From Desulfobacteraceae bacterium (GTDB lineage Bacteria; Desulfobacterota; Desulfobacteria; Desulfobacterales; SURF-7): DNA of 64,000 nucleotides. The position numbers and the translations under genes were made by a program. The stretch is taken from the NCBI GenBank assembly GCA_003599865.1, contig QZKS01000074.1, forward strand, positions 1 through 64,000. The letters run 5' to 3'. This document shows, in pieces, positions 1 through 64,000 of this stretch. Within the stretch, counting starts at the first letter, position 1, and the number at the start of each line of letters is the position of its first letter. The notes beneath the pieces were generated by a model. That model did no database searches and was not told where the DNA came from. It saw only the letters and a list, made by a program, of their open reading frames with translations.

Positions 1-26
1 TTAAGAATACTGAAGGAGATTCAATA

Positions 27-620
27 TTGATTAAGAAAACCATTCGATATCGCTTTGGTGAAAAGCTGCGGAGCATCCGGGAGCGGAAGGGGCTTACCTT
101 AAAGGAAGTTTCCGAGATGGTCTCGGTGAGTGAGAGCCTGATATCCCAGATTGAGCGGAACAAGGTTTCCCCATCCATGGATACCCTTCTGGCAATTGCC
201 GACTCACTGGGTATTGATTTTGAGTTTCTTTTCAAGGATTATAAACGGAACCGGCAGGTCGAGATTGTCAGGGCCGGGGAAGGGGACTGCATTGTCCAGC
301 CCGGAGTAACCTTTCACCAGCTCTCCATGATGACGGAACCGGATGCGGAGCATTCCATCGAGGCGTTCCTGCTGGAGGTTTCCCCCGGCAGCGAAAAGGG
401 GGACCTGGTTTACGGTCATGCTGGCAAGGAACTGGGGATTCTGCTGGAGGGCGAGGGAGAGCTTGTTTATGGAACAAGCGTTTACCAGCTCCATGCCGGA
501 GACAGCATTTCCTTTTCATCGGACAATCCGCATATCCTGAGAAACATGGGAAAGAAAACACTGAAAGCGATCTGGATCATCTCGCCGCCGCGGAAGCTTT
601 TTTTAAAACAGGGCGGATAA
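27..620 (+). CDS. XRE-family regulator with C-terminal cupin domain
   Basis: Probable DNA-binding regulator of 197 aa. Residues ~11-66 form a Cro/XRE helix-turn-helix (ESLISQIERNKVSPS spans the recognition helix and following turn) and ~105-190 form a small cupin barrel that in this family senses a small molecule. The start is TTG at 27, preceded by AAGGAG at 13-18. It lies 29 bp upstream of a leuC/leuD-type pair on the same strand, so local regulation of that pair is plausible but inferred. Members of this architecture control varied metabolic genes, so the effector cannot be named. Confidence 0.88.
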   Translation: MIKKTIRYRFGEKLRSIRERKGLTLKEVSEMVSVSESLISQIERNKVSPSMDTLLAIADSLGIDFEFLFKDYKRNRQVEIVRAGEGDCIVQPGVTFHQLSMMTEPDAEHSIEAFLLEVSPGSEKGDLVYGHAGKELGILLEGEGELVYGTSVYQLHAGDSISFSSDNPHILRNMGKKTLKAIWIISPPRKLFLKQGG

Positions 621-649
621 TTTTCAATCACAGTCAATGAGGAACGATC

Positions 650-1942
650 ATGGGAAAAACAATTGCGGAAAAAATATTTGACGCGCATCATGTGGACAAT
701 CCTTCAGGCGATATCCATGTGATCGGACTGGATGCGGTTTTTTGTCATGAGATCACAACACCGGCAGCCATCAACGATCTGGTCGGCCGGGGCAAGGACC
801 GGGTATTTGATCCTTCCAAGATCAAGGCGGTGATCGATCATGTGACCCCGGCAAAGGATACGCAGACCGCCATACAGGGAAAGACCCTCAGGGACTGGGC
901 CAGGCGGCACGGGATTGCGGATTTTTTTGATGTGGGCAGAAACGGCGTGTGTCATGCCATTTTTCCGGAAAAGGGGTTTGTCCGTCCGGGCTATACGATC
1001 ATTATGGGGGATTCCCATACCTGCACCCACGGCGCGTTCGGCGCGTTTGCCGCCGGTGTGGGCACAACCGATCTGGAGGTCGGCATCTTAAAAGGGGTGT
1101 GCGCGTTTCAGTATCCCAGAAGCATGAAAATCGAAGTGAACGGGACTTTGCCCAGCGGGGTTTTTGCCAAGGATGTGATCCTGTCCGTTATCGGGAAAAT
1201 CGGTGTCAACGGCGCCACCAACAAGGTGATTGAGTTTGCCGGGTCCACCGTGGATGCCATGTCCATGGAAGCCCGCATGACCATCTGCAACATGGCCATC
1301 GAGGCCGGGGCCACCAGCGGCATCTGCCGGCCGGACATGACGACCGTGGACTATCTCTGGGAGTTCATCCAGGATGAGTTTCCGACAAAGGAATCCGCCC
1401 TGGAAGCCTATTCCGTGTATCTGCCGGATAAGGATGCGGATTATGATCAAGTGATATCGATCCGGGCCGAATCCCTGGAACCCATGGTTACCTTCGGGTT
1501 CAAACCGGATCAGGTGAAGACGGTCCGGGAAATGGAAGGGGAGAAGGTTGACCAGGTGTATATCGGCTCCTGCACCAACGGCCGGATCGAAGACCTGCGG
1601 GTTGCCGCAAGGGAGCTTGAAGGAAAGCGAATCAAGGATTCGGTTCGCGGGGTGGTGTCACCGGCAACGCCCGGGATTTATCAAAAGGCCCTCGAAGAGG
1701 GGATCATCAAAATTTTCATGGATGCGGGTTTCTGCGTCACCAATCCCACCTGCGGCGCGTGTCTGGGGATGAGCAACGGCGTGCTGGCTCCGGGCGAGGT
1801 CTGCGCGTCCACAACCAACCGGAATTTTAACGGCCGCATGGGCAAGGGCGGGATGGTTCATCTCATGAGTCCGGCCACTGCTGCGGCTACTGCCGTAAAC
1901 GGCTGCATTACCAATTCCGGACAATATTCCCATGGAAAATAA
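650..1942 (+). CDS. leuC: 3-isopropylmalate dehydratase / homoaconitase family, large subunit
   Basis: 430-aa aconitase-superfamily large subunit that isomerises a hydroxy-acid through a dehydrated intermediate on a [4Fe-4S] cluster. Cluster cysteines are visible at residue 308 (GSCTNG) and residues 368 and 371 (PTCGACLG); MGDSHTCTHGAFG is the conserved active-site segment. The length fits the short LeuC/HacA-type enzymes rather than the ~470-aa E. coli form. RBS GAGGAA precedes ATG. The small subunit follows after 18 bp, so the two form a heterodimer. Leucine biosynthesis is most likely; homoaconitase or dimethylmalate dehydratase activity cannot be excluded from sequence. Confidence 0.9.
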   Translation: MGKTIAEKIFDAHHVDNPSGDIHVIGLDAVFCHEITTPAAINDLVGRGKDRVFDPSKIKAVIDHVTPAKDTQTAIQGKTLRDWARRHGIADFFDVGRNGVCHAIFPEKGFVRPGYTIIMGDSHTCTHGAFGAFAAGVGTTDLEVGILKGVCAFQYPRSMKIEVNGTLPSGVFAKDVILSVIGKIGVNGATNKVIEFAGSTVDAMSMEARMTICNMAIEAGATSGICRPDMTTVDYLWEFIQDEFPTKESALEAYSVYLPDKDADYDQVISIRAESLEPMVTFGFKPDQVKTVREMEGEKVDQVYIGSCTNGRIEDLRVAARELEGKRIKDSVRGVVSPATPGIYQKALEEGIIKIFMDAGFCVTNPTCGACLGMSNGVLAPGEVCASTTNRNFNGRMGKGGMVHLMSPATAAATAVNGCITNSGQYSHGK

Positions 1943-1960
1943 AAGCAAAGGAGGCGCGCA

Positions 1961-2485
1961 ATGAAAAATTTCAACGGAAAAGTACTTTTTCTGGACCGGT
2001 CCGATATCAATACCGATGAGATCATACCGGCAAAATATTTAACGGAAATCTCCAAAGAGGCCCTGAAACCCAATCTGCTGGAGGATCTGAAACTGGACGG
2101 GTTTTCTCCGTCAAAAGATATCGCGGGCAAACGCGTGGTGATCACCCGGGCCAATTTCGGATGCGGGTCCTCACGGGAGCATGCGCCATGGGCTTTTGAG
2201 GTCAATGACATCAACCTGATCATTGCCGAAAGTTATGCCCGGATCTTTAGACAGAACATGTTCAACTGCGGAATGATGGCCGTTGAACTGCCCGGGGAAA
2301 CCATCGAGCATCTTTTTCAGACCTATCAGGGAAAGGATGTGACGGTTGAAACCGATCTGGACAACAACCGGTTTACCATCCGGTCCGGCGATCGGACCGA
2401 GGAAATACCGTTTTCCATCTCCGAATACGACCGCTCCCTGGTAATGGCCGGCGGGTGGGTGGATTTTGCCGATTCACATTATTAG
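1961..2485 (+). CDS. leuD: 3-isopropylmalate dehydratase family, small subunit
   Basis: 174-aa swivelling small subunit of the aconitase-type dehydratase encoded just upstream. The motif FGCGSSREHAPWAF at ~residues 66-79 is the family signature that contacts substrate, and the N-terminus has the usual D-x-NTDEIIPAKYL segment. RBS GGAGG lies 7-8 nt before ATG. The length is typical for the LeuD type found with short LeuC proteins. The gene ends 8 bp before the convergent WecA-like gene and no obvious terminator hairpin separates them. Confidence 0.9.
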   Translation: MKNFNGKVLFLDRSDINTDEIIPAKYLTEISKEALKPNLLEDLKLDGFSPSKDIAGKRVVITRANFGCGSSREHAPWAFEVNDINLIIAESYARIFRQNMFNCGMMAVELPGETIEHLFQTYQGKDVTVETDLDNNRFTIRSGDRTEEIPFSISEYDRSLVMAGGWVDFADSHY

Positions 2486-2493
2486 GCTTTTGA

Positions 2494-3543
2494 TCATATC
2501 AAATTTTTCTTACGGGCTTTTGAGACGATGACAATCGAATACAGGATCTGAAACAGCAGGAAGGGGATGAAGACAAAAACCCGGTTGCTGCCGTAGATGT
2601 TGATCATGACATAAGCGCCGATGCCCTGGGCAATGCATTGTCCGAAATGAAAGCAGCTTACCTGGACATGACTGTATCCCAGCTGGTTGAAAAGCTGATA
2701 CAGATGGGTGCGATGGGCGGAAAACACATTTTCACGCTTCAGCAGGCGCCGGACAAAGGTAAAGGAAGTGTCATAGATAAAGTTGAACAGCAAGAGGGGC
2801 ATCACAAACAAAGAGGTGTGGGAATGATCATAGAGAGCGGCGATGATTCCCAGTGTTGAAAAGACAAATCCCAGAAAGGCGCTTCCCACATCTCCCATGA
2901 ACAGTCTGGGAACGGGAAAATTGAACACCAGAAACCCCAGGGCTCCGGCAATAATCGTATAACAGATGATGTAAACAAAGGTGCTGCCCTGGCTGTAGCT
3001 CAGCACACAGAAAAACAGGCCGTTGATGACGGCCGGTCCTGCCGCCATTCCATTCAGGCCGTCCATGAAATTATAGGCGTTGGTCAGGCCGATGATCCAG
3101 AGAAAGGTCAGAAAATACCCGAAAAGCCCGAGTTGAACCTGCCCGACCCAGGGTAGCGCGATCTCCCGGATGACAATCCCGGATGCGATTACGACACCTG
3201 CGGCAATGATATGGGATACCAGTTTGAAAAAAAAGGATTTGTCGGCTATATCGTCGTAAAAGGATATGACTGCGATAAAAAGGGCGGAAAACAGAAAACC
3301 GAAAAAATATTCATCACGGATCAGGGTGGCATCGCCGAACAGGTAGATGGAAATGACGCCGCATAGAAATGTGATGACAATCACAATACCGCCGGATTTC
3401 GGGACCGGGGTGTCATGAGAGGAGCGATCATTCGGAATATCCATGATCTGAACCCGCTTTGCCATAAAATAGCATACGATGCAGGAAAGGGTAAACAGGC
3501 CTGCGGCAAACAGGATGTGTGTGAGAAAAGCAATTCTTGTCAT
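2494..3543 (-). CDS. WecA/MraY-like undecaprenyl-phosphate sugar-1-phosphate transferase
   Basis: 349-aa polytopic membrane enzyme of glycosyltransferase family 4. Such enzymes move a UDP-HexNAc phospho-sugar onto undecaprenyl phosphate to start O-antigen or exopolysaccharide synthesis at the inner face of the membrane. The catalytic loop NAYNFMDGLNGMAAG and FMGDVGSAFLGF are visible, as are roughly ten hydrophobic segments. It lies 10 bp downstream of the thymidylate synthase-like gene on the same strand. The polysaccharide cluster it could serve is 16 kb away, so its pathway is inferred. Which UDP-sugar it uses cannot be read. Confidence 0.86.
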   Translation of the reverse strand: MTRIAFLTHILFAAGLFTLSCIVCYFMAKRVQIMDIPNDRSSHDTPVPKSGGIVIVITFLCGVISIYLFGDATLIRDEYFFGFLFSALFIAVISFYDDIADKSFFFKLVSHIIAAGVVIASGIVIREIALPWVGQVQLGLFGYFLTFLWIIGLTNAYNFMDGLNGMAAGPAVINGLFFCVLSYSQGSTFVYIICYTIIAGALGFLVFNFPVPRLFMGDVGSAFLGFVFSTLGIIAALYDHSHTSLFVMPLLLFNFIYDTSFTFVRRLLKRENVFSAHRTHLYQLFNQLGYSHVQVSCFHFGQCIAQGIGAYVMINIYGSNRVFVFIPFLLFQILYSIVIVSKARKKNLI

Positions 3544-3553
3544 GGAATGAATA

Positions 3554-4345
3554 TCAGGTTTTGAGGCATCTCAGTTTTGCCAGATCCTCCGCATAGCCGT
3601 AAAGGTGAAGCCCCTTGCTTTCGACAATCATCTCGCCGTCTTCAACGCCGATCTGCCCGGCCATATACTCTTTCAGGTTCTGGATGCCGGCCAGATTTGC
3701 CGGAAGCCCTCCCCACAGATCCCAGGATCGGAAATAGACGAAAAAATGGAGTTTGTTGTCCTGAATCCGGGTATCGATGGAGCGCAGACAGGGCGGGTCC
3801 AGAAGGGTCAGGTCCGAGGGATGGGCGATCTGAAGAACCATCTGGTTATTGCGCTTGCCGTATTTTCTATAGGTATCGATGATCCATTCAATCTGGTTCA
3901 GGAAGAGCCGGCCGTTTTCTTCAAAAATGATTTTTCCGTCGATCTCTTTCCGGTCGATAATTTCAGCGTTGTTTTCGTCCCACCAGATCCGTTTGTCGCC
4001 GGTGATGGGAACCCGTACCAGCCTTTCGCCATAGGTATAGGATTCTCCCGGCTCCTTGTGGCCGGTCATCAGGTATTCGATATAGGACCGGTCGTATCCT
4101 TCCCCGCCGTATATATAGGCCTCCTCCACCGGATTCGGGATGCCGCAGGACGGGGGAATGTCCGGAATCAGGGGCTGTGTGCCGGGATATTTGACATGTC
4201 CCAGGAAATAGTCATATTCCAGCCTCGTCTGTCCGGCATATGATCCCCGGTCGATCATGAATTTTTTGCCTTTTTCCAGAATATCATGAACTGCCTGAAA
4301 CCACAGATCCGGCAGATCTCTTGCTTCGATTTTGTGAATCATCAT
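3554..4345 (-). CDS. Thymidylate synthase family protein (ThyA superfamily, divergent)
   Basis: 263-aa protein with the ThyA catalytic constellation: nucleophile C186 in DPPCLRS, phosphate-binding R206-S207 and D209 in YFRSWDLWGG, N217 in LPANLAG, and H247/Y249 in LHLYG. These match E. coli ThyA C146, R166/S167, D169, N177 and H207/Y209. The N-terminal half diverges from canonical ThyA and resembles archaeal-type or dCMP-hydroxymethylase-like members. Expected reaction: reductive methylation (or hydroxymethylation) of a pyrimidine nucleotide using methylenetetrahydrofolate. It sits between an XPB-like helicase gene and a WecA-like gene on the minus strand, 79 bp after the helicase. Confidence 0.75.
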   Translation of the reverse strand: MMIHKIEARDLPDLWFQAVHDILEKGKKFMIDRGSYAGQTRLEYDYFLGHVKYPGTQPLIPDIPPSCGIPNPVEEAYIYGGEGYDRSYIEYLMTGHKEPGESYTYGERLVRVPITGDKRIWWDENNAEIIDRKEIDGKIIFEENGRLFLNQIEWIIDTYRKYGKRNNQMVLQIAHPSDLTLLDPPCLRSIDTRIQDNKLHFFVYFRSWDLWGGLPANLAGIQNLKEYMAGQIGVEDGEMIVESKGLHLYGYAEDLAKLRCLKT

Positions 4346-4424
4346 ATCTATTCATATCCTTAGCTCAATGACTGCCGACGTAAATTCATCAGCGCAAAAA
4401 CCATAGCGCAAGGCAGGATGTTTG

Positions 4425-5792
4425 TCAAAGGTCATCCATATCATACACCCGTTGTCTGGATCGGGCGGCCGCAATCAGCACATCCACATGGACATCAATA
4501 TAATCGATGATTCTTGCCTTTTTTTTGCCCGGGGCGGCGCGCATTACCCTTCCGATATATTGCAGCAATCTTCCGCTGAATTTGATGGGGGTGGCCAGAA
4601 ACAGGGTCGACAGCTCCTTGCAGTCAAAGCCTTCACCGATCAGCTGGCCGGTGGCAATCAATATCCTGATTTCTCCGCGGTTGAGCTGCTCCAGCACCTC
4701 CTTCCGTTTGCGGACCGGCATATCACCGGTCAATACCGCAGCCTCTGTTTTAAACCGGTACCGCAAAATGGCCTGCAGGTTTTCACAGTGGGCCCTGCGG
4801 TCGGACAGGACCAGGCATGCCCCATGTAACGATTTTATTTCATTTGCGATATCCGAAGCAATCAGCAGGTTTCTTTCCTTGTCTCCGGCAAGCTCGGAGA
4901 GCATTTTGCTGTATTGGGTCACCGGATCAAAATGGGGTTTGAAAGCGGTTTCCCGAAGAACAACATCGGCGGAAAGGATATGCCCTTCACGGATCAGATT
5001 TTCTTTGGGGATCTGATGATGCAGGTCTCCCAGGTGCAGGAAAATAAGCTCGGAAAGCTGATCCCTGCGATAGGGGGTTGCCGTCAGTCCCAGCATGTAT
5101 CGGGAATGAAAATCCGTTACTGCGTCGGTAAAGGTGCGGCTCGGGCACCGGTGGCATTCATCCACAATCAGATAACCGATATGCCGGGAGACATCCGGCG
5201 CGCATTTGTAAAGGGATTGCACCATGGCTACGGTGACCTTTTCTCCGATCGTCATTTTCCCGCTTCCGATCCATCCGATCTCCCCGGAAGGGATGCCGAG
5301 AAACGTGGTGATCCGGTCCATCCACTGGAAGGCAAGTTCCCTGGTGTGGACGACAATCAGGGCCGGCTGTCGTCTTTGTGCAATCATATAAAGCGCGATG
5401 ACGGTTTTGCCGGATCCGGTGGGAGCGGCAAGGACCCCGAACTCATGGGAGAGCATGACTTCGGCCGCCTTGGCCTGAAAGGATTTCAGGTTTCCGGAAA
5501 ACAAAAATGAAGCGTCCGGAAAGGATTGTCTGTTATCCTCGATCTGATAGGGAATTTCCTGAGACCGGCATTGATGGATGAGAAGGCGGATATAGCCGCG
5601 GGGGATGGACAGCCCGTCTTTTCCAATTTTATCGAAAAATTTCAATTCTTTCGGGGTATTCCGATTCCAGCGTCCCATCCTTTTGTTTTCCAGCCATTTG
5701 GGGTTGAGGATTTTCAATTGTTCCGTCAGAAACGCATACAGGTTATCAGGAATATTAGACAACCGCAGGGTATTGGAAATAATGATTTTCAA
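4425..5792 (-). CDS. DEAD/DEAH-box superfamily 2 helicase (XPB/type III Res-like)
   Basis: 455-aa ATP-dependent helicase. Walker A is APTGSGKT at 123-130, motif II is DECH at 211-214, motif III is GLTATPYRR, and the C-terminal RecA domain carries QYIGRVMR (motif VI). An ~100-aa N-terminal extension before the ATPase is rich in basic residues and may bind DNA. The layout resembles the bacterial XPB/RAD25-like and restriction-type Res helicases, but no nuclease domain or methylase neighbour is present. Role in repair or nucleic-acid remodelling is inferred only. It is the first gene of a likely minus-strand run with the ThyA-like and WecA-like genes. Confidence 0.85.
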   Translation of the reverse strand: MKIIISNTLRLSNIPDNLYAFLTEQLKILNPKWLENKRMGRWNRNTPKELKFFDKIGKDGLSIPRGYIRLLIHQCRSQEIPYQIEDNRQSFPDASFLFSGNLKSFQAKAAEVMLSHEFGVLAAPTGSGKTVIALYMIAQRRQPALIVVHTRELAFQWMDRITTFLGIPSGEIGWIGSGKMTIGEKVTVAMVQSLYKCAPDVSRHIGYLIVDECHRCPSRTFTDAVTDFHSRYMLGLTATPYRRDQLSELIFLHLGDLHHQIPKENLIREGHILSADVVLRETAFKPHFDPVTQYSKMLSELAGDKERNLLIASDIANEIKSLHGACLVLSDRRAHCENLQAILRYRFKTEAAVLTGDMPVRKRKEVLEQLNRGEIRILIATGQLIGEGFDCKELSTLFLATPIKFSGRLLQYIGRVMRAAPGKKKARIIDYIDVHVDVLIAAARSRQRVYDMDDL

Positions 5793-6064
5793 TCCGGTTT
5801 TTTCCCTTGTCCGCTTGTAGCCGTGGCCTGCTGTCCATATGATATTGCCGGTTGAAATCCGGTCAAAGTATAGTAGGGAATACCATCGCGGGTGTCAAAG
5901 GTTATTCGGATTTCCGGACAGGTTATCCCCCATGTTTTATCCTGAAGTTCTGGGAAATTGGCTATTGAAGATGATAGGGAACTGTAATATGGTTGGACGA
6001 CGCAAATGATGCAAAAAGACATGTCCAGGTATCCAATTCGGTTAGTTTATAAAGGCGATCATTC
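5793..6064. other. Divergent intergenic region, 272 bp
   Basis: Lies between the minus-strand helicase and the plus-strand receiver protein, so promoters for both should be here. No convincing -35/-10 pair, tRNA or repeat was found. A 77-codon minus-strand reading frame (6022 to 5789) would overlap the helicase start by ATGA but has no recognisable domain and no clear RBS, so it is not called. Confidence 0.5.
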
Positions 6065-8482
6065 ATGAGCAAGATATTATTAGTTGACGTTGACCCGGCA
6101 ACCTTGAATACATTTTCAGAAGCCTTGAAGACCCAGTCCACGGATATTCAGATCCTGACGGCCGGGGACGTAAGGGAAGTTCCGAATATCATTGCCGGCG
6201 ATAAGGTAAACATAATCATTATCGATCTGAAAATGCCGGATAATGATGACCTGCAAATCCTGGCCAATATCTGTTATAACTTTTCGAATATTCCTGTGAT
6301 TGTAATGACTGCCTTCGGCACGCCGGAAATCGAGCTGAAAATCAAAGCGCTGTACACATGCCAGTATTATGAAAAGCCGGTGGACATGAACGCCCTGGCC
6401 GAAAAGATCTTTGAGGATCTGGGCGTAGGGGTCGGTGGACAGATTCACGGGATTGCGCTTTCATCCTTTCTTCAGATGTCGGAGATGGAAAAAACCACAT
6501 GCCGCCTGAAAATCAGGTCAGAGGAAGGAGAGGGGTATCTGTATCTTCAGAAAGGGGAGCTCATTGCTGCTGAAACAGGCCTTCTGAACAGCGAGGAAGC
6601 TGCTTTCGAAATCATCAGCTGGGAAAACGCCGTCATCGAGATCGAGAAATCAGGGCATAAAAAAAAGAGAGAAATCAAGATGCCCCTGATGAACATTTTA
6701 ATGGAAGGCCTTAAGATCAAAGATGAGAGAGACGCGGCAGAGAAGGAGAAGCAAGCCCGGAAAGCCGAAACTACGCTGGAAAGAAAACAGGGTGTCAAAA
6801 AAACGGATGTTCCCGGCAAGGCCGATGGAGAAGAAAGTGTTTCCGGCCGTCCCGCTGCACCGCCGGAAGATGCCGGCGAACAAAAGACCGGGGACATGGG
6901 GCGGCAAAGGGCGGATCGCGGCACAAAGAAGCTGAAGAGGAAACGACTGGTTTCTGTTTTTCTGTGGCTTTTCCTGTCTATCGCTCTTGCAGTGGGTGGG
7001 GGAGTCCTCTGGATTGAGGTGATTCAGCCCAGGCTGCTGGAAAACGAATTCCAAAAGGTTCTGGCGGAAGCGGAAAGCATGCCTTCCCTGGAGGAGAAGG
7101 AGAGTCTGCTTCAGGAATATATCGATACCCACAATAAAAGCAAGCACACGATTGAAGCCAATCGAAAAATCAAGGAGATATTCCACCAGATCCAGGAACG
7201 GGATTATGAAAATGCCGTAAATCAGGTGGCCGGCCTTCCGATTGATCAGGATTTCAAGGAAAAGGCAAACAAAATTTACAAGGCTTACCGGGATCGGTTT
7301 TCGAATGGGATCAGGGTCAACGATATCCGGAAAAAAATGGAAGAGATTCCGCTGCTGGTAGATGAAAATGATTATCAGGAACTGAAGCGGATTGATCCCC
7401 ATGATTATGAAAAGAGAATCACCGCCTATCAGACATATCTGAACGAGCACAAAGAGGGAACGTACCGGGACGAGGTTCAAAAACTGATTTCCGATATCAG
7501 CGATACCTATTATGAGTATGTGAAAAAAGAAATATCCGTATGCAATCGGGAGCAGGATTGGGACCGGTGCATTCAGCTCTGCGACAAGTATATTGCCGGC
7601 TATCAGAAAGGCAGACAGCTTTCCGAAATCAGGGGATTGAGAGACCGGATGAATACCGCAGCGGTCATGGAAAGTCTCCGGCAGAACGCTGCGGAGAAAG
7701 ATGGCGACCACCAGGAGATTAAGAAAATTTACCAGGATTATTTAACCGCAAATCCCGATACATCCGCCAAAAATGAAATACAACGCGAATTGACGCTGAT
7801 CAATAAAAAAATTCGTGAAAAAAAAGCCTGGGAAGACATCGCAAAAATCAGCAAAAATAAACAGATCGATCTGTTTGAAAGAATCCGGAAGCTTGAAAAA
7901 TACATGGCTCAAAAACCGGAAGCGATCTATCTGAAGGGCGCAGGTGTTTTAATGAATCGGCTGGAAAAGGAGAAGGAAGAACTGAGCCGTCTCCGGCAGA
8001 TTGCAGAAGAGCAGAAACGATTGGAGCGGGAGCGTATTGCTGCTGCAAAAAAAGAAAAGGAAAGACTTCAGAAGGAAAAGCGCAAGATCGGTTCTGTTTT
8101 GAGCCAATCCAACGGTCGGTTTATTGTCAATATTGACGGAACCGTATCCGACCGGCAAACCGGTTTAATGTGGTATATTCTGGATTCTCATATCGAGCTG
8201 CAGGAGTGCCTTGATCATGATGCCGCGGAAAAATATGTGAAGAACCTGGAGGTCGGGGGATATAAAGACTGGCGCCTTCCTACTGCAAATGATTTGATGG
8301 TGGTGATGAATACTGCCAATTCCTTTCCCAGGAGCGGGGCAAAATGGTACTGGACCTCTGAGCTGTTCTGGAAAGGATTTTACGAGTTTGGATATACGGT
8401 TGTGAACCGGAGCGGCGACACCTGGACAAAAGATGAAGCGGAACTGATGCAATGCGGTGCGGTCCGGGCCGTTCGGCAATAG
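6065..8482 (+). CDS. Membrane-anchored receiver-domain protein with extracytoplasmic DUF1566 domain
   Basis: 805-aa multidomain protein. Residues 1-118 form a receiver domain with phospho-acceptor D54 (IIIDLKMPD), acidic D8/D10, T80 and K102. Residues ~122-215 resemble the DUF4388/PATAN domain found beside receivers in deltaproteobacteria. A lysine- and glutamate-rich linker leads to one membrane helix at ~293-316. After it comes ~370 residues of helical, charged repeats (coiled-coil or TPR-like), then a DUF1566/Lcl-like C-terminal domain from ~690 (DRQTGLMWY, YKDWRLPTANDL). Predicted topology puts the receiver in the cytoplasm and DUF1566 outside, an unusual output. Function unknown; it precedes a TPR lipoprotein gene. 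Confidence 0.82.
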   Translation: MSKILLVDVDPATLNTFSEALKTQSTDIQILTAGDVREVPNIIAGDKVNIIIIDLKMPDNDDLQILANICYNFSNIPVIVMTAFGTPEIELKIKALYTCQYYEKPVDMNALAEKIFEDLGVGVGGQIHGIALSSFLQMSEMEKTTCRLKIRSEEGEGYLYLQKGELIAAETGLLNSEEAAFEIISWENAVIEIEKSGHKKKREIKMPLMNILMEGLKIKDERDAAEKEKQARKAETTLERKQGVKKTDVPGKADGEESVSGRPAAPPEDAGEQKTGDMGRQRADRGTKKLKRKRLVSVFLWLFLSIALAVGGGVLWIEVIQPRLLENEFQKVLAEAESMPSLEEKESLLQEYIDTHNKSKHTIEANRKIKEIFHQIQERDYENAVNQVAGLPIDQDFKEKANKIYKAYRDRFSNGIRVNDIRKKMEEIPLLVDENDYQELKRIDPHDYEKRITAYQTYLNEHKEGTYRDEVQKLISDISDTYYEYVKKEISVCNREQDWDRCIQLCDKYIAGYQKGRQLSEIRGLRDRMNTAAVMESLRQNAAEKDGDHQEIKKIYQDYLTANPDTSAKNEIQRELTLINKKIREKKAWEDIAKISKNKQIDLFERIRKLEKYMAQKPEAIYLKGAGVLMNRLEKEKEELSRLRQIAEEQKRLERERIAAAKKEKERLQKEKRKIGSVLSQSNGRFIVNIDGTVSDRQTGLMWYILDSHIELQECLDHDAAEKYVKNLEVGGYKDWRLPTANDLMVVMNTANSFPRSGAKWYWTSELFWKGFYEFGYTVVNRSGDTWTKDEAELMQCGAVRAVRQ

Positions 8483-8530
8483 AAAACCGCCTGTATTTCT
8501 TTTTATGCTTTTCTGTTCCGGAGATGATGT

Positions 8531-8551
8531 CTTTTTGTTATAAACAAAAAG
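8531..8551. promoter_or_regulatory. Perfect palindrome upstream of TPR lipoprotein gene
   Basis: CTTTTTGTT, three bases, AACAAAAAG: a perfect 9-bp inverted repeat 43 bp before the lipoprotein start. It could be a weak AT-rich hairpin ending the upstream transcript or an operator. There is no GC-rich stem, so a strong intrinsic terminator is unlikely. Confidence 0.4.
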
Positions 8552-8593
8552 TTTGAATTCTGATGATAAACGGGAAAATATGGAGGTTCTTAC

Positions 8594-10873
8594 ATGTGCC
8601 GCACCAAAGCTGCTCTTCTTCTGTTTGTGTCCACCCTTTTTCTGCTGACAGGGTGCGCGTCCGATGAAGATAAGAAAAAATCACATCTGGAAAAAGGGGA
8701 TTCCTATTTCGCAAACAAAGAATACCGAAGCGCCAGGATCGAATACAAAAACGCCATACAGATCGATCCGGCATATGTCGAGGCCTACCGGAAACTGGGA
8801 GAAACCAATTTAAAACTGGGAGATCCCCGCGAAGCACTGAATGCCTATTCCAGGGTAGCGGAGCTTGATCCGGACAATATGGATGCCCAGTTCAAGCTGG
8901 CCACATTCTATCTGCTGGGAAGAAAAGACAAGGAAGCAAGGGAAAAGGTTGACGTGATCCTGGCCAAAGAACCGGAAAATACCAAGGCGCTTTTCCTTCT
9001 GGCCAGTATGTTGACCATTGATAAAAAAATCAAAGAAGCCGAAGACATCTACCGCAAAATCATTCAGATCGAGAAGAATAACATACGCGCTTCCATCGGC
9101 CTTTCCCGTATATTGTTATTGCAGACAAGGATCGATGAAGCCGAAGCGGTTCTGCAGAATGCCATCGAGGCCGATCCCAAGTCCATTCAGGCCCAAATGG
9201 CGATGTTCAACTTTTTGGTAATCGTCAACCGGCATGACAAGGCCGAGTCGGCCCTATTGAAAACCATTGAAGAAAATCCCGGCGAATCGGATTTGCAGAT
9301 TGCGCTGGGGGATTTTTATCTGCGGAAAAATGACCGGCAAAAAGCGGAATCCGCTTATCTCAAGGCCATTGAAATCGACCCTTCCGATGTGAAACCATAC
9401 ATGATGGCAGCCGGTTTCTATGGTATGGCAGGCGACAGGGAAAAGGCGGTTGCAAATTATACCAAAGCCCTGGAAATCCAGCCGGAGAATATCAGGGTCA
9501 TGGAAAAAATGGCGGAATTTTATGTCAGCGTGAAGGAGTTGGATCAAGCAGAGAAATATATCGACCGGATTCTTGAGAAACAAACCAACTATCCATCCGC
9601 GAGAATGATGAAAGGGGAGATTACATTTTTAAAACAGGACTATGCCGGAGCGATCAGGATATTTGACGAGCTGATCCGGGAAAATCCCAGATCGGAAACG
9701 GCACATTATTTTAAAGGGATATCGCATTATAAAAAAAATGAAATCCGGCCGGCCAAAGAGTCCCTGCAAAAAGCAATCGAACTGCAACCGGATTTCATCA
9801 AGGCCAGGCTAGTCCTTGCCTCCATCCTGCTGCAGGAGGATGCATTGGATCTTGCCCGGATCGAGTGTGAAGCGGTTTTATCAAAAGATCCTGACAATTA
9901 TCAGGCAAATCTTCTTTCCGGCAATATCCTGGCTGCCCAGGGCAAGCCGGATGAAGCGACTGAAATATACAGCCGGCTGATCCAAAATGCACCGGATGTT
10001 CCGGAAGCCTATTTCCGGCTGGGCCGGCTGCAGCGTTCCCGGAAACAGGATGATGCGGCTCTTGAAAATTTTAACAAGGCATTGGCCATCAATCCCATGC
10101 TGATGGAGGTGTTCAGCAGCAAGGTGTCTGTTTATGCAAGCCGGAAACAATTTGATAAAGCGATTCAGGCCTGTGACGAACAGATGAACATCGTCGGGAA
10201 CCAGCCGGATCTTCTGGCCGGAATTCATTATCTGAAGGGGAATATTTATTTTTCTCAGAACAGGAAGCCGGAAGCGGTTCAGGAATTTGAGCTCACGCTG
10301 CAGACAGATCCGGATTTTCTCAAGGCGTATTATGCGCTGGCCCAGGTTTACCTGAAGGACAAGGAAGAGGAAAAGGCCATCCGGCAGTATCAGAAGATTC
10401 TGGAAAAAGATCCCCGGCAGGCAGGACCGCATATGCTCCTGGGGATATTGTTTGAGGCGCAGCGAAAATATGAACTTTCGGAAACACATTATCGAAAGGC
10501 CCTTGAAATTCAACCGGATTTTTCTCCGGCAGCCAACAACCTCGCCTACCTTCTGGCCATGCAGGACCGGGAAATTGATGTCGCATTGGGGCTTGCCCAG
10601 AAAGCCAAAGAAAAGCAGCCGGACAACCCTGCGATCATGGATACGCTGGGATGGATCTATTATAAAAAAGGTCTGTACGATGCAGCCATCCGGGAATTGA
10701 AAAGCAGCGCCGAAAAGCTTCCGGAGAACGCATCTGTTCGATATCACCTTGGACTTGCCTATCATCAAAAAGGTGAACATGCTCTTGCCGGAAAGGAGCT
10801 GACGGAAGCATTGCGCATCAGTGATGACTTTGACGGGGCGGATGAGGCAAGGAAGATTCTGTCGGAACCATAA
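8594..10873 (+). CDS. TPR-repeat lipoprotein
   Basis: 759-aa lipoprotein made almost wholly of tandem tetratricopeptide repeats (roughly 20). The N-terminus is a signal peptide ending in a lipobox, LLTGC, with the lipidated Cys at ~21, so it is anchored in a membrane on the outer face. Typical TPR residues recur, for example AYVEAYRKLGETNLKLGDPREA. It resembles the PrsT-like TPR lipoproteins linked to exopolysaccharide and PEP-CTERM export, but no sorting machinery is present here, so the role is likely scaffolding of a cell-envelope complex. RBS TGGAGG precedes ATG. The downstream membrane coiled-coil protein may be a partner. Confidence 0.87.
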   Translation: MCRTKAALLLFVSTLFLLTGCASDEDKKKSHLEKGDSYFANKEYRSARIEYKNAIQIDPAYVEAYRKLGETNLKLGDPREALNAYSRVAELDPDNMDAQFKLATFYLLGRKDKEAREKVDVILAKEPENTKALFLLASMLTIDKKIKEAEDIYRKIIQIEKNNIRASIGLSRILLLQTRIDEAEAVLQNAIEADPKSIQAQMAMFNFLVIVNRHDKAESALLKTIEENPGESDLQIALGDFYLRKNDRQKAESAYLKAIEIDPSDVKPYMMAAGFYGMAGDREKAVANYTKALEIQPENIRVMEKMAEFYVSVKELDQAEKYIDRILEKQTNYPSARMMKGEITFLKQDYAGAIRIFDELIRENPRSETAHYFKGISHYKKNEIRPAKESLQKAIELQPDFIKARLVLASILLQEDALDLARIECEAVLSKDPDNYQANLLSGNILAAQGKPDEATEIYSRLIQNAPDVPEAYFRLGRLQRSRKQDDAALENFNKALAINPMLMEVFSSKVSVYASRKQFDKAIQACDEQMNIVGNQPDLLAGIHYLKGNIYFSQNRKPEAVQEFELTLQTDPDFLKAYYALAQVYLKDKEEEKAIRQYQKILEKDPRQAGPHMLLGILFEAQRKYELSETHYRKALEIQPDFSPAANNLAYLLAMQDREIDVALGLAQKAKEKQPDNPAIMDTLGWIYYKKGLYDAAIRELKSSAEKLPENASVRYHLGLAYHQKGEHALAGKELTEALRISDDFDGADEARKILSEP

Positions 10874-10968
10874 CCGACCTTCATATTGACAACCTTTCCA
10901 TTGCATGGACAGGAAAAAACAGCGGCAAAAGACCGATTGATTTCTAAAAACAGGCAGCGCTTTCCGAT

Positions 10969-12117
10969 ATGAGACTTCCATTATTCAAGGTTTTTTTCCT
11001 GTGTGTCGTGCTTCCCCCTTTTTTGTACATTTTTTCCATCCAGTATCTGGAAAAAATGTTCAATCGTGTATGCCTGGAAGAAATCAAGGATGTCTACATC
11101 GGGGATTCACGCCTGCTGTTTGACGGTAGCGTGAGTGTCAAGGATGCCGTCAATCAGAATATTACCCGCTATCTTCGTGAACAATGGCTGGTGAAGATGG
11201 GGCTGAAGCTGGAGGTGATCGTCACAACCCGGAAGGGGACGATTATCTACCCCGCCATTTTTGAAGATCCCGCAGCGGCGGTTTCGCCATCCGATCCGAT
11301 GCAGATCGCTGCAGAAAACTATAATCTGCTGAACGATGGCCTGGTTGTCCATAGCGACAGTGAGATTTTATATTACAAACCGATTTCGATTGTTATCCTC
11401 TTTTTGTATATTGGCAGCTCACTGGTTTTTATGGCCGTTTCTTCCATGAGGAGCTTCCGGAAGTCGAAGATGGAAGAGATGGAAAAACTCGGGATAATTA
11501 ACCGGCTCATTGAACGGGAAAAACGCTCTCTGGAGATTTTAAAGACCCTCGGGAAAAAAAGAAATGAGCTGAACATCCGGTATGACGAAATCAAAGATGA
11601 ACTGGAAAAGGAAAAGCTTCAGGCCAGCAAAACGGAAGATGGAATGCTGGAGGAGATCATCAGCCTCGAGGAAGAACTGAATCGAAATGTCGGAATGCAG
11701 CAGGAACAGCAGCAGGAAATTGACAGGCTGAAAGCAGAGATCGAGCGGTTTGAAAAAAACGGCCGGAAGGGAAAACAGAAAAACAAGAAGGGCGTCGATT
11801 CCACCGGAAGAAGGTTTAAGGCGCTTTATAAAAATGTTGTCATTAATAAAAAGGCTCTGGACGGATTTGTATCTCTTCCCGAAGACATGAAGATCAAATG
11901 CGAGGAAGTGATTCATCAGCTCAATGAGAATCCGGAACAGATTCATATTAAAAGAAAGGTATTCAGCAAGAAAAGCAATGAGACCGTTCTTGAAATTCTC
12001 TTTGCTTATAAAGGCCGTCTGTATTTCAGGCGTTTGAGCGATCAGCGGGTGGAGATCCTGACCATCGGCACCAAGAACACCCAGCTCAAGGATCTGGAGT
12101 TTATCGACAGCCTGTAG
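10969..12117 (+). CDS. Membrane coiled-coil protein with C-terminal RelE/ParE-like domain
   Basis: 382-aa protein. Membrane helices lie at ~5-24 and ~138-158 and bracket a ~110-residue extracytoplasmic region. A long cytoplasmic coiled coil (~165-265) and a basic linker follow. Residues ~282-380 look like a RelE/ParE/HigB-type fold, with the pattern YKGRLYFRRL followed by VEILTIGTKNTQLKDL near the C-terminus. No antitoxin gene is adjacent and the fold is tethered to the membrane, so a free ribonuclease toxin is unlikely. It sits 43 bp before a sensor kinase gene and 95 bp after the TPR lipoprotein gene. Function unknown. Confidence 0.72.
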   Translation: MRLPLFKVFFLCVVLPPFLYIFSIQYLEKMFNRVCLEEIKDVYIGDSRLLFDGSVSVKDAVNQNITRYLREQWLVKMGLKLEVIVTTRKGTIIYPAIFEDPAAAVSPSDPMQIAAENYNLLNDGLVVHSDSEILYYKPISIVILFLYIGSSLVFMAVSSMRSFRKSKMEEMEKLGIINRLIEREKRSLEILKTLGKKRNELNIRYDEIKDELEKEKLQASKTEDGMLEEIISLEEELNRNVGMQQEQQQEIDRLKAEIERFEKNGRKGKQKNKKGVDSTGRRFKALYKNVVINKKALDGFVSLPEDMKIKCEEVIHQLNENPEQIHIKRKVFSKKSNETVLEILFAYKGRLYFRRLSDQRVEILTIGTKNTQLKDLEFIDSL

Positions 12118-12159
12118 AGAGGTTTACAGCAAGCATTATTCGTCCGGAAACAACGCAAA

Positions 12160-14649
12160 ATGAAATACCACAAGGAATATGGGAGTATGTCGCAGAAAAA
12201 CATAAATATTCTGATTGCATGCTGCGGTATCATGGTTCTGCTGTTTTTTGACGGCTCGCAGGTGTCGGACTGGAACGAAGGGCGGCTGCTGGAACTCCAC
12301 AGCACGGCACGCTTATGCCGGACCCGGCTTGAAAACGCTGTTTCCTCCCGCCTGAATGCCGTGAGTGCGGTCGCTTCCTTATTTATCCTGCACCCGCAAA
12401 CAACATCCGAGGAATTCTCTCATTTTGCAGCGCTGCTGATCCGGTCCACCCCATCTGTTCGTGCGCTGCAATATGCCGATTCTCAGACCCGTGTAACCTA
12501 TATATATCCTGTTAAAGGAAATGAGGCCGTCGTCGAAAAACCGCTGCACCTTCTTGCCGATCCGGAAAGAGGTCCCTTTGTTAAAAAGGCAATTGCGCAA
12601 AAAGATTTTTCCATCCAGGGCCCATTCAACCTCCTTCAGGGAGGATTGGGGATTGTCGTAAGAACGCCGATATTCAGACAGGAAGAATTTTTCGGTCTGG
12701 CGATCGGCGTTTATGATGTCCCCGCCCTTCTGGAAGAAGCATTTTCCGGAATGGACCTGAACCGTTTTGTGGTTCGGCTGTCGGACGGCAATGGAAACGT
12801 GTTCTGGGGGCCTGAATCCGTCTCGGAAGATTTTTTTGAGCTGCCGGTTGCCGTGGCAGACGCTGAATGGAATATGGGATTCCGCTGGAATGAATCCCAT
12901 TCCGGCCCCCCGGTTTTTTACCGGCTGCTGATCTGGTTTCTGGGAGGCGGTTTTCTGTTGTCTTCCTTATGGCTGTTGCAGGTATTCCGGGAAAAAACGG
13001 AAAATCTTCAGCGGCGTGTGGCGGAACGAACTTCCGACCTGACGGACACCAACCGGAAACTTGTTGAATCGATTGTCCGAAATAAAGCAGCAGAGGAATT
13101 GCTGAGGGAGAGCGAGAAGAAGTACAGGCTGCTTGCGGAACATGCCAATGATATTATCTGGACACTCAGCCTGGACCTGAAGTTTACCTATATCAGTCCT
13201 TCCATATTCCGGATTCGGGGTTATACGCCGGAAGAAGGAATGCGCCAGATGCTGGAAGAGATCATCACCCCGGATTCCCTGCAATATGCCATTGCGACGT
13301 ATACGGCGGTAATGGAAAAAGAGGCACAGGGGGAAAGATTGCTGGAGCCGACCGTATTGGAGCTGGAACATTTCTGTAAGAATGGGAAATCGATCTGGAT
13401 GGAAGTCAGTATGTCTTTTCTGCGGGACCAGGATGGCGCGCCGACCGGAATTATCGGCGTCAGCCGGGATATCTCCGACCGGAAACAGGCGGAAAAGGCG
13501 CTGAAGGAGAGTGAGAGAATGTACAGGCTGATCGCCGAGAACATCAATGATGTGATCTGGACGACGGACCTGTCTTTCCAAACGACGTATATCAGCCCTT
13601 CCATTGAAAGATTGCGGGGATATACTCCGGAGGAGGTTATGAGGCAGACGCTTTCTGAAATTTTAACGCCCGCTTCCGTGGAACTGGCTGCAAGGGTGTT
13701 TTCAGCAGAACTTGCGCTGGAACAAAAAGGCGAGAGGAAAAACCAGAACACGATCCTGGATCTGGAATTTTTATGCAAAGACGGGTCGACCGTACTCCTG
13801 GAAAACAGCATTTCACCGTTGCGGGATGAAACAGGAATCATAATCGGCCTGTTCGGCATCAGCCGTGACATCACGGAACAGAGAAGGATTGAAGCGCAGT
13901 TGCTGCGGTCGGAGAAGCTGGCCTCATTGGGGGACATGGTCGCCGGGGTTTCTCATGAAATCAGCACGCCATTGGGGGCGAGCCTGCTTTCGGCATCCTA
14001 TTTGCGGGATACCAGCGACGAATTTACCGATATGCTATGGACCGGAAAGCTTCAGATGTCGGATGTGAAAAAATATTCCGAGAAGGTTGAGAAAACTTCC
14101 GCCATGATTGTGTCCAATCTGGAACGGGCCTCCGAATTGCTGAACAGTTTTAAAAATGTCGCGGTGGATCAGCTCGTCAAAGAAAAAAGAGAGTTCAACA
14201 TCCGGCAGAACATGGAGGAAACCCTAAGCAGTCTGCAACCGAAATTCAAGCACACATCCTATAAGATCATTCTGGAATGTCCGGATGATCTGGTCATCAG
14301 GCATTATCCGGGGACGTTTTCTCAAATCACCACCAATCTGGTGATGAATTCGCTGATCCATGGCCTGGAAGGGATCGAAAAAGGGGAGATCCGGATTACG
14401 ATTGAGAAACAGGGCGATGCCCTCCTGCTCGTTTTTCGGGATTCGGGACAGGGCATGAATGAGACGGTTCTGAAAAAAATGTATGATCCTTTTTTTACCA
14501 CCAAACGCAATCGCGGAGGAACAGGCCTTGGGTTGCATATCGTCCACAATCTTGTCTGTCGGACGTTAATGGGCCGGATCACATGTATCAGCGCTCCGGG
14601 AAAAGGAACGGAGTTCCGCATTAAAATACCCTGTCACGATGCGTCCTGA
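12160..14649 (+). CDS. CHASE-PAS-PAS sensor histidine kinase
   Basis: 829-aa membrane sensor kinase. N-terminal helix ~11-25 and second helix ~256-275 enclose a CHASE-like extracytoplasmic sensor domain (RLNAVSAVASLF, FFGLAIGVYDV). Two PAS domains with PAC tails (GISRDITEQ and similar) cover ~320-575. The phospho-acceptor His is residue 599 in VAGVSHEISTP, and the HATPase domain has RDSGQGMNE and GGTGLGLHIV boxes near the C-terminus. No response regulator gene is immediately adjacent, so its partner is unknown. The membrane receiver protein encoded at 6065-8482 is a possible but unproven target. Confidence 0.88.
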   Translation: MKYHKEYGSMSQKNINILIACCGIMVLLFFDGSQVSDWNEGRLLELHSTARLCRTRLENAVSSRLNAVSAVASLFILHPQTTSEEFSHFAALLIRSTPSVRALQYADSQTRVTYIYPVKGNEAVVEKPLHLLADPERGPFVKKAIAQKDFSIQGPFNLLQGGLGIVVRTPIFRQEEFFGLAIGVYDVPALLEEAFSGMDLNRFVVRLSDGNGNVFWGPESVSEDFFELPVAVADAEWNMGFRWNESHSGPPVFYRLLIWFLGGGFLLSSLWLLQVFREKTENLQRRVAERTSDLTDTNRKLVESIVRNKAAEELLRESEKKYRLLAEHANDIIWTLSLDLKFTYISPSIFRIRGYTPEEGMRQMLEEIITPDSLQYAIATYTAVMEKEAQGERLLEPTVLELEHFCKNGKSIWMEVSMSFLRDQDGAPTGIIGVSRDISDRKQAEKALKESERMYRLIAENINDVIWTTDLSFQTTYISPSIERLRGYTPEEVMRQTLSEILTPASVELAARVFSAELALEQKGERKNQNTILDLEFLCKDGSTVLLENSISPLRDETGIIIGLFGISRDITEQRRIEAQLLRSEKLASLGDMVAGVSHEISTPLGASLLSASYLRDTSDEFTDMLWTGKLQMSDVKKYSEKVEKTSAMIVSNLERASELLNSFKNVAVDQLVKEKREFNIRQNMEETLSSLQPKFKHTSYKIILECPDDLVIRHYPGTFSQITTNLVMNSLIHGLEGIEKGEIRITIEKQGDALLLVFRDSGQGMNETVLKKMYDPFFTTKRNRGGTGLGLHIVHNLVCRTLMGRITCISAPGKGTEFRIKIPCHDAS

Positions 14650-14696
14650 GCTTTGAACAAATATCAACAACCGTAAATTCAAAGGGAAATTGCACC

Positions 14697-16625
14697 ATGC
14701 TGCTGAATCATCTTTTTAATCCCATCCAAATCGGGAATATGACCGTGAAAAACAGACTGCTGATGTCTGCCATGAGCATCAACTTCGGCGTGGATGAAAA
14801 CTGTCTGGTTACGGACCAGTTATGCGAATATTTTGTCGAGCGGGCCAGGGGCGGTGTCGGCATGATGCTCGTGGGCGGCGGGAGCGTTCATCCCGGCGGG
14901 CAGGAGCTTCCGGATCTTCCGCAGATGTATAATGATGACTGCATTCCTTCCCTGAAAAAAATGGTGATGAAGATCAAGCCGTATGATACCCGTTTTGGTG
15001 TGCAGCTTATGCACGGAGGCCGCCAGTCCTATCTTCCGGAGAAAGTGGCGCCATCCGCCATCCCCGCACCCGCGGTTGTCAAAGGTGCGGTACGGGCACT
15101 GGAAATTTATGAGATTGAAAATCTGGTTTCCTGTTTCGGGGATTCGGCAAGACGCTGCCGGGATGCGGGTTTTGATTTTATCGAGATTCACGGCGCGCAC
15201 GGATATCTCATCAACCAGTTTCTGGCGCCCAATTCCAATATCCGGACCGATGAGTACGGTGGTTCTTTTGAAAACCGGACACGATTTCTGCTTGAGATCA
15301 TACAAGACATTCGGGAAAAAGCCGGAGCTGATTTTCCTGTCGGCATCCGGATCAACGGAAACGACTACATTGAAAACGGATGGGACCTGCCAAGTGCGGT
15401 CCGGCTGGCCCCGAAGCTGGAGCAGGCCGGAGTGGCATACATTCATGTTTCCGGCGGTGTATACGGTTCCACGGAGCTGACCATTCCCTCCATGTACACC
15501 CCTCAGGGATGCTTTGTGCACCTTGCCGAAGAGGTAAAAAAACATGTCGGCATTCCGGTTGTCACGGTCGGCAGAATCAAGGACCCGCATCATGCCGACG
15601 ATATTATCAGGCAGGGCAAGGCTGATATCGTATCCCTGGGAAGATCGCTGCTGGCAGACCCGCAGTATCCGGAAAAAGCCCGGCAGGGCCGTTTTTCCGA
15701 GATCCGTCCCTGCATCGGATGCTGTCTGGGATGCATCCATGCGGTTCTGGCCAAAGAGCCGGGCTCCTGCGTGGTCAATCCGGATGTGGGCAGGGAGTAT
15801 AAGATCCGGGATGAACAAAAACCGGCTGCAATGAAAAAAGTGATCATTGCCGGTGCCGGACCTGCCGGACTGGCTGCGGCCCGTCTTTTCAGGCTTCAGG
15901 GACATCGGGTTGTGGTATGCGAAAAGAAATCCGAACCGGGCGGATTGCTGGCGCTTGCGGCAAGGGCGCCCGGCCGCGGTGAGCTCGGGGATATCCTGCG
16001 GTTTTTCCGGGAGGAGATCCGCCGTCTCGATATTGAGATCCGGTATGACACCGAACTGGACCTGGCGCTGATCCGGGAGATCCGGCCGGACATGGTTGTG
16101 ATGGCCACCGGCTCCATGCCTGAGATGCCCATGGTCAAAGGACTTTTTCAAACCCATATGGAACTGGTCACCTGTGTGGATATTATGGAGGGCAGGGCGG
16201 CTACCGGCAAAAAAGTGATTGTCCTGGGCGGCGGAATGACCGGGCTGATCACCGCGGATTTTCTGGCAACCCAGGGCAGTGAAGTCGTGGTGCTGAACCG
16301 GAAGAAAAGCTTTGCCGAAGAGATGGCCGGCAATGACCGGTTTTACCTGCGGGAAAGACTGAAGGCCGGAAAGGTTACATTGTTTAAAAACGTCCGGATC
16401 AAAACATTTACCCAAAACGGCGTGATTTTCACAGTCGACCGGGAAGATGTGGAGCTAAAGGATTACCATATGGTGGTCATATCGGAAAAGCATGACCCCA
16501 TCCGGGAAGCCGTAAAACCGGTAAAAGAGGCGGGTGTTCCATTTCATTTTATCGGAGACGCCAAAACCCCCCGCCATCTGATGTACTGCATCAGCGAGGC
16601 GGAAGAACTCGCACGTTCCGGCTGA
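14697..16625 (+). CDS. NADH:flavin oxidoreductase, 2,4-dienoyl-CoA reductase (FadH) family
   Basis: 642-aa multicofactor enzyme. Residues 1-~365 form an FMN-binding Old Yellow Enzyme TIM barrel (NPIQIGNMTVKNRL; EIHGAHGYLINQFLAP; catalytic-type residues in the HGAHG loop). A [4Fe-4S] motif CIGCCLGCIHAVL with a later CVVNP Cys follows. The C-terminal half has two Rossmann motifs, AGAGPAGLAAARLF for FAD and GGGMTGLITADF for NAD(P)H. The family reduces enoyl or dienoyl C=C bonds, with electrons passed NAD(P)H to FAD to cluster to FMN. Length and order are typical. Substrate not deducible; it stands alone except for a small membrane protein gene 29 bp downstream. Confidence 0.88.
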   Translation: MLLNHLFNPIQIGNMTVKNRLLMSAMSINFGVDENCLVTDQLCEYFVERARGGVGMMLVGGGSVHPGGQELPDLPQMYNDDCIPSLKKMVMKIKPYDTRFGVQLMHGGRQSYLPEKVAPSAIPAPAVVKGAVRALEIYEIENLVSCFGDSARRCRDAGFDFIEIHGAHGYLINQFLAPNSNIRTDEYGGSFENRTRFLLEIIQDIREKAGADFPVGIRINGNDYIENGWDLPSAVRLAPKLEQAGVAYIHVSGGVYGSTELTIPSMYTPQGCFVHLAEEVKKHVGIPVVTVGRIKDPHHADDIIRQGKADIVSLGRSLLADPQYPEKARQGRFSEIRPCIGCCLGCIHAVLAKEPGSCVVNPDVGREYKIRDEQKPAAMKKVIIAGAGPAGLAAARLFRLQGHRVVVCEKKSEPGGLLALAARAPGRGELGDILRFFREEIRRLDIEIRYDTELDLALIREIRPDMVVMATGSMPEMPMVKGLFQTHMELVTCVDIMEGRAATGKKVIVLGGGMTGLITADFLATQGSEVVVLNRKKSFAEEMAGNDRFYLRERLKAGKVTLFKNVRIKTFTQNGVIFTVDREDVELKDYHMVVISEKHDPIREAVKPVKEAGVPFHFIGDAKTPRHLMYCISEAEELARSG

Positions 16626-16654
16626 TCATCTGATTCGCACTCAAAGGAGGTAAA

Positions 16655-16858
16655 ATGAAACTGAAATACTGGATACCATTTTTGTTTTTCATCATTCCAA
16701 CCCCTGTCATTACCTATTTTATGTGGGCTTCCCACATTTGGGCGCCGTATCCCAGGGAAGAAATGATCAGCATTATCGGTTTGTGTGTCATGTGGTTTTT
16801 TACGGGTGTCACGTATCTGAACGGAATCAGAGCGGTTATGAAAGACCGGAAAGCCTGA
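16655..16858 (+). CDS. Small two-helix membrane protein
   Basis: 67-aa protein with two hydrophobic helices (~5-27 and ~37-58) separated by a short charged loop, and a basic C-terminus. A strong RBS, AAAGGAGG, precedes ATG at normal spacing, which supports translation. No known domain is recognised. Its closeness to the reductase gene suggests cotranscription. It converges on the lipase-like gene, ending 4 bp from it. Confidence 0.65.
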   Translation: MKLKYWIPFLFFIIPTPVITYFMWASHIWAPYPREEMISIIGLCVMWFFTGVTYLNGIRAVMKDRKA

Positions 16859-16862
16859 GTTT

Positions 16863-18476
16863 TTAATTCCGTTGCGGGAACTCCTTGATAAAGCGGAGCC
16901 AGGCCTCTTCAATCGGGGTATCAACCGCAGCCCTGCCCTGGCAAACCTCGACGAAATGACTTTGCTGCTTGTCTATGGGGGCAATACGTCCATCTGCCAG
17001 GGCCTTGAGCCAGTGACCGACATACCGAATACAGTGGGCACCGATGGGAGGATAATCGGGGGCGAGCGCCACATCATAACCGCCTTTGAGCAGCTCGGTC
17101 ATATGGTCATCCGGAAAGGGTGCCTTGACTTTTTCCACGATATCGAGCAAACGGCTTATCGCTTCCGGGTCTTCGAGGATGCCGGTATGGGTTGTGTTGA
17201 AACCGAATTGTCCGGTTGACTCATCCTGAGACTCCTTACACAACTGGCTTGACAGAGGGACAACCCCGTCGCTGTTTTCTCCCAGTTTTATCGACTGCTG
17301 GTTGGCGTAAGCATAGAAAAGATGATACTCCAGCTTCGGGGGCAGGGATTGTCTACGAAGGTTGGCCATGAATTCGCTGCGGGGGTTGACATCCCGCCAG
17401 GAAGGAATGATCACCGGGCCTTGATCAGCCATAGCTGCCGCCGGATGTCCACCCATGGGGCTGGCCAGCGAGACAAAACAAGCGACCTGATTTTCTCCTG
17501 CTTCGCCCTGCAACCGGTTCAAGGCTTCCCGTACCACCAGCCCGCCCATGCTGTGGGCGACGATGACCATCGGCATCTCCCCTATGAAAAAAGTTTTCCC
17601 GGAGAGAAAGATTCGGTGGAACATCTCTCCCAACTGTTTGAGATCGTTGCCGGAAGGATAATGAAAGAAAAAGGGGCGATAACGCCGACGATCCAGATGC
17701 CGGATGATATGGGCAAAGTCCCGTGCGCTTCCGTCAATCCCGTGGACAAAAACCACCGGCACCTTGTAACCCACATCCTCTTCCAGCGCATAAAACATCA
17801 TTGGCGCTTCTTCAAGAAAGGCCGCCGGCTCGTACATGCCGAGGGAGGCCATACGTTGCGAGAAGATCTCGTCGTCGAGGCTGCGGATCGAACCCTTGGG
17901 ATAAAACAGCGAATCTATCAAGTTTTCGCGATGTTTCACCTCCAGGTGCAGTGATCTCCCCACGGGTTGAACCCTCTGACTGAACAACTCGATATCAAAC
18001 TCTCCAACCACCTTTTCCGGCCAATGAGCCGGATCAAGGGTCAGGAATCTGCTTCCAACCGTCTCTTCAATATCATAAAAGCCGTCCCGGTTTTGATCGC
18101 TGACCACCAGTAAAAGGTAATCGCCGGCAGGAAGATTCAGGCCATAAAAGGCATTACTCTTTACAAAATGGCTGACATCGACCACTTCAACCTGCGAGTG
18201 CCTGTCGTATACGGCAATCACGGCAATGGCCTCTTCGTTCAGGTTCGAACCGCTGCCGATCTTGCCGAAGACAAAGTAGTTCTCGGCCTGCAGCATGTGT
18301 TTGTATAATCTCTGTCTCGGCTCACGACGGTAGCGATCGGCCAGATAGGCTTGTTTGAAAGCACTGTCCACATAAGAGCATCCGATGACACCGAAGAGTG
18401 CAACCATTACCAGGGCCGCACCGGTAAAGACTTTGGTTAGATTGGAAAAAATACACATCAGCGTATACAAGATCAT
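16863..18476 (-). CDS. Alpha/beta-hydrolase (lipase-like) lipoprotein
   Basis: Serine hydrolase of ~537 aa. The N-terminus has a hydrophobic signal segment ending VIGC, a plausible lipobox, so it is probably envelope-anchored. The central domain has VVFVHGIDGSARDF (oxyanion-hole HG) and the nucleophile elbow VAHSMGG. The N-terminal ~220 residues are a separate beta-rich region with no identified domain. I prefer ATG at 18476 to the TTG one codon upstream at 18479. The start follows directly after the stop of the glutamine amidotransferase gene, so the pair is translationally coupled. Substrate unknown; lipid ester or peptidoglycan-linked substrates are possible. Confidence 0.8.
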   Translation of the reverse strand: MILYTLMCIFSNLTKVFTGAALVMVALFGVIGCSYVDSAFKQAYLADRYRREPRQRLYKHMLQAENYFVFGKIGSGSNLNEEAIAVIAVYDRHSQVEVVDVSHFVKSNAFYGLNLPAGDYLLLVVSDQNRDGFYDIEETVGSRFLTLDPAHWPEKVVGEFDIELFSQRVQPVGRSLHLEVKHRENLIDSLFYPKGSIRSLDDEIFSQRMASLGMYEPAAFLEEAPMMFYALEEDVGYKVPVVFVHGIDGSARDFAHIIRHLDRRRYRPFFFHYPSGNDLKQLGEMFHRIFLSGKTFFIGEMPMVIVAHSMGGLVVREALNRLQGEAGENQVACFVSLASPMGGHPAAAMADQGPVIIPSWRDVNPRSEFMANLRRQSLPPKLEYHLFYAYANQQSIKLGENSDGVVPLSSQLCKESQDESTGQFGFNTTHTGILEDPEAISRLLDIVEKVKAPFPDDHMTELLKGGYDVALAPDYPPIGAHCIRYVGHWLKALADGRIAPIDKQQSHFVEVCQGRAAVDTPIEEAWLRFIKEFPQRN

Positions 18477-18479
18477 CAA

Positions 18480-19220
18480 TTATGGTGTTTTGCCGACCAG
18501 CCTCTCTTTGACAACATTACCGAAATTCTGAAGAGTTCGGGCTGCAAAGGGCGTTTCCGACACCCTGTTCAGAAGCTCCGGAACATTTTGCCCCGCTGCT
18601 TCGAGTTCGTCTTTCTGTTCCCGGATATACGACCGCATGATGTCCATGCTGTACTCCGGATGAAACTGGACTCCCCAGGCCCGGTCGCCAAGGCGGAAAG
18701 CATGATTGGGCTCATAGTGATTGGCTGCCAGACGGATCGCTCCTGCTGGCAGCCGCAACACTGTCTGCTCATGGGTGACATGGACAAGAAATGATTGTGG
18801 AAGCGACTGAAAAACAGGATCATTAACGCAATCCGGAAGCAATTGAACCTCTACGGTTCCGATCTCCTCACCGCGGGGGTGGAAGCCGACCTGACCGCCT
18901 GCGGCTTGCGCCAGCAGTTGATGTCCATAGCAGATGCCAAAGAGCGGAGTGTCCGTATGGAGCAGAGACAATATCCATTCTTCCAGCCTGACACTCCACG
19001 GCAGATTGTCCGTCACCATCGAATGTGACCCGGTAATCACTGCACCCGCGCACTCCTTTACAGAAGGGAGATCCGCTCCATTTTCAGTATCCACAATATC
19101 GATTTCCAGATCCGTTCTCCCGAGTGTCGCCGCCGTCCACCGGTCAAAGTCGCCGAACTGTTTTGCCGTTCCCGGGAATGTGGTTCCTGCTTTAATGATG
19201 TATAGTTTCTTCATCTTCAT
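18480..19220 (-). CDS. Class I glutamine amidotransferase-like protein
   Basis: 246-aa stand-alone GATase1 domain resembling the GMP-synthase amidotransferase subgroup. The nucleophile Cys is in GICYGHQLLA, and the His-Glu pair is in VQFHPEYS. Such free-standing proteins hydrolyse glutamine or gamma-glutamyl compounds (for example PuuD-like gamma-glutamyl hydrolases) or donate ammonia to a partner synthetase. No synthetase is encoded nearby. The gene is directly followed by the lipase-like lipoprotein with no spacer. The starts MKMKK and MKKLY (two codons in) are both possible. Confidence 0.84.
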   Translation of the reverse strand: MKMKKLYIIKAGTTFPGTAKQFGDFDRWTAATLGRTDLEIDIVDTENGADLPSVKECAGAVITGSHSMVTDNLPWSVRLEEWILSLLHTDTPLFGICYGHQLLAQAAGGQVGFHPRGEEIGTVEVQLLPDCVNDPVFQSLPQSFLVHVTHEQTVLRLPAGAIRLAANHYEPNHAFRLGDRAWGVQFHPEYSMDIMRSYIREQKDELEAAGQNVPELLNRVSETPFAARTLQNFGNVVKERLVGKTP

Positions 19221-19744
19221 TATCTTTTCAACATTTTTTTCAACGAAAAAATCAGCCGGACTTTATTCCGTTTCTTTTCTCTTCTCTGAAACTTGCCTGT
19301 TAACCATAATCTCCTGCAGGACATGCGGTCGACCAAGTCAATAAGGTGATATCATAAAGATAAGGGGCTATAAAGCTGATTCTGCGATCCAGAATAGTAT
19401 CGACAGGAAAAATGGTCTTTTTCATTGAAAAAAGTTTGCTGCCGCCTTTTTTTCTTTGAAGAACTCATCCACTCGTTTTTATGGGATACTGTTTTCGCAT
19501 CTTTTGAAAAGCGTTGTTTTATCAAACGCCACCTGATGGAAAAATCAAATCGTGGTTCCGGTAACGTCCGGATTGATCCTTCCCCCAAAAAAAAAGGAAC
19601 GTCTTATCCTCCATTTCACCATCGTGTTAACCTTGACATGAAGTGATAACCCATGTAAATACAAGCCACTCCAAATAAGGATTTAAAATTAAAATCAAGA
19701 CGGATTCGGCGGTTTCAGAACCGTTGACTTAAACCGGGGATGCA
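19221..19744. other. Gene-free region before the polysaccharide cluster, 524 bp
   Basis: AT-richer than its flanks and contains T and A homopolymer runs (a poly-A stretch near 19590-19600). Reading frames here are short, overlap on opposite strands and lack domains. The only supported element is the sigma-70-type promoter at 19633-19661. The base composition change fits the boundary of a horizontally acquired cluster, which is an inference. Confidence 0.55.
19633..19661 (+). promoter_or_regulatory. Sigma-70-type promoter for the polysaccharide cluster
   Basis: A perfect -35 TTGACA (19633-19638), a 17-bp spacer, and -10 TAAATA (19656-19661). It lies 83 bp upstream of the membrane glycosyltransferase start at 19745. 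Confidence 0.55.
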
Positions 19745-21301
19745 ATGCACCGATCGATCAGTTTACTGCTTCTTACCATTTTATTGACAGCATCCTGCCT
19801 GGTGTTATGGAGAAGCCTGACCGAAGGGCATAATTGGGGTGGGGATTTCGCGGGATTCATCATGCAGGCCCAGAGTATCATTGACGGAAATCCTATTGAA
19901 TTTATTGATAAAAACAGATTTACGATCGAGAATTCCTCACGTCCGGTCGGACCGGTGGCCTATCCGTGGGGTTACCCGATGCTGCTGGCCCCCTTTTACG
20001 CATATTTCGGATTCAGCATACCGGCATTGAAAAGCCTGAACAATATCTGCTATCTGTTTTTTCTCCTTGCACTCTGGTCAGGATGCCGTACAACTCTGTC
20101 CGCCGGATGGCGCCTGATCCTGGTCGGTCTTTTTGCCATCCATCCCTATTTTATGAACTTTTTAAATTCTATCGGGTCCGATATCCCATTCCTGCTTTTT
20201 TCCACGATCACGATTTTTATTATCGGAAGAATCGTCATCCAGAAAGAAACCCTTGTTTCGCAACTGCTAGACCACCTACTGATGGGTCTTCTGATCGCAA
20301 TCTCGTTTTTTATTCGAACCCAGGGAGTGTTACTCCTTGCAACCCTTATGGCAACGCAATCCGTAATGATGATCCGCCCGATTATCAACCGGGAGAAAAC
20401 AGCCGCAACGCTGTTGCGGGAATCATGGAACAATCTCCGGCCCTTTTCCATGAAGAGCCTGATCCGCTTTCTCCCGGCGATATCACCCTATTTCTTATTT
20501 TTCCTGCTTGTTTTTATCTGGAACGCTTTTCTGCCGGAAGGGGGTGCTTCACATGTTAAGGAGATCAAACAGATATCATTTGCAATAATAAAGCATAACC
20601 TGTTGTTCTATATAAAAATCCCATCAGAATTTTTTTCCGGTTTCTACAATAGAATAGCGCTGATTATGCACGGGGCTGGTCTGCCCTTGTTTTTTTTCGG
20701 AATGCTGAAACGCCGCAACACTGATTTTCACATGATCATCTTTGGCGCACTATACATGGCGCATCTGATTGTCTGGCCGTATACGCAGGGGTTTCGGTAT
20801 GTGCTGCCGGTAATTCCATTTTATGTATACTTTGTTCTGGCCGGCGTCGCATCAATCAGTGATAGCCGAGACCGGTTGTTACATGCATCCTGGAAGATCG
20901 GAAGTGCGTGTATGATCATTCTTATCCTACTTTTGTCCTGGAAAGCATCCTTTAAAAATCTATCCATAGCCGGGAGTAATCAGGGAATCAAAGAAATGGG
21001 CCCGTATTTTCCAACCGCGCAAAATCTTTTCGCATTCATCAAAGACCGGACGGATAAAGACGACATTATTATTTTCTTTAAACCCAGAGTGTTGAGGCTG
21101 TATACAAACCGTCCCTCCATCATGATTGAACAGAAGGACCTGGTTAAAAGGGGGGACTTCCTCTGTATCCAGAACTTTTATGACGGCTATAATCAAATTG
21201 ATAAAACCGATATTGATTCTCTGCTCGCAAGCGACTTGATTCAAATGCTCTATCAAAACAGCGACTTTCAATTTTACAAGGTCCGTAAACCATTGCGTTG
21301 A
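19745..21301 (+). CDS. Polytopic membrane glycosyltransferase (GT39/ArnT-like)
   Basis: 518-aa membrane protein with an N-terminal helix, about ten hydrophobic helices and a C-terminal soluble part. The first loop has GGDFAGFIMQAQSIIDG, which fits the acidic catalytic loop of GT-C enzymes such as GT39 and ArnT. These enzymes transfer a sugar from a polyprenyl-phosphate donor on the outer membrane leaflet. Overall identity to any named enzyme is low and the call rests on topology and loop 1. It begins the plus-strand polysaccharide cluster; a 219-bp gap separates it from the next gene. Confidence 0.68.
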   Translation: MHRSISLLLLTILLTASCLVLWRSLTEGHNWGGDFAGFIMQAQSIIDGNPIEFIDKNRFTIENSSRPVGPVAYPWGYPMLLAPFYAYFGFSIPALKSLNNICYLFFLLALWSGCRTTLSAGWRLILVGLFAIHPYFMNFLNSIGSDIPFLLFSTITIFIIGRIVIQKETLVSQLLDHLLMGLLIAISFFIRTQGVLLLATLMATQSVMMIRPIINREKTAATLLRESWNNLRPFSMKSLIRFLPAISPYFLFFLLVFIWNAFLPEGGASHVKEIKQISFAIIKHNLLFYIKIPSEFFSGFYNRIALIMHGAGLPLFFFGMLKRRNTDFHMIIFGALYMAHLIVWPYTQGFRYVLPVIPFYVYFVLAGVASISDSRDRLLHASWKIGSACMIILILLLSWKASFKNLSIAGSNQGIKEMGPYFPTAQNLFAFIKDRTDKDDIIIFFKPRVLRLYTNRPSIMIEQKDLVKRGDFLCIQNFYDGYNQIDKTDIDSLLASDLIQMLYQNSDFQFYKVRKPLR

Positions 21302-21435
21302 TTGAGAAACGAATTTCCCATAATCTGTGAAATATATTTTATTATTTCAGGCGATTTGAATGCGATGATGACCAAAAGTTTCCCACAAAAAATTTAACAT
21401 TATGATTTTAAAACAATTATTTCCATTCATTAAAA

Positions 21436-21451
21436 TGGTATAAAATTTGCT
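21436..21451 (+). promoter_or_regulatory. Candidate sigma-54 promoter upstream of GT2 gene
   Basis: TGGTATAAAATTTGCT has GG and GC spaced by 12 bp as in the TGGCAC-N5-TTGCW consensus. It lies ~70-85 bp before the GT2 start, within the 219-bp gap (21302-21520) that otherwise shows no gene. Sequence match only; no activator site was identified nearby. Confidence 0.38.
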
Positions 21452-21520
21452 GTAGGTGCCGATTGGTATTTGCATTACAAGTTGAATAGTCAACAAACCA
21501 ATATAATAATGGTGAGTGCC

Positions 21521-22546
21521 ATGCAGAGCAAACAGCTTGACCTGACGGTATCCATAGTCATACCGGTTCATAATGGAGGCACAAAGTTTGAAAGATGCCT
21601 CCGGAGCCTGACGGCCTTACAGCCCCCCCCCCATGAGATTATCGTGGTCGCGGACGGGCCTTCGGACGGGTCATGGAAACAGGCGGAAAAATACGGCTTG
21701 AAAATAATCCCGCTATCTGTTTCAAGCGGTCCTGCCCGTGCGCGCAATATCGGCGCACAACATGCCGTGGGGGATCTGCTCTTTTTTACGGATGCCGATG
21801 TCACTATCTCCAGTCATATCATCGGACAAATTCAAGAGGCCTTTCGCAATTATCCGGAACCGGATGCCCTGATCGGCTCCTATGACGACGCCCCCTTTGA
21901 ATCCAACTTTCTCTCCCAATACAAGAACCTGCTTCATCATTATGTACACCAAACCTCCCGTGAGCAAGCTTCCACTTTCTGGGGCGCCTGCGGCGTTATC
22001 CGGCGGGACGTTTTTACCCGGATAAACGGATTCAATGAAAAATATCGCAATCCATCCATTGAAGATATCGATCTGGGATACCGGCTTAAAAAAGCAGGCT
22101 ATACCATTCAACTGGCAAAACACATCCAGATCAAACACCTGAAACACTGGGGTATCTATTCCCTTTTAAAAGCCGATATTTTTTACCGGGCCCTTCCCTG
22201 GACCGAACTGATCCTGAACGAGGGCAATATCATGAATGATTTAAACCTGACCTTTTCCAGCCGGTTCAGTGTCGTGGCGGTTTTTATGATGATACTGTCC
22301 CTGCTCGGATCATTCCTCACCTCTTGTTTCATGATTCCGGCATTGTTGATGATGCTTCTGCTGACGGTATTGAACCGTGGTCTGTATCAATTTTTTTATT
22401 ATAAACGCGGCGTTCGTTTTATGCTGCAAACAATCCCGTGGCACTGGTTATACTTTGTTTACAGCGGCCTTTCCTTTGCAGCGGGTCAAATGATATTTTG
22501 GCTCAAAACAATTAAGACAAAATATCAGGTATCCTATGAGCGATAA
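21521..22546 (+). CDS. Glycosyltransferase family 2 with C-terminal membrane helices
   Basis: GT-A fold glycosyltransferase. The N-terminal domain begins SIVIPVHNGG and holds the nucleotide-sugar site DGPSDGS and an FTDADV DXD-type metal motif, with a later SIEDIDLGYR acidic acceptor motif. Two to three hydrophobic segments follow near the C-terminus. I chose ATG at 21521, preceded by GGTGAG; ATG at 21509 and TTG at 21470 are in the same frame. The last 11 bases overlap the start of the UGM-like gene. The enzyme probably extends a surface polysaccharide repeat unit on the cytoplasmic face. Donor unknown. Confidence 0.86.
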   Translation: MQSKQLDLTVSIVIPVHNGGTKFERCLRSLTALQPPPHEIIVVADGPSDGSWKQAEKYGLKIIPLSVSSGPARARNIGAQHAVGDLLFFTDADVTISSHIIGQIQEAFRNYPEPDALIGSYDDAPFESNFLSQYKNLLHHYVHQTSREQASTFWGACGVIRRDVFTRINGFNEKYRNPSIEDIDLGYRLKKAGYTIQLAKHIQIKHLKHWGIYSLLKADIFYRALPWTELILNEGNIMNDLNLTFSSRFSVVAVFMMILSLLGSFLTSCFMIPALLMMLLLTVLNRGLYQFFYYKRGVRFMLQTIPWHWLYFVYSGLSFAAGQMIFWLKTIKTKYQVSYER

Positions 22547-24299
22547 ACATATACTCACCCTGGGGGCAGGTCCGGCCGGTCTGGCTGCCGCCCATGAGCT
22601 TCTGCATCAGAACATCCGGCCCATTGTATTTGAGCAGACCGACAAGGTTGGGGGTATCGCCCGCACGGAGACGTATAAGAACTATTTTTTTGATATCGGC
22701 GGTCATCGTTTTTTTACCAAAAACGACCGTGTGAACAAACTCTGGCAGGAAATGATGGGCCCGGACTTCCTGAAGGTCGGCCGTATGTCCCGCATCTACT
22801 ACAAAGGCCGCCTTTTCAAATACCCGCTCAGCATACCAAATACATTGCTCAACCTCGGCATTTTCGAAAGCGCCTTGATGATGCTGAGCTATCTGTATTC
22901 ACAGATTCGACCGTATCCGGAAGAAGACACTTTTGATCAGTGGATTACCAACCGATTCGGAAGACGGCTGTATGAAACCTTCTTTAAAACCTATACGGAA
23001 AAGGTGTGGGGGATTTCCTGCAATGAAATTCAGGCCGAATGGGCGGCCCAGCGCATCAAAGGGCTTTCTCTGATCGCGGCAGTGGGCAATGCGCTTCTGG
23101 GTATAAAAAAATCCAAAAGCCTGATTGATGAATTCTACTACCCGGTCTGGGGGCCGGGAATGATGTGGCAGCGGTTTCAGGAAACCATTGAAAAAAAGGG
23201 AGGCGAAGTCCACCTAAACACCAAGGCCGTCGGATTGAATCATAAAAAAGGGCGCATCGTCAGTGTTGCCTACCGGAACGGGAAAGAGGCCGGGGAGATG
23301 CCGGTGGATCATCTGATTTCCAGCATTCCCATCACCAAGCTGATCTCCCTGATGAATCCCGAACCGCCTGCGAACGTGCTGAACGCCGCCCGCAACCTTT
23401 CCTATAGAGCCTTTATCATTGTCATGCTGATCATTGACCAGAAGCACCTGTTCTCCGACCAGTGGATCTATATTCACAATCCGGATGTCAAGGTCGGCCG
23501 AATCCAGAATTTTAAAAACTGGAGTGCCGCAATGGTTCCGGACCATTCCAAAAGCAGCATCGGCATGGAATACTTCTGCACGGAGGGTGATGAAATCTGG
23601 ACCATGCCGGACAGGGAGTTAATTGCCATCGCCTCCCGGGAACTGGCCGTGCTGGGCCTGTCGGACGAAAGTAAGGTGTTGGACAGCTATGTGGTAAGGC
23701 AGCCGGGTGCTTATCCGGTTTACGATTCCCATTACCGGGATCACCTGGCGGTAATAAAAGACTATCTTTCCGGGTTCACCAATCTTCAAACCATCGGCCG
23801 CAGCGGGATGCACCGCTACAACAACATGGACCAGTCCATGCATGTGGGCATACTCGCGGCACAGAATATTCTTGGTGCGGATCACAACCTGTGGGAGACC
23901 AATGAAGAGCAGGAATACCTGGAAGAGCAGGAATTTACCGATGCCACGACCGATTCCGGGAAAGCTTTGGCCGATACCCTGTCCCGGATGGACAAGCTTG
24001 CCATGGCCACGGCGGTGGGATCGCTGACCGGCATTATCCTGTTTCTGGCAACCATCTGGATCCTCCTCCGGGGAGACGGTCCGGCAATCCAGAAAATGAT
24101 GTTGTTAAACCAGTATTTCATGGGTTATACGGTTTCCATCGGCGGCGCTTTCCAGATTCTGTTTTATGGATTTCTGTGCGGTTTTATGTCCGGCTGGCTG
24201 TTTGCCTATACGCGCAATCTATTTCTGGCCTGCCACATCTACCGGATCAAGAAAAAAAATGAATCGCTGTCGCTTTTGGATTTTTTTGATAACCTGTAA
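22536..24299 (+). CDS. UDP-galactopyranose mutase-like FAD protein with C-terminal two-helix membrane domain
   Basis: 587-aa protein. Residues 1-~460 form an FAD-dependent amine-oxidase/UGM/protoporphyrinogen-oxidase-type fold: GAGPAGLAAAHEL, then GGIARTET and DIGGHRFFTK. This group acts on sugar nucleotides in polysaccharide loci. A ~70-residue acidic linker (EEQEYLEEQEF) joins a C-terminal pair of membrane helices (~490-560). That tail resembles the whole of the small protein encoded next at 24322-24636, so an internal duplication is likely. Overlaps the GT2 gene by 11 bp. Exact substrate not inferable. Confidence 0.82.
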   Translation: MSDKHILTLGAGPAGLAAAHELLHQNIRPIVFEQTDKVGGIARTETYKNYFFDIGGHRFFTKNDRVNKLWQEMMGPDFLKVGRMSRIYYKGRLFKYPLSIPNTLLNLGIFESALMMLSYLYSQIRPYPEEDTFDQWITNRFGRRLYETFFKTYTEKVWGISCNEIQAEWAAQRIKGLSLIAAVGNALLGIKKSKSLIDEFYYPVWGPGMMWQRFQETIEKKGGEVHLNTKAVGLNHKKGRIVSVAYRNGKEAGEMPVDHLISSIPITKLISLMNPEPPANVLNAARNLSYRAFIIVMLIIDQKHLFSDQWIYIHNPDVKVGRIQNFKNWSAAMVPDHSKSSIGMEYFCTEGDEIWTMPDRELIAIASRELAVLGLSDESKVLDSYVVRQPGAYPVYDSHYRDHLAVIKDYLSGFTNLQTIGRSGMHRYNNMDQSMHVGILAAQNILGADHNLWETNEEQEYLEEQEFTDATTDSGKALADTLSRMDKLAMATAVGSLTGIILFLATIWILLRGDGPAIQKMMLLNQYFMGYTVSIGGAFQILFYGFLCGFMSGWLFAYTRNLFLACHIYRIKKKNESLSLLDFFDNL

Positions 24300-24321
24300 A
24301 AAATGACGGGAATAACAATAT

Positions 24322-24636
24322 ATGCGTAACAAAAAAATACCTTCCAAACAGGAAGAGCGGCTGTTCAGCAGTGTTCTCTGGCTGAATGCCAAAGCAATCG
24401 GTTTGTCGCTGGGCCTGTTATTCGGGTTGGCGATATTCATTGCAACCAACTGGCTTGTGCTCAAGGGCGGGGATGTGGTCGGTCCCCACCTGCAGCTGCT
24501 GAGCCGGTTTTTTGTCGGTTATCGGGTCTCTTTCTTGGGCAGCTTTATCGGATTTGCCTATGGGTTTGCCGTCGGCACGCTGAGCGGCTCGTTTATCGGC
24601 TGGATCTACAATCGAATCATTACGTTCCGGAACTAA
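24322..24636 (+). CDS. Small two-helix membrane protein, paralogue of upstream C-terminal domain
   Basis: 104-aa protein with two membrane helices (~22-46 and ~68-94) joined by a loop reading LLSRFFVGYRVSFLGSFIG. The upstream protein's tail has MLLNQYFMGYTVSIGGAFQ at the equivalent place, and both end with a GxxxG-rich helix. No named domain is recognised. It lies 22 bp after the UGM-like gene and 14 bp before the flippase gene, so it is cotranscribed and may assemble with the UGM-like protein's tail. Confidence 0.75.
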   Translation: MRNKKIPSKQEERLFSSVLWLNAKAIGLSLGLLFGLAIFIATNWLVLKGGDVVGPHLQLLSRFFVGYRVSFLGSFIGFAYGFAVGTLSGSFIGWIYNRIITFRN

Positions 24637-24650
24637 AAGGATACCCTTTC

Positions 24651-26171
24651 ATGCGCCGCACCGAAGGCTTGCCGCAAAACACCGACACCCAGCCACCAAA
24701 CACGAGTCATGGACGACACATGACAGTGGGAACCTTGCAGGGTTTTGCCGCCTTTTCCCTGAGTCTTCCAACAGGCCTTCTCACCGCCGCATTCCTCAGC
24801 CGGCATCTGGGACCGGAAAACTATGGCCTGTTAACGGTTGTGTCTTCCATAGTGGTATGGGTTGAAGGGGCGATTACCATGGGTTTCGGACGCACAGCCA
24901 TCAAATTTGTCGCCGGGGCGGAAGACTGGCGGTCCGTTTCCACCAGATTTTTGCAGGCCCAACTGCTGGTCAGCCTGATAACGGTTCTGGTTTTATTATT
25001 GATCGCTCCGGTACTGGCCTCCGGATTGAAAAGCAATGAACTTACCGGATACCTTCGCCTGCTTGCTTTGGGAATCCCCTTTACCACCTTGTTTCTCATT
25101 CACCAGTCGATTCTGATCGGGCGCGGCTTTTTCGGTAGTCGGGCGTTGATGACCGCCACTTACTGGATCAGCCGGATGATCTTCATTTTACTGTTTGTAT
25201 GGATTTGGCCATCCGTAACCAGCGCCATCCTGGGGCTGATCGCCCCCTATATTCTGGGTTTGATCGGTTCACGGTTTATCATCAATCCCAAAATCACAGG
25301 CCCCTCCGACTTTCCCATTCACCATTTATGGAGTTTTGCCCTGCCCCTGTTTTTCTATGCCATCGCCATCAGCCTGTTCAACCGGATGGATCTGTTTTTC
25401 GTCAAGGGGCTGATCGAGGACCCGCAGGCTGCCGGATTTTACAGCGCCTCACAGAATCTGGTGCTGATTCCGTCGCTTTTCCTGACATCCATATCCCCGC
25501 TGCTGCTGTCCAAAATGACATTCCTTTGTGCTACCGGCAAGAAGGCATCCGCCCGGTTGATGATCCGGAATGCCTTGCGCCTGACCTTTGCCGCACTGCC
25601 GCTTGCCGGAGTAGCTGCCGGTATGGCCGGTGAATTGGTATCACTGATCTATGGACCGGCATTCTTTCCTGCCGGCCCGATATTGCGTATTCTGATTTTT
25701 TCCGCCATCGGCCTGTCCCTGATTGTCGTTTCCACTTCAGCGATACTGACGGCCAACCGGCCGGAGTTGACGTTCCGGCTGATTCTGCCGGTTGTCATTT
25801 CTTCTTTTTTTGTGTATGCCATCATCATTCCCCGATTCGGTTCGACAGGAGCCGCCTGGGTAACGACCGTGCTGTCGTGGATCGGCGCCGTCGGTTTTAT
25901 CATCGCCGTTTATCAACTCTGGCAAACAGGCCTTCCCACAGGAACGGTCATCCGAAGTATCATAATTTCCATCCCGGCTTATACACTGGCCTTTTCCTGG
26001 CACGCCACCGGGTTTATGATTCTGTTAAAATTGCCGGTTTTATCGGCTCTCGTTATCGCCGCACTCCTGCTGTCCGGAGAGTGCCGTATCGATGAAATCG
26101 CATTTCTGCGTTCTGTTTTTCAAAGCAAACAGCGGAAGTATCCACTGAAGAAAAAGGAAGTCGAATTATGA
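24651..26171 (+). CDS. Polysaccharide flippase (Wzx/MATE-type, MOP superfamily)
   Basis: 506-aa integral membrane protein with about 12-14 hydrophobic helices. The N-terminal motif FLSRHLGPENYGLL and the mid-protein FNRMDLFFVKGLI with SASQNL are typical of polysaccharide-export MOP flippases. It should flip undecaprenyl-linked repeat units across the inner membrane. It overlaps the radical-SAM gene by ATGA. No Wzy polymerase or Wza/Wzc is seen in the window. Confidence 0.86.
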   Translation: MRRTEGLPQNTDTQPPNTSHGRHMTVGTLQGFAAFSLSLPTGLLTAAFLSRHLGPENYGLLTVVSSIVVWVEGAITMGFGRTAIKFVAGAEDWRSVSTRFLQAQLLVSLITVLVLLLIAPVLASGLKSNELTGYLRLLALGIPFTTLFLIHQSILIGRGFFGSRALMTATYWISRMIFILLFVWIWPSVTSAILGLIAPYILGLIGSRFIINPKITGPSDFPIHHLWSFALPLFFYAIAISLFNRMDLFFVKGLIEDPQAAGFYSASQNLVLIPSLFLTSISPLLLSKMTFLCATGKKASARLMIRNALRLTFAALPLAGVAAGMAGELVSLIYGPAFFPAGPILRILIFSAIGLSLIVVSTSAILTANRPELTFRLILPVVISSFFVYAIIIPRFGSTGAAWVTTVLSWIGAVGFIIAVYQLWQTGLPTGTVIRSIIISIPAYTLAFSWHATGFMILLKLPVLSALVIAALLLSGECRIDEIAFLRSVFQSKQRKYPLKKKEVEL

Positions 26172-27319
26172 GACGGAATGAAAGAACACGAGGACTCTTC
26201 CGGGCCCCCAAACTGCTGTGGGATGCCATGATGAAAGGACGCTATCATTTTGTGTACGACCAGATCCCGTTTACCATGAACCGCATGTCATTCGCCAAAC
26301 GGATCAATCTGGTGAAGGCCGGCTCCAATCTGGTCTACCGCAAGCTGATTCCGCTCAACATGCCCCTGCACATGCAATTTGAACTGACCAACTACTGCAA
26401 CCTGCGATGTCCGGTCTGCCCGACCGGTGTTAAATCCGTAAACCGCAAACCACGCAATATGGATGTCGAGCTCTTTCAGCAGGTGATCGACGAAGTGGGA
26501 CCGTATCTTCTGACCGCGTCTCTCTGGGCATGGGGAGAACCGCTTTTGCACCCGAACCTGAAACGGATTCTGGCTGCCATCCGTCGGCACGACATCGCCA
26601 TCCTGCTTTCCACTAACGGGCAGAAACTGGATGACGAAGACGTTATCAACGCCCTGGTGGAAGAGCCGCCCACCCATCTGATCGTTGCCGTGGACGGGCT
26701 GACCGATGAAACCAACAGCAAATTCAGGGTCGGCGCCAAACTGGCGCCTATTATAGCCGGTGTCCGGAAAATTGCGGAAATCAAAAAACAGCGGAATCAA
26801 ACCCATCCGATTCTGCACATGCGTTTCATTGTCATGAAGCACAACCAGCACCAGGTTGCCGACTTGGCTGATTTTGCAAAAGAAAACCACTTTGATTTTC
26901 TCACGGTGCGCACCTTGTCCATTGTCGACGCCCGGACAACGGAAACCACCCATCAGAATTTTATTCCCAGCCAATCGGAATTTCAGGCCTATGATTATCA
27001 GGGTGGAGCCCGCTTTGAACGCAAGGATTACATCTGTCAGGAGCCGTTCTGGTTTCCGACCGTACTGGCCGACGGCACACTGGTTCCATGCGAGCAGGAT
27101 TACAATGCCCAGCAGTCTCTGGGTGTAATCAATGATTCCGTTTCGCTGAAAGACCTCTGGTTCGGCCGGGAGTCTTCAAAAATCCGAAAAATTATCCGGG
27201 ATCATCCCGAGGAGCTCAGCTTCTGCCGTAACTGCCCCTACCGGGACAGGGAGATCACGGATTGCAGTATCAAAGCGCACATATTGAACAACAGAATTGA
27301 TTTTCCCAATTTGATTTAA
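26168..27319 (+). CDS. Radical SAM/SPASM protein of the polysaccharide cluster (copy 1)
   Basis: 383-aa radical SAM enzyme. The cluster motif CNLRCPVCPTG lies within ELTNYCNLRCPVCPTG (~78-93), WAWGEPLLHP is the GGE-like SAM-binding segment, and a SPASM-type C-terminus has CEQDYN and CRNCPYRDREITDC cysteines for auxiliary [4Fe-4S] clusters. An N-terminal ~65 residues (YHFVYDQIPF, MSFAKRINLVKAG) is shared with the second copy at 30256-31413. The cluster context suggests modification of a sugar or lipid-linked intermediate, but the substrate is unknown. Confidence 0.85.
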   Translation: MRRNERTRGLFRAPKLLWDAMMKGRYHFVYDQIPFTMNRMSFAKRINLVKAGSNLVYRKLIPLNMPLHMQFELTNYCNLRCPVCPTGVKSVNRKPRNMDVELFQQVIDEVGPYLLTASLWAWGEPLLHPNLKRILAAIRRHDIAILLSTNGQKLDDEDVINALVEEPPTHLIVAVDGLTDETNSKFRVGAKLAPIIAGVRKIAEIKKQRNQTHPILHMRFIVMKHNQHQVADLADFAKENHFDFLTVRTLSIVDARTTETTHQNFIPSQSEFQAYDYQGGARFERKDYICQEPFWFPTVLADGTLVPCEQDYNAQQSLGVINDSVSLKDLWFGRESSKIRKIIRDHPEELSFCRNCPYRDREITDCSIKAHILNNRIDFPNLI

Positions 27320-27334
27320 AAGGAAGACAACGCC

Positions 27335-28396
27335 ATGACGATCAGACTCGGAATCATCGGCTGCGGCAGGGTCGCCCAGGAAAGGCATTTGCCCGCTCTC
27401 CAACAGATAAGCGATATCCAGGTAACGGCGGTGGCCGATGTGGATAAAACCCGCCTGAATAAACTGGCCGATCAGTACAAAATTCAAAAGCGATATCATG
27501 ACTACCGGTATTTGCTTGACCTTCCGGACATCGATGCCGTAGGCGTTTTGACGCCGACCGGCTCGCATCTGGAAATCGGTCTGGCGACGCTGGATGCCGG
27601 CAAACATATGCTGCTGGAAAAACCCCTGGCTTTAAACCTCGCGGAGTGCGACCAGCTGATAGCCAAAAGTAAGGAATCGGCCTCGTGCAAGGTCGTGGTC
27701 GGATTCAACAACCGATGGCACCGGCTGGTGCAGCAGGCCGGTGAATTCATCCAAACCGGTGCGCTCGGCACAATCAAGGCCGTCAATAGTGTCTACACCC
27801 ACTCCCGGTCCGGAGACAATGCCCCGGACTGGCACCGAAAACTGTCTATCGGCGGCGGGGTGTCCTTCAACGAGGCGGTTCATCATTTTGACCTGTGGCA
27901 TTATCTGACCGGCAGCCGGGTGGAGGAAATATTTTCCTTCAGCAACGACTCCTCCTATTATGAAGATGAAACCCACGTCACGACCGCACGTCTGTCCGGC
28001 GGAATTCTGGCAACCGGTATTTTTACATTTAAAACCAGTCCGACCAGTGAAATGGAAATTTACGGGGATCTGGGTCGCCTTCATCTGTCCCTATATAAAT
28101 TTGACGGCCTGGAGTTTTTTCCCCACACAGCGTATCCAGGAGACATTGTAGACCGCTTGAAAAAAATGGTAGGCACAATCGGCAAACTGCCCCAGGCAAT
28201 CCCCAACATGCGCCGGGGAGGTGATTTTACCGCCACATTCCATGGCCTGTGGAACCATTTTGTTCAATGTGTTACCACCGACCTGCCATCGGAATGCACG
28301 CCCGAGGACGGCAAGCGCGCCCTGAAGGTATCACTGGGTGCGGTGAAATCGATCGGCACCGGACAACCGGTGCGTCTGTCAAACATGGATTCCTGA
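27335..28396 (+). CDS. Gfo/Idh/MocA-family NAD(P)-dependent oxidoreductase
   Basis: 353-aa oxidoreductase. The N-terminal Rossmann domain begins IRLGIIGCGRVAQERHLPAL, followed by the EKPLA motif carrying the catalytic-type lysine (LLEKPLALN). The C-terminal domain has GGGVSFNEAVHHFDLWHYL with the metal- or substrate-binding His pair. Such enzymes oxidise or reduce hydroxyls of sugars and sugar nucleotides. It sits between a radical-SAM gene and two GT2 genes and probably makes a modified sugar for the same polysaccharide. Confidence 0.88.
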   Translation: MTIRLGIIGCGRVAQERHLPALQQISDIQVTAVADVDKTRLNKLADQYKIQKRYHDYRYLLDLPDIDAVGVLTPTGSHLEIGLATLDAGKHMLLEKPLALNLAECDQLIAKSKESASCKVVVGFNNRWHRLVQQAGEFIQTGALGTIKAVNSVYTHSRSGDNAPDWHRKLSIGGGVSFNEAVHHFDLWHYLTGSRVEEIFSFSNDSSYYEDETHVTTARLSGGILATGIFTFKTSPTSEMEIYGDLGRLHLSLYKFDGLEFFPHTAYPGDIVDRLKKMVGTIGKLPQAIPNMRRGGDFTATFHGLWNHFVQCVTTDLPSECTPEDGKRALKVSLGAVKSIGTGQPVRLSNMDS

Positions 28397-28418
28397 ATAC
28401 CGCCGCATGGGAGCTGCT

Positions 28419-29342
28419 ATGCCGAATCCGACGCTTTTCTCGATCATTATTCCAACATGCAATCGTCCGGATCGGCTTGCCGAATGCCTTGCATCCATCA
28501 CCCATCTGAATTACCCGATTTCCCAATTTGAAGTGATCGTGGTGGATGACGGCAGCCGAACTCCCCTGAAGCCTGTTACGGCCGGATTTGAAAATCGATT
28601 GAACCTGACCATTCTGACACAGCCCAATGCGGGTCCGGCAGCGGCCAGAAACAACGGTGCGCAAAAGGCCAAAGGCCGGTATATTGCCTTTACCGATGAC
28701 GACTGCCGGCCTGCCCCGGACTGGCTCCGAAAACTGCATGACCGTTTTGAAAAATCCCCCGAATGCATGATCGGCGGCAAAACCGTCAATGCTTTGCCAC
28801 ACAACCTGTTTTCACAGGCCAGCCAAAAACTGATCAGTTATCTGTATGAATACTACAATCCGGACCACAACCAGGCCCGTTTCCTGACCTCCAACAACAT
28901 CGCCGTTCCCAGAGATCTGTTCCAAGCGTTCGGAGGGTTTGACCCCGACTATCCCGGCGCCGCCGCAGAAGACCGTGATTTCTGCGATCGTTGGCTTTTT
29001 CACAACCATAGAATGGTTTATGATCCATCCGTCGTCGTCTACCACTACCACAACCTTACCCTAACTAAATTCTGGAAACAGCATTTCGGCTATGGATGCG
29101 GCGCATCCCGTTTTCATAAAGCACGTATTCATCGGTCCACCGGACGAATCCGTATGGAGCCCGTATCCTTTTATATCGATTTACTCCTCTACCCGTTTTT
29201 TCACAAAAAAGGTAACAAACCGATTCCTGTCGCCTTCCTGATGCTGGTAAGCCAGATCGCCAACGCCGCCGGTTTTTTTCAGGAATCGGTAAAACAGAAG
29301 CTGAAGTCCATAATATGCGGCCGAACGAAGGTGGGAAAGTAA
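28419..29342 (+). CDS. Glycosyltransferase family 2 (copy A of a tandem pair)
   Basis: ~307-aa GT-A enzyme. It starts SIIIPTCNRPDRLAECL, with VVDDGS, AGPAAARNNGA and the DXD-like FTDDDCRP. A later EDRDFCDRW is the acidic catalytic motif. ATG at 28419 follows GGGAG with 5-nt spacing and is preferred to ATG at 28407, which lacks an RBS. The next gene encodes a close relative, so the two arose by duplication and likely add consecutive sugars. Confidence 0.88.
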   Translation: MPNPTLFSIIIPTCNRPDRLAECLASITHLNYPISQFEVIVVDDGSRTPLKPVTAGFENRLNLTILTQPNAGPAAARNNGAQKAKGRYIAFTDDDCRPAPDWLRKLHDRFEKSPECMIGGKTVNALPHNLFSQASQKLISYLYEYYNPDHNQARFLTSNNIAVPRDLFQAFGGFDPDYPGAAAEDRDFCDRWLFHNHRMVYDPSVVVYHYHNLTLTKFWKQHFGYGCGASRFHKARIHRSTGRIRMEPVSFYIDLLLYPFFHKKGNKPIPVAFLMLVSQIANAAGFFQESVKQKLKSIICGRTKVGK

Positions 29343-29345
29343 TCC

Positions 29346-30245
29346 ATGAAAACCGATCGCCCCCTTTCGACCGTCATTATTCCTACCTACAACCGGACCC
29401 GGCAATTGACAGGCCTGTTGGATGCCATCAACAGTCTTGATCCGGAAACCGGCCCGTTTGAGGTGATTGTCGTGGATGACGGCTCCGACCCGTTCCTTGG
29501 CGTCACCCCGGCATCATACAACTACCCATTGGTCGTCATACGGCAGAAGAATGCCGGCCCGGCCGCGGCCCGCAACCGGGGCGCACACGCAGCCGGGGGT
29601 GATCATCTGGTGTTTATCGATGATGACTGTATTCCGGATTCCGGCTGGCTGAAAGGATTTCAACAGGCCTTTATTCAATATCCGCAGGCGGTCCTTGGCG
29701 GAAAAACGGTCAACGGTATTCCCGGCAACCGTTTTTCCCAGGTAACACACCTCTTGCAGGATTTTCTGACCGATCACTACAGTCCTCGTGAATACTTAGG
29801 AGGTTTCTACCCCTCCAACAATCTGGCTGTCGGTAAGGATGTTTTTTTTGAACTCAGGGGTTTTCAGTCCTGCCTCCGATTTGGAGAAGACCGGGAGTTC
29901 TGCTACCGGACAGCGATGCAAAGGTATGATTTTCAGCATGTAACATCGGCCCTAATATCACATCACCACTTCCTTACATTGTGGTCGTTCATTAAACTGC
30001 ACTTCCAATATGGCGGTGGAAGCTATCATTTTCGGAGGATATCCGCAAAAAATCAAAAGCAGAAGGTTGAGTACGCCGGCCCATCCTTTTATCTGGATTT
30101 GATCACATCCCCGATACGGACCAAAAATATAGATAGGCCCGCCATGCTGTCGATCCTTCTGTTGATTTCACAGATTGCCAATCTGGCCGGGATCCTTTTT
30201 CAACAGGCTAAAACGGCTCGTCGGAAAAAACGTTTCACTGTATGA
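29346..30245 (+). CDS. Glycosyltransferase family 2 (copy B of a tandem pair)
   Basis: 299-aa GT-A enzyme that parallels the preceding gene product: TVIIPTYNRTRQL, VVDDGSDP, NAGPAAARNRGA, FIDDDCIPDSG and the acidic EDREFCYRT. Both have the GGKTVNG/ALP segment after the DXD and a shared histidine-rich HHHFLTLWSF-type region. The start is 3 bp after the upstream stop, so translation is probably coupled. It converges on the second radical-SAM gene, 10 bp away. Confidence 0.88.
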   Translation: MKTDRPLSTVIIPTYNRTRQLTGLLDAINSLDPETGPFEVIVVDDGSDPFLGVTPASYNYPLVVIRQKNAGPAAARNRGAHAAGGDHLVFIDDDCIPDSGWLKGFQQAFIQYPQAVLGGKTVNGIPGNRFSQVTHLLQDFLTDHYSPREYLGGFYPSNNLAVGKDVFFELRGFQSCLRFGEDREFCYRTAMQRYDFQHVTSALISHHHFLTLWSFIKLHFQYGGGSYHFRRISAKNQKQKVEYAGPSFYLDLITSPIRTKNIDRPAMLSILLLISQIANLAGILFQQAKTARRKKRFTV

Positions 30246-30255
30246 AATCGCTCCT

Positions 30256-31413
30256 TCAGAAAGAGCCTATATTCGCATAATCGATTTGTTTGTTGAGATA
30301 ATAGGCCTTGATGCTGGCATCGGTCGTATCCCTATCTCGGGCCGGACACATCCGGCAAAAATACAAATCCATGGAATGATCCCGGATCTTCCGGCGCTGT
30401 GTTCTGGACTGGTCTCCAAACCACAGTTCCCGGAAGGAATTTGAAACCGAAAGTTTTCCCAGGGAAAGTTCGGCATTGTAGTCATGGATGCAGTTCACCA
30501 GGGTACCGTCGGCAAACAGGGTGGGAAGCCAGAAAGGTTCCAAGCAGTAGAAATCCTGTTTGCTGATCCGTCGGCCTTCATTGTACTGATACGCGCTCAA
30601 TCTCGTGGTTTCCGGGATAAAACTTTGGTAAGTATCGTTGGACGCATCCGTATGGATCATGGACAGGGTACGCACGGTCAGGAAATCGAAATGGTGATCT
30701 TCGGCAAACCGCACCAGATCCGGCACTTCATGTTCATTGTGCTTCATGGCAATAAATCGCATATGGAGTATCGGCAGCACACTGCCGGACTTCTTCTTCC
30801 ATTCTGAAATCCGTCTGACACCTTCCAGCGCAGGCGCAAGCCTGGCCCCCACCCGGAACTTGCTGTTGATCTCATCAGTCAGACCGTCAAGGGCCACTAT
30901 CAGGTAGGTAGGCGGATGATCGATGATGGCCTGAATCACCCGATCATCATCCAGATTCTGTCCGTTGGTGGACAGAAAAGAAATAAAGGGATGTTTTTTG
31001 GTTTCTGCAAGCATAGCTCCCAGATCGGGATGCAAAAGAGATTCCCCCCATCCCCAGAGGGATGCAGTCAGCAGATACGGCCCGACTTCATCCAGAATCT
31101 GTTTGAAATGCGATACGGGCATGGCCAGTTTTTTGCGACTCACGGCCCGCAATCCCGTCGGGCAGACCGGACATTTCAGGTTGCAGAAGTTGGTCAGTTC
31201 AAACTGCATGTGCAGCGGCATGCTCCACGGTGTCAGACGGCGATGAATCAGATTCATTCCCGACTTGACCAGATTGATCCGCTTTTCCAGGGACATATTA
31301 CGGATGGTAATGGGCATCTGGTCGTAGACAAAATGATAATCGCCCCGGCCCAATATTTCCCATGCCAAAAGGGGGGACCGGATCAGGCCTCTTATGCGTT
31401 CATGTTTTCTCAT
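30256..31413 (-). CDS. Radical SAM/SPASM protein (copy 2, inverted)
   Basis: 385-aa paralogue of the protein at 26168-27319 along its whole length: CNLKCPVCPTG cluster motif, LWGWGESLLHPDL, GLTDEINSKFRVGARLAP and a SPASM-like tail (CIHDYN, CRMCPARDRDTTD). It lies on the opposite strand at the 3' end of the polysaccharide cluster. The N-terminal YHFVYDQMPI segment is conserved too, which argues for a shared, specific partner or substrate. Sequence differences are scattered and no inactivating change is seen. Confidence 0.85.
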   Translation of the reverse strand: MRKHERIRGLIRSPLLAWEILGRGDYHFVYDQMPITIRNMSLEKRINLVKSGMNLIHRRLTPWSMPLHMQFELTNFCNLKCPVCPTGLRAVSRKKLAMPVSHFKQILDEVGPYLLTASLWGWGESLLHPDLGAMLAETKKHPFISFLSTNGQNLDDDRVIQAIIDHPPTYLIVALDGLTDEINSKFRVGARLAPALEGVRRISEWKKKSGSVLPILHMRFIAMKHNEHEVPDLVRFAEDHHFDFLTVRTLSMIHTDASNDTYQSFIPETTRLSAYQYNEGRRISKQDFYCLEPFWLPTLFADGTLVNCIHDYNAELSLGKLSVSNSFRELWFGDQSRTQRRKIRDHSMDLYFCRMCPARDRDTTDASIKAYYLNKQIDYANIGSF

Positions 31414-31826
31414 GGTTGTGGCTATCCAGAATATTTTTTTATCAATCGGCGGCCGGCAACGATCCTCTCCGCCCGTTTATGAAAGAAGCTATATGAAGGA
31501 TATATACGTGTCAAGAACATAGAAACTGAAGGGTGTAATCAAAACTGTTGGAAAAAATATTGCAGGGCAATTGTGGGGGCAAATGGTGACCTATTTGCTA
31601 TCTTATTGAATAAGCAGTAAAATATAGCATATAAAATAACTGCATGAAATAATTAATAAATATATACTTTCATTAAAAATAGTGTAAAGGGTCGGTTTAT
31701 GGTATAAAATTAAACCGTTATAATGTACCAACGGTTTTGATTACACCCGATTTTGTCAAGAAAGGATCTATATTTATTTAAAATCAATAAATTGTGTTAT
31801 TATTATAATATGAAAGGTGGTTGATC
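31414..31826. other. AT-rich gene-free region, 413 bp
   Basis: No supportable gene. It is far more AT-rich than both flanks and contains the inverted-repeat-bounded element at 31531-31748. A GTCAAGAA word occurs on both sides of that element (31509-31517 and 31755-31762 areas). The promoter of the MazG-like gene must lie in its right part, but no clear -35/-10 pair was found. Confidence 0.55.
31531..31748. repeat. 218-bp AT-rich element with 21-bp terminal inverted repeats (MITE-like)
   Basis: Left end GGGTGTAATCAAAA at 31531-31544 continues to 31551. The right end, 31728-31748, is its reverse complement with one mismatch in 21. The interior is very AT-rich, has no reading frame, and includes an internal CGGTTTA...TAAACCG stem (31693-31717). 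No clear target-site duplication abuts the ends. Interpretation as a non-autonomous transposable element or IS remnant is inference. Confidence 0.6.
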
Positions 31827-32165
31827 ATGACAGAACTGACCATAAAAGAATATCAGAATGTAATTGATCAGTGGGTCAAGGATTTTGGTGTACGTTATTT
31901 CTCCGAACTCACAAACCTTGGTATCCTGATGGAAGAGGTAGGAGAGGTGGCCAGGATCATGACACGGATATATGGGGATCAGAGTTTTAAAAACAGAGAC
32001 AACCGTCCGGATCTGGCGGATGAGCTGGCGGACGTTCTTTTTGTGATCGGATGTATCGCCAATCAGACTGGAATTGACCTGACCCAGGCCATTCAAAAGA
32101 ATTTGGAGAAAAAAAGCAATCGCGACCATGATCGCCATTGGAACAATCCGAAATTGTCGAAGTAA
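31827..32165 (+). CDS. MazG-like nucleotide pyrophosphohydrolase
   Basis: 112-aa all-alpha NTP pyrophosphohydrolase. The metal-binding helix is ILMEEVGEVARIMTR (EExxE type) and the second is DLADELADVLFVIGCIAN (ExxD type), together giving the MazG site. It hydrolyses nucleoside triphosphates, often non-canonical ones, to monophosphates. The start is ATG at 31827 preceded by AAAGGTGG; TTG at 31821 is the alternative. The gene stands alone between the AT-rich element and the kinase/Hdr locus. Confidence 0.85.
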   Translation: MTELTIKEYQNVIDQWVKDFGVRYFSELTNLGILMEEVGEVARIMTRIYGDQSFKNRDNRPDLADELADVLFVIGCIANQTGIDLTQAIQKNLEKKSNRDHDRHWNNPKLSK

Positions 32166-32409
32166 GAGTACAGGATCGGAAGTAGTTATATGCTCTCGAC
32201 AATCATCCTAAAGGTTCCAAGTCCGCTTCTCATAACTCCTTCGTGGATAGGGCCTGATTCCGTTGCAGCTGCGATCCGGTCCGGGATGACCGAAATTTGA
32301 TGAGACTTTTTTAGGAGCCCTTGCTATCTGTTCCTTTGTCATGGTAATGATAACCATCATATCAATATCGTTGACGTCACAATAAACCATGGCGGATTGG
32401 GGGCCTCGG

Positions 32410-34008
32410 ATGGTGAACCCCGCGAACTGGAAAATCCTTCTGATTGACGACGAACCGGACATCCGTGATGTCGTGTCCATGGATCTGACGGATGCCGGAT
32501 ATACCGTGCTGACCGCGGCGGACGGTGCGGAAGGGCTTGCGATATGCGATGCAAAGCGGCCTCAGATTGTCATTACCGATATCCGCATGCCGAAAATGGA
32601 CGGGCTTGCCGTCCTGGCAACCATCAAGGAAAAATATCCCGACATTCAGGTGATTGTGGTGACCGCATTCGGGGAGATCGATGTGGCCATTCGCGCCCTT
32701 CAGCTGGACGCATCTGATTTTATTTCCAAACCCATCAGCCCGGATGCCCTTCATGTGGCACTGAAACGCGCCCGGGACCGGTATTCCCAGCTCATCGCCC
32801 TTTCCGATTACACCGCGCTTCTGCAGAATGAAAATGCACGCACCGCAGCAGAATTGTCCCGCAGTATTGCCTTTCAGAAAAATCTGATCCAATGTTCCAT
32901 GGATGGAATCGTGGGATGCGATGAACAGGATACGATCGTCATTTTTAACGACAGCATGCAGAAGATGCTGGGATACCGGAGCGAGGATATCCTTCACAAA
33001 ATGAAACTCGATGCACTGTTTGCCGACGGCATGTATGCACCGTTCCGGGCCGCGCTGGAAGGTGAAAACCGGGGAAGGCCCGGCCGGCTGTTTCTGTTTG
33101 AAACCGCACTGAAAACCGGAAACGGCAGTATCATGCAGGTTGAGGTATCGGCGGTGGTGCTGCCGGAAACATTCGGTTCCCGGGGACTGGTATGTTTTTT
33201 CAGGGATCTCGGGGAGATTCGCAGGCTGGAACAGCAGATGGCGGATCAGGCGCGCGTGCTGCACCAGGACAAGATGATGTCTCTCGGCCGTCTTGCCGCC
33301 AGCGTGGTGCATGAAATCAATAACCCGCTTTCCGGCATCCTCAATTATCTGCGACTGATGATGAAAGTCCTGAATCGCGGGAGTATGGACGGCGAACACC
33401 AGGACAAGTTCCGGCAGTACCTTGACCTGGTGATCACGGAGACGGACCGATGCTCACGCATTGTTTCCGGCCTGCTGCTGTTTTCCCGGAAACAGGAGCC
33501 GCTTTTCGAGCCGGTTGACCTGCTTGCGCTGATCGATCGCTGTGTGATTCTGTGCAGTCATAAACTGGAGCTGAACCGGATTGAATGGAAACTGTCGCTG
33601 CCGGAACGATTGCCCTTGATGACGGCTGACGGAAACCAGCTGCACCAGTGTCTCATCAATCTGATCCTCAATGCAACGGATGCCATGCCCCAGGGCGGGG
33701 AACTTTTTCTGTCGGTTCGCCATGAGACACAGCCGGACTGCATTGTCCTGACAGTGCGCGATACCGGCGTGGGGATACATGCCGAAGACATCCCCCATAT
33801 ATTTGATCCGTTTTTCACCACCAAACAGGCCGGATACGGGGTCGGACTCGGGCTTTCCACGGCTTATGGGATTGTGGAACGGCATAACGGAACCATCACG
33901 GTTGACAGCAAATCCGGCAAGGGAACCACCTTCATGATCCGGCTGCCGGTCAACCAATGCGGGTTGACGGAATCCGGCAAACAGGGAAAAAATGAAAACA
34001 CAGCCTGA
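32410..34008 (+). CDS. Receiver-PAS-histidine kinase (hybrid signalling protein)
   Basis: ~532-aa soluble protein. An N-terminal receiver domain has phospho-acceptor D57 (IVITDIRMPKMDG), then comes a PAS domain (~150-270). The HisKA His is ~301 in SVVHEINNPLSG, and the HATPase has RDTGVGI and GVGLGLSTAYGI boxes. ATG at 32410 follows a GGGGG-type RBS; ATG at 32389 is also in frame. The last 17 bp overlap the sigma-54 activator gene, so kinase and activator are made together and are the likely cognate pair, although the activator lacks a receiver domain. No membrane helix. Confidence 0.86.
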   Translation: MVNPANWKILLIDDEPDIRDVVSMDLTDAGYTVLTAADGAEGLAICDAKRPQIVITDIRMPKMDGLAVLATIKEKYPDIQVIVVTAFGEIDVAIRALQLDASDFISKPISPDALHVALKRARDRYSQLIALSDYTALLQNENARTAAELSRSIAFQKNLIQCSMDGIVGCDEQDTIVIFNDSMQKMLGYRSEDILHKMKLDALFADGMYAPFRAALEGENRGRPGRLFLFETALKTGNGSIMQVEVSAVVLPETFGSRGLVCFFRDLGEIRRLEQQMADQARVLHQDKMMSLGRLAASVVHEINNPLSGILNYLRLMMKVLNRGSMDGEHQDKFRQYLDLVITETDRCSRIVSGLLLFSRKQEPLFEPVDLLALIDRCVILCSHKLELNRIEWKLSLPERLPLMTADGNQLHQCLINLILNATDAMPQGGELFLSVRHETQPDCIVLTVRDTGVGIHAEDIPHIFDPFFTTKQAGYGVGLGLSTAYGIVERHNGTITVDSKSGKGTTFMIRLPVNQCGLTESGKQGKNENTA

Positions 34009-35728
34009 CAATTATCCGTTTTATTTGCACTGCGACGAATGGGTCCGTGTGCTGGACGAAATGAATATCGGTGCGTTTACGATTGACGGACATCGGCGAA
34101 TTACCTGTTTTAACAAAAGTGCCTGCATCCTTCTGGGGCGGCAGGGAAGCGATGTCATCGGAAAGGATTGCCGTGAGGTGTTTCATGACATCCCTTGCTA
34201 CAGTGCATGTCCGTTTCATGAAAAGAGTGAAACCGGCTCCGGCCCGGATGTGGAAATCATTGATCAAGAGGCCGTTCGTCATTGCATCACCCGCTATTCC
34301 ACACCGTTCTACGGCCCCGGAGACCGGATCAGCGGGTGCCTCACGATTCTGCAGGATCATTCACCAATCGTCGAGCTCATCAGCAAGGTGAGCTATGAGG
34401 AACGGAGCATGAAGATGATTCTGGACAGCCTGAACATCGGTATCTGCACGGTCAACCGCGGTGAGAACATCACTTTTTTCAACACTGCCGCCGAAAAGAT
34501 TACCGGGTCCGGCCGGGCGGATGTTCTGGGGAAAAAGTTTTTCAGCATTTTCGGAAAAGACGGACAATGCAACTGGAAACTGCTGAAAAGCTCCATGTCC
34601 GATGGATTTCATCGCAACAGCCAGGAGGGGGAGATTAAAAGCCGGGAAGGGGAAACCGTTCCCATACGGGCGCAATATCTGCCCCTGCAGAACGAACAGG
34701 GGCAGATTGTCGGAGGAATGGTGACCCTGCAGGATCTGACCCTGGCAAAACATCTGGATCAGGTGGTTCAGGGCCGGTCCACTTTTTTTCAGATGATCGG
34801 CAGGGATTCCTCCATGCAGAAAATTTTTGAGATCGCCCGTGTCGTGGCGCCCAGTGATGCGACCGTGCTGATCGAGGGAGTGACCGGAACCGGGAAGGAT
34901 ATGCTGGCCAGGATCATTCATTCCGCAAGCAGACGCTCCGAAATGCCCATGATCAAATTGAACTGCGCGGCCCTGCCGGAAAATCTGCTGGAATCCGAAC
35001 TGTTCGGCTATGTGCGCGGGGCCTTTACCGGCGCGGACCGGGATAAACCCGGACGGTTCCAGGAGGCGGACAAGGGCACGATATTCCTGGACGAGATCGG
35101 CGATCTTCCCCTGTCGCTCCAGGCCAAACTGCTCCGCGTTCTGGAGGAAAAATGTTTTTATCCGCTGGGCTCCCGGCGTGTGGTTACCGTCAATGTCCGC
35201 ATTATTGCGGCCACGAATCGCGGGCTGCTGAATCTGGTTGAGAAAGGGCTTTTCCGGGAAGATCTTTTCTACCGGCTGAACGTGGTGCAGATTGAACTGC
35301 CGGCCCTGAAAAGCCGAAGGTCCGATATCCCCCTCTTGATCCGTCATATTGCCAGAAAGGTCTGCGCCAAGCAGGCCAAACGAATCCCCGAAATCTCCGA
35401 AACCGCCATGGATGTGTTGTTGAATTACGATTACCCCGGCAATATCCGTGAGCTGGAAAACATTCTCGAACATGCGCTGATCGTTTGCCAGGACGCCTCC
35501 ATTGATGAGAGGCATCTGCCGTCCTATCTGAAGCAGCGGATGCATCCGGAAAGAACTTCCAAAAAAAATTTGGAAGCCGGGGCGCCGGATGCAACAGGCC
35601 GGGAACGGGAGGTCATTATCAAGACGTTACAGCAGTTTCAGTGGAACCGGAAGAATGCCGCCCAATCCCTTCGGATGGACCGGACAACCCTCTGGAGAAA
35701 AATGAAACGGTATGGTCTGATTTCCTGA
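33992..35728 (+). CDS. PAS-containing sigma-54-dependent transcriptional activator
   Basis: 578-aa enhancer-binding protein. Two N-terminal PAS-type sensor regions span ~15-125 (with CYSACPF cysteines) and ~135-255. The AAA+ domain follows: Walker A GVTGTGKD ~298-305, GAFTGA loop ~344-349 that contacts sigma-54, and [10 protein letters not shown]. The C-terminal Fis helix-turn-helix ends [19 protein letters not shown]. There is no receiver domain, so control by PAS ligand or redox signal is likely. Its binding sites may be the TTGCA repeats just downstream (35749-35845), next to a sigma-54-type promoter facing the Hdr operon. Confidence 0.9.
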
Positions 35729-35748
35729 TCCGGATGCCTCATCCATAT

Positions 35749-35845
35749 GTTGCAGGAAGATGTTGCAAGAACTTTCATCAGAATAATCTATAATTTCAAT
35801 ATGATTAATCATTATTGCAGCATATGATTGCAATTTTTCTGCAAC
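35749..35845. promoter_or_regulatory. Phased TTGCA repeats, candidate upstream activator sites
   Basis: Heptamers NTTGCAR occur at 35749-35755, 35762-35768, 35814-35820 and 35827-35833, with an inverted copy CTGCAAC at 35839-35845. Within each pair the copies start 13 bp apart, and the pairs are 65 bp apart. They lie ~75-170 bp upstream of a sigma-54-type promoter, the usual place for enhancer-binding sites, and directly behind the activator gene. Confidence 0.5.
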
Positions 35846-35920
35846 AAACCGGCATTTCCGGCCCTATCCTTACCCCAATCATCATTCTAACCTGTTATCA
35901 GGAAAGCCTTTTCTTTGTAC

Positions 35921-35936
35921 TGGCATATCCCGTGCT
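35921..35936 (+). promoter_or_regulatory. Candidate sigma-54 promoter of the Hdr operon
   Basis: TGGCATATCCCGTGCT matches TGGCAC-N5-TTGCW, with GG and GC spaced by 12 bp. It sits 41 bp before the degenerate-receiver start (35978), 193 bp after a sigma-54 activator gene and downstream of the phased TTGCA repeats. It would drive the operon running from 35978 to at least hdrB. Confidence 0.55.
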
Positions 35937-35977
35937 TTATTCATGACCAACAGCTCTGTCACGGAGATTGCCAACAC

Positions 35978-36454
35978 ATGCCGCAACAGGAAAAGAAAAC
36001 TATTCTGATTGTTGATGATGATATCGATATGCAGATCTATCTCTCGACACTGCTTTCGGGAAAAGGATTTACTCCCGTTGTTGCCCGGGATGAAATGGAA
36101 GGGTTGGAAAAGGCGCCGGCATGCCGGCCGGACCTGATCATCATGAGCATGATGATTCAGGGTGAGATGTGCATACGCTTCTATAACCGGTTGCGGGAGC
36201 ACCGGGAGCTTCGGCGGATTCCGGTCATGATGCTTTCCTCCATTCAGAACCGGACGATTTTTCATTATCATCGGAGCCGGCAGTTTTCTTCCGGCCGGCA
36301 TATTCCTCCTCCGGACCTTTTTCTTGCAAGACCGCCGGAGGCAGCGGAACTGGCGGCAGGCCTGGAAAAATTGCTGAATGCCGGCCGGCACAGGAGAAGA
36401 AGGAAAACAGACAGGAGATCGGGAACGGTCGGGCATCCGGTCAAGGGCAACTGA
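35978..36454 (+). CDS. Degenerate (pseudo-)receiver domain protein
   Basis: 158-aa single-domain receiver homologue. The N-terminus keeps the acidic cluster (TILIVDDDIDM), but the phospho-acceptor Asp is replaced by Ser in PDLIIMSMMIQGE and the conserved Lys-Pro is LARPP. Phosphorylation by the standard route is therefore unlikely. The C-terminus is very basic (GRHRRRRKTDRR). ATG at 35978 is chosen because the longer in-frame start at 35915 lies upstream of the candidate sigma-54 promoter core. It is the first gene of the Hdr operon, ending 10 bp before hdrA, and may act as a docking or anti-signalling factor. Confidence 0.75.
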   Translation: MPQQEKKTILIVDDDIDMQIYLSTLLSGKGFTPVVARDEMEGLEKAPACRPDLIIMSMMIQGEMCIRFYNRLREHRELRRIPVMMLSSIQNRTIFHYHRSRQFSSGRHIPPPDLFLARPPEAAELAAGLEKLLNAGRHRRRRKTDRRSGTVGHPVKGN

Positions 36455-36464
36455 AGGAACAGTC

Positions 36465-39400
36465 ATGGATCTGAGGATTGGCGTCTACATTTGTCATTGC
36501 GGGATCAATATCGCGGGCAAGGTCCGGGTGGAAGAAGTGGCTGCCTATGCTTCGACGCTGAACGATGTTGTCGTTGCAAGGGATTATAAATTCATGTGTT
36601 CCGATCCGGGACAGGACATGATCGAGAAGGACATTCATGAATTCAATCTGAACCGTGTCGTTGTTGCTTCCTGTTCTCCGAGGCTTCATGAAAAAACATT
36701 CCGGGATGTTTGCCGGCGGTCCGGCCTGAATCCTTATCTGTTTCAGATGGCAAGCCTGCGGGAGCAGGTATCCTGGGTGACGGTTGATAAAGATGCTGCC
36801 ACGCATAAGGGAAAGATCCTGGTGGGGGCGGCTGTAAACCGGGTGTCATATCATGAGCGTCTGGAAACCCGGGAAGTAAAGGTACATCCCGATGTGATGG
36901 TGATCGGCGGCGGCATTGCCGGGATGCAGGCCTCTCTTGACATCGCGGATTCCGGGCTTCATGTATACCTGGTGGAAAAGCAGCCGACCATCGGCGGTCA
37001 CATGCTTCAGTTTGACAAGACATTTCCGACACTCGACTGTGCCGCCTGCATTGGGACGCCCAAAATGGTCAGCGTGGGACAGCACCCCCATATTTCCCTT
37101 CTCAGCTATTCGGAAGTGGTTAAGCTGGAAGGATTTATCGGCAATTATACGGTGACGGTGAAACGCAGGCCGCGGTATATCATGGAAAAAAAATGCACCG
37201 GCTGCGGAACATGCACGGATGTGTGTCCGGTGACCCGCAGAAGTGAATGGGATGAAGGACTGGGCCTTCGGAAGGCTATTTACCGGCAGTTCCCCCAGGC
37301 CGTACCCATCACGTTTTTGATTGACAAGCAGAAACGGCCGCCGTGCAACACCGCCTGTCCGGCGGGTGTCAATGTGCAGGGTTATATCCAGCTGATCAAG
37401 GCCGGCAAATATGAAGAAGCTGTCCGGCTGATCATGGAACGGATACCGCTTCCCGGAGTACTCGGCAGGGTCTGCCCGCATCCCTGCGAGGCGGAATGCC
37501 GCCGCCGGGAAGTGGACGCGCCCATTGCGATCCGGGACCTGAAACGGTTTGCAGCCGATCAGGTTGACTGGGAGCGGTTTCCGTTGCCGGTGATTCAAGA
37601 CAGGGAAGAAAAAGTCGCGGTGATCGGTTCCGGTCCTGCCGGCCTGACCGTTGCCTGGAACCTGAGACGGCTGGGGTATCCGGTATGCATTTTTGAACAA
37701 CTGCCGGTTCTGGGCGGCATGCTGCGTGTGGGTATTCCGGACTACCGGCTTCCCCCGGACGTCCTGGATCGAGAGATCCGTTATCTTCTCCGGACCGGGA
37801 TAGAGGTGCAGACCCGAAAAACCTTTGGCCGGGATTTCACCCTGAAAAGTTTGTCCGAAGATGGTTTCAAGGCGGTATTTCTCGGGTTCGGCGCACATGA
37901 GGGCCTCAAACTGCGGATTCCCGGTGAGGATGCTCCGGAAGGAGTCATGGATGCGATTGAGCTGCTGAGAGACGTGAATCTGGGGGTGAAGAAATCATTC
38001 GGAAGCAAGGTGATCGTCATCGGCGGCGGGAACGTGGCCATTGATGCGGCAAGGGTCCTCAAACGTTCGGGTGCAAAGCAGGTCCGGCTGGTTTATCGAA
38101 GGTCGCGCGTGGAAATGCCGGCTTATGAGGATGAGGTCCGGGAGGCGGAAGAAGAAGGCGTTCAGTTGATGTTTCAAATCATGCCGGTCCTTATTCTGGT
38201 CCAGGAAAACCGGGTCGTCGGTCTGGAATGCCTGAAAACCGAGATGGTTGCGACAGGCGACAGCGGCCGTCCGCGCCCAAGACCCATAGCCGGATCGGAA
38301 TTCATTCTTCCCTGTGACGCCGTTGTTCCGGCCATCGGTCAGAATACGGCGGCACCGTGGGCGGATACGGTTCCCGGCTTGCAGTGGACAACACGGCAGA
38401 CCATTGTCGTGGAAAAGGAAACACAGCAGACAGCCATCCCGCATGTATTTTCCGGGGGAGATGCGGTTTCCGGTCCATCCACGGTCGTGGAAGCCATTGC
38501 ATCCGGTCACCGTGCCGCAGCGGCCATGCATCGATTTCTGCGAGGGAAAGCAGCAGACGATAAAGCGGAAACTTCCTTCCCTGATCCGGCAGGCTGCGAA
38601 GACTGGAGGCCGGTTCCTTCCGATCTGGAAAAAGAAGAACGGGCGGTCCCTGTTTTTTCAGACCCCCATATCCGTTCCCTGACATTTGATGAAATTGATC
38701 CGGGGTTCAGCACGGAAGATGCCGTCCGGGAGGCCGGACGATGCCTGAATTGCGGCGGTTGCTGTGAATGCATGGAATGTGTCCGTGTCTGTGAAACCGG
38801 CGCCATCGATCACCGGATGCCTGAGGAATTTTTATCCATTCCGGTGGGAAGCATCATCACCGCGACCGGATTTGATCTGTTTGACAGCCGTCCGATCACC
38901 CAATATGGATTCGGAAGATATCCCAATGTATTCAGCAGCCTGGAATTTGAACGACTCAACAATGCCACCGGGCCGACCGGGGGCCTGATCCGGATGCGGG
39001 ATGATCACGGGAATTTTACCGATCCGCCGCAGAGTGTCGCCATTGTGCACTGCGTGGGAAGCCGGGACGATCATTATCATGAATACTGCTCACGGGTATG
39101 CTGCATGGCAGCCCTGAAATACGGACATCTGATCCATGACCGGCTGGGCCATCAGGTGCGGGTGTATGATTTTTATATCGACATGCGGTGTTTTGGAAAA
39201 AATTATGAGTCTTTTTTCCGGCGCTGCCAGGAAGAGGGGATCTGTTTTACACGGGGAAAACCCGCTGAGATTCAATACCAGAACGGCGGGTCGGATTCCG
39301 GGAAGTTGATGGTGATCGGCGAAGATACCCTGCTCGGCATGCCGTATCGTATTCCTGTGGACATGGTTGTTTTATGCGCCGCCATGGAAGCCCGGAAGGA

Positions 39401-39881
39401 TGCCGGTGATGTGGCCCGGATACTGGGCATCAGCCAGGGACGCGACGGCTTTTTCCTGGAAGAGCATCCCAAGCTGGGGCCTTTGAGTACCTCCACGGAC
39501 GGAATCTTCCTGGCCGGTGCCTGCCAGTCTCCCAAGGATATCCCTGATACCGTGGCCCAGGCGTCCGGGGCTGCCGCCAAGTCATTGTCCCTGGCAACGC
39601 GGGGAAAGGTTGAAATCCCGTCCACCATTTCCCGGATCGATCCGGAACTCTGCGCCGGATGCCGGACATGCATCGGCCTGTGTCCATATACGGCGATTGA
39701 TTTTGATGAGCGGCGGGGGGTTTCGGTGGTCAATGCCGCATTGTGCAAGGGCTGCGGCTCCTGTGCAGCCGGGTGTCCCAGCGGTGCGGCACAGGTACGG
39801 CATTTCCGGAAGCGTCAGATTTTTGCGGAATGTCATGGAATACTGGACGGATTGAAAGGAGAAGCCTATGGATGCGTTTGA
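36465..39881 (+). CDS. hdrA: HdrA with inserted NfnB/GltD-like NAD(P)H oxidoreductase module
   Basis: 1138-aa flavin/iron-sulfur protein. The N-terminal HdrA domain is followed by the FAD motif GGGIAGMQASLDIA (148-) and a [4Fe-4S] set C244/247/250/254. A ~480-residue GltD/NfnB-like module is then inserted: C294/C298 and C337/C341/C345 for Fe-S, GSGPAG (388-393) for FAD and GGGNVAID (520-527) for NAD(P)H. The HdrA sequence resumes with CxxC-rich CLNCGGCCECMECVRVC (~760-776), the CVGSRD/CSRVCCM region and a C-terminal two-cluster ferredoxin. HdrA is the electron-bifurcating flavin centre; the insert suggests NAD(P)H as donor or acceptor. ATG at 36465 is preferred over 36378. Overlaps mvhD by 14 bp. 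Confidence 0.9.
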   Translation: MDLRIGVYICHCGINIAGKVRVEEVAAYASTLNDVVVARDYKFMCSDPGQDMIEKDIHEFNLNRVVVASCSPRLHEKTFRDVCRRSGLNPYLFQMASLREQVSWVTVDKDAATHKGKILVGAAVNRVSYHERLETREVKVHPDVMVIGGGIAGMQASLDIADSGLHVYLVEKQPTIGGHMLQFDKTFPTLDCAACIGTPKMVSVGQHPHISLLSYSEVVKLEGFIGNYTVTVKRRPRYIMEKKCTGCGTCTDVCPVTRRSEWDEGLGLRKAIYRQFPQAVPITFLIDKQKRPPCNTACPAGVNVQGYIQLIKAGKYEEAVRLIMERIPLPGVLGRVCPHPCEAECRRREVDAPIAIRDLKRFAADQVDWERFPLPVIQDREEKVAVIGSGPAGLTVAWNLRRLGYPVCIFEQLPVLGGMLRVGIPDYRLPPDVLDREIRYLLRTGIEVQTRKTFGRDFTLKSLSEDGFKAVFLGFGAHEGLKLRIPGEDAPEGVMDAIELLRDVNLGVKKSFGSKVIVIGGGNVAIDAARVLKRSGAKQVRLVYRRSRVEMPAYEDEVREAEEEGVQLMFQIMPVLILVQENRVVGLECLKTEMVATGDSGRPRPRPIAGSEFILPCDAVVPAIGQNTAAPWADTVPGLQWTTRQTIVVEKETQQTAIPHVFSGGDAVSGPSTVVEAIASGHRAAAAMHRFLRGKAADDKAETSFPDPAGCEDWRPVPSDLEKEERAVPVFSDPHIRSLTFDEIDPGFSTEDAVREAGRCLNCGGCCECMECVRVCETGAIDHRMPEEFLSIPVGSIITATGFDLFDSRPITQYGFGRYPNVFSSLEFERLNNATGPTGGLIRMRDDHGNFTDPPQSVAIVHCVGSRDDHYHEYCSRVCCMAALKYGHLIHDRLGHQVRVYDFYIDMRCFGKNYESFFRRCQEEGICFTRGKPAEIQYQNGGSDSGKLMVIGEDTLLGMPYRIPVDMVVLCAAMEARKDAGDVARILGISQGRDGFFLEEHPKLGPLSTSTDGIFLAGACQSPKDIPDTVAQASGAAAKSLSLATRGKVEIPSTISRIDPELCAGCRTCIGLCPYTAIDFDERRGVSVVNAALCKGCGSCAAGCPSGAAQVRHFRKRQIFAECHGILDGLKGEAYGCV

Positions 39882-40290
39882 ACCGTCTCTGATCGCGTTT
39901 GTATGCAACTGGTGCACTTACACGGCTGCCGATCTGGCCGGGACTTCAAGGCTTTACTATCCTCCGAATGTCCGGCTGATCCGGGTGATGTGTACCGGCA
40001 TGGTGGACCCCCAGTATGTCATCAAGGCATTCCTCGAAGGCGCGGATGGGGTTCTGGTCAGCGGTTGTCATCCCGGGGACTGCCATTATATCAACGGCAA
40101 TTATAAGGCCCGGCGGCGCATCCGGCTTTTGAAAGAAATTCTGCCCCGGTTCGGTTTTGACGAAAGAAGGCTTCGTCTGACCTGGATCGGTGCCAGTGAC
40201 GGGATAGAGTTTTCCCATATCATCACCGAACTGGTGGAAGAACTCAAAGGGCTGGGGCCGGTCCAGACGCAGAACAGTATGGTCATTTAA
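39868..40290 (+). CDS. mvhD: MvhD-like [2Fe-2S] subunit of heterodisulfide reductase complexes
   Basis: 140-aa hydrogenase iron-sulfur subunit family protein. The conserved Cys residues are in FVCNWCTYTAADLAG, VMCTGMVD and SGCHPGDCHY and should hold a [2Fe-2S] cluster. In methanogens MvhD carries electrons from the hydrogenase to HdrA. Here no hydrogenase is present, so it probably links HdrA to the adjacent FrhB/FdhB-like subunit or to the NAD(P)H module. It starts inside the end of hdrA, so translation is coupled. Confidence 0.9.
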   Translation: MDAFEPSLIAFVCNWCTYTAADLAGTSRLYYPPNVRLIRVMCTGMVDPQYVIKAFLEGADGVLVSGCHPGDCHYINGNYKARRRIRLLKEILPRFGFDERRLRLTWIGASDGIEFSHIITELVEELKGLGPVQTQNSMVI

Positions 40291-40306
40291 CATAGGCGGT
40301 GAAGGA

Positions 40307-41443
40307 ATGGCTGGATATTTCAAGGCGGACCTGGTGGAAAACAGCCTGCTGAAAACCCTGCGGGCGTTCCTGAAAACAATGCTGGATATGGATGACATTC
40401 GGTCGATCCTGGTTCCCTGCCGTTTGCCGATGAAACCGCGCATCATGCCCATGCTGGTTTCGGATGCATCATATCTGGCGAATGCCGACCCGATCGCCCC
40501 CTCGTTTCCGCTGAATTCTGCCCGGATCGTTTCCCGGCTCACCCGGAAAACAGCCGGCGGTGTTCTTGCCGTTGTCCTGAGACCCTGCGAGATGCGGGCG
40601 TTTGTCGAACTGGTCAAGCTGAACCAGGGCCATCCGGATGACCTGATTCTGGTGGGACTGGACTGCATCGGCGCCTTCAGCAACCGGGATTATGCCGGGA
40701 TTGCCGATCGTCATGACAGTGATTTCAGCGAGAACTACTGTTGGAATGTTCTTTCCGGAAAAGACACGAAAACGGACGGGACGGACCAGACCCCGGCCTG
40801 CCGGACCTGCATGCAGCCGGTCCCGGATCAGGCGGATATCCGGATTCAGCTGTTTGGTTCCCGTCTTGAAGACGGCCTTTGCATCCAGGCCGGATCGGAA
40901 AAAGGGGAGCAGCGGTTATCCCGGATGCAGTTGAAATCTTCGGAAAGATCCCTGCAGCGGGATTCGGCAGTGGAACAGGTGATCCGGGTCCGGCAAAGCA
41001 ATTGCGAAAATATGATTGCGGAAGTGGAACAGAAGACGGATTCCATGGAAAAGCTGAACCGGTATCTGGCGGATTGCGTCAACTGCTATAACTGCCGGGT
41101 GGCCTGTCCGGTATGCTATTGCAAGGAATGCGTGTTCGCAACCGATGTCTTTTGTCACGAGCCATACCAATATCTTCGGTGGGCGGATCGGAAAGGGGCG
41201 ATCAAGATGCCGACCGACACGGTCTTTTATCATCTGACACGCCTGGCCCATATGAGTACGGCCTGTGTCGGATGCGGTCAGTGCAGCAACGCATGCCCCA
41301 ACGATATTCCGGTGATGGAGCTGTTCAAGAGCGTTTCGCTTCGCACGCAGAAGATTTTTGACTATCAGGCCGGCAGGGATGTTCAGGAAAAGCCGCCGCT
41401 GACATCATTCCGGGAGAATGAATATGAGGACATTGTCGGATAA
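40307..41443 (+). CDS. FrhB/FdhB-like iron-sulfur subunit with two C-terminal ferredoxin motifs
   Basis: 378-aa protein resembling the beta subunits of F420-type hydrogenases and formate dehydrogenases. The N-terminal ~190 residues hold VLRPCEMRAFVEL and VGLDCIGAF, shared by that family. The C-terminus has the cysteine clusters CVNCYNCRVACPVCYCKEC and CVGCGQCSNACP, fit for two [4Fe-4S] clusters. In Hdr loci of sulfate reducers such proteins replace the hydrogenase subunit and feed electrons to MvhD/HdrA. The redox partner (formate, F420-like cofactor, ferredoxin) cannot be fixed from sequence; no catalytic formate dehydrogenase subunit is nearby. Confidence 0.78.
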   Translation: MAGYFKADLVENSLLKTLRAFLKTMLDMDDIRSILVPCRLPMKPRIMPMLVSDASYLANADPIAPSFPLNSARIVSRLTRKTAGGVLAVVLRPCEMRAFVELVKLNQGHPDDLILVGLDCIGAFSNRDYAGIADRHDSDFSENYCWNVLSGKDTKTDGTDQTPACRTCMQPVPDQADIRIQLFGSRLEDGLCIQAGSEKGEQRLSRMQLKSSERSLQRDSAVEQVIRVRQSNCENMIAEVEQKTDSMEKLNRYLADCVNCYNCRVACPVCYCKECVFATDVFCHEPYQYLRWADRKGAIKMPTDTVFYHLTRLAHMSTACVGCGQCSNACPNDIPVMELFKSVSLRTQKIFDYQAGRDVQEKPPLTSFRENEYEDIVG

Positions 41444-41455
41444 AAGAGGCAGCAT

Positions 41456-44400
41456 ATGAAACGGCAGCGGAAAAACGGCAGCGTGCTGGTAATCGGTGCC
41501 GGTATCAGCGGCATCCGGGCTTCCCTGGACTTGGCGGAATTCGGATACCATGTCACCCTGATGGACAGGGCAGCCTATCCGGGAGGCGTACTGATGCAGC
41601 TGGATCACCAGTTCCCCACGAATCATTGCGGGATTTGCCGGCTTCTTCCCAGGGTGAATCAGGCCGGCATTTTCATGTCCTGTGTCCGGAGGGGATTGTT
41701 TCATGAAAACATTACCCTGCGGATGAATACGACCCTGTCTCATATCCGCGGCGAGGCGGGCAATTTTCAGTTCAAACTCCTGGAGCACTCTCCACGGGTC
41801 GATCCGGGAAAATGCCACGGGTGCGGCTTGTGTGAAAATGTCTGTCCAATCGATGTCCCGGATACCTTCAATGCCGGACGGGGTGTATGCAAGGCTGTCC
41901 ATCGTGCAACGCCTTATCTGGATCCCCCCACCTTTGTCATTGAGACGGAATACTGTACCCGCTGCGGCGTCTGTGCAAAGGCCTGCCCTGCCGGGGCCAT
42001 CCATCTGACACCTCCGGAACGAAAAACCTTTCATATATTGGTTGTGGACGATGAACTGGTGATCCGGGATTCCCTGAGGGAATGGCTGCTGGATGAAGGC
42101 TTTTCAGCGGATATGGCCGCATCCGGTCCGGAAGCCCTGGAAAAGATCGCGCAGCATTCCTATCAATTGATGCTGCTCGACATCAAGATGCCGGGCATGG
42201 ATGGGGTGACGGTACTCACAAAGGCAAGAGAAGCGGCTCCCGGTATTGCGGTAGTGATGATGACCGCCTATGCCACGGTGGATACAGCGGTTTCGGCCAT
42301 GAAAACCGGTGCCATGGACTACCTGCTGAAACCGTTTGAACCCGAAGTGCTGATCCCGAAAGTGATCGAACTGTATGAAACATTTAAACCGCAGGACGAA
42401 AATTCTCTGACCGCGCAGGCCGTAATCCTGGCCGGAGGCGTCGACTACTACCGGCCTGAAGCCGGCGAAAACACATTCGGCTTTGGGACGTATCCGGATG
42501 TCATGACCCATCCGGCCTTTGAGCGGCTGTTGAGCCACACCGGCCCGACCGGCGGCCGTCTGGTGCGCCCTTCGGACGGAAAGCCGGTGGAAAGAATTTC
42601 CTGGATTCAATGTGTGGGGTCCCGGGATCTTCAGCACCATGCCGATTTCTGTTCCGGCATCTGCTGCATGACCGCCGTTAAGGAAGCCATGCTGGCCAAG
42701 GCGGCATCCGCCGGTCCTCTGGAAACATCCATCTTTTATATGGACATGCGGACATTTGGGAAATCCTTTCAGCGGTATCGGGATCATGCTGAAGGGGAAG
42801 CGGGAATCCGGTTGGTACGGGCCCGGGTGCATTCGGTGGTGGAAGATCCTGCCGGCAATGGTCTGCAGCTTCGGTACGTGGATCTGTCCGGAAACAGCCA
42901 TCTGGAAACTTCCGACCTGGTCGTGCTTTCCGTTGGTCAGCGTCCGTCTTCCGCATGCCGCAGCCTGTCCGAGATGCTTGGTTTTTCCCTGGACAGCACC
43001 GGTTTTCCGGCGGCCCGGCCATTTCTGAAAAGCACAACGGATCAGGAGGGGATTTTTATTGCAGGGTCTTTCGGCGGTTTGCAGGATATCAGTGAATCCG
43101 TGATTCAGGCCGGTGCGGCAGCCCTGTCCGCCTCCCGCTTATTGCACAAATCCGGCAGGGGATTGCGTGCGGAAACCGCAGAATCAGGGGAAATCCGGAA
43201 TGTGGACCTGGAAGTGCCAAGGATTATGGCCGTTATCGAAGCCTGTCCCGGAATCCGACAGAGCAGGGAACGGCAGGATGAGCTGATCATGCATCTCAAA
43301 CAGAACCCCCTGGTGCAGACGGTCCTGTTTTCCGATCCGATGGATTCCATAGACCATCTGATCCGGTTTCTGAAGGAAAAGATGACCTCTCAGGTCAATC
43401 GTCTTCTGATCAGCGCAGGTTCCATAATTTTATCGGAAAACCACTTGCAGGATATCGGTGCGGCTGTTCATCTTTCCCGGCAGTATATTCATGCTGTCCG
43501 GCCTGTGCCGTTTTTTCCGAAATCCTCCTCTAACCAGGAGGAAGCGGCAGAGGGGGGAAGGTATGCAGAGGCTGTCAGGATGCTGCAAACCGGGATTGCC
43601 GTCCTCAAGCATGCCGGTCCCCGTGAAGAGACGAAGCTCATGATTTATCAGCGGGCCCTGGTGATCGGCGGAGGGATTGCCGGTCTGACCGCGGGGCTGG
43701 GTATTGCGGATCATGGATTTGATGTGGATGTGGTGGAGAAGACGGAACAGTTCGGCGGCAACCTGGGATGGATCGAACAGACACTGACCGGTGATTCTTC
43801 CCGTGCCTTTTTCGAAGAGATCCTGGCAAGAGCGGAAAAGCATCCGCATATCCGTCTGCATTCCAATATGCTGGTGAAAAAGCTGTCCGGAAAGTTCGGC
43901 TGTTTTTCCGCAACACTGTCTTCCCGGGATGCGGAGGAGGAAAAGGTTCAATACGGTGCGGTCGTCCTGGCGAGCGGCGGAACCGAATGCCCGACAACAT
44001 CCTATCATTTCGGACACCATCCTTCCATCGTCACCCAGAAGTCTTTTTCACAGGAACTGCAGCAGGGAAAACCGGCCTTGTCGACAGTCGTGATGATTCA
44101 GTGCGTGGATTCCCGCGAGGAACCGCGAAACGTTTGCAGCCGGGTCTGCTGTCAAACCAGTCTGCGCCTGGCATTGCAGTTGAAAAACAGCCATCCGGAT
44201 ATCTGCATTTACATTCTGTACCGGGATATGATGAGTTATGGGGCTTCCGAGTCTTATTATACCGAAGCGCGCAGCCGGGGCGTCCTTTTTATCCAGTATA
44301 CGGTTGGCCGGAAGCCGGAAGTCATTCTGCCGGAATCTCCGGAAGGAGCCTTGCGGATCAGAACCTTTGAGCCGATTATCGGGCGGGAAATTGAAATCGA

Positions 44401-44941
44401 GACTGACCGGATTGTGCTGGCAACCGGCGTGACACCGTCCTTTCCGGGCGGCATGACGGATCATCTTTCGGCTGCCAGGGATGGGGACGGTTTTTTTCAG
44501 GAAGCGGAAAGTAAATGGCGTCCTTTGGAGTCCATGACAGCCGGGTTGTTCGGGTGCGGACTGGTCCGGGCCCCCTGTACCATCACCGAAGCGGTTGTAT
44601 CGGCCGAAGCTGCTGCAATGGGCGCGGTTCAGGTTCTGGACAAGCATCGCCTGACATTTTCCCCCAAAATCGCAAGGGTGCGGGTCAGCCTGTGCGCCTT
44701 ATGCGGACGGTGCATCGATGCCTGCCCCTTTGAAGCCAGAACCCTGAACAGCGAGCTGGAGCAGGTTGAGGTGAATCCTGCCTTGTGTCAGGGCTGCGGG
44801 ACGTGTGCGGCAGTTTGTCCCAATGATGCATCCGTGCTGGATGGGTACGCTCCGGAACAGATGTTTGAGATGATTGATATTGCGCTGGAAACAGCAGAGA
44901 ACCGGAAAACCGGGCGGGAAACATTGTCGCAGGAGCAATAA
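41456..44941 (+). CDS. Double HdrA protein with an embedded response-regulator receiver domain
   Basis: 1161-aa fusion. HdrA unit 1: FAD motif GAGISG (14-19), [4Fe-4S] sets C120/123/126/130 and C167/170/173/177. Directly after the second set, residues ~192-312 are a complete receiver domain: D198/D199, phospho-acceptor D242 (LMLLDIKMPGMDG), T270 and K292. HdrA unit 1 then resumes (CVGSRD ~386, CSGICC ~399-404). A second FAD unit begins GGGIAGLTAGLGIA (738-), has CVDSRE and CSRVCC (~883-899), and ends in a two-cluster ferredoxin (C1080/1083/1086/1090; C1111/1114/1117/1121). A phosphorylatable switch inside a bifurcating flavoprotein implies post-translational control of electron flow; this is inference. 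Continuous reading frame. Confidence 0.92.
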   Translation: MKRQRKNGSVLVIGAGISGIRASLDLAEFGYHVTLMDRAAYPGGVLMQLDHQFPTNHCGICRLLPRVNQAGIFMSCVRRGLFHENITLRMNTTLSHIRGEAGNFQFKLLEHSPRVDPGKCHGCGLCENVCPIDVPDTFNAGRGVCKAVHRATPYLDPPTFVIETEYCTRCGVCAKACPAGAIHLTPPERKTFHILVVDDELVIRDSLREWLLDEGFSADMAASGPEALEKIAQHSYQLMLLDIKMPGMDGVTVLTKAREAAPGIAVVMMTAYATVDTAVSAMKTGAMDYLLKPFEPEVLIPKVIELYETFKPQDENSLTAQAVILAGGVDYYRPEAGENTFGFGTYPDVMTHPAFERLLSHTGPTGGRLVRPSDGKPVERISWIQCVGSRDLQHHADFCSGICCMTAVKEAMLAKAASAGPLETSIFYMDMRTFGKSFQRYRDHAEGEAGIRLVRARVHSVVEDPAGNGLQLRYVDLSGNSHLETSDLVVLSVGQRPSSACRSLSEMLGFSLDSTGFPAARPFLKSTTDQEGIFIAGSFGGLQDISESVIQAGAAALSASRLLHKSGRGLRAETAESGEIRNVDLEVPRIMAVIEACPGIRQSRERQDELIMHLKQNPLVQTVLFSDPMDSIDHLIRFLKEKMTSQVNRLLISAGSIILSENHLQDIGAAVHLSRQYIHAVRPVPFFPKSSSNQEEAAEGGRYAEAVRMLQTGIAVLKHAGPREETKLMIYQRALVIGGGIAGLTAGLGIADHGFDVDVVEKTEQFGGNLGWIEQTLTGDSSRAFFEEILARAEKHPHIRLHSNMLVKKLSGKFGCFSATLSSRDAEEEKVQYGAVVLASGGTECPTTSYHFGHHPSIVTQKSFSQELQQGKPALSTVVMIQCVDSREEPRNVCSRVCCQTSLRLALQLKNSHPDICIYILYRDMMSYGASESYYTEARSRGVLFIQYTVGRKPEVILPESPEGALRIRTFEPIIGREIEIETDRIVLATGVTPSFPGGMTDHLSAARDGDGFFQEAESKWRPLESMTAGLFGCGLVRAPCTITEAVVSAEAAAMGAVQVLDKHRLTFSPKIARVRVSLCALCGRCIDACPFEARTLNSELEQVEVNPALCQGCGTCAAVCPNDASVLDGYAPEQMFEMIDIALETAENRKTGRETLSQEQ

Positions 44942-44956
44942 GGAAGGAGACAGGGC

Positions 44957-45529
44957 ATGAAGCAGTCTTTGTTCAGCAAGGAAGGACAGACGGAATCGGG
45001 GCCTGCCGGTCTGCTGCAGGATCTTTCCCGTGAACTGCGGGCATGCATTCAGTGCGGCACCTGTACCGGATCATGCCCCAATGCCGCGGCCATGGATATG
45101 ACGCCGCGCCAGTTGTGGCGATGCGTGCTGACCAACCGGATCGAAGCTGTTTTTTTCAGCCGGACCTTCTCTCTCTGTTCATCCTGTTATTGCTGTACCC
45201 TGCGGTGTCCGAGGGAACTTCCGCTCACGGAAATCATGGCGAGGCTGAAACAGATCTCCCTCTTTTATGGATTGCACAAGGAAAAGAGGAGTGACCTGTT
45301 TTATCACTGCTTCCTGGACAGCGTGCGTCGTCACGGCCGCATCCGGGAGTCCGAGTTCATGATGATATTTTTTTGGCAGATGAAAAATCCATGGCTTCCG
45401 GTTCAGTATTCCTCGCTGGGATGGCAGTTGATGAAACGGGGCAAGATTCATCTCACCCTGCCGGTCAGGGGGGAGCGTATTCTGGAACCCCTGTTTCAGG
45501 CGGTTGAAAGGATAGAGGGCGGCAAATGA
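44957..45529 (+). CDS. hdrC: Heterodisulfide reductase subunit C
   Basis: 190-aa protein with two [4Fe-4S] motifs, CIQCGTCTGSCPNA (~32-45) and CSSCYCCTLRCPRE (~74-87), as in soluble HdrC. It relays electrons from HdrA clusters to HdrB. No membrane helix, so it belongs to the cytoplasmic HdrABC type and not the HdrDE/DsrMK membrane type. RBS GGAAGGAGA precedes ATG. The last four bases overlap hdrB (ATGA). Confidence 0.9.
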   Translation: MKQSLFSKEGQTESGPAGLLQDLSRELRACIQCGTCTGSCPNAAAMDMTPRQLWRCVLTNRIEAVFFSRTFSLCSSCYCCTLRCPRELPLTEIMARLKQISLFYGLHKEKRSDLFYHCFLDSVRRHGRIRESEFMMIFFWQMKNPWLPVQYSSLGWQLMKRGKIHLTLPVRGERILEPLFQAVERIEGGK

Positions 45530-46455
45530 ACTATTTTTACTACCCGGGATGTTCTCTGGAAGGAACCGCACAGGAGTATGACGCTTCCACGCGGGCCCTA
45601 TTTGCCGCGCTGGGTGCGGATCTCACGGAAGTCGAAGGCTGGACATGCTGCGGTGCCGGAGCAGCGGAATCCGTGAGCCGTTTGCTTGCCCTGGCCTTGC
45701 CGGCGCGCAATCTGGCGTTGATTGAAAAAACCGGTTCGGACGCGGATCTCCTGGTTCCATGCAGTGCCTGCTACCTGAATCTGAAAAAAGCTGCTGAAAC
45801 CGTCAGGAGCGGGTCCGATACGGCCCGAAAAATCAATGAAGCCCTTTCCGTCGAAAACCTGTCCGTTTCCGGGAAAACCAGGGTCCGTCATCTTCTGGAT
45901 GTTCTGATTCGCGACATCGGACCGGAGGTCATTCATGGGCATACCGTATACCCTCTTTCCCGTCTTCGTGTCGCTCCTTATTACGGATGCCAGTGTCTCC
46001 GGCCCTATGCGGCTTTTGATGATCCGGAACGGCCCTGTTCCATGTCAGTCCTTCTTACCGCTGCCGGCGCAAGGATACTGGACTGGCGCATGGGCGGAAT
46101 CTGCTGCGGCGCATCGCAGACGCAGACAAAGCCGGAAAATGGGATACGGCTCACGGCAGCCATTCTGCGGGAGGCCCGGGAAGCGGATGCCATCGTGACC
46201 GTTTGCCCCATGTGCCAGATGAATCTTGCGGCCTTTCAGGCAGCGGCATCCCGCATGGACCCTCTGGTCAGGCCCGTTCCCGTTCTGTTTTTGCCCCAGG
46301 TTCTGGGGATTGCAATGGGCATTGATGCTTCCTTGCTGCGGCTCAACGCCAATCTTTCGGTTACCAGGGAATTTACGGAAAAGCTCATGGCAGACCGCGT
46401 TCCTGTTGCATATTCCCCCTTGAGAGTGGGAGTAAACAAATCATTCCCCCCTTGA
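45526..46455 (+). CDS. hdrB: Heterodisulfide reductase subunit B
   Basis: 309-aa catalytic subunit with two CCG domains. Motif 1 is TCCGAGAAESVS with SACYLNLKKA; motif 2 is ICCGASQTQTK with CPMCQMNL. In methanogens HdrB holds two noncubane [4Fe-4S] clusters that reduce CoM-S-S-CoB; sulfate reducers have no CoM/CoB, so a disulfide such as that of DsrC or another thiol carrier is the likely substrate. The final ~16 residues (from about SPLRVGVNKSFPP) are encoded by dispersed repeat DNA and the stop codon lies inside a repeat unit, so the native C-terminus has been replaced or extended. Confidence 0.88.
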   Translation: MNYFYYPGCSLEGTAQEYDASTRALFAALGADLTEVEGWTCCGAGAAESVSRLLALALPARNLALIEKTGSDADLLVPCSACYLNLKKAAETVRSGSDTARKINEALSVENLSVSGKTRVRHLLDVLIRDIGPEVIHGHTVYPLSRLRVAPYYGCQCLRPYAAFDDPERPCSMSVLLTAAGARILDWRMGGICCGASQTQTKPENGIRLTAAILREAREADAIVTVCPMCQMNLAAFQAAASRMDPLVRPVPVLFLPQVLGIAMGIDASLLRLNANLSVTREFTEKLMADRVPVAYSPLRVGVNKSFPP

Positions 46456-46559
46456 GGGGGAGTAAATAAAACATTCCCCCCTTGAGGGGGGCCTGGGGGG
46501 TGTTTCGTTTTTTCGATGCAAATATTACACCCCCCTTAATCCCCCCTCAAGGGGGGAAT
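46412..46559. repeat. G/C-run repeat cluster with long hairpin
   Basis: Three same-orientation copies of an ATTCCCCCCTTGAGGGGG-type unit start near 46412 (degenerate), 46443 and 46473, and an inverted copy spans 46527-46559. The copies at 46473-46503 and 46527-46559 are imperfect reverse complements over ~31 bp and would fold into a large hairpin with a T-rich loop. It may act as terminator or mRNA stabiliser between hdrB and the kinase gene. Related units probably recur elsewhere in the genome. Confidence 0.7.
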
Positions 46560-46621
46560 GCCATATGGCACAAATATAGGGGGGAATACCTATGGGGGGG
46601 TAACCCTTTGCAGGGGGAGAC

Positions 46622-48928
46622 ATGACCGGGAAAGAAAAACTGAAAAATATCTACCATCGCCTTCACCATAGCCTTGCGTCCAAGCTGATCGTGACCGTCG
46701 GTCTCACGTTGCTGCTGTCCATCTGTACCTGGGCCTATTTCAGTATTCAGTACCAGAAAGAGAAAATGATGAATGAGATTATTGCAGGCGGTGCAAGGCT
46801 TACCGATACGATAAAGCTGGGAACCCACTATGCCATGATGCTGAATTCCCGTGACGATATCAATCAGATTATCAAGAATATCGCCAAGCAGAAGGAGATT
46901 GAAAGCATCCGTATTTACAACAAGGAAGGACAGATCAAGTTTTCCAATACCGCTTCGGAAGTGGATCAGGTCACCAATATCAAAAATGAGGCATGCTATG
47001 TGTGCCATCGGACAGATCCGGCCCTGACAACCCTTGATCTCCATGAGCGGACCCGGATCATTGAATCCTCAGCCGGATACCGCCGTCTGGGGATTATCAG
47101 CCCGATCTGCAATGAACCCGGCTGCACCACCAGCGACTGCCATGTGCATCCGGAAGGGAAAAAGATCCTGGGCGCCCTGGATGTGGTCGTCTCCCTGGCG
47201 GAAACCGATCGGGAAATTCTGTTTTTTGAAAAAGGGATTATCGGTCTGGGGATTTTTGTGTTTGTATTGACGGCGCTTATTATCTCCGTTTTTGTTGTCC
47301 GGTTTATTGCCCGGCCGGTCCGCCTGCTGATTGACGGAACCCGTAAAATCGCGGCAGGCGATTATGTCAGCACCGTGAATCTGGATCAGAAGGATGAAAT
47401 GGGAGTGCTGGCATCGTCCGTAAACCGCATGGGCCGGAGCATTCATGAAAAGCAGTCTGCATTGAACCGGCAACGCTATGAATATCAGAATTTTTTTGAA
47501 CAGGTTCCCTGCATCATCACGGTTCAGGATCATGATTTCAAGATTCTGCGATACAACCGGGAGTTTGCCGAAAGATTCAATCCCCGAACCGATGAATACT
47601 GCTATGCCGCATACAAGGGCCGTTCCGAAAAATGTCCGGACTGCCCTGTGGAAAAAACATTTCAGGACGGGCAATCCCATGTGGGTGAGCAGACCGGTTT
47701 GAACCGGGATGGAACCATGACCTACTGGCTGGTCCGGACATCTCCGATCCGGGATGAGGAAGGCCGCATCATTGCGGCCATGGAAATGAGCCTGGATATC
47801 ACCAAGCACCGGCAGCTCGAAGAAAAACTGGCCGCTTCGGAAAAAAAGTACTATGCCATTTTCAACAACATTCCGAATCCGGTATTTGTATTGAACCGGG
47901 ACAGCCTGGAGATCCTGGACTGCAACGAAAGCGTCAGGACCGTATACGGCTATGACAAGGCGGATATCATCGATACCTCGTTTCTGCGGCTTTTCCAGAA
48001 TGGTGACCCGGTAGCTTATGAACAGGAGATCCGGGAAAAATCCGTGATGAACAAGCTCAAGCATATCACCAAGGACGGAAAAACCATTTATGTAAATATC
48101 CGGATTTCCCCGTCGGAATATGACGGCCAGAAGGTGTTTCTGGTGACCTCCAGCGATATCACCAAGAGGCTGGAAACCGAGCAGCAGTTGATGCATGCCG
48201 GCAAGATCGCCACCCTGGGCGAGATGGCGACCGGCGTGGCCCACGAGCTGAACCAGCCCCTTTCGGTCATCAAGACCGCCAGTTGTTTCTTCATGAAAAA
48301 AATCGAACGGAAGGAACATTTTGAAGAAGACGTCCTTCATACCATGCTGGAAAAGATCGACCGCAATGTGGACCGGGCCACCCGGATCATCAACCACATG
48401 CGGCAGTTCGCCAGGAAAACCGAACAGGATTTGAAAAAGGTGGATATCAACCGGGTAATGGAAAGCGCGTTTGACATCTTCAGCCAGCAGCTGAAAATCA
48501 GGGGGGTGGAAACCGTGTGGGAGATCGACGAACACCTCCCGATGATCATCGGCGATGCCGGGCGTCTGGAACAGGTGTTGATCAACCTGCTGCTGAACGC
48601 AAGAGACGCCATTGAGGAAAAGGAGAAGCGGATCGATCCGGATGACCTGACTTCCGAAGCCTGGGAAAAGAAAATATATCTGCGATCCCGGTTGGAAGAT
48701 CAAAAAGTCATTGTGGAAGTGGAGGACACCGGCCAGGGCATACCGCCGGATATCCAGGACAAGATTTTTGAACCGTTTTTTACGACCAAGGAAGTCGGCA
48801 AGGGAACCGGACTCGGGCTTTCCATCGGGTATGGCATTGTCAAGGATTGCGGAGGGGATATCCTTGTAAAGTCAACACCTGGAAGCGGCGCCTGCTTTAC
48901 GCTTCTTTTTCCGGCAGTGGAAAGATGA
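46622..48928 (+). CDS. Histidine kinase with c-type heme motifs in its extracytoplasmic sensor domain
   Basis: 768-aa membrane sensor. Helices ~22-40 and ~205-227 enclose a ~165-residue extracytoplasmic domain holding CYVCH (125-129) and C168-x4-C173-H174 (CTTSDCH), both able to bind c-type heme. HAMP (~228-280), two PAS domains (~285-400, the first with CPDCP cysteines; ~410-525), HisKA with GVAHELNQPLSV and a HATPase (EDTGQGIP, GTGLGLSIGYGI) follow. It should sense periplasmic redox state. It is downstream of hdrB and just before a receiver-kinase gene. Candidate phosphodonor for the receiver inside the HdrA fusion, unproven. Confidence 0.86.
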   Translation: MTGKEKLKNIYHRLHHSLASKLIVTVGLTLLLSICTWAYFSIQYQKEKMMNEIIAGGARLTDTIKLGTHYAMMLNSRDDINQIIKNIAKQKEIESIRIYNKEGQIKFSNTASEVDQVTNIKNEACYVCHRTDPALTTLDLHERTRIIESSAGYRRLGIISPICNEPGCTTSDCHVHPEGKKILGALDVVVSLAETDREILFFEKGIIGLGIFVFVLTALIISVFVVRFIARPVRLLIDGTRKIAAGDYVSTVNLDQKDEMGVLASSVNRMGRSIHEKQSALNRQRYEYQNFFEQVPCIITVQDHDFKILRYNREFAERFNPRTDEYCYAAYKGRSEKCPDCPVEKTFQDGQSHVGEQTGLNRDGTMTYWLVRTSPIRDEEGRIIAAMEMSLDITKHRQLEEKLAASEKKYYAIFNNIPNPVFVLNRDSLEILDCNESVRTVYGYDKADIIDTSFLRLFQNGDPVAYEQEIREKSVMNKLKHITKDGKTIYVNIRISPSEYDGQKVFLVTSSDITKRLETEQQLMHAGKIATLGEMATGVAHELNQPLSVIKTASCFFMKKIERKEHFEEDVLHTMLEKIDRNVDRATRIINHMRQFARKTEQDLKKVDINRVMESAFDIFSQQLKIRGVETVWEIDEHLPMIIGDAGRLEQVLINLLLNARDAIEEKEKRIDPDDLTSEAWEKKIYLRSRLEDQKVIVEVEDTGQGIPPDIQDKIFEPFFTTKEVGKGTGLGLSIGYGIVKDCGGDILVKSTPGSGACFTLLFPAVER

Positions 48929-48931
48929 AAT

Positions 48932-50071
48932 ATGGAAATTGCTGAAAAAATACCCTTGCTGCTGGTGGATGATGAAGAGGACATCCGCGACGTGCTGGAG
49001 CTTGTTCTGACGGATCTGGGTTATGCTGTTTTTACCGCCCCGAACGGTGAGGTCGCCCTCCGGATATTCAAGGAGAAACGCCCTGAAATCGTGCTCACCG
49101 ATATCAAGATGCCCGGTATGGACGGTGTGGAACTGCTGCGGCAGATCAAGCAGGAAAGCCCCGGCACGGAAGTGATCATGATTACGGGTCATGGTGATAC
49201 CAGTCTGGCCATCAAAAGCCTGAAACACGAGGCCATTGATTTTATCCCGAAGCCCGTTAACGATGAGGTTCTGGAGGTTGCCCTGAAGCGGGCTATGGAT
49301 AAAATTGATATGCGCCGGCAGATGGCTGAGTATACCCGGAATCTGGAAGCCCTTGTCCGGGAAAAGGCGGAAATGCAGGATCATCTGACCTCGCTCGGTC
49401 TGATGATCGGCTCCATCTCCCACGGGGTCAAAGGGCAGCTTACCCGGCTGGACGCCGGTCTGTATGAACTCAAGACCGCTCTTCAGAAAAATGATCCGGT
49501 CCTCATGGCTGAAGGATACCGGATTGTCGAAGGCTCTGCTGGCCGCATCAAAAAAATGGTGCTGGATATTCTGTTTTACAGCAAAGAGCGGGACCTCAAG
49601 ATGGAAACGGTGCGATTGATTGATTTTACCAGGGATGTCGCGTCGGTGATTGAATCCAGGGCTGCCGGATCGGATATTGCCTTTCACGCCGCATGCGATG
49701 AATCCGCCGGAGATGCGGTCCTGGACCCCGAGCGCATCCATTCCGCCCTGGTGAATATTCTGGAAAATGCCGTTGATGCATGCGCGGAACACACATCTCA
49801 AAAAGCAAAACGCATTGATTTCACGGTCAGCTCAGAGAACGGTCATATCTGTTTCCGGATTCAGGACAATGGCGTGGGCATGAACCGGGAAACCCGTGAC
49901 AATATCTTCAACCTGTTCTTTTCCGCCAAAGGCAAAAAAGGAACCGGCCTCGGCCTGTTCATTGCCAACCGCATTATCCGTCAGCATGACGGCACCATCA
50001 CCGTTGACTCAACCCCTGGAAAAGGCAGTGAATTTATCGTGCGCATCCCCAAAATCACCCCAAACCGGTAG
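48932..50071 (+). CDS. Receiver-histidine kinase (no sensor domain)
   Basis: 379-aa protein. A receiver domain with D57 (IVLTDIKMPGMDG), T85 and K107 is followed by a linker helix, a short dimerisation region with His164 in GSISHGVKGQL, and a HATPase (QDNGVGM, GTGLGLFIANRI). The His region is an atypical HisKA with GVKGQ in place of the usual EINNPL-type run. Soluble. It lies 3 bp after the heme-motif kinase and probably receives phosphate from it, then passes it on, for example to the receiver in the HdrA fusion. That link is inferred from position. Confidence 0.85.
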   Translation: MEIAEKIPLLLVDDEEDIRDVLELVLTDLGYAVFTAPNGEVALRIFKEKRPEIVLTDIKMPGMDGVELLRQIKQESPGTEVIMITGHGDTSLAIKSLKHEAIDFIPKPVNDEVLEVALKRAMDKIDMRRQMAEYTRNLEALVREKAEMQDHLTSLGLMIGSISHGVKGQLTRLDAGLYELKTALQKNDPVLMAEGYRIVEGSAGRIKKMVLDILFYSKERDLKMETVRLIDFTRDVASVIESRAAGSDIAFHAACDESAGDAVLDPERIHSALVNILENAVDACAEHTSQKAKRIDFTVSSENGHICFRIQDNGVGMNRETRDNIFNLFFSAKGKKGTGLGLFIANRIIRQHDGTITVDSTPGKGSEFIVRIPKITPNR

Positions 50072-50091
50072 TTTAAAATTTTTATAATAAA

Positions 50092-50108
50092 TTCTGTATA
50101 TTACAGAA
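50092..50108. promoter_or_regulatory. Palindrome next to promoter, candidate operator
   Basis: TTCTGTA, three bases, TACAGAA: a perfect 7-bp inverted repeat ending 4 bp before the -35 at 50113. The position suits an activator or repressor site. No cognate regulator is identified. Confidence 0.4.
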
Positions 50109-50112
50109 AATA

Positions 50113-50141
50113 TTGACACCCCGGCAAGTTTCCCATATGGT
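50113..50141 (+). promoter_or_regulatory. Sigma-70-type promoter for zinc-ribbon gene
   Basis: TTGACA at 50113-50118, a 17-bp spacer and TATGGT at 50136-50141, ending 51 bp before the start codon at 50193. Confidence 0.55.
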
Positions 50142-50192
50142 CATCTGAAAAGCGGCAAAAGATCATTAACATGCATGAAAAAGGAGCAATCA

Positions 50193-50513
50193 ATGTCCGA
50201 AAGAGCGATCATTAAAGTCAATATTGAGGATCTTCATTTTGAGGAAAAAAACAGAAAACAGCTGGAAAAACTGCGCGCCGAAGTCCTGAAAGAGACGAAC
50301 AAGGCCTATGCCGATGAGCATAAAAATCATTGCTTCCGATGTGGCACGCACAGTCTGGTAGAGATCAAGCATGGAAATGTGCAAATCGATATGTGCATCA
50401 ACGAAGGGTGCGGTGCGGTCCACCTTGATCCGGGCGAATTGGAGAAACTGCTGGAAAGCGAAAGAGGGGTTTTCGGAAAAATCAAAACCTCTGTTTTTTC
50501 CGTATTTAAGTAA
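50193..50513 (+). CDS. TFIIB-type zinc-ribbon protein
   Basis: 106-aa protein. The N-terminal half is charged and helical; the C-terminal half has CFRCG and a second knuckle CINEGCGAV followed by HLDPGELEKLL, the pattern of the bacterial zf-TFIIB family. Zinc binding is likely; the role is unknown. ATG at 50193 follows AAGGAG; an in-frame ATG at 50175 overlaps that RBS and is less likely. It has its own candidate promoter at 50113-50141. Confidence 0.8.
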   Translation: MSERAIIKVNIEDLHFEEKNRKQLEKLRAEVLKETNKAYADEHKNHCFRCGTHSLVEIKHGNVQIDMCINEGCGAVHLDPGELEKLLESERGVFGKIKTSVFSVFK

Positions 50514-50550
50514 GAACCTGCCCCATCATCGGGTATGGAGAGGCCAATGT

Positions 50551-50596
50551 GCGGAGTGATGCCGGAGGCGTTCCGGCAGACCGGCATCACATCCGC
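50551..50596. promoter_or_regulatory. Strong RNA hairpin upstream of flavoprotein gene
   Basis: GCGGAGTGATGCCGG pairs with CCGGCATCAC-A-TCCGC, a 15-bp stem with one bulge around a 15-nt loop. The loop contains TCCGGCA, which can instead pair with TGCCGGA inside the left arm, so two exclusive folds exist. There is no U-tract, so simple termination is unlikely. It lies 127 bp before the next start codon. Confidence 0.45.
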
Positions 50597-50722
50597 TGCC
50601 GATTTCATCGCATACGCCAGATCGGAATCACATCATTAAATTGGTAATGACAGGAACGGGGTGGTCTGCGCCTACGGGTTTCGGAGCGTAGAAAGGAAAC
50701 AGGAAAACAGCAGGAGCAAAAC

Positions 50723-51424
50723 ATGACAGCAAAAAACGTAAAGGTCAAGATTTTGGGCATTGTGGGAACCCCGATCAAAAACGGAAACTGCCAATTCCAA
50801 CTGGAGGCGGCCTTAAAACAGGCGGAAGACACCGGCCAGGCCGTCACCGAGATGGTTCACCTGCGCGACTACAAGTTTTCCTTCTGTATCGGATGCGACA
50901 AATGCATGCGCAACATTCATAAGATTCAGGCAAAGGTCGGCCATGACGTGTCCCCGGTTCCCATAGAAGGATACAACTGCTCCATCAAGGACGACATGGA
51001 GATCCTTCACGCGAAGATGACGGAGGCGGACGGGATCATCCTCATGGCGCCGGTTTATATTGCTTCCATTCCCGGTCAGGTCAAAACCTTTATTGACCGC
51101 TGCCGAACCTTTGTTCATGACTTCCGCCTGCAGGACAAGGTGGCAACAGCCATGACCGTCGGCTTTTTCCGGAATGCCGGACAGGATACGGCACTGGACC
51201 TGATGCGGACCTCGCTTTCCGCCCTGGGGCTCAATATCGTCAGCTTCGGAGCCGCCGCTGTTTCCACCCGGGACGGCCTCGGCGTTCCCATCCGCGAGAC
51301 CCGGTTCGGTGTCCAGGAAGATTTTGCCGGCAGCGTGATGATGAGCATCGCCGTCAAAAGGCTTGTCCGGATGGCCGTCCTGATCAAGGCCGGGAAAATG
51401 GCCCTGGAGGAGGCGGAAAAATAA
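50723..51424 (+). CDS. Iron-sulfur flavoprotein / NADPH-dependent FMN reductase family
   Basis: 233-aa flavodoxin-fold protein. GIVGTPIKNGNCQ near the N-terminus is the FMN-phosphate loop, and CIGCDKCMRNI (~54-64) gives cysteines for a [4Fe-4S] cluster, as in the Isf family. The segment LMAPVYIASIPGQVKTFIDR (~116-135) is typical of the family. Such proteins transfer electrons from ferredoxin to oxygen species or small acceptors in anaerobes. RBS GCAGGAG precedes ATG. The gene appears monocistronic, followed by a TIR-bounded repeat. Confidence 0.82.
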   Translation: MTAKNVKVKILGIVGTPIKNGNCQFQLEAALKQAEDTGQAVTEMVHLRDYKFSFCIGCDKCMRNIHKIQAKVGHDVSPVPIEGYNCSIKDDMEILHAKMTEADGIILMAPVYIASIPGQVKTFIDRCRTFVHDFRLQDKVATAMTVGFFRNAGQDTALDLMRTSLSALGLNIVSFGAAAVSTRDGLGVPIRETRFGVQEDFAGSVMMSIAVKRLVRMAVLIKAGKMALEEAEK

Positions 51425-51446
51425 TGAGATGAAAATAATGATGAAA

Positions 51447-51610
51447 TCGTAAAAAGTCTCATCTCCGTCATGCCGGACCTGATCCGGTACCCAGAAGATT
51501 CTGAAATTACTTGATATCACTATGGGTGAGCTTGGCGGCTTGATAAACAGCACTACGTTTCTGACTTTCGGCAGAATGACGAAGAAACAATAAATTTTGA
51601 CTTTTTACGA
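51447..51610. repeat. Intergenic repeat with 12-bp terminal inverted repeats (copy 1)
   Basis: Bounded by TCGTAAAAAGTC (51447-51458) and its exact reverse complement GACTTTTTACGA (51599-51610). Inside, CGTCATGCCGG near the left and CGGCAGAATGACG near the right form a second, imperfect inverted pair. No coding capacity. A shorter relative is at 59459-59575. Confidence 0.6.
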
Positions 51611-51688
51611 AAGATCAGCACAGATGATATCATAAAAATAAAAGCTGCTGAAAGAATAGTTACCATATCTCTCTGGAGAATAGCGAAC

Positions 51689-52134
51689 ATGAGCGACCAA
51701 TTCTTTAAGGAACCGATTCTGAATTCACCATATGAATATCCGGCAAGGCATTGGGAGATTGATGAAGAAGGACAGCCAACGCAAAAGATTACGGAAAAAA
51801 GGCGGTGTGCCCTATAAATACGGATCGGAGATGCGGACCTATTTACCTGACTTTATAGTTCTGGTGGATGACGGATGGGAAGACCCTTTGAATCTGATTG
51901 CCGAAATCAAGGGATATCGCCGTGAAGATGCCAAAGAAAAAAACCACCATGGAAACTTACTGGATCCCTGGGATCAATAACAACGGGCATTATGGTCGCT
52001 GGGCCTTTGCCGAGTTCACGGAAGTATATCAGATCGAATCCGATTTTCAGGCCAAGGTGGAAGCAAAATTTCATACCATGATTGAACAGTCTTTGCAGAA
52101 AAAGGCAGACGCCCATGCCGGCAAGACAACATAA
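51689..52134 (+). pseudogene. Remnant of a type III-like restriction endonuclease
   Basis: Pieces of one gene in three frames. From 51689: MSDQFFKEPILNSPYEYPAR then HWEIDEEGQPTQKI, which looks like the N-terminus of a large Res-type endonuclease, stopping at 51817. From ~51810 another frame gives YGSEMRTYLPDFIVLVDDG and NLIAEIKGYRREDAKEK, the C-terminal nuclease-like segment, ending at 51980. A third frame continues TMETYWIPGINNNGHYGRW to 52134. The ~800-residue helicase core is missing. So a large internal deletion plus a frameshift near 51925 has destroyed it. Confidence 0.72.
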
Positions 52135-53278
52135 GGTTTTTATCAGCAGTGTTCAGAAGGAGCTTGCAGAAGAACGGCGGGCGGTAAAGGAGTTCATCAC
52201 CCGGGATCCTCTGTTGAGCCGTCTTATCTCACGTGTGTTTCTGTTTGAAGATATTCCGGCCAAAGACCGCCTGCCGGATGATATCTATCTGGATGAGGTC
52301 GGCCAGTGTGATATTTTTCTGGCGATTTTAGGCAATCAGTATGGGTGGAAAAATTCGGATGGGAAATCACCCACGGAGATGGAGTTTGACCATGCTACCC
52401 AGACCAATCGTGAACGACTGGTTTTTGTAAAAGGAGATGATGACAAGACGCGTGAACCGGAGATGGCAAAACTGATAAGCCGGGCAGGCCGTCAGGTCAC
52501 CAGACGTCGCTTTATCGACACCCCCGGATTGATCCGTGAAGTATATGCCGGTCTGGTTGAAAGCATGGAACAGCGCGGAAAGATCCGGGCAACACCCTTC
52601 GATGACAGCTTATGCGACGGCGCCACCCTCAAGGATATCGACAATCAGGAGATAAAGACCTTTGTTGAAACCGCCGAATCCGTCGGGCGGCTGACACTCA
52701 AAGGATCGCGCTCCCCTGTCAATACGGTGGCTCACCGGAACTACCGCAGCAATGGATTTGTTCAGGTGTTTGTTTTTGCAGATCGTGTGGAGGTGTGGAA
52801 CCCCGGTGAACTGCCTTCCGGACTGACACCGGAAATGCTGCGGGAACCCCATGGACCGATTCCGAGAAACCCCTTGATTGCTGAACCCCTGTTTCGGGTG
52901 AAATATGTCGAAAAAGCTGGAACCGGCACAACCGATATGATTTCCGATTGCCGGCAGGCCGGACTCCCGGAGCCGGATTTTGAGCAGCGGGGGCCCCACT
53001 TCGTTGTGACCTTATGGCGGGATTGGCTGACCGACTCTGTCATGGATGAACTGGGCTTGTCAGATCCGGAGCGAAAACTTGTTTCTCTCCTGAAAGTCCG
53101 GGGCAGTATCGGCAATAAGGAATACCAGGAGGCATTCGGCGTATCCAAACCAACCGCTTCCCGGCACCTTGATGCTCTCGCCGGCAGGGGTATTTTAACT
53201 AAGGTTGGAACCACGGGAAGGGGAACTTATTACAGGATTTCGCGTAAAGGGCTCATAAAGGGCTCAAAGGGCTCATGA
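52115..53278 (+). CDS. DUF4062 / ATPase-like protein with internal deletion
   Basis: ~387-aa protein. The N-terminus is DUF4062 (KVFISSVQKELAEERRAVKE, FLAILGNQYGW), a TIR-like domain found in defence genes. The C-terminal part matches the RecG-like ATP-binding region (NTVAHRNYRSNGFVQVFVF, GTGTTDMI) and a winged helix (GVSKPTASRHLDAL). The region between, near residue ~200, where this family normally has an AlbA_2-type domain, seems to be missing although the frame is kept, so the product is probably inactive or altered. The start ATG at 52115 lies inside the restriction remnant. The stop codon falls in the first unit of a 38-bp tandem repeat. Confidence 0.62.
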   Translation: MPARQHKVFISSVQKELAEERRAVKEFITRDPLLSRLISRVFLFEDIPAKDRLPDDIYLDEVGQCDIFLAILGNQYGWKNSDGKSPTEMEFDHATQTNRERLVFVKGDDDKTREPEMAKLISRAGRQVTRRRFIDTPGLIREVYAGLVESMEQRGKIRATPFDDSLCDGATLKDIDNQEIKTFVETAESVGRLTLKGSRSPVNTVAHRNYRSNGFVQVFVFADRVEVWNPGELPSGLTPEMLREPHGPIPRNPLIAEPLFRVKYVEKAGTGTTDMISDCRQAGLPEPDFEQRGPHFVVTLWRDWLTDSVMDELGLSDPERKLVSLLKVRGSIGNKEYQEAFGVSKPTASRHLDALAGRGILTKVGTTGRGTYYRISRKGLIKGSKGS

Positions 53279-53390
53279 CCGGTAAAGGGCTCATAAAGGG
53301 CTCAAAGGGCTCATGACCGGTAAAGGGCTCATAAAGGGCTCAAAGGGCTCATGACCGGTAAAGGGCTTATAAAGGGCTCAAAGGGCTCAT
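53245..53390. repeat. 38-bp tandem repeat, 3.8 copies
   Basis: Units at 53245-53282, 53283-53320 and 53321-53358 are identical, and a partial fourth runs 53359-53390 with one change (CTT for CTC). Each unit contains three nested AAAGGGCTCA words. The first unit encodes the C-terminus of the DUF4062 protein. Copies touch each other with no spacers, so it is not a CRISPR array. Likely formed by slippage. Confidence 0.9.
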
Positions 53391-53644
53391 TTGATTCGTG
53401 TCGATCAGAATTGAATATTAGGACATTAATGTGGAAAATTAGACTTTTATCGGGATTTTGGCTGCAATCAATAAAGCGGAAACCTTGCCTATAATCAAAT
53501 AATTATACACCAACCGGATTTCCGCGACAGCCTGTCGCAGAATTTGGTGAGGGGGTATGGCGGAAAAATAATCATACAGGTACTGTTTTGATCATCACGC
53601 TTGTATTTGATATAAATTTGCAGGAAAGGATCGCGTAAACCCTT
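53279..53644. other. Gene-free region with tandem repeat and promoter, 366 bp
   Basis: Starts in the 38-bp tandem repeat and continues as AT-rich sequence with no coding frame. The only other element recognised is the promoter at 53588-53616. Confidence 0.5.
53588..53616 (+). promoter_or_regulatory. Sigma-70-type promoter for PNPOx gene
   Basis: TTGATC (53588-53593), 17-bp spacer, TATAAA (53611-53616), 28 bp before the start codon at 53645, with CAGGAAAGG as the RBS region. Confidence 0.5.
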
Positions 53645-54097
53645 ATGGATCAGACACAGGCCATTCGAAACAAGATCAGGCAGTTGTTTTTGGGACAAAA
53701 GACCGCGGTGCTGGCCACCCACCATGACGGCCAGCCCTATACCAGCCTGGTGGCATTTCAGGGAAGCGGAGATCTGAAGCATATTTTTTTTGTCACCCCG
53801 AAACAGACCCGCAAGTTTGTCAACTTGTCCGCTGATCCCAGGGTTTCCATTCTGCTCACCAACAGTACCAATGATGATGCCGACTTTTATGAGGCCATAG
53901 CCGTCACTGCCACGGGACGTGCGGCAGCCATCGAAGGGGTCCGGAAAGAAGAGGCGCTGGCGGCATATCTGCAGAAGCATCCCTTTCTTGCGGATTTTGC
54001 CGGGTCTCCTGCATGTGCCATGGTCTGTGTTACTGTGGATTCCTACTCTATGGTTGAAAAATTCCAGAATGTTCTGGAGCTGCATATGGATGCCTGA
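53645..54097 (+). CDS. Pyridoxamine 5'-phosphate oxidase-family flavin protein
   Basis: 150-aa split-barrel FMN-binding protein. VLATHHDGQPYTSLVAFQ, IFFVTPKQTRKFVNL and VSILLTNSTN are typical barrel strands of the PNPOx-like family, and the latter part is a short helical lid. These proteins bind FMN or heme and act in small reductions or detoxification; true PNPOx activity is not assured. The gene has its own candidate promoter, and its stop overlaps the next gene's ATG by 8 bp, giving a three-gene unit with a DUF89-like and a radical-SAM protein. Confidence 0.82.
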   Translation: MDQTQAIRNKIRQLFLGQKTAVLATHHDGQPYTSLVAFQGSGDLKHIFFVTPKQTRKFVNLSADPRVSILLTNSTNDDADFYEAIAVTATGRAAAIEGVRKEEALAAYLQKHPFLADFAGSPACAMVCVTVDSYSMVEKFQNVLELHMDA

Positions 54098-55664
54098 CAT
54101 GAACCGGATTGTACCGGAATACCATCAGCCATCACCCGGACTGGATCCGGGGAACAACGGATGCGCCGCTGCCTCTGACCCCATCGGCGGCTGCGATTTT
54201 TCTTTGTTTCAAAAACAGTTTGCCCCCATGATTTCCTCGATCCCGCGTTTGATGAATGCCTCCCGTCTGTTTCAAGCCCGGATGGTCCGGCTGATATTGT
54301 CCAGGGAAAAACATATTGCGAGTCCGGACAGGATTGCGCGATTCTTCGGCCCGTACCGGATGCCGGGAACCTCATCCATCGGACTGCGAAAACGATCGCC
54401 GGAATTGTTTCAGGATACGCGTGAAGACGGAATCGAAACATACGGACACTGGATAGGCCGTATGATCAACCAGACATTGAAACGAATGGAACGCTGCCAT
54501 GCATCCCTATCCGGAAAGAACCTGTCCGAACAGTTCCGGGAAGAGCTGGTTGAAAAGATCCGGATCATTCTGGAGTTCAGGGATGAGGAGGGAACACCGC
54601 TCTGCGAATTAATCCCCCAGCAGATGTATGAGGATGTATTCATCACCATGATCCTGATGATCCTGGAAACCGATACGGCACCGGCAGCGCCGAACCTGTA
54701 CAAAGCGTTCAACGGGATATGCCACCGGCTGGCCCTGTCTTTGATTTCCGGTCTGGCTGGCGATGGATTTCTTCGCCCCACGGATTCGGCTGTCCGGCAA
54801 TTGATATATATTGCGGTTCTGTCCGGGTATGTGGGCATCAATTTGAAAAGCAGCGCATCTGCCGCATCTTCGCTGCTGAACCGGGACCTGATACCCATTC
54901 CGAAGCACTGGGTCCGGCATATGAAATCCGTTCGCGCGGTTCTGCCGGAGGAACTGGATCGACTCTCCCGGGCCATGATCGACATGAGTAAAAACGAGGG
55001 GGCAGCCTTTGGTCTGGATTCCACCCGGATGTACTTTCAGGAGGTGATTGATGCAAAAAAGCCGACCCTTCTGGTGTTTTTCTGCGATGATTATATGGAG
55101 TCCCTTATTGACCTGAAACGGTTTGAAATCATGATAACCAGAAATCCACGGCTGGATATTCTGTTTATCCCCCGAAACGGCCGGTACGGAAATGACCTGG
55201 CTTACAGCGATATGCCGAAAATTTTGAAGGAACCGGTTTTTCAGCAAATCGCCCGGATGTGCAGGGAGGGACGTTTGGTAATCAGTCCGTATGGTCCCAT
55301 GGCAGGCTGCATTGACACGCGATTCATTTCCGGACAGTTGATGGATCAGATCGAAACCCTTTCGGCAGGGAAAACAATCATCCTGGAAACCAAGGGGTGC
55401 CGCAATTTTGAAATGCTTTCCGGGAGTCTTTGCCTGCCCTGGTATACTTCCTTTAACTGCAACCGGGCGCTGAGCATCCGGACCGTGGGTATCGATATGG
55501 AGCCGGTTTTTTTACGGATACCGCCGGGATTGAAGGCATATGACGGGTTTGCCGAACCCCGGACAGGATCGACGCCGTCCGGAAGATCAAACGGGGTGAA
55601 ATTTGCGCGTATGACGACACTGGATCTCTACAACAGGCTTGCGGACAGGGGGTATTCCGTATGA
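54090..55664 (+). CDS. DUF89/ARMT1-like metal-dependent protein
   Basis: ~524-aa protein. The N-terminal ~310 residues are helical with no named domain. The C-terminal part has features of the DUF89 damage-control phosphatase fold: FFCDDYMESLIDL (metal-site DN-x-E-like region), FIPRNGRYGNDLAYSDM, and ILETKGCRNFEML corresponding to the KGQGNFE motif, with variations that may change activity. DUF89 members dephosphorylate phospho-metabolites or methylate glutamates. ATG at 54090 is chosen; 54099 is in frame. It overlaps both the PNPOx gene and the radical-SAM gene (4 bp), so all three are probably coexpressed. Function unknown. Confidence 0.6.
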   Translation: MPDMNRIVPEYHQPSPGLDPGNNGCAAASDPIGGCDFSLFQKQFAPMISSIPRLMNASRLFQARMVRLILSREKHIASPDRIARFFGPYRMPGTSSIGLRKRSPELFQDTREDGIETYGHWIGRMINQTLKRMERCHASLSGKNLSEQFREELVEKIRIILEFRDEEGTPLCELIPQQMYEDVFITMILMILETDTAPAAPNLYKAFNGICHRLALSLISGLAGDGFLRPTDSAVRQLIYIAVLSGYVGINLKSSASAASSLLNRDLIPIPKHWVRHMKSVRAVLPEELDRLSRAMIDMSKNEGAAFGLDSTRMYFQEVIDAKKPTLLVFFCDDYMESLIDLKRFEIMITRNPRLDILFIPRNGRYGNDLAYSDMPKILKEPVFQQIARMCREGRLVISPYGPMAGCIDTRFISGQLMDQIETLSAGKTIILETKGCRNFEMLSGSLCLPWYTSFNCNRALSIRTVGIDMEPVFLRIPPGLKAYDGFAEPRTGSTPSGRSNGVKFARMTTLDLYNRLADRGYSV

Positions 55665-56488
55665 AACCGCCTCGCCGCCACCGGAATATTACCGTCAGAC
55701 GCCTGGTAATGGATGCGTACCAGTTTATCCGCGCCCAGTCTTTTCTGGTCGACATGGCAGGCAGGCAGTTCCGGCCGGGTTTTGAACTTGCCGAAATCGA
55801 CCTGACCTACAAGTGCAATCTGCGATGCTTCAACTGCAACCGTTCCTGCAGGCAGGCCCCCAGTGATATGGAAATGCCGGTTTCCATGATTGCGGCCTTT
55901 ATTCGGGACAGCATGGAACGGAAAATTCAGTGGAAGCGGATCCGGCTTCTGGGCGGCGAGCCTACCCTTCACAGCAATATTTTTGAGATTCTCGATCTGC
56001 TGCTCCGGTATCGGGCGGACCATAACCCGCAGGTGAGGCTGGTCCTTTGTACCAACTACTTTGGCAGAGCCGTTCACCGGGTATTGGAAAAGCTGCCGCC
56101 CGGCATCATCATCAAAAGCACCTTGAAGCATTCCCTGGAAAATTTTTTCAAGCCGTTCAACGTGGCACCTGTGGATCGGCCATTCAACCGGTTTTCCGAC
56201 TATTCCTGCGGCTGCCGGATTATCGCCGAGTGCGGCCTGGGCGTAACGCCGTTAGGATATTACATGTGTGCCATTGCCGGCGGCATTGACCGGATTTTTC
56301 AATATGGCCTGGGCAGAAAAAGCCTGCCGGAAAAATCCGATCCCATGACAGACCAGATGTCTGCATTCTGCCGCCTGTGTGGTCATTTCGGGTTTCAATG
56401 GCCGGTAAAAACCGAAAAGATTTCCCCAACCTGGCAGCAGGCCTATCGGAATTATCGAAAAACAGGGTCGCGGACGATCAGTTTTTAA
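55661..56488 (+). CDS. Radical SAM protein of a PNPOx/DUF89-like operon
   Basis: 275-aa radical SAM enzyme. The cluster motif is CNLRCFNC in LTYKCNLRCFNCNRSC, and the GGE-like SAM-binding LLGGEPTLHS follows. C-terminal cysteines (SCGCRIIAECG, YMCAIAGG, CRLCGHFG) may bind an auxiliary cluster. The enzyme is shorter than most SPASM proteins. It starts four bases before the end of the DUF89-like gene, which suggests a joint pathway, possibly modification of a small peptide or nucleotide. Ends in an 11-bp overlap with the convergent solute-binding protein gene. Confidence 0.78.
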   Translation: MKPPRRHRNITVRRLVMDAYQFIRAQSFLVDMAGRQFRPGFELAEIDLTYKCNLRCFNCNRSCRQAPSDMEMPVSMIAAFIRDSMERKIQWKRIRLLGGEPTLHSNIFEILDLLLRYRADHNPQVRLVLCTNYFGRAVHRVLEKLPPGIIIKSTLKHSLENFFKPFNVAPVDRPFNRFSDYSCGCRIIAECGLGVTPLGYYMCAIAGGIDRIFQYGLGRKSLPEKSDPMTDQMSAFCRLCGHFGFQWPVKTEKISPTWQQAYRNYRKTGSRTISF

Positions 56489-57458
56489 TCACTTCGGCGC
56501 TTTTCAGGACATTGAGGGGAATCTTGATCCCCATGCTGGTTGCGAGCGGGAGGTTCACATACAGCTTGCCCTTTTTGTTCCGGGCAATGCCGATTTTTTC
56601 CGGGCTCTCGCCGTTCAGGATGCGCAGCGCAGCCGCTGCGGCCCATTCGCCCTGTTCTTCCGGCAGTTTCGTGTAGCCGATTAAGGAATAGGGCATCATC
56701 CAGACATAGATGCATCCGGATGGAATTTTGCTTTCTGCGCGGACAAACTGCGCCGCGTCATCTGCGGACCAGTCTTTGATGCCGGCATTGTTGTCAATGA
56801 TCATCATGTCCACGGAACCCTGAAGCATCTTGAATTTTTCTTTCCACTCGGCATAGGTCTTTGTATAAATCTCCTGCGCAAAGACAACACCAAACACTTT
56901 TTTGATATAGGTGGCCTCTTTCCGGGCGGTTTCGTCATCGACAGCAAGGTAACCGATTCTGTTGCCTTTTGCATAGTTTTTCATCTGCTGCAGAAGCGGC
57001 TCGACCAACGACACCTCTTCCATGCCGCAGACATTCTTGGTTGGAAACCCGTATATGGAGGAGTCCCAGTTGACGCCGCAGAAAACCACCGGAAGATCCT
57101 TGCCGGCATAAAACGGTTTGATGATGTATTTCGATGCATTGTCATCTGCGGCAATCACCACGTCCGGCTGCCACTGGTCGATTAATTGACGTGCCTCTTC
57201 CGCGGCTTTTTGGGCAAACTCGGGTGACGGGTTGTTTTTCGTATCCATGCGGTAGATTTTCAGCTCCGCCGTATCCTTCAGTATGCTTTTAATGCCCTGT
57301 GTGAGGCCGTCGCTCCATTCATACCCTTCATGGTAGGAATCGATAAACAGAATCTTGCTTTTGGCAGCAGCCGTGGAATGTGCGCCAATGAGCATTAACA
57401 CTATCAATGCCGGAATTCCCAGTCCTTTTATGGTACTTTTCATCACCTGGTGTTTCAT
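56478..57458 (-). CDS. ABC-type substrate-binding protein
   Basis: 326-aa secreted solute-binding protein. A clear signal peptide (residues 1-~32, cut near AHSTAAA-K) is followed by a two-lobed type I periplasmic binding fold of the ABC_sub_bind family: ILFIDSYHEGYEW, VVIAADDNASKYIIKPF, VVFCGVNWD. It likely binds an organic solute outside the membrane. No permease or ATPase gene is adjacent; a methyl-accepting chemotaxis receptor lies 69 bp upstream on the same strand, so it may present a ligand to that receptor. Confidence 0.8.
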   Translation of the reverse strand: MKHQVMKSTIKGLGIPALIVLMLIGAHSTAAAKSKILFIDSYHEGYEWSDGLTQGIKSILKDTAELKIYRMDTKNNPSPEFAQKAAEEARQLIDQWQPDVVIAADDNASKYIIKPFYAGKDLPVVFCGVNWDSSIYGFPTKNVCGMEEVSLVEPLLQQMKNYAKGNRIGYLAVDDETARKEATYIKKVFGVVFAQEIYTKTYAEWKEKFKMLQGSVDMMIIDNNAGIKDWSADDAAQFVRAESKIPSGCIYVWMMPYSLIGYTKLPEEQGEWAAAAALRILNGESPEKIGIARNKKGKLYVNLPLATSMGIKIPLNVLKSAEVIKN

Positions 57459-57527
57459 TGTCTGATTCTCCTTTTTTTGGGGTGTACGGGTCAGCCTGTT
57501 TCCTGGTCCGTATCGGTTTGGATGGTT

Positions 57528-59369
57528 TTATGTCAGCAGATGACTTTCCGTTTCCGGAGAAGTCATGGTTTGATTGCCTGTTTTCAACCTGAAACGCGAC
57601 AGCAGTTGTTTCAGTTCCTGTGCCTGGCCGGACAGTTCTTCTGCCGAAGAGGCTGTTTCTTCGGCGCTTGCGGTGTTCTGCTGGGTTACACTGTCGATCT
57701 GGCCGAGTCCCTGGCTGACCTGGGCGATACCCTGGGCCTGCTCATTGCTGGCTGACGCGATCTCGCTTACGAGGTCCGCGGCCTTGGTGATACCGGTGAC
57801 GATTTCGGCAAGCGCCGTGGATGTCTGGCCGGCGATCTGTGTGCCTTTCCTCACTTTGCTGTTTGATGACTCGATGAGCTGCGCCGTCTCCTGGGCCGCA
57901 ACAGCGCTGCGTCCGGCCAGGCTGCGTACTTCCTGGGCCACGACCGCGAACCCCTTGCCGTGCTTTCCGGCCCGGGCGGCTTCCACAGCGGCGTTTAATG
58001 CCAGCAGATTGGTCTGAAAAGCGATGTCATCGATGGTTTTGATGATCTTTGCGATCTGTTGGCTGGATGCGTTGATTTCGTTCATGGCAGCCGTCATTTC
58101 ATCCATTCGGGCGCTGCCGTTTTCAGCGGCACCGCGTGCTGCTCCGGCAAGCTGGTTGGCCTGATGGGCATTTTCCGCGTTCAGCTTGATCTGGCTGCCG
58201 ATCTCCGTCATGGACGAGGTGATTTCCTCCAGGCTCGCCGCGCTTTCGGTCGCTCCCTGACTCAGGGTCTGCGATGCATCGGCAATCTGCATGGAGCCGC
58301 TGTTGACTTCCTCCACTGCGGAACGAACACGGGAGAGGGTGTCATTGACCTGTTCCGTCATGGCCCGCAGGGCCTTGCCCAGTTCATCACGGTCGGACCG
58401 CAGCGGGATATCCAGATCCCAGTTCCCGACAGCCATTTCGCCTGCCATGGACTGTTCCTTGCGCTGAAAATCAATCAGCCCTTGCATTGCCTGGGAGAGC
58501 CTTCCGATTTCATCCCTCCGATTCAGATACTCCGCCGGCACTTCGCTGGACAGATCACCTTTTGTTGCAATGGCATCCAACTGATCGACCGCAGCGGCAA
58601 TCGGGCGGCTGACGGATCGCCGGATCAGCACGCCCAGCACGATGACCGACAAGACAGCGATGGTGATTACAACAATGACGACAACTTTCAGCAATGATCC
58701 GATGGAGTTTTCGATATCTTTTTCAAAAGCCGTAACAGATTGTTCCATCCGAATGGCCGGTTCGAGCAACAAATCCTCCGGAACGGCAAAACCGACCCGC
58801 CAGTCCCATTCCTGCATTTTGCGGACAAACATGTATTTTTTTTCATTCTGGTATTCATAGGGAAAAAAAGGCTCGGATGCATTGATCATTTGCCTGGAAA
58901 ACGGGAGATTCTGCAGGCTGGTATCTCCGGTTTTCAGTCGCGGATGCAGAACCACCAAACCCTGGCCGTCCACAATGAACGGATATACTTTCCGGTTTGT
59001 CAGATTGCCGGCCGGTGAATCTCCATAATAATTTTTCCGGATGCTGTTGAGAACTTCGGTCTTGGCTTCTTCTTCATACTGTTTGGCCATATCGGTTCCG
59101 GAAAGCCCAAGATCATTGACGGTTGTGGATAATGCCTTTTCCGCATTTTTGAGCCGTGTCAGAATTGCTTCGATTTTCAGATCGTTGATATTGTTTTCCC
59201 GGTCTCTGACAATATCGGCAACCGTTTTTCTCAATGATTCCGATCGGTCATTGGTCATGACATGAATCCGGGAAGACTGCTGAAACATGACCAGGATGAT
59301 CCCGGCGGCGGTCAAGAGGAAAGCCGCAGCGATCATTCCTTGAAGTTTGGTGTTCACGGATTGCAGCAT
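57528..59369 (-). CDS. Methyl-accepting chemotaxis protein
   Basis: 613-aa transmembrane receptor. N-terminal helix ~12-30, a Cache-type extracytoplasmic domain (~35-215), a second helix ~225-250, HAMP (~250-305) and the cytoplasmic signalling hairpin (~340-600) with the conserved tip [20 protein letters not shown] and [15 protein letters not shown]. Glutamine- and glutamate-rich methylation helices are visible ([24 protein letters not shown]). There is no CheR-tethering pentapeptide at the C-terminus. The neighbouring solute-binding protein gene suggests a ligand-mediated pair. Confidence 0.9.
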
Positions 59370-59819
59370 ATATATTCTCCTTGTCGTTGTGACCCGTTAA
59401 CCATGGCAAGCGGCCATGTTATCCATATGGAGTGACTTTTGAATAGGGATTGATTCATTCGTAAAAAGTCGAAAATTACCTTTTTTGTCATTCTGACGAA
59501 AGTCAGGATCCAGTTTTTTCAATAGGTTCTGGACTCCGGTTTTCACCGGAGTGACGGAATCGGGACGTTTTACGGTTTTATCAGGGATTATAGATTTTAA
59601 AAAGATTACAACAGGTTGAAAAGATAAGTCTCACTATTTTACAGACTGTAATTTACAGGATAAACCCTGTGATGTCAATATGGAAATTTCGGACTGAATT
59701 GGCAACATGCGTTGACATTGCATGAATTCATCCTAATTTTCAGGAAAGAATTCCGGTGTGAGGACTTGATCGGATCCAAACGGAGAACAAGAAACCGTCT
59801 ATATAAAGGAGGAACGGCA
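59370..59819. other. Gene-free region with intergenic repeat, 450 bp
   Basis: Lies between the divergent chemotaxis receptor gene and a small plus-strand gene, so promoters for both should be here. It contains the repeat at 59459-59575. A TTGACA at 59712-59717 could be part of a promoter for the small gene but has only a poor -10. No other structure was seen. Confidence 0.5.
59459..59575. repeat. Intergenic repeat with terminal inverted repeats (copy 2)
   Basis: Left end TCGTAAAAAGTC (59459-59470) is identical to that of copy 1 at 51447; the right end GACGTTTTACGG is an imperfect inverse (10/12). Inside, GTCATTCTGACGAAAGTCAG and the later GGACTCCGGTTTTCACCGG hairpin resemble widespread deltaproteobacterial intergenic repeats. 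It is 47 bp shorter than copy 1. Confidence 0.55.
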
Positions 59820-60155
59820 ATGAACAGACAGATCCAGAACGTGCTGGCGGGCATTGCAGATGAATATCGCGGCCATATTGCGGATAACGGCAGAAACTAT
59901 GTTGAAATTGATATCGGAAAACGGGCGGAAGCCATGGGATATCCGGAAGTAAAGGAGCGGTATCACCAGGCAGGGGTGATTGTTCCGCTGAAAGATCCGG
60001 TTCCCGGCATGAAGGTCAGGATTGACGGCAGGACCTTTGTCAATTATGCCCAATATGATTCCGGTATTGCCGTACCCGGTTATATTGCAAAAGATGCCGG
60101 TATGGCCTATAAGACATTTATTCCCAATGACAGCATGATCCTGAATTTCGCCTAA
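59820..60155 (+). CDS. Small conserved-looking protein, unknown function
   Basis: 111-aa soluble protein with no recognised domain. The C-terminal half reads as a beta-rich fold (PGMKVRIDGRTFVNYAQYD and GYIAKDAGM). RBS AAGGAGG immediately precedes ATG at 59820 and defines the start; a longer upstream frame from 59712 lacks an RBS. It is followed 82 bp later by lipB. Function not deducible. Confidence 0.65.
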   Translation: MNRQIQNVLAGIADEYRGHIADNGRNYVEIDIGKRAEAMGYPEVKERYHQAGVIVPLKDPVPGMKVRIDGRTFVNYAQYDSGIAVPGYIAKDAGMAYKTFIPNDSMILNFA

Positions 60156-60237
60156 GAGCAGGGGATGGGTCTTTCCATTGTTGATAATCCAGGCCGGGTT
60201 TGCTATCAATGATGATATTCAAAAGGGGATCGGATTC

Positions 60238-60930
60238 ATGGGACTTTTTCAGCACCGGCCGGACGTGTCTTTATTCCCGGCAGATCCGGACCTGCCGGTC
60301 AGGGTCTGCGATTATGGGTTGATGCCCTATCCTGCGGCCATGGATGCCCTCCAGTCCATGGTTGCGGATCGCACGAAAAACCGGATTCCCGACACATTGA
60401 TGCTCCTGGAACACCCTCCGACCTACACCATGGGTCTGCGGGCAAAAAAGGAGCACCTTCTGGTGTCCGAGTCGGAGCTGAAAAGCAGAAATATCGAATT
60501 TTTTCATGCGGACCGGGGCGGAGATATCACCTTTCACGGTCCCGGACAGCTGGTGGGTTATCCGGTACTGGATCTGAAAACCGGAAAACCGAACATCCGG
60601 CGATATATCAACCGGCTGGAGAATGTCATCATTCAGGCCATCGCCGGTTTTGGTGTGGCTGCCCATCGCAACGCCGGATTTCCCGGGGTCTGGGCGGGCA
60701 GCCGGAAGATCGCGGCCATCGGCATCAGGATTAATGCCGACGGAATTTCCAGCCACGGCTTTGCCATAAACGTGAATACGGATCTGACGTTTTTCCGGCA
60801 CATCATTCCCTGCGGCCTCCGGGAAGCCACGGTCACTTCCCTGGCCGGGATCACCGGTATTCCGGTGGAGATGGAAAAGGTGAAACAATCCGTGGCAGCG
60901 GCATTTCTGTCCGAGTTTCAAACACGATGA
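60238..60930 (+). CDS. lipB: Octanoyltransferase LipB
   Basis: ~230-aa LipB, which transfers octanoyl groups from acyl carrier protein to lipoyl domains, the first step of de novo lipoylation. The signature RGGDITFHGPGQLVGYPVL is complete, the catalytic Lys is in RKIAAIGIR and the catalytic Cys is in IIPCGL. The ATG at 60238 follows AAAAGGGG; an upstream start at 60178 has no RBS. It lies two genes before sucA, whose complex needs a lipoylated E2, so the location is meaningful. lipA is not in the window. Confidence 0.93.
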   Translation: MGLFQHRPDVSLFPADPDLPVRVCDYGLMPYPAAMDALQSMVADRTKNRIPDTLMLLEHPPTYTMGLRAKKEHLLVSESELKSRNIEFFHADRGGDITFHGPGQLVGYPVLDLKTGKPNIRRYINRLENVIIQAIAGFGVAAHRNAGFPGVWAGSRKIAAIGIRINADGISSHGFAINVNTDLTFFRHIIPCGLREATVTSLAGITGIPVEMEKVKQSVAAAFLSEFQTR

Positions 60931-60968
60931 AATGAGAAAAAATCCCCATTCGTTTGAGGAAACATCAC

Positions 60969-61733
60969 TTGCAGTCGATTGCTTTCAAAAATCAATATAA
61001 TGAGACGCTCAGCGGCACCCTTTATCAGCCGTCCTCTGCGGGCGGCCTTGGGTTTGTTCTCGGCCATTGCTTTACCTGCTCACGCCATACCCGCATACTC
61101 ATTGATCTCGGCAATACAATGGCGGAACTGGGTTTTTCCGTGCTGCGGTTTGATTTTTCCGGAAACGGGCAAAGCCAGGGCCGGTTTGAAGAATCCACCT
61201 ATTCCAAACAGGTGGAGGAAATGGGCACGGCCATTGATTTTCTGAAAGAAAACGGGGCGGACCGGATTCTGATCGGCGGGCATTCCATGGGCGGGATGGT
61301 CTCATTGTTTACGGCCGCCCAAAGAACCGATATCCGGGGCGTCATCGCACTGGCAATCGGTTCCGAGTCCCTTCATCCCGGTCGCCTCCTGACGGATTCG
61401 CAGAAAAGCCGGCTTTCCGATACCGGAAGCACAGCCTTTTCCAGCCGGGGAAGAGATCTTGTCATCACCCGCCAATTTTTTGATGATGCCGCCGGATATG
61501 ATCTTCGTCACGTGCTGCCCGCTGTCCGGTGTCCGGTCCTTGTGGTTCTGGCGGCTGCCGATACGGTTACGGACCCTCTGCCCGTAAAAGCGCTTTTCAA
61601 GGATACTCACGGGCATATGGATGTGCTTGAAGTGGATGAGGCGGATCATATGTTCAGCACGGCGGAAAGCCGGCAAACCGTTATCGACTATTTGCCGCAA
61701 TGGATACGCAAATATTTTTCAGAAGGGAGATAA
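60969..61733 (+). CDS. Alpha/beta-hydrolase (OsmC-partner-type, serine hydrolase)
   Basis: ~254-aa alpha/beta hydrolase with nucleophile elbow GGHSMGGMV, an oxyanion-hole region (LGHCFTCSRHTR) and the catalytic His in DEADHMFS. The HCFTCSR segment with LRFDFSGNG resembles hydrolases found fused to or beside OsmC proteins in bacteria. TTG at 60969 with GAGGA 7 nt upstream is the preferred start; TTG at 60954 is in frame. It lies between lipB and sucA and is 1 bp short of sucA, so all are likely cotranscribed. Substrate unknown. Confidence 0.75.
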   Translation: MQSIAFKNQYNETLSGTLYQPSSAGGLGFVLGHCFTCSRHTRILIDLGNTMAELGFSVLRFDFSGNGQSQGRFEESTYSKQVEEMGTAIDFLKENGADRILIGGHSMGGMVSLFTAAQRTDIRGVIALAIGSESLHPGRLLTDSQKSRLSDTGSTAFSSRGRDLVITRQFFDDAAGYDLRHVLPAVRCPVLVVLAAADTVTDPLPVKALFKDTHGHMDVLEVDEADHMFSTAESRQTVIDYLPQWIRKYFSEGR

Positions 61734-61734
61734 T

Positions 61735-64000
61735 ATGCCATACACCGGCCCCTGGAGCGGGGAGTTCATTGAGGCCCAATACCGGCGATGGAAGGAGAAT
61801 CCGGAAAATCTGGAAAAGGACTGGCGGTTTTTCTTTTCCGGTTTTGAGCTGGGACTTGCCGAAAGTCCGGCTGCCGAAGGCACCTGTAGTGTTTCCATGG
61901 TGCGCAAACAGTCCAGGGTGGAAGCCCTGATTTACCGGTACCGGGATATCGGGCATTTTCTCGCATGCCTGGACCCGCTGGCTGCCTGTCCCACGGATCA
62001 TCCGCTTCTGAATCCCGCCGTATTCGATCTTACGCCGGAAGACATGAATGAGTCTTTTTATATGCCCGGAGTGTCGGATGATGTGCACATGCCGCTGAAG
62101 AACATCCTGAGTCACCTGAAGCAGACCTACTGCCATGCCGTCGGCGTTGAATACATGCACCTTCAGGACCCGGATGAACGCGAGTGGCTCCGCGACCGCA
62201 TGGAAACCTCCAAAAATCAGCCGGACCTGTCTTCCGAGGAAAAAATCCGGATTCTGAACAAACTGTCCCAGGCCAAACGGTTTGAACAGTTTCTGCACAA
62301 AAAATACCTGGGACAGAAACGGTTTTCCCTGGAAGGGGCGGAAGTCATCATTCCCATGCTGGATATCCTGTTTCACCGGGCCGGCAGCCACGGGTGCGAG
62401 GACGTGTTTCTGGGTATGGCCCATCGGGGCCGTCTGAACGTACTGGTCAATATCCTTGGTAAAACCTATACGGATATTTTCAGGGAGTTTGAAGGAACCA
62501 TCAATCCAAGCGAGGAGGGGCCGGGAACCGGTGACGTGAAGTATCACAAGGGATTGAAGGCTTCTTTCCGGCTTTACGACGGCCGGGACATGCGCGTCAT
62601 CATGGCCAACAATCCCAGCCATCTGGAGGCGGTCAATCCGGTTGTGGAAGGAATGGCAAGAGCCTGTCTGGACCTGCTTGAAAACCGGCAGGCGAACAGG
62701 GTCCTGCCCGTGCTGATCCACGGGGATGCCGCATTTGCCGGTCAGGGCGTTGTCGCGGAAACATTGAACATGTCCCAGCTGGAAGGATACCGGACCGGCG
62801 GTACGGTTCACATCGTGATCAACAATCAGATCGGCTATACCACGCTGCCGGAAGATGCGCGGTCCACCCGCTACTCCACGGACAATGCAAAAGGGATCAT
62901 GGTGCCGATATTTCATGTTCATGGCGAAGACCCGGATGCCGTAATTCATACGGTGAAGCTGGCCTGCGATTACCGCATGGCGTTTTCAAAGGATGTGGTG
63001 ATTGACGTCGTCTGCTATCGTCAGTACGGTCACAATGAAGGGGATGAACCCTATTTCACCCAGCCCCTGATGTATGAGCGTATCCGGGAGAGACCTTCTC
63101 TGGATAAAATTTATGCAGACAGACTGCTGGCGGACGGCATTCTGGACCAAAAAGCCGTGGAAACCATCCATTCGGGTATTGAATCCTGTCTGGAAGAGGG
63201 ACTGGACAAGGCAAGGGAATTATCCCAAAGCACCGGACGGCCCGATGATTCCGGCAAAGCACCCGGCAAAGATCAAGAACCGCCTCCGTCCTTATCCGGC
63301 CAGCCGGTTGATATCCGGCCAATCGATTCGGACACGCTCACGGGTCTGGCCCGGAAACTCAATGCCGTGCCGGAGAACTTTCATCTTCATCCGAAAATCC
63401 AAAAACTCCTTGAGCGCCGTCTTCAGGCGGTTGTCAAGGATGACGGCATTGACTGGGGAAATGCCGAAACCCTGGCCTATGCATCCATTCTGATGGAAAA
63501 CATTCCCATCCGGCTGAGCGGTGAAGACACCCAGCGCGGTACGTTCAGCCATCGCCACAGCGTTCTCTTTGATGTGAAGAACAATGATGAATATACCCCG
63601 CTGTCGGCATTGTCCGGGAAGCAGGCTTCGTTTGATGCCGTCAACAGCCTGTTGTCGGAGGCGGGCGTTCTCGGGTTTGAATACGGGTATTCGGTGATGC
63701 GTCCTGAGGGATTGACCATCTGGGAAGCCCAGTTCGGCGATTTTGCCAACAATGCCCAGGTAGTCATTGACCAGTTTATTGTCAGCGGCGAAACCAAATG
63801 GCAGACCAAAAGCGGGCTTGTGATGTTCCTGCCGCACGGATATGAAGGAATGGGGCCGGAGCATTCCAGTGCAAGAATTGAGCGTTTTTTACAGCTCTGC
63901 GCGGATGACAATATTCAGGTCTGCAATCCGACCACACCGGCCAATTTCTATCATCTTCTTCGTCGTCAGGCCATTGGAAGGATTTTAAAACCGCTGATTG
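61735..64000 (+). CDS. sucA: 2-oxoglutarate dehydrogenase E1 component (partial, runs off window)
   Basis: Open reading frame of at least 755 codons from ATG at 61735 that continues beyond the right edge. The N-terminus (SGEFIEAQYRRWKENPENL), GMAHRGRLNVLVNILGK, HGDAAFAGQGVVAETLNMS and GHNEGDEPYFTQP are typical of thiamin-diphosphate-dependent SucA, which decarboxylates 2-oxoglutarate and passes succinyl groups to the lipoylated E2. AGAAGGGAGA gives the RBS. About 150 residues of the usual ~900 should lie outside. In sulfate reducers a ferredoxin-dependent 2-oxoglutarate oxidoreductase often does this step, so an ODH is notable. Confidence 0.93.
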   Translation, partial: MPYTGPWSGEFIEAQYRRWKENPENLEKDWRFFFSGFELGLAESPAAEGTCSVSMVRKQSRVEALIYRYRDIGHFLACLDPLAACPTDHPLLNPAVFDLTPEDMNESFYMPGVSDDVHMPLKNILSHLKQTYCHAVGVEYMHLQDPDEREWLRDRMETSKNQPDLSSEEKIRILNKLSQAKRFEQFLHKKYLGQKRFSLEGAEVIIPMLDILFHRAGSHGCEDVFLGMAHRGRLNVLVNILGKTYTDIFREFEGTINPSEEGPGTGDVKYHKGLKASFRLYDGRDMRVIMANNPSHLEAVNPVVEGMARACLDLLENRQANRVLPVLIHGDAAFAGQGVVAETLNMSQLEGYRTGGTVHIVINNQIGYTTLPEDARSTRYSTDNAKGIMVPIFHVHGEDPDAVIHTVKLACDYRMAFSKDVVIDVVCYRQYGHNEGDEPYFTQPLMYERIRERPSLDKIYADRLLADGILDQKAVETIHSGIESCLEEGLDKARELSQSTGRPDDSGKAPGKDQEPPPSLSGQPVDIRPIDSDTLTGLARKLNAVPENFHLHPKIQKLLERRLQAVVKDDGIDWGNAETLAYASILMENIPIRLSGEDTQRGTFSHRHSVLFDVKNNDEYTPLSALSGKQASFDAVNSLLSEAGVLGFEYGYSVMRPEGLTIWEAQFGDFANNAQVVIDQFIVSGETKWQTKSGLVMFLPHGYEGMGPEHSSARIERFLQLCADDNIQVCNPTTPANFYHLLRRQAIGRILKPLI

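Follow-up and report, generated by a model that had tools for sequence, protein, structure and literature searches.

An intact receiver domain in the core of a fused double HdrA from a Desulfobacteraceae bacterium and its putative role in direct phospho-control of the Hdr complex

The stretch of DNA analysed here (the window; 64,000 nucleotides of contig QZKS01000074.1) encodes a fused double HdrA with an internal receiver domain, termed HdrA-REC (Table 1). The best reading of this protein, to which we give about even weight, is that the Hdr complex may be under direct phospho-control through a working receiver in the HdrA-REC core; within that evenly weighted reading HdrA-REC is a putative electron-bifurcating or confurcating HdrA.

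Table 1. HdrA-REC, its domains and the neighbouring genes in the window.
Feature	Coordinates	Strand	Details
Receiver-PAS-histidine kinase	32389..34008	+	
PAS-PAS sigma-54 activator	33992..35728	+	without receiver
Stand-alone receiver-like protein	35978..36454	+	phospho-Asp replaced; directly upstream of hdrL; ORF opens at 35915, 35978 is the chosen start
hdrL	36378..39881	+	HdrA with NfnB/GltD-like insertion (residues ~319-794) in the inserted ferredoxin domain
MvhD/FlpD	39868..40290	+	
FrhB/FdhB-like Fe-S protein	40307..41443	+	
HdrA-REC	41456..44941	+	fused double HdrA, internal receiver; 1161 aa, open frame
Unit 1, FAD domain, first part	41477..41785	+	residues 8-110
Unit 1, inserted ferredoxin domain	41792..42013	+	residues 113-186; two 4Cys sets
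Receiver domain	42029..42391	+	residues 192-312; D242 codon 42179-42181
Unit 1, remaining FAD domain	42392..43153	+	residues 313-566; C386, C399, C403, C404
Unit 2, HdrA N-terminal-like domain	43211..43615	+	residues 586-720; 1/4 cysteines kept
Unit 2, FAD domain	43646..44650	+	residues 731-1065; without ferredoxin insert
C-terminal ferredoxin domain	44672..44830	+	residues 1073-1125; two 4Cys sets
HdrC	44957..45529	+	
HdrB	45526..46455	+	two CCG domains
HAMP-PAS-PAS histidine kinase	46622..48928	+	768 aa; TM 22-40 and 206-224; loop CYVCH and CTTSDCH
Receiver and HATPase histidine kinase	48932..50071	+	379 aa

The best NCBIfam family for HdrA-REC is HdrA2, with 577 bits over four stretches, a score below the equivalog cut-off of 1100, so that the protein is classed as HdrA-type and not as an HdrA2 equivalog. 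It has the thioredoxin-reductase-like FAD-binding domain of the HdrA fold, and unit 1 superposes on 8rvy_A with an rmsd of 2.0 over 415 residues, which indicates that the fold is unbroken by the receiver insertion. The inserted ferredoxin domain with its two 4Cys sets is found in unit 1 only. The start of unit 2 aligns with the HdrA N-terminal domain, whose four cysteines (595, 597, 630 and 655) are all kept in 53 of 61 aligned rows; in the window protein a single one is left, so that it has no complete N-terminal Fe-S domain of the HdrA type.

By Pfam the order of domains is Fer4 motifs, Response_reg (194-302, E 1.3e-29, 103 bits against a cut-off of 30.2), and then FAD/Pyr_redox and Fer4 domains. 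Alignment to the solved HdrA 5odc_A pairs residues 10-184 with 146-310 of the chain and residues 322-511 with 323-511, from which it follows that the receiver replaces about 12 residues of HdrA right behind the second Fe-S set of unit 1, as the original prediction of a 1161-aa double HdrA with a receiver at about residues 192-312 had placed it. Here the inserted ferredoxin domain leads back into the unit 1 FAD domain. The genome also encodes double HdrAs that lack a receiver, and these continue uninterrupted across the site; in one of them, a paralogue of 1013 aa, the profile matches at 2-185 and then at 311-1135, the junction falling at residues 179 and 180. The receiver is tightly flanked, with a helix at 296-310 and the following strand starting at 314, and its fold matches 3crn_B (Z 22.6, rmsd 1.5 over 124 residues). 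All landmarks of a receiver are present, namely the acidic pair D198/D199, the phospho-Asp D242, T270 and K292. Classical response regulators have a terminal receiver and a separate output domain; that of HdrA-REC is internal. In the main tree the receiver-bearing HdrAs form a single clade, separate from the receiver-free paralogues. This tree took 30 of the 59 main-clade rows, 18 of the 19 rows of a sister family and seven of eight paralogues (one was dropped by the program), and as these paralogues all come from the window's own genome, receiver-free relatives from elsewhere could fall inside the clade.

In 38 of 41 main-clade loci a histidine kinase gene lies no more than 8 kb away, and 35 of the 41 have it on the same strand; a kinase domain of any sort is present in four of the 13 control windows (18-20 kb). 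The remaining three loci contain no kinase over that distance, and their receiver is nonetheless intact. The CxxCH motif occurs in 38 of 39 adjacent PAS kinases (a set including two pairs of duplicate records), C(x3-4)CH is also found in 37, and the H-box HELNQ in all 39. The window's kinase at 46622 has a two-TM sensor, by a simple hydropathy scan, with CxxCH in the loop between the two segments; this c-haem motif sensor went unremarked in the original prediction. A profile of the kinase sensor matches 32 of the 41 main-clade loci (21 of these 32 being among the 25 kinases from which it was built), none of the 19 sister-family loci and none of the 13 control windows, the haem-sensor kinase being missing from the 20-kb region in nine of the 41. 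Mcp40H-20 (PF21563) scores 25.8 bits with the window kinase, 26.1 with that of locus L118 and 28.2 with that of L132, the gathering cut-off being 27, and Haem Cache (DUF3365/Tll0287) is absent among the Pfam matches to E 1 of the three sensors scanned. In a Foldseek search with the kinase sensor the top matches are WalK sensor domains and 3b42 comes sixth, so that the haem reading leans mainly on the motifs; 3b42 and 3b47 are the c-haem sensors of the chemoreceptors GSU0935 and GSU0582. With c-haem sensors, namely these chemoreceptors and the haem Cache domains (PMC12889525), the kinase at 46622 shares an extracytoplasmic CxxCH and weak profile and fold matches. It differs from them in that its sensor is joined to a kinase, in its second motif C(x3-4)CH, and in that the best fold is that of the haem-free WalK domains. 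It is described here as a c-haem-motif sensor kinase with putative haem binding, and is the better candidate, compared with that at 48932, for the kinase of HdrA-REC. Other intact receivers in the window lie in the proteins at 48932 and 32389 and are possible alternative targets of the kinase.

In solved HdrA the inserted ferredoxin domain is the low-potential exit. Under direct phospho-control the membrane kinase just downstream of hdrCB would respond to a haem ligand or to redox state in the periplasm and phosphorylate D242 of HdrA-REC, whose receiver lies at the hinge where the inserted ferredoxin domain meets the bifurcating FAD domain of unit 1. Once phosphorylated, the receiver would alter, in one direction or the other, the coupling to the flavin of the ferredoxin exit, or of a partner docked there, and the division of electrons by a predicted HdrL/MvhD/FdhB/HdrA-REC/HdrCB complex would thereby be set without a transcription step. 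Counting against phospho-control are the loci that lack a nearby kinase or the haem-sensor kinase, the other intact receivers of the window, the short form of the protein and the single-event decay in the sister family (both described below), the long branch of the window protein in the main tree and the loss of three of its four N-terminal-domain cysteines. In its fullest form, the proposal is that a c-haem membrane kinase reads periplasmic redox, phosphorylates the receiver and sets post-translationally how electrons are shared between ferredoxin and the other branch, the bifurcation site being the output of the two-component system, and that this system arose a single time and has disappeared from one lineage; taken as a whole this is tentative, and we would sooner doubt it than accept it. 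In favour of phospho-control, conformational gating of electron transfer has been described for Hdr complexes (PMC12350162).

Phosphorylation could instead decide on the assembly or location of the protein, by directing HdrA-REC either to HdrL/HdrCB or to a docking site on the membrane kinase, and not act on the internal electron path, which we consider unlikely. NtrC-type receivers, which commonly dimerise through the alpha4-beta5-alpha5 face, are nearest to the HdrA receivers in the receiver tree. This tree has few columns, 56 of its 110 inner branches are open and long branches meet, so that it is weakly resolved, and only the single clade of HdrA receivers (96*) and its NtrC surroundings are taken as a result. 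In one genus, six of nine matching genomes have a shorter protein in which the match starts at the receiver, and the short-form protein L157 has an intact receiver without the ferredoxin insert. It follows that the receiver cannot act solely via the ferredoxin domain, and its persistence where the insert is gone would suit a role in docking; however, the receiver is clamped in the enzyme core, with only a few residues of slack at either end, and is not a tail.

Information may also run the other way, the redox state of HdrA altering the receiver, which would drain phosphate from the kinases or feed back on them, with HdrA-REC as a redox sensor. Receivers can serve as phosphate sinks, and the cluster has several kinases and a sigma-54 activator that lacks a receiver, but a DNA-binding regulator with a receiver, as a target of such feedback, is absent from the window's cluster, and we hold this explanation to be quite improbable. 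Among the sigma-54 promoter patterns of the region there is no site attributable to hdrL, the nearest (35921) lying inside the upstream ORF.

That the receiver is a structural relic, merely a spacer or packing element, is very improbable for the main clade. Each of the 58 main-clade rows that cover the acidic pair has both D198 and D199 (another row is truncated there), and D242, T270 and K292 are kept in all 59 (58 distinct, since rows L047 and L215 are one record), in agreement with the original prediction of complete landmarks. The median ratio of receiver to HdrA-core distance is 0.67 over 1710 pairs, which are not mutually independent, the receiver being the slower-evolving part; judged from these alignments, the main-clade receiver is kept by purifying selection. 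The relic explanation holds for the sister family, where the receiver fold is retained, according to the Pfam matches of the three members scanned (L199, L204 and L213), and the full set of key residues is wanting in 19 of 19 loci, with a distance ratio of 1.89 over 153 pairs and thus a faster-evolving receiver. The two ratios together with the residue counts indicate that phospho-chemistry has been selected in the main clade and has decayed in the sister family, so that the relic is rejected for the former and accepted for the latter. Homologues without the acidic and Asp/Lys residues, which the original prediction had named as evidence for a relic, thus exist in the sister family and not in the window's clade. 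In the sister family the haem-sensor kinase and the receiver chemistry are jointly absent. The decay in this family counts as a single event in evolution, and its loci have nearby kinases of a different type (HK-REC with NtrC). Its receivers resemble the aspartate-less receivers described in passages of PMC4395418 in missing residues of the phospho-chemistry, but differ in that the Asp persists in 14 of 18 sister rows, from which the Thr and second acidic residue have gone. Among 17 loci where a stand-alone receiver adjoins hdrL on its upstream side, eight have a receiver without the Asp, a count taken from the Asp column only, as the Lys column aligned in none of the 17; receivers therefore do decay in this operon, yet not in HdrA.

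An assembly artefact, or a fusion confined to this contig, which the original prediction had named as grounds for abandoning it, has a negligible probability and is rejected: the 280-aa junction is matched at E<=1e-60 in 145 of 389 genomes of the class, the window's own genome counted, and the only point in its favour is that none of 11 other family genomes in that sample (three congeneric and eight more) has a match. At E<=1e-40 the junction is matched in 160 of the 389, the best E being weaker than 1e-60 in 15 of these (fragments or receiver-only), and the open frames of the matches are mostly of 1100-1200 aa. Receiver-bearing HdrAs are found in many anaerobic bacteria related to sulfate reducers, usually with genes of a haem-type sensor kinase adjoining.

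The HdrAs of HdrABC-MvhAGD, Fdh-Hdr and Elp-Hdr (5odc, 7bkb, 8rvu and 8rvy) are like HdrA-REC in the FAD domain, the inserted ferredoxin, the C-x(n)-CCM cysteines and the C-terminal ferredoxin; HdrA-REC differs in having two units per chain and the receiver. Double HdrAs were known before: the fused proteins of ANME archaea and of Moorella MetFV-HdrABC-MvhD have two units per chain, and the part of the text available reports no receiver in them and does not contain the term response regulator (PMC9012536). The same passages describe some ANME-1 HdrA in which an NfnB-like domain splits the inserted ferredoxin domain, an arrangement resembled by hdrL of the window, and propose a Cys197 complementarity for tandem HdrAs; between hdrL and HdrA-REC this was rejected, as both motif cysteines are kept by hdrL and by unit 1. 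Locus VIII of Desulfobacterium autotrophicum HRM2 (hdrL/hdrA4, hdrBC, fdhB) has, like the window, a tandem hdrL/hdrA with fdhB, hdrB and hdrC (PMC2702500). The figure legend, common to nine loci, names a histidine kinase, a response regulator and a CheY-like regulator, and the word receiver is absent from the text of the paper; that this is the same operon, compared by description, is to be taken as a lead. Two-component control of hdr genes by DVU2394 is likewise tied to heterodisulfide reductase but, in the passages available, acts on transcription (PMC3333781), whereas the receiver of HdrA-REC is part of the enzyme. NtrC-family response regulators, too, have a sigma-54 ATPase and DNA binding as output, while the receiver of HdrA-REC lies inside a redox enzyme. 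As to the novelty claimed originally, no description of a receiver-containing HdrA was found in the open-licence PubMed Central papers searched; the double HdrA is not new.

Electron bifurcation sets the energy yield in many anaerobes, and the controls described so far, in the literature passages available, act either through structural gating inside the complex or at the level of gene transcription. If phospho-control through HdrA-REC is true, periplasmic redox conditions could adjust the partition of electrons at once, by means of the receiver in HdrA and the linked haem-motif kinase, and energy metabolism could be steered by a signalling system without the detour of gene expression. The family brings its own controls, in the sister family with decayed chemistry, the receiver-free paralogues in the same genome and the short form without the ferredoxin insert, and through HdrA-REC the regulation of bifurcating enzymes becomes directly testable.

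HdrA-REC is encoded by a single open frame and consists of two HdrA-like units. The FAD domain of unit 1 (HdrA-type, residues 8-110 and 313-566) is interrupted first by an inserted ferredoxin domain, which has two four-cysteine sets (C120, C123, C126, C130 and C167, C170, C173, C177), and then by a receiver (residues 194-302; Pfam, E 1.3e-29). Unit 2 begins with a stretch alignable to the HdrA N-terminal domain (586-720), followed by a FAD domain devoid of a ferredoxin insert (731-1065), and the protein ends in a two-cluster ferredoxin domain. By alignment, the receiver site corresponds to about 12 residues in the HdrA 5odc_A, which there link the inserted ferredoxin domain to the next FAD-domain strand, and exactly the receiver stretch is missing from those double HdrAs of this genome that have no receiver. 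Open frame, Pfam and 5odc_A alignment agree with the original prediction of two HdrA-like units and a receiver in one protein.

Coordinates of the features discussed (window, or loci of other genomes)
Sequence	Coordinates	Feature
Window	33992-35728	sigma-54 activator with PAS domains, without receiver; adjoins a receiver-PAS-kinase
Window	35990-50071	operon stretch, GC 0.548
Window	36378-39881	hdrL; its inserted ferredoxin domain holds an NfnB/GltD-like module, placed between the two Fe-S sets
Window	41456-44941 (+)	hdrA-REC, 1161 aa
Window	43211-43615	unit-2 N-terminal domain of HdrA-REC; three of four cysteines absent (all four in 53 of 61 aligned rows)
Window	46456-46621	hdrB-kinase gap; many C and G runs, CCCCCCTTGAGGGGGG-like inverted repeats
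Window	46622-48928 (+)	histidine kinase, 768 aa
L157 (G193)	8544-11354	936-aa short form of HdrA-REC
L144	13507-14820	universal-stress-like protein with receiver
L045	14689-16008	universal-stress-like protein with receiver
L055	2843-4033	universal-stress-like protein with receiver

An AlphaFold2 model built from 46 orthologues (mean pLDDT 83.9, pTM 0.83) superposes in unit 1 on 8rvy_A (rmsd 2.0, 415 residues) and in the receiver on 3crn_B (rmsd 1.5, 124 residues), so that neither fold is disturbed by the insertion. In the model, receiver helix 296-310 joins HdrA strand 314-320 within three residues. Since the chain ends of receivers lie opposite to the phosphorylation site, D242 would stay accessible to a kinase.

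The receiver had been predicted to be intact, and all five landmarks (the acidic pair D198 and D199, the phospho-Asp D242, T270 and K292) are present in every row of the main clade of HdrA-REC relatives that covers them (59 rows, of which L047 and L215 are the same record). In this clade conservation is higher in the receiver than in the HdrA core (over 1710 non-independent pairs the median distance ratio is 0.67), and in a receiver tree the HdrA receivers form one clade among NtrC-type receivers. In 8 of 17 loci, including the window, the stand-alone receiver that lies upstream of hdrL in the same operon no longer has its Asp. Grouping within the HdrA receiver clade are also the receivers of three proteins of 437-439 aa (one cut by a contig end), in which the receiver lies between two halves which, from their motifs, we take to be universal-stress-protein-like. 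Two of these proteins adjoin hdrA-REC operons, and the receiver seems to have been transferred between the two protein types.

A natural control is provided by a sister family outside the class, in which 18 of 59 sampled genomes and one more (loci L165-L167 and L199-L214) carry an HdrA of about 1150 aa with the same insertion, a decayed receiver standing at the same place. All five landmarks are kept in none of the 19 receivers, the Thr is gone in all 19, and it is here the receiver that changes faster and the core that changes more slowly (ratio 1.89 from 153 pairs of 18 rows). The decay is partial: of 18 rows, 14 retain the phospho-Asp and 10 the Lys. The expectation that homologues keep the landmarks, the receiver otherwise being a relic, holds for the main clade and fails for the sister family. 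In a tree built only from the HdrA parts the receiver-bearing proteins form one clade (support value 100), divided into an intact (96) and a decayed group (99), with the receiver-free paralogues outside. The simplest history of these sequences would be one insertion with later loss of the chemistry in one lineage, the intact receiver probably being ancestral.

The 280-aa junction was matched at E<=1e-40 in 160 of the 389 genomes of the class, 15 of them weaker than 1e-60 (145 left), and at E<=1e-60 in 15 of 395 genomes of a phylum sample, seven in the window's order and eight outside. None of the three congeneric and eight other same-family genomes listed had a match. Named orthologues come mostly from Desulfobacterales, Desulfobacteraceae and related uncultured genomes. 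GC is 0.505 in the window outside the operon stretch and 0.469-0.491 in six HdrA regions elsewhere in the genome; the operon was possibly acquired by transfer.

From hdrL to hdrB, neighbouring genes of the window overlap or lie at most 16 bases apart, and 166 bases separate hdrB from the kinase gene. As hdrL carries an NfnB-like insert, each of the operon's two HdrAs has an interruption within its inserted ferredoxin domain or at the end of it: an NAD(P)H-type module in hdrL, the receiver in HdrA-REC. Across the window and L118-L157, 41 regions of at most 20 kb, genes on the same strand near hdrA-REC include hdrL (38), mvhD (34), fdhB-like (38), hdrC (31) and hdrB (32), some being missed through score thresholds and short contigs. 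Of these 41 regions, 38 have a histidine kinase at a distance of 8 kb or less (same strand in 35) and three have none; a kinase domain occurs in 4 of 13 control windows (18-20 kb), which were placed around double HdrAs of the window's genome that lack a receiver (six) or arbitrarily (seven). Several paralogous HdrA frames (G000 C29, C12 and C51) contain one in-frame TGA, possibly read as selenocysteine.

The window's kinase has two hydrophobic segments, HAMP, two PAS domains, the H-box HELNQ and a loop containing CYVCH and CTTSDCH. Of the 39 adjacent PAS kinases, which include two pairs of duplicate records, 38 have CxxCH, 37 a second C(x3-4)CH and all the H-box; C125, C128, H129, C168, C173 and H174 are invariant in a 25-member alignment. 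Because the matches to the c-haem chemoreceptor sensor profile PF21563 (25.8 bits against a cut-off of 27) and to 3b42 (E 0.031) are weak, and 3b42 ranks sixth in Foldseek, behind WalK sensors, it is from the motifs that the sensor is predicted to bind haem. A sensor profile made from 25 of these kinases matches 32 of the 41 main-clade regions, none of 19 sister-family regions (two of only 10-11 kb) and none of the 13 control windows.

The receiver lies at the base of the low-potential exit, a favourable position for acting on this branch. The short form, judged by length, occurs in six of nine matching genomes of one genus; in L157 an intact receiver stands where the inserted ferredoxin domain is missing. 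Because this form keeps the receiver without that insert, we favour a broad reading, in which phosphorylation would control either unit 1 or its partners. Alternatively, the receiver may be an assembly or docking switch, or signalling may be reversed, from HdrA to the kinases. That it is a relic is true only of the sister family, the kept landmarks and the slower change of the receiver arguing against this in the main clade.

Earlier papers describe double HdrAs and NfnB insertions (PMC9012536), Hdr gene clusters with kinases (PMC2702500) and transcriptional control of hdr operons (PMC3333781); HRM2 locus VIII (PMC2702500) may be the same operon. No description of a receiver inside HdrA was found in the open-access literature searched. 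What is new is the joining of two known kinds, HdrA and receiver, in one protein. The receiver-bearing HdrA is real, widespread and selected, and we strongly infer that electron flow would be under the control of its receiver.
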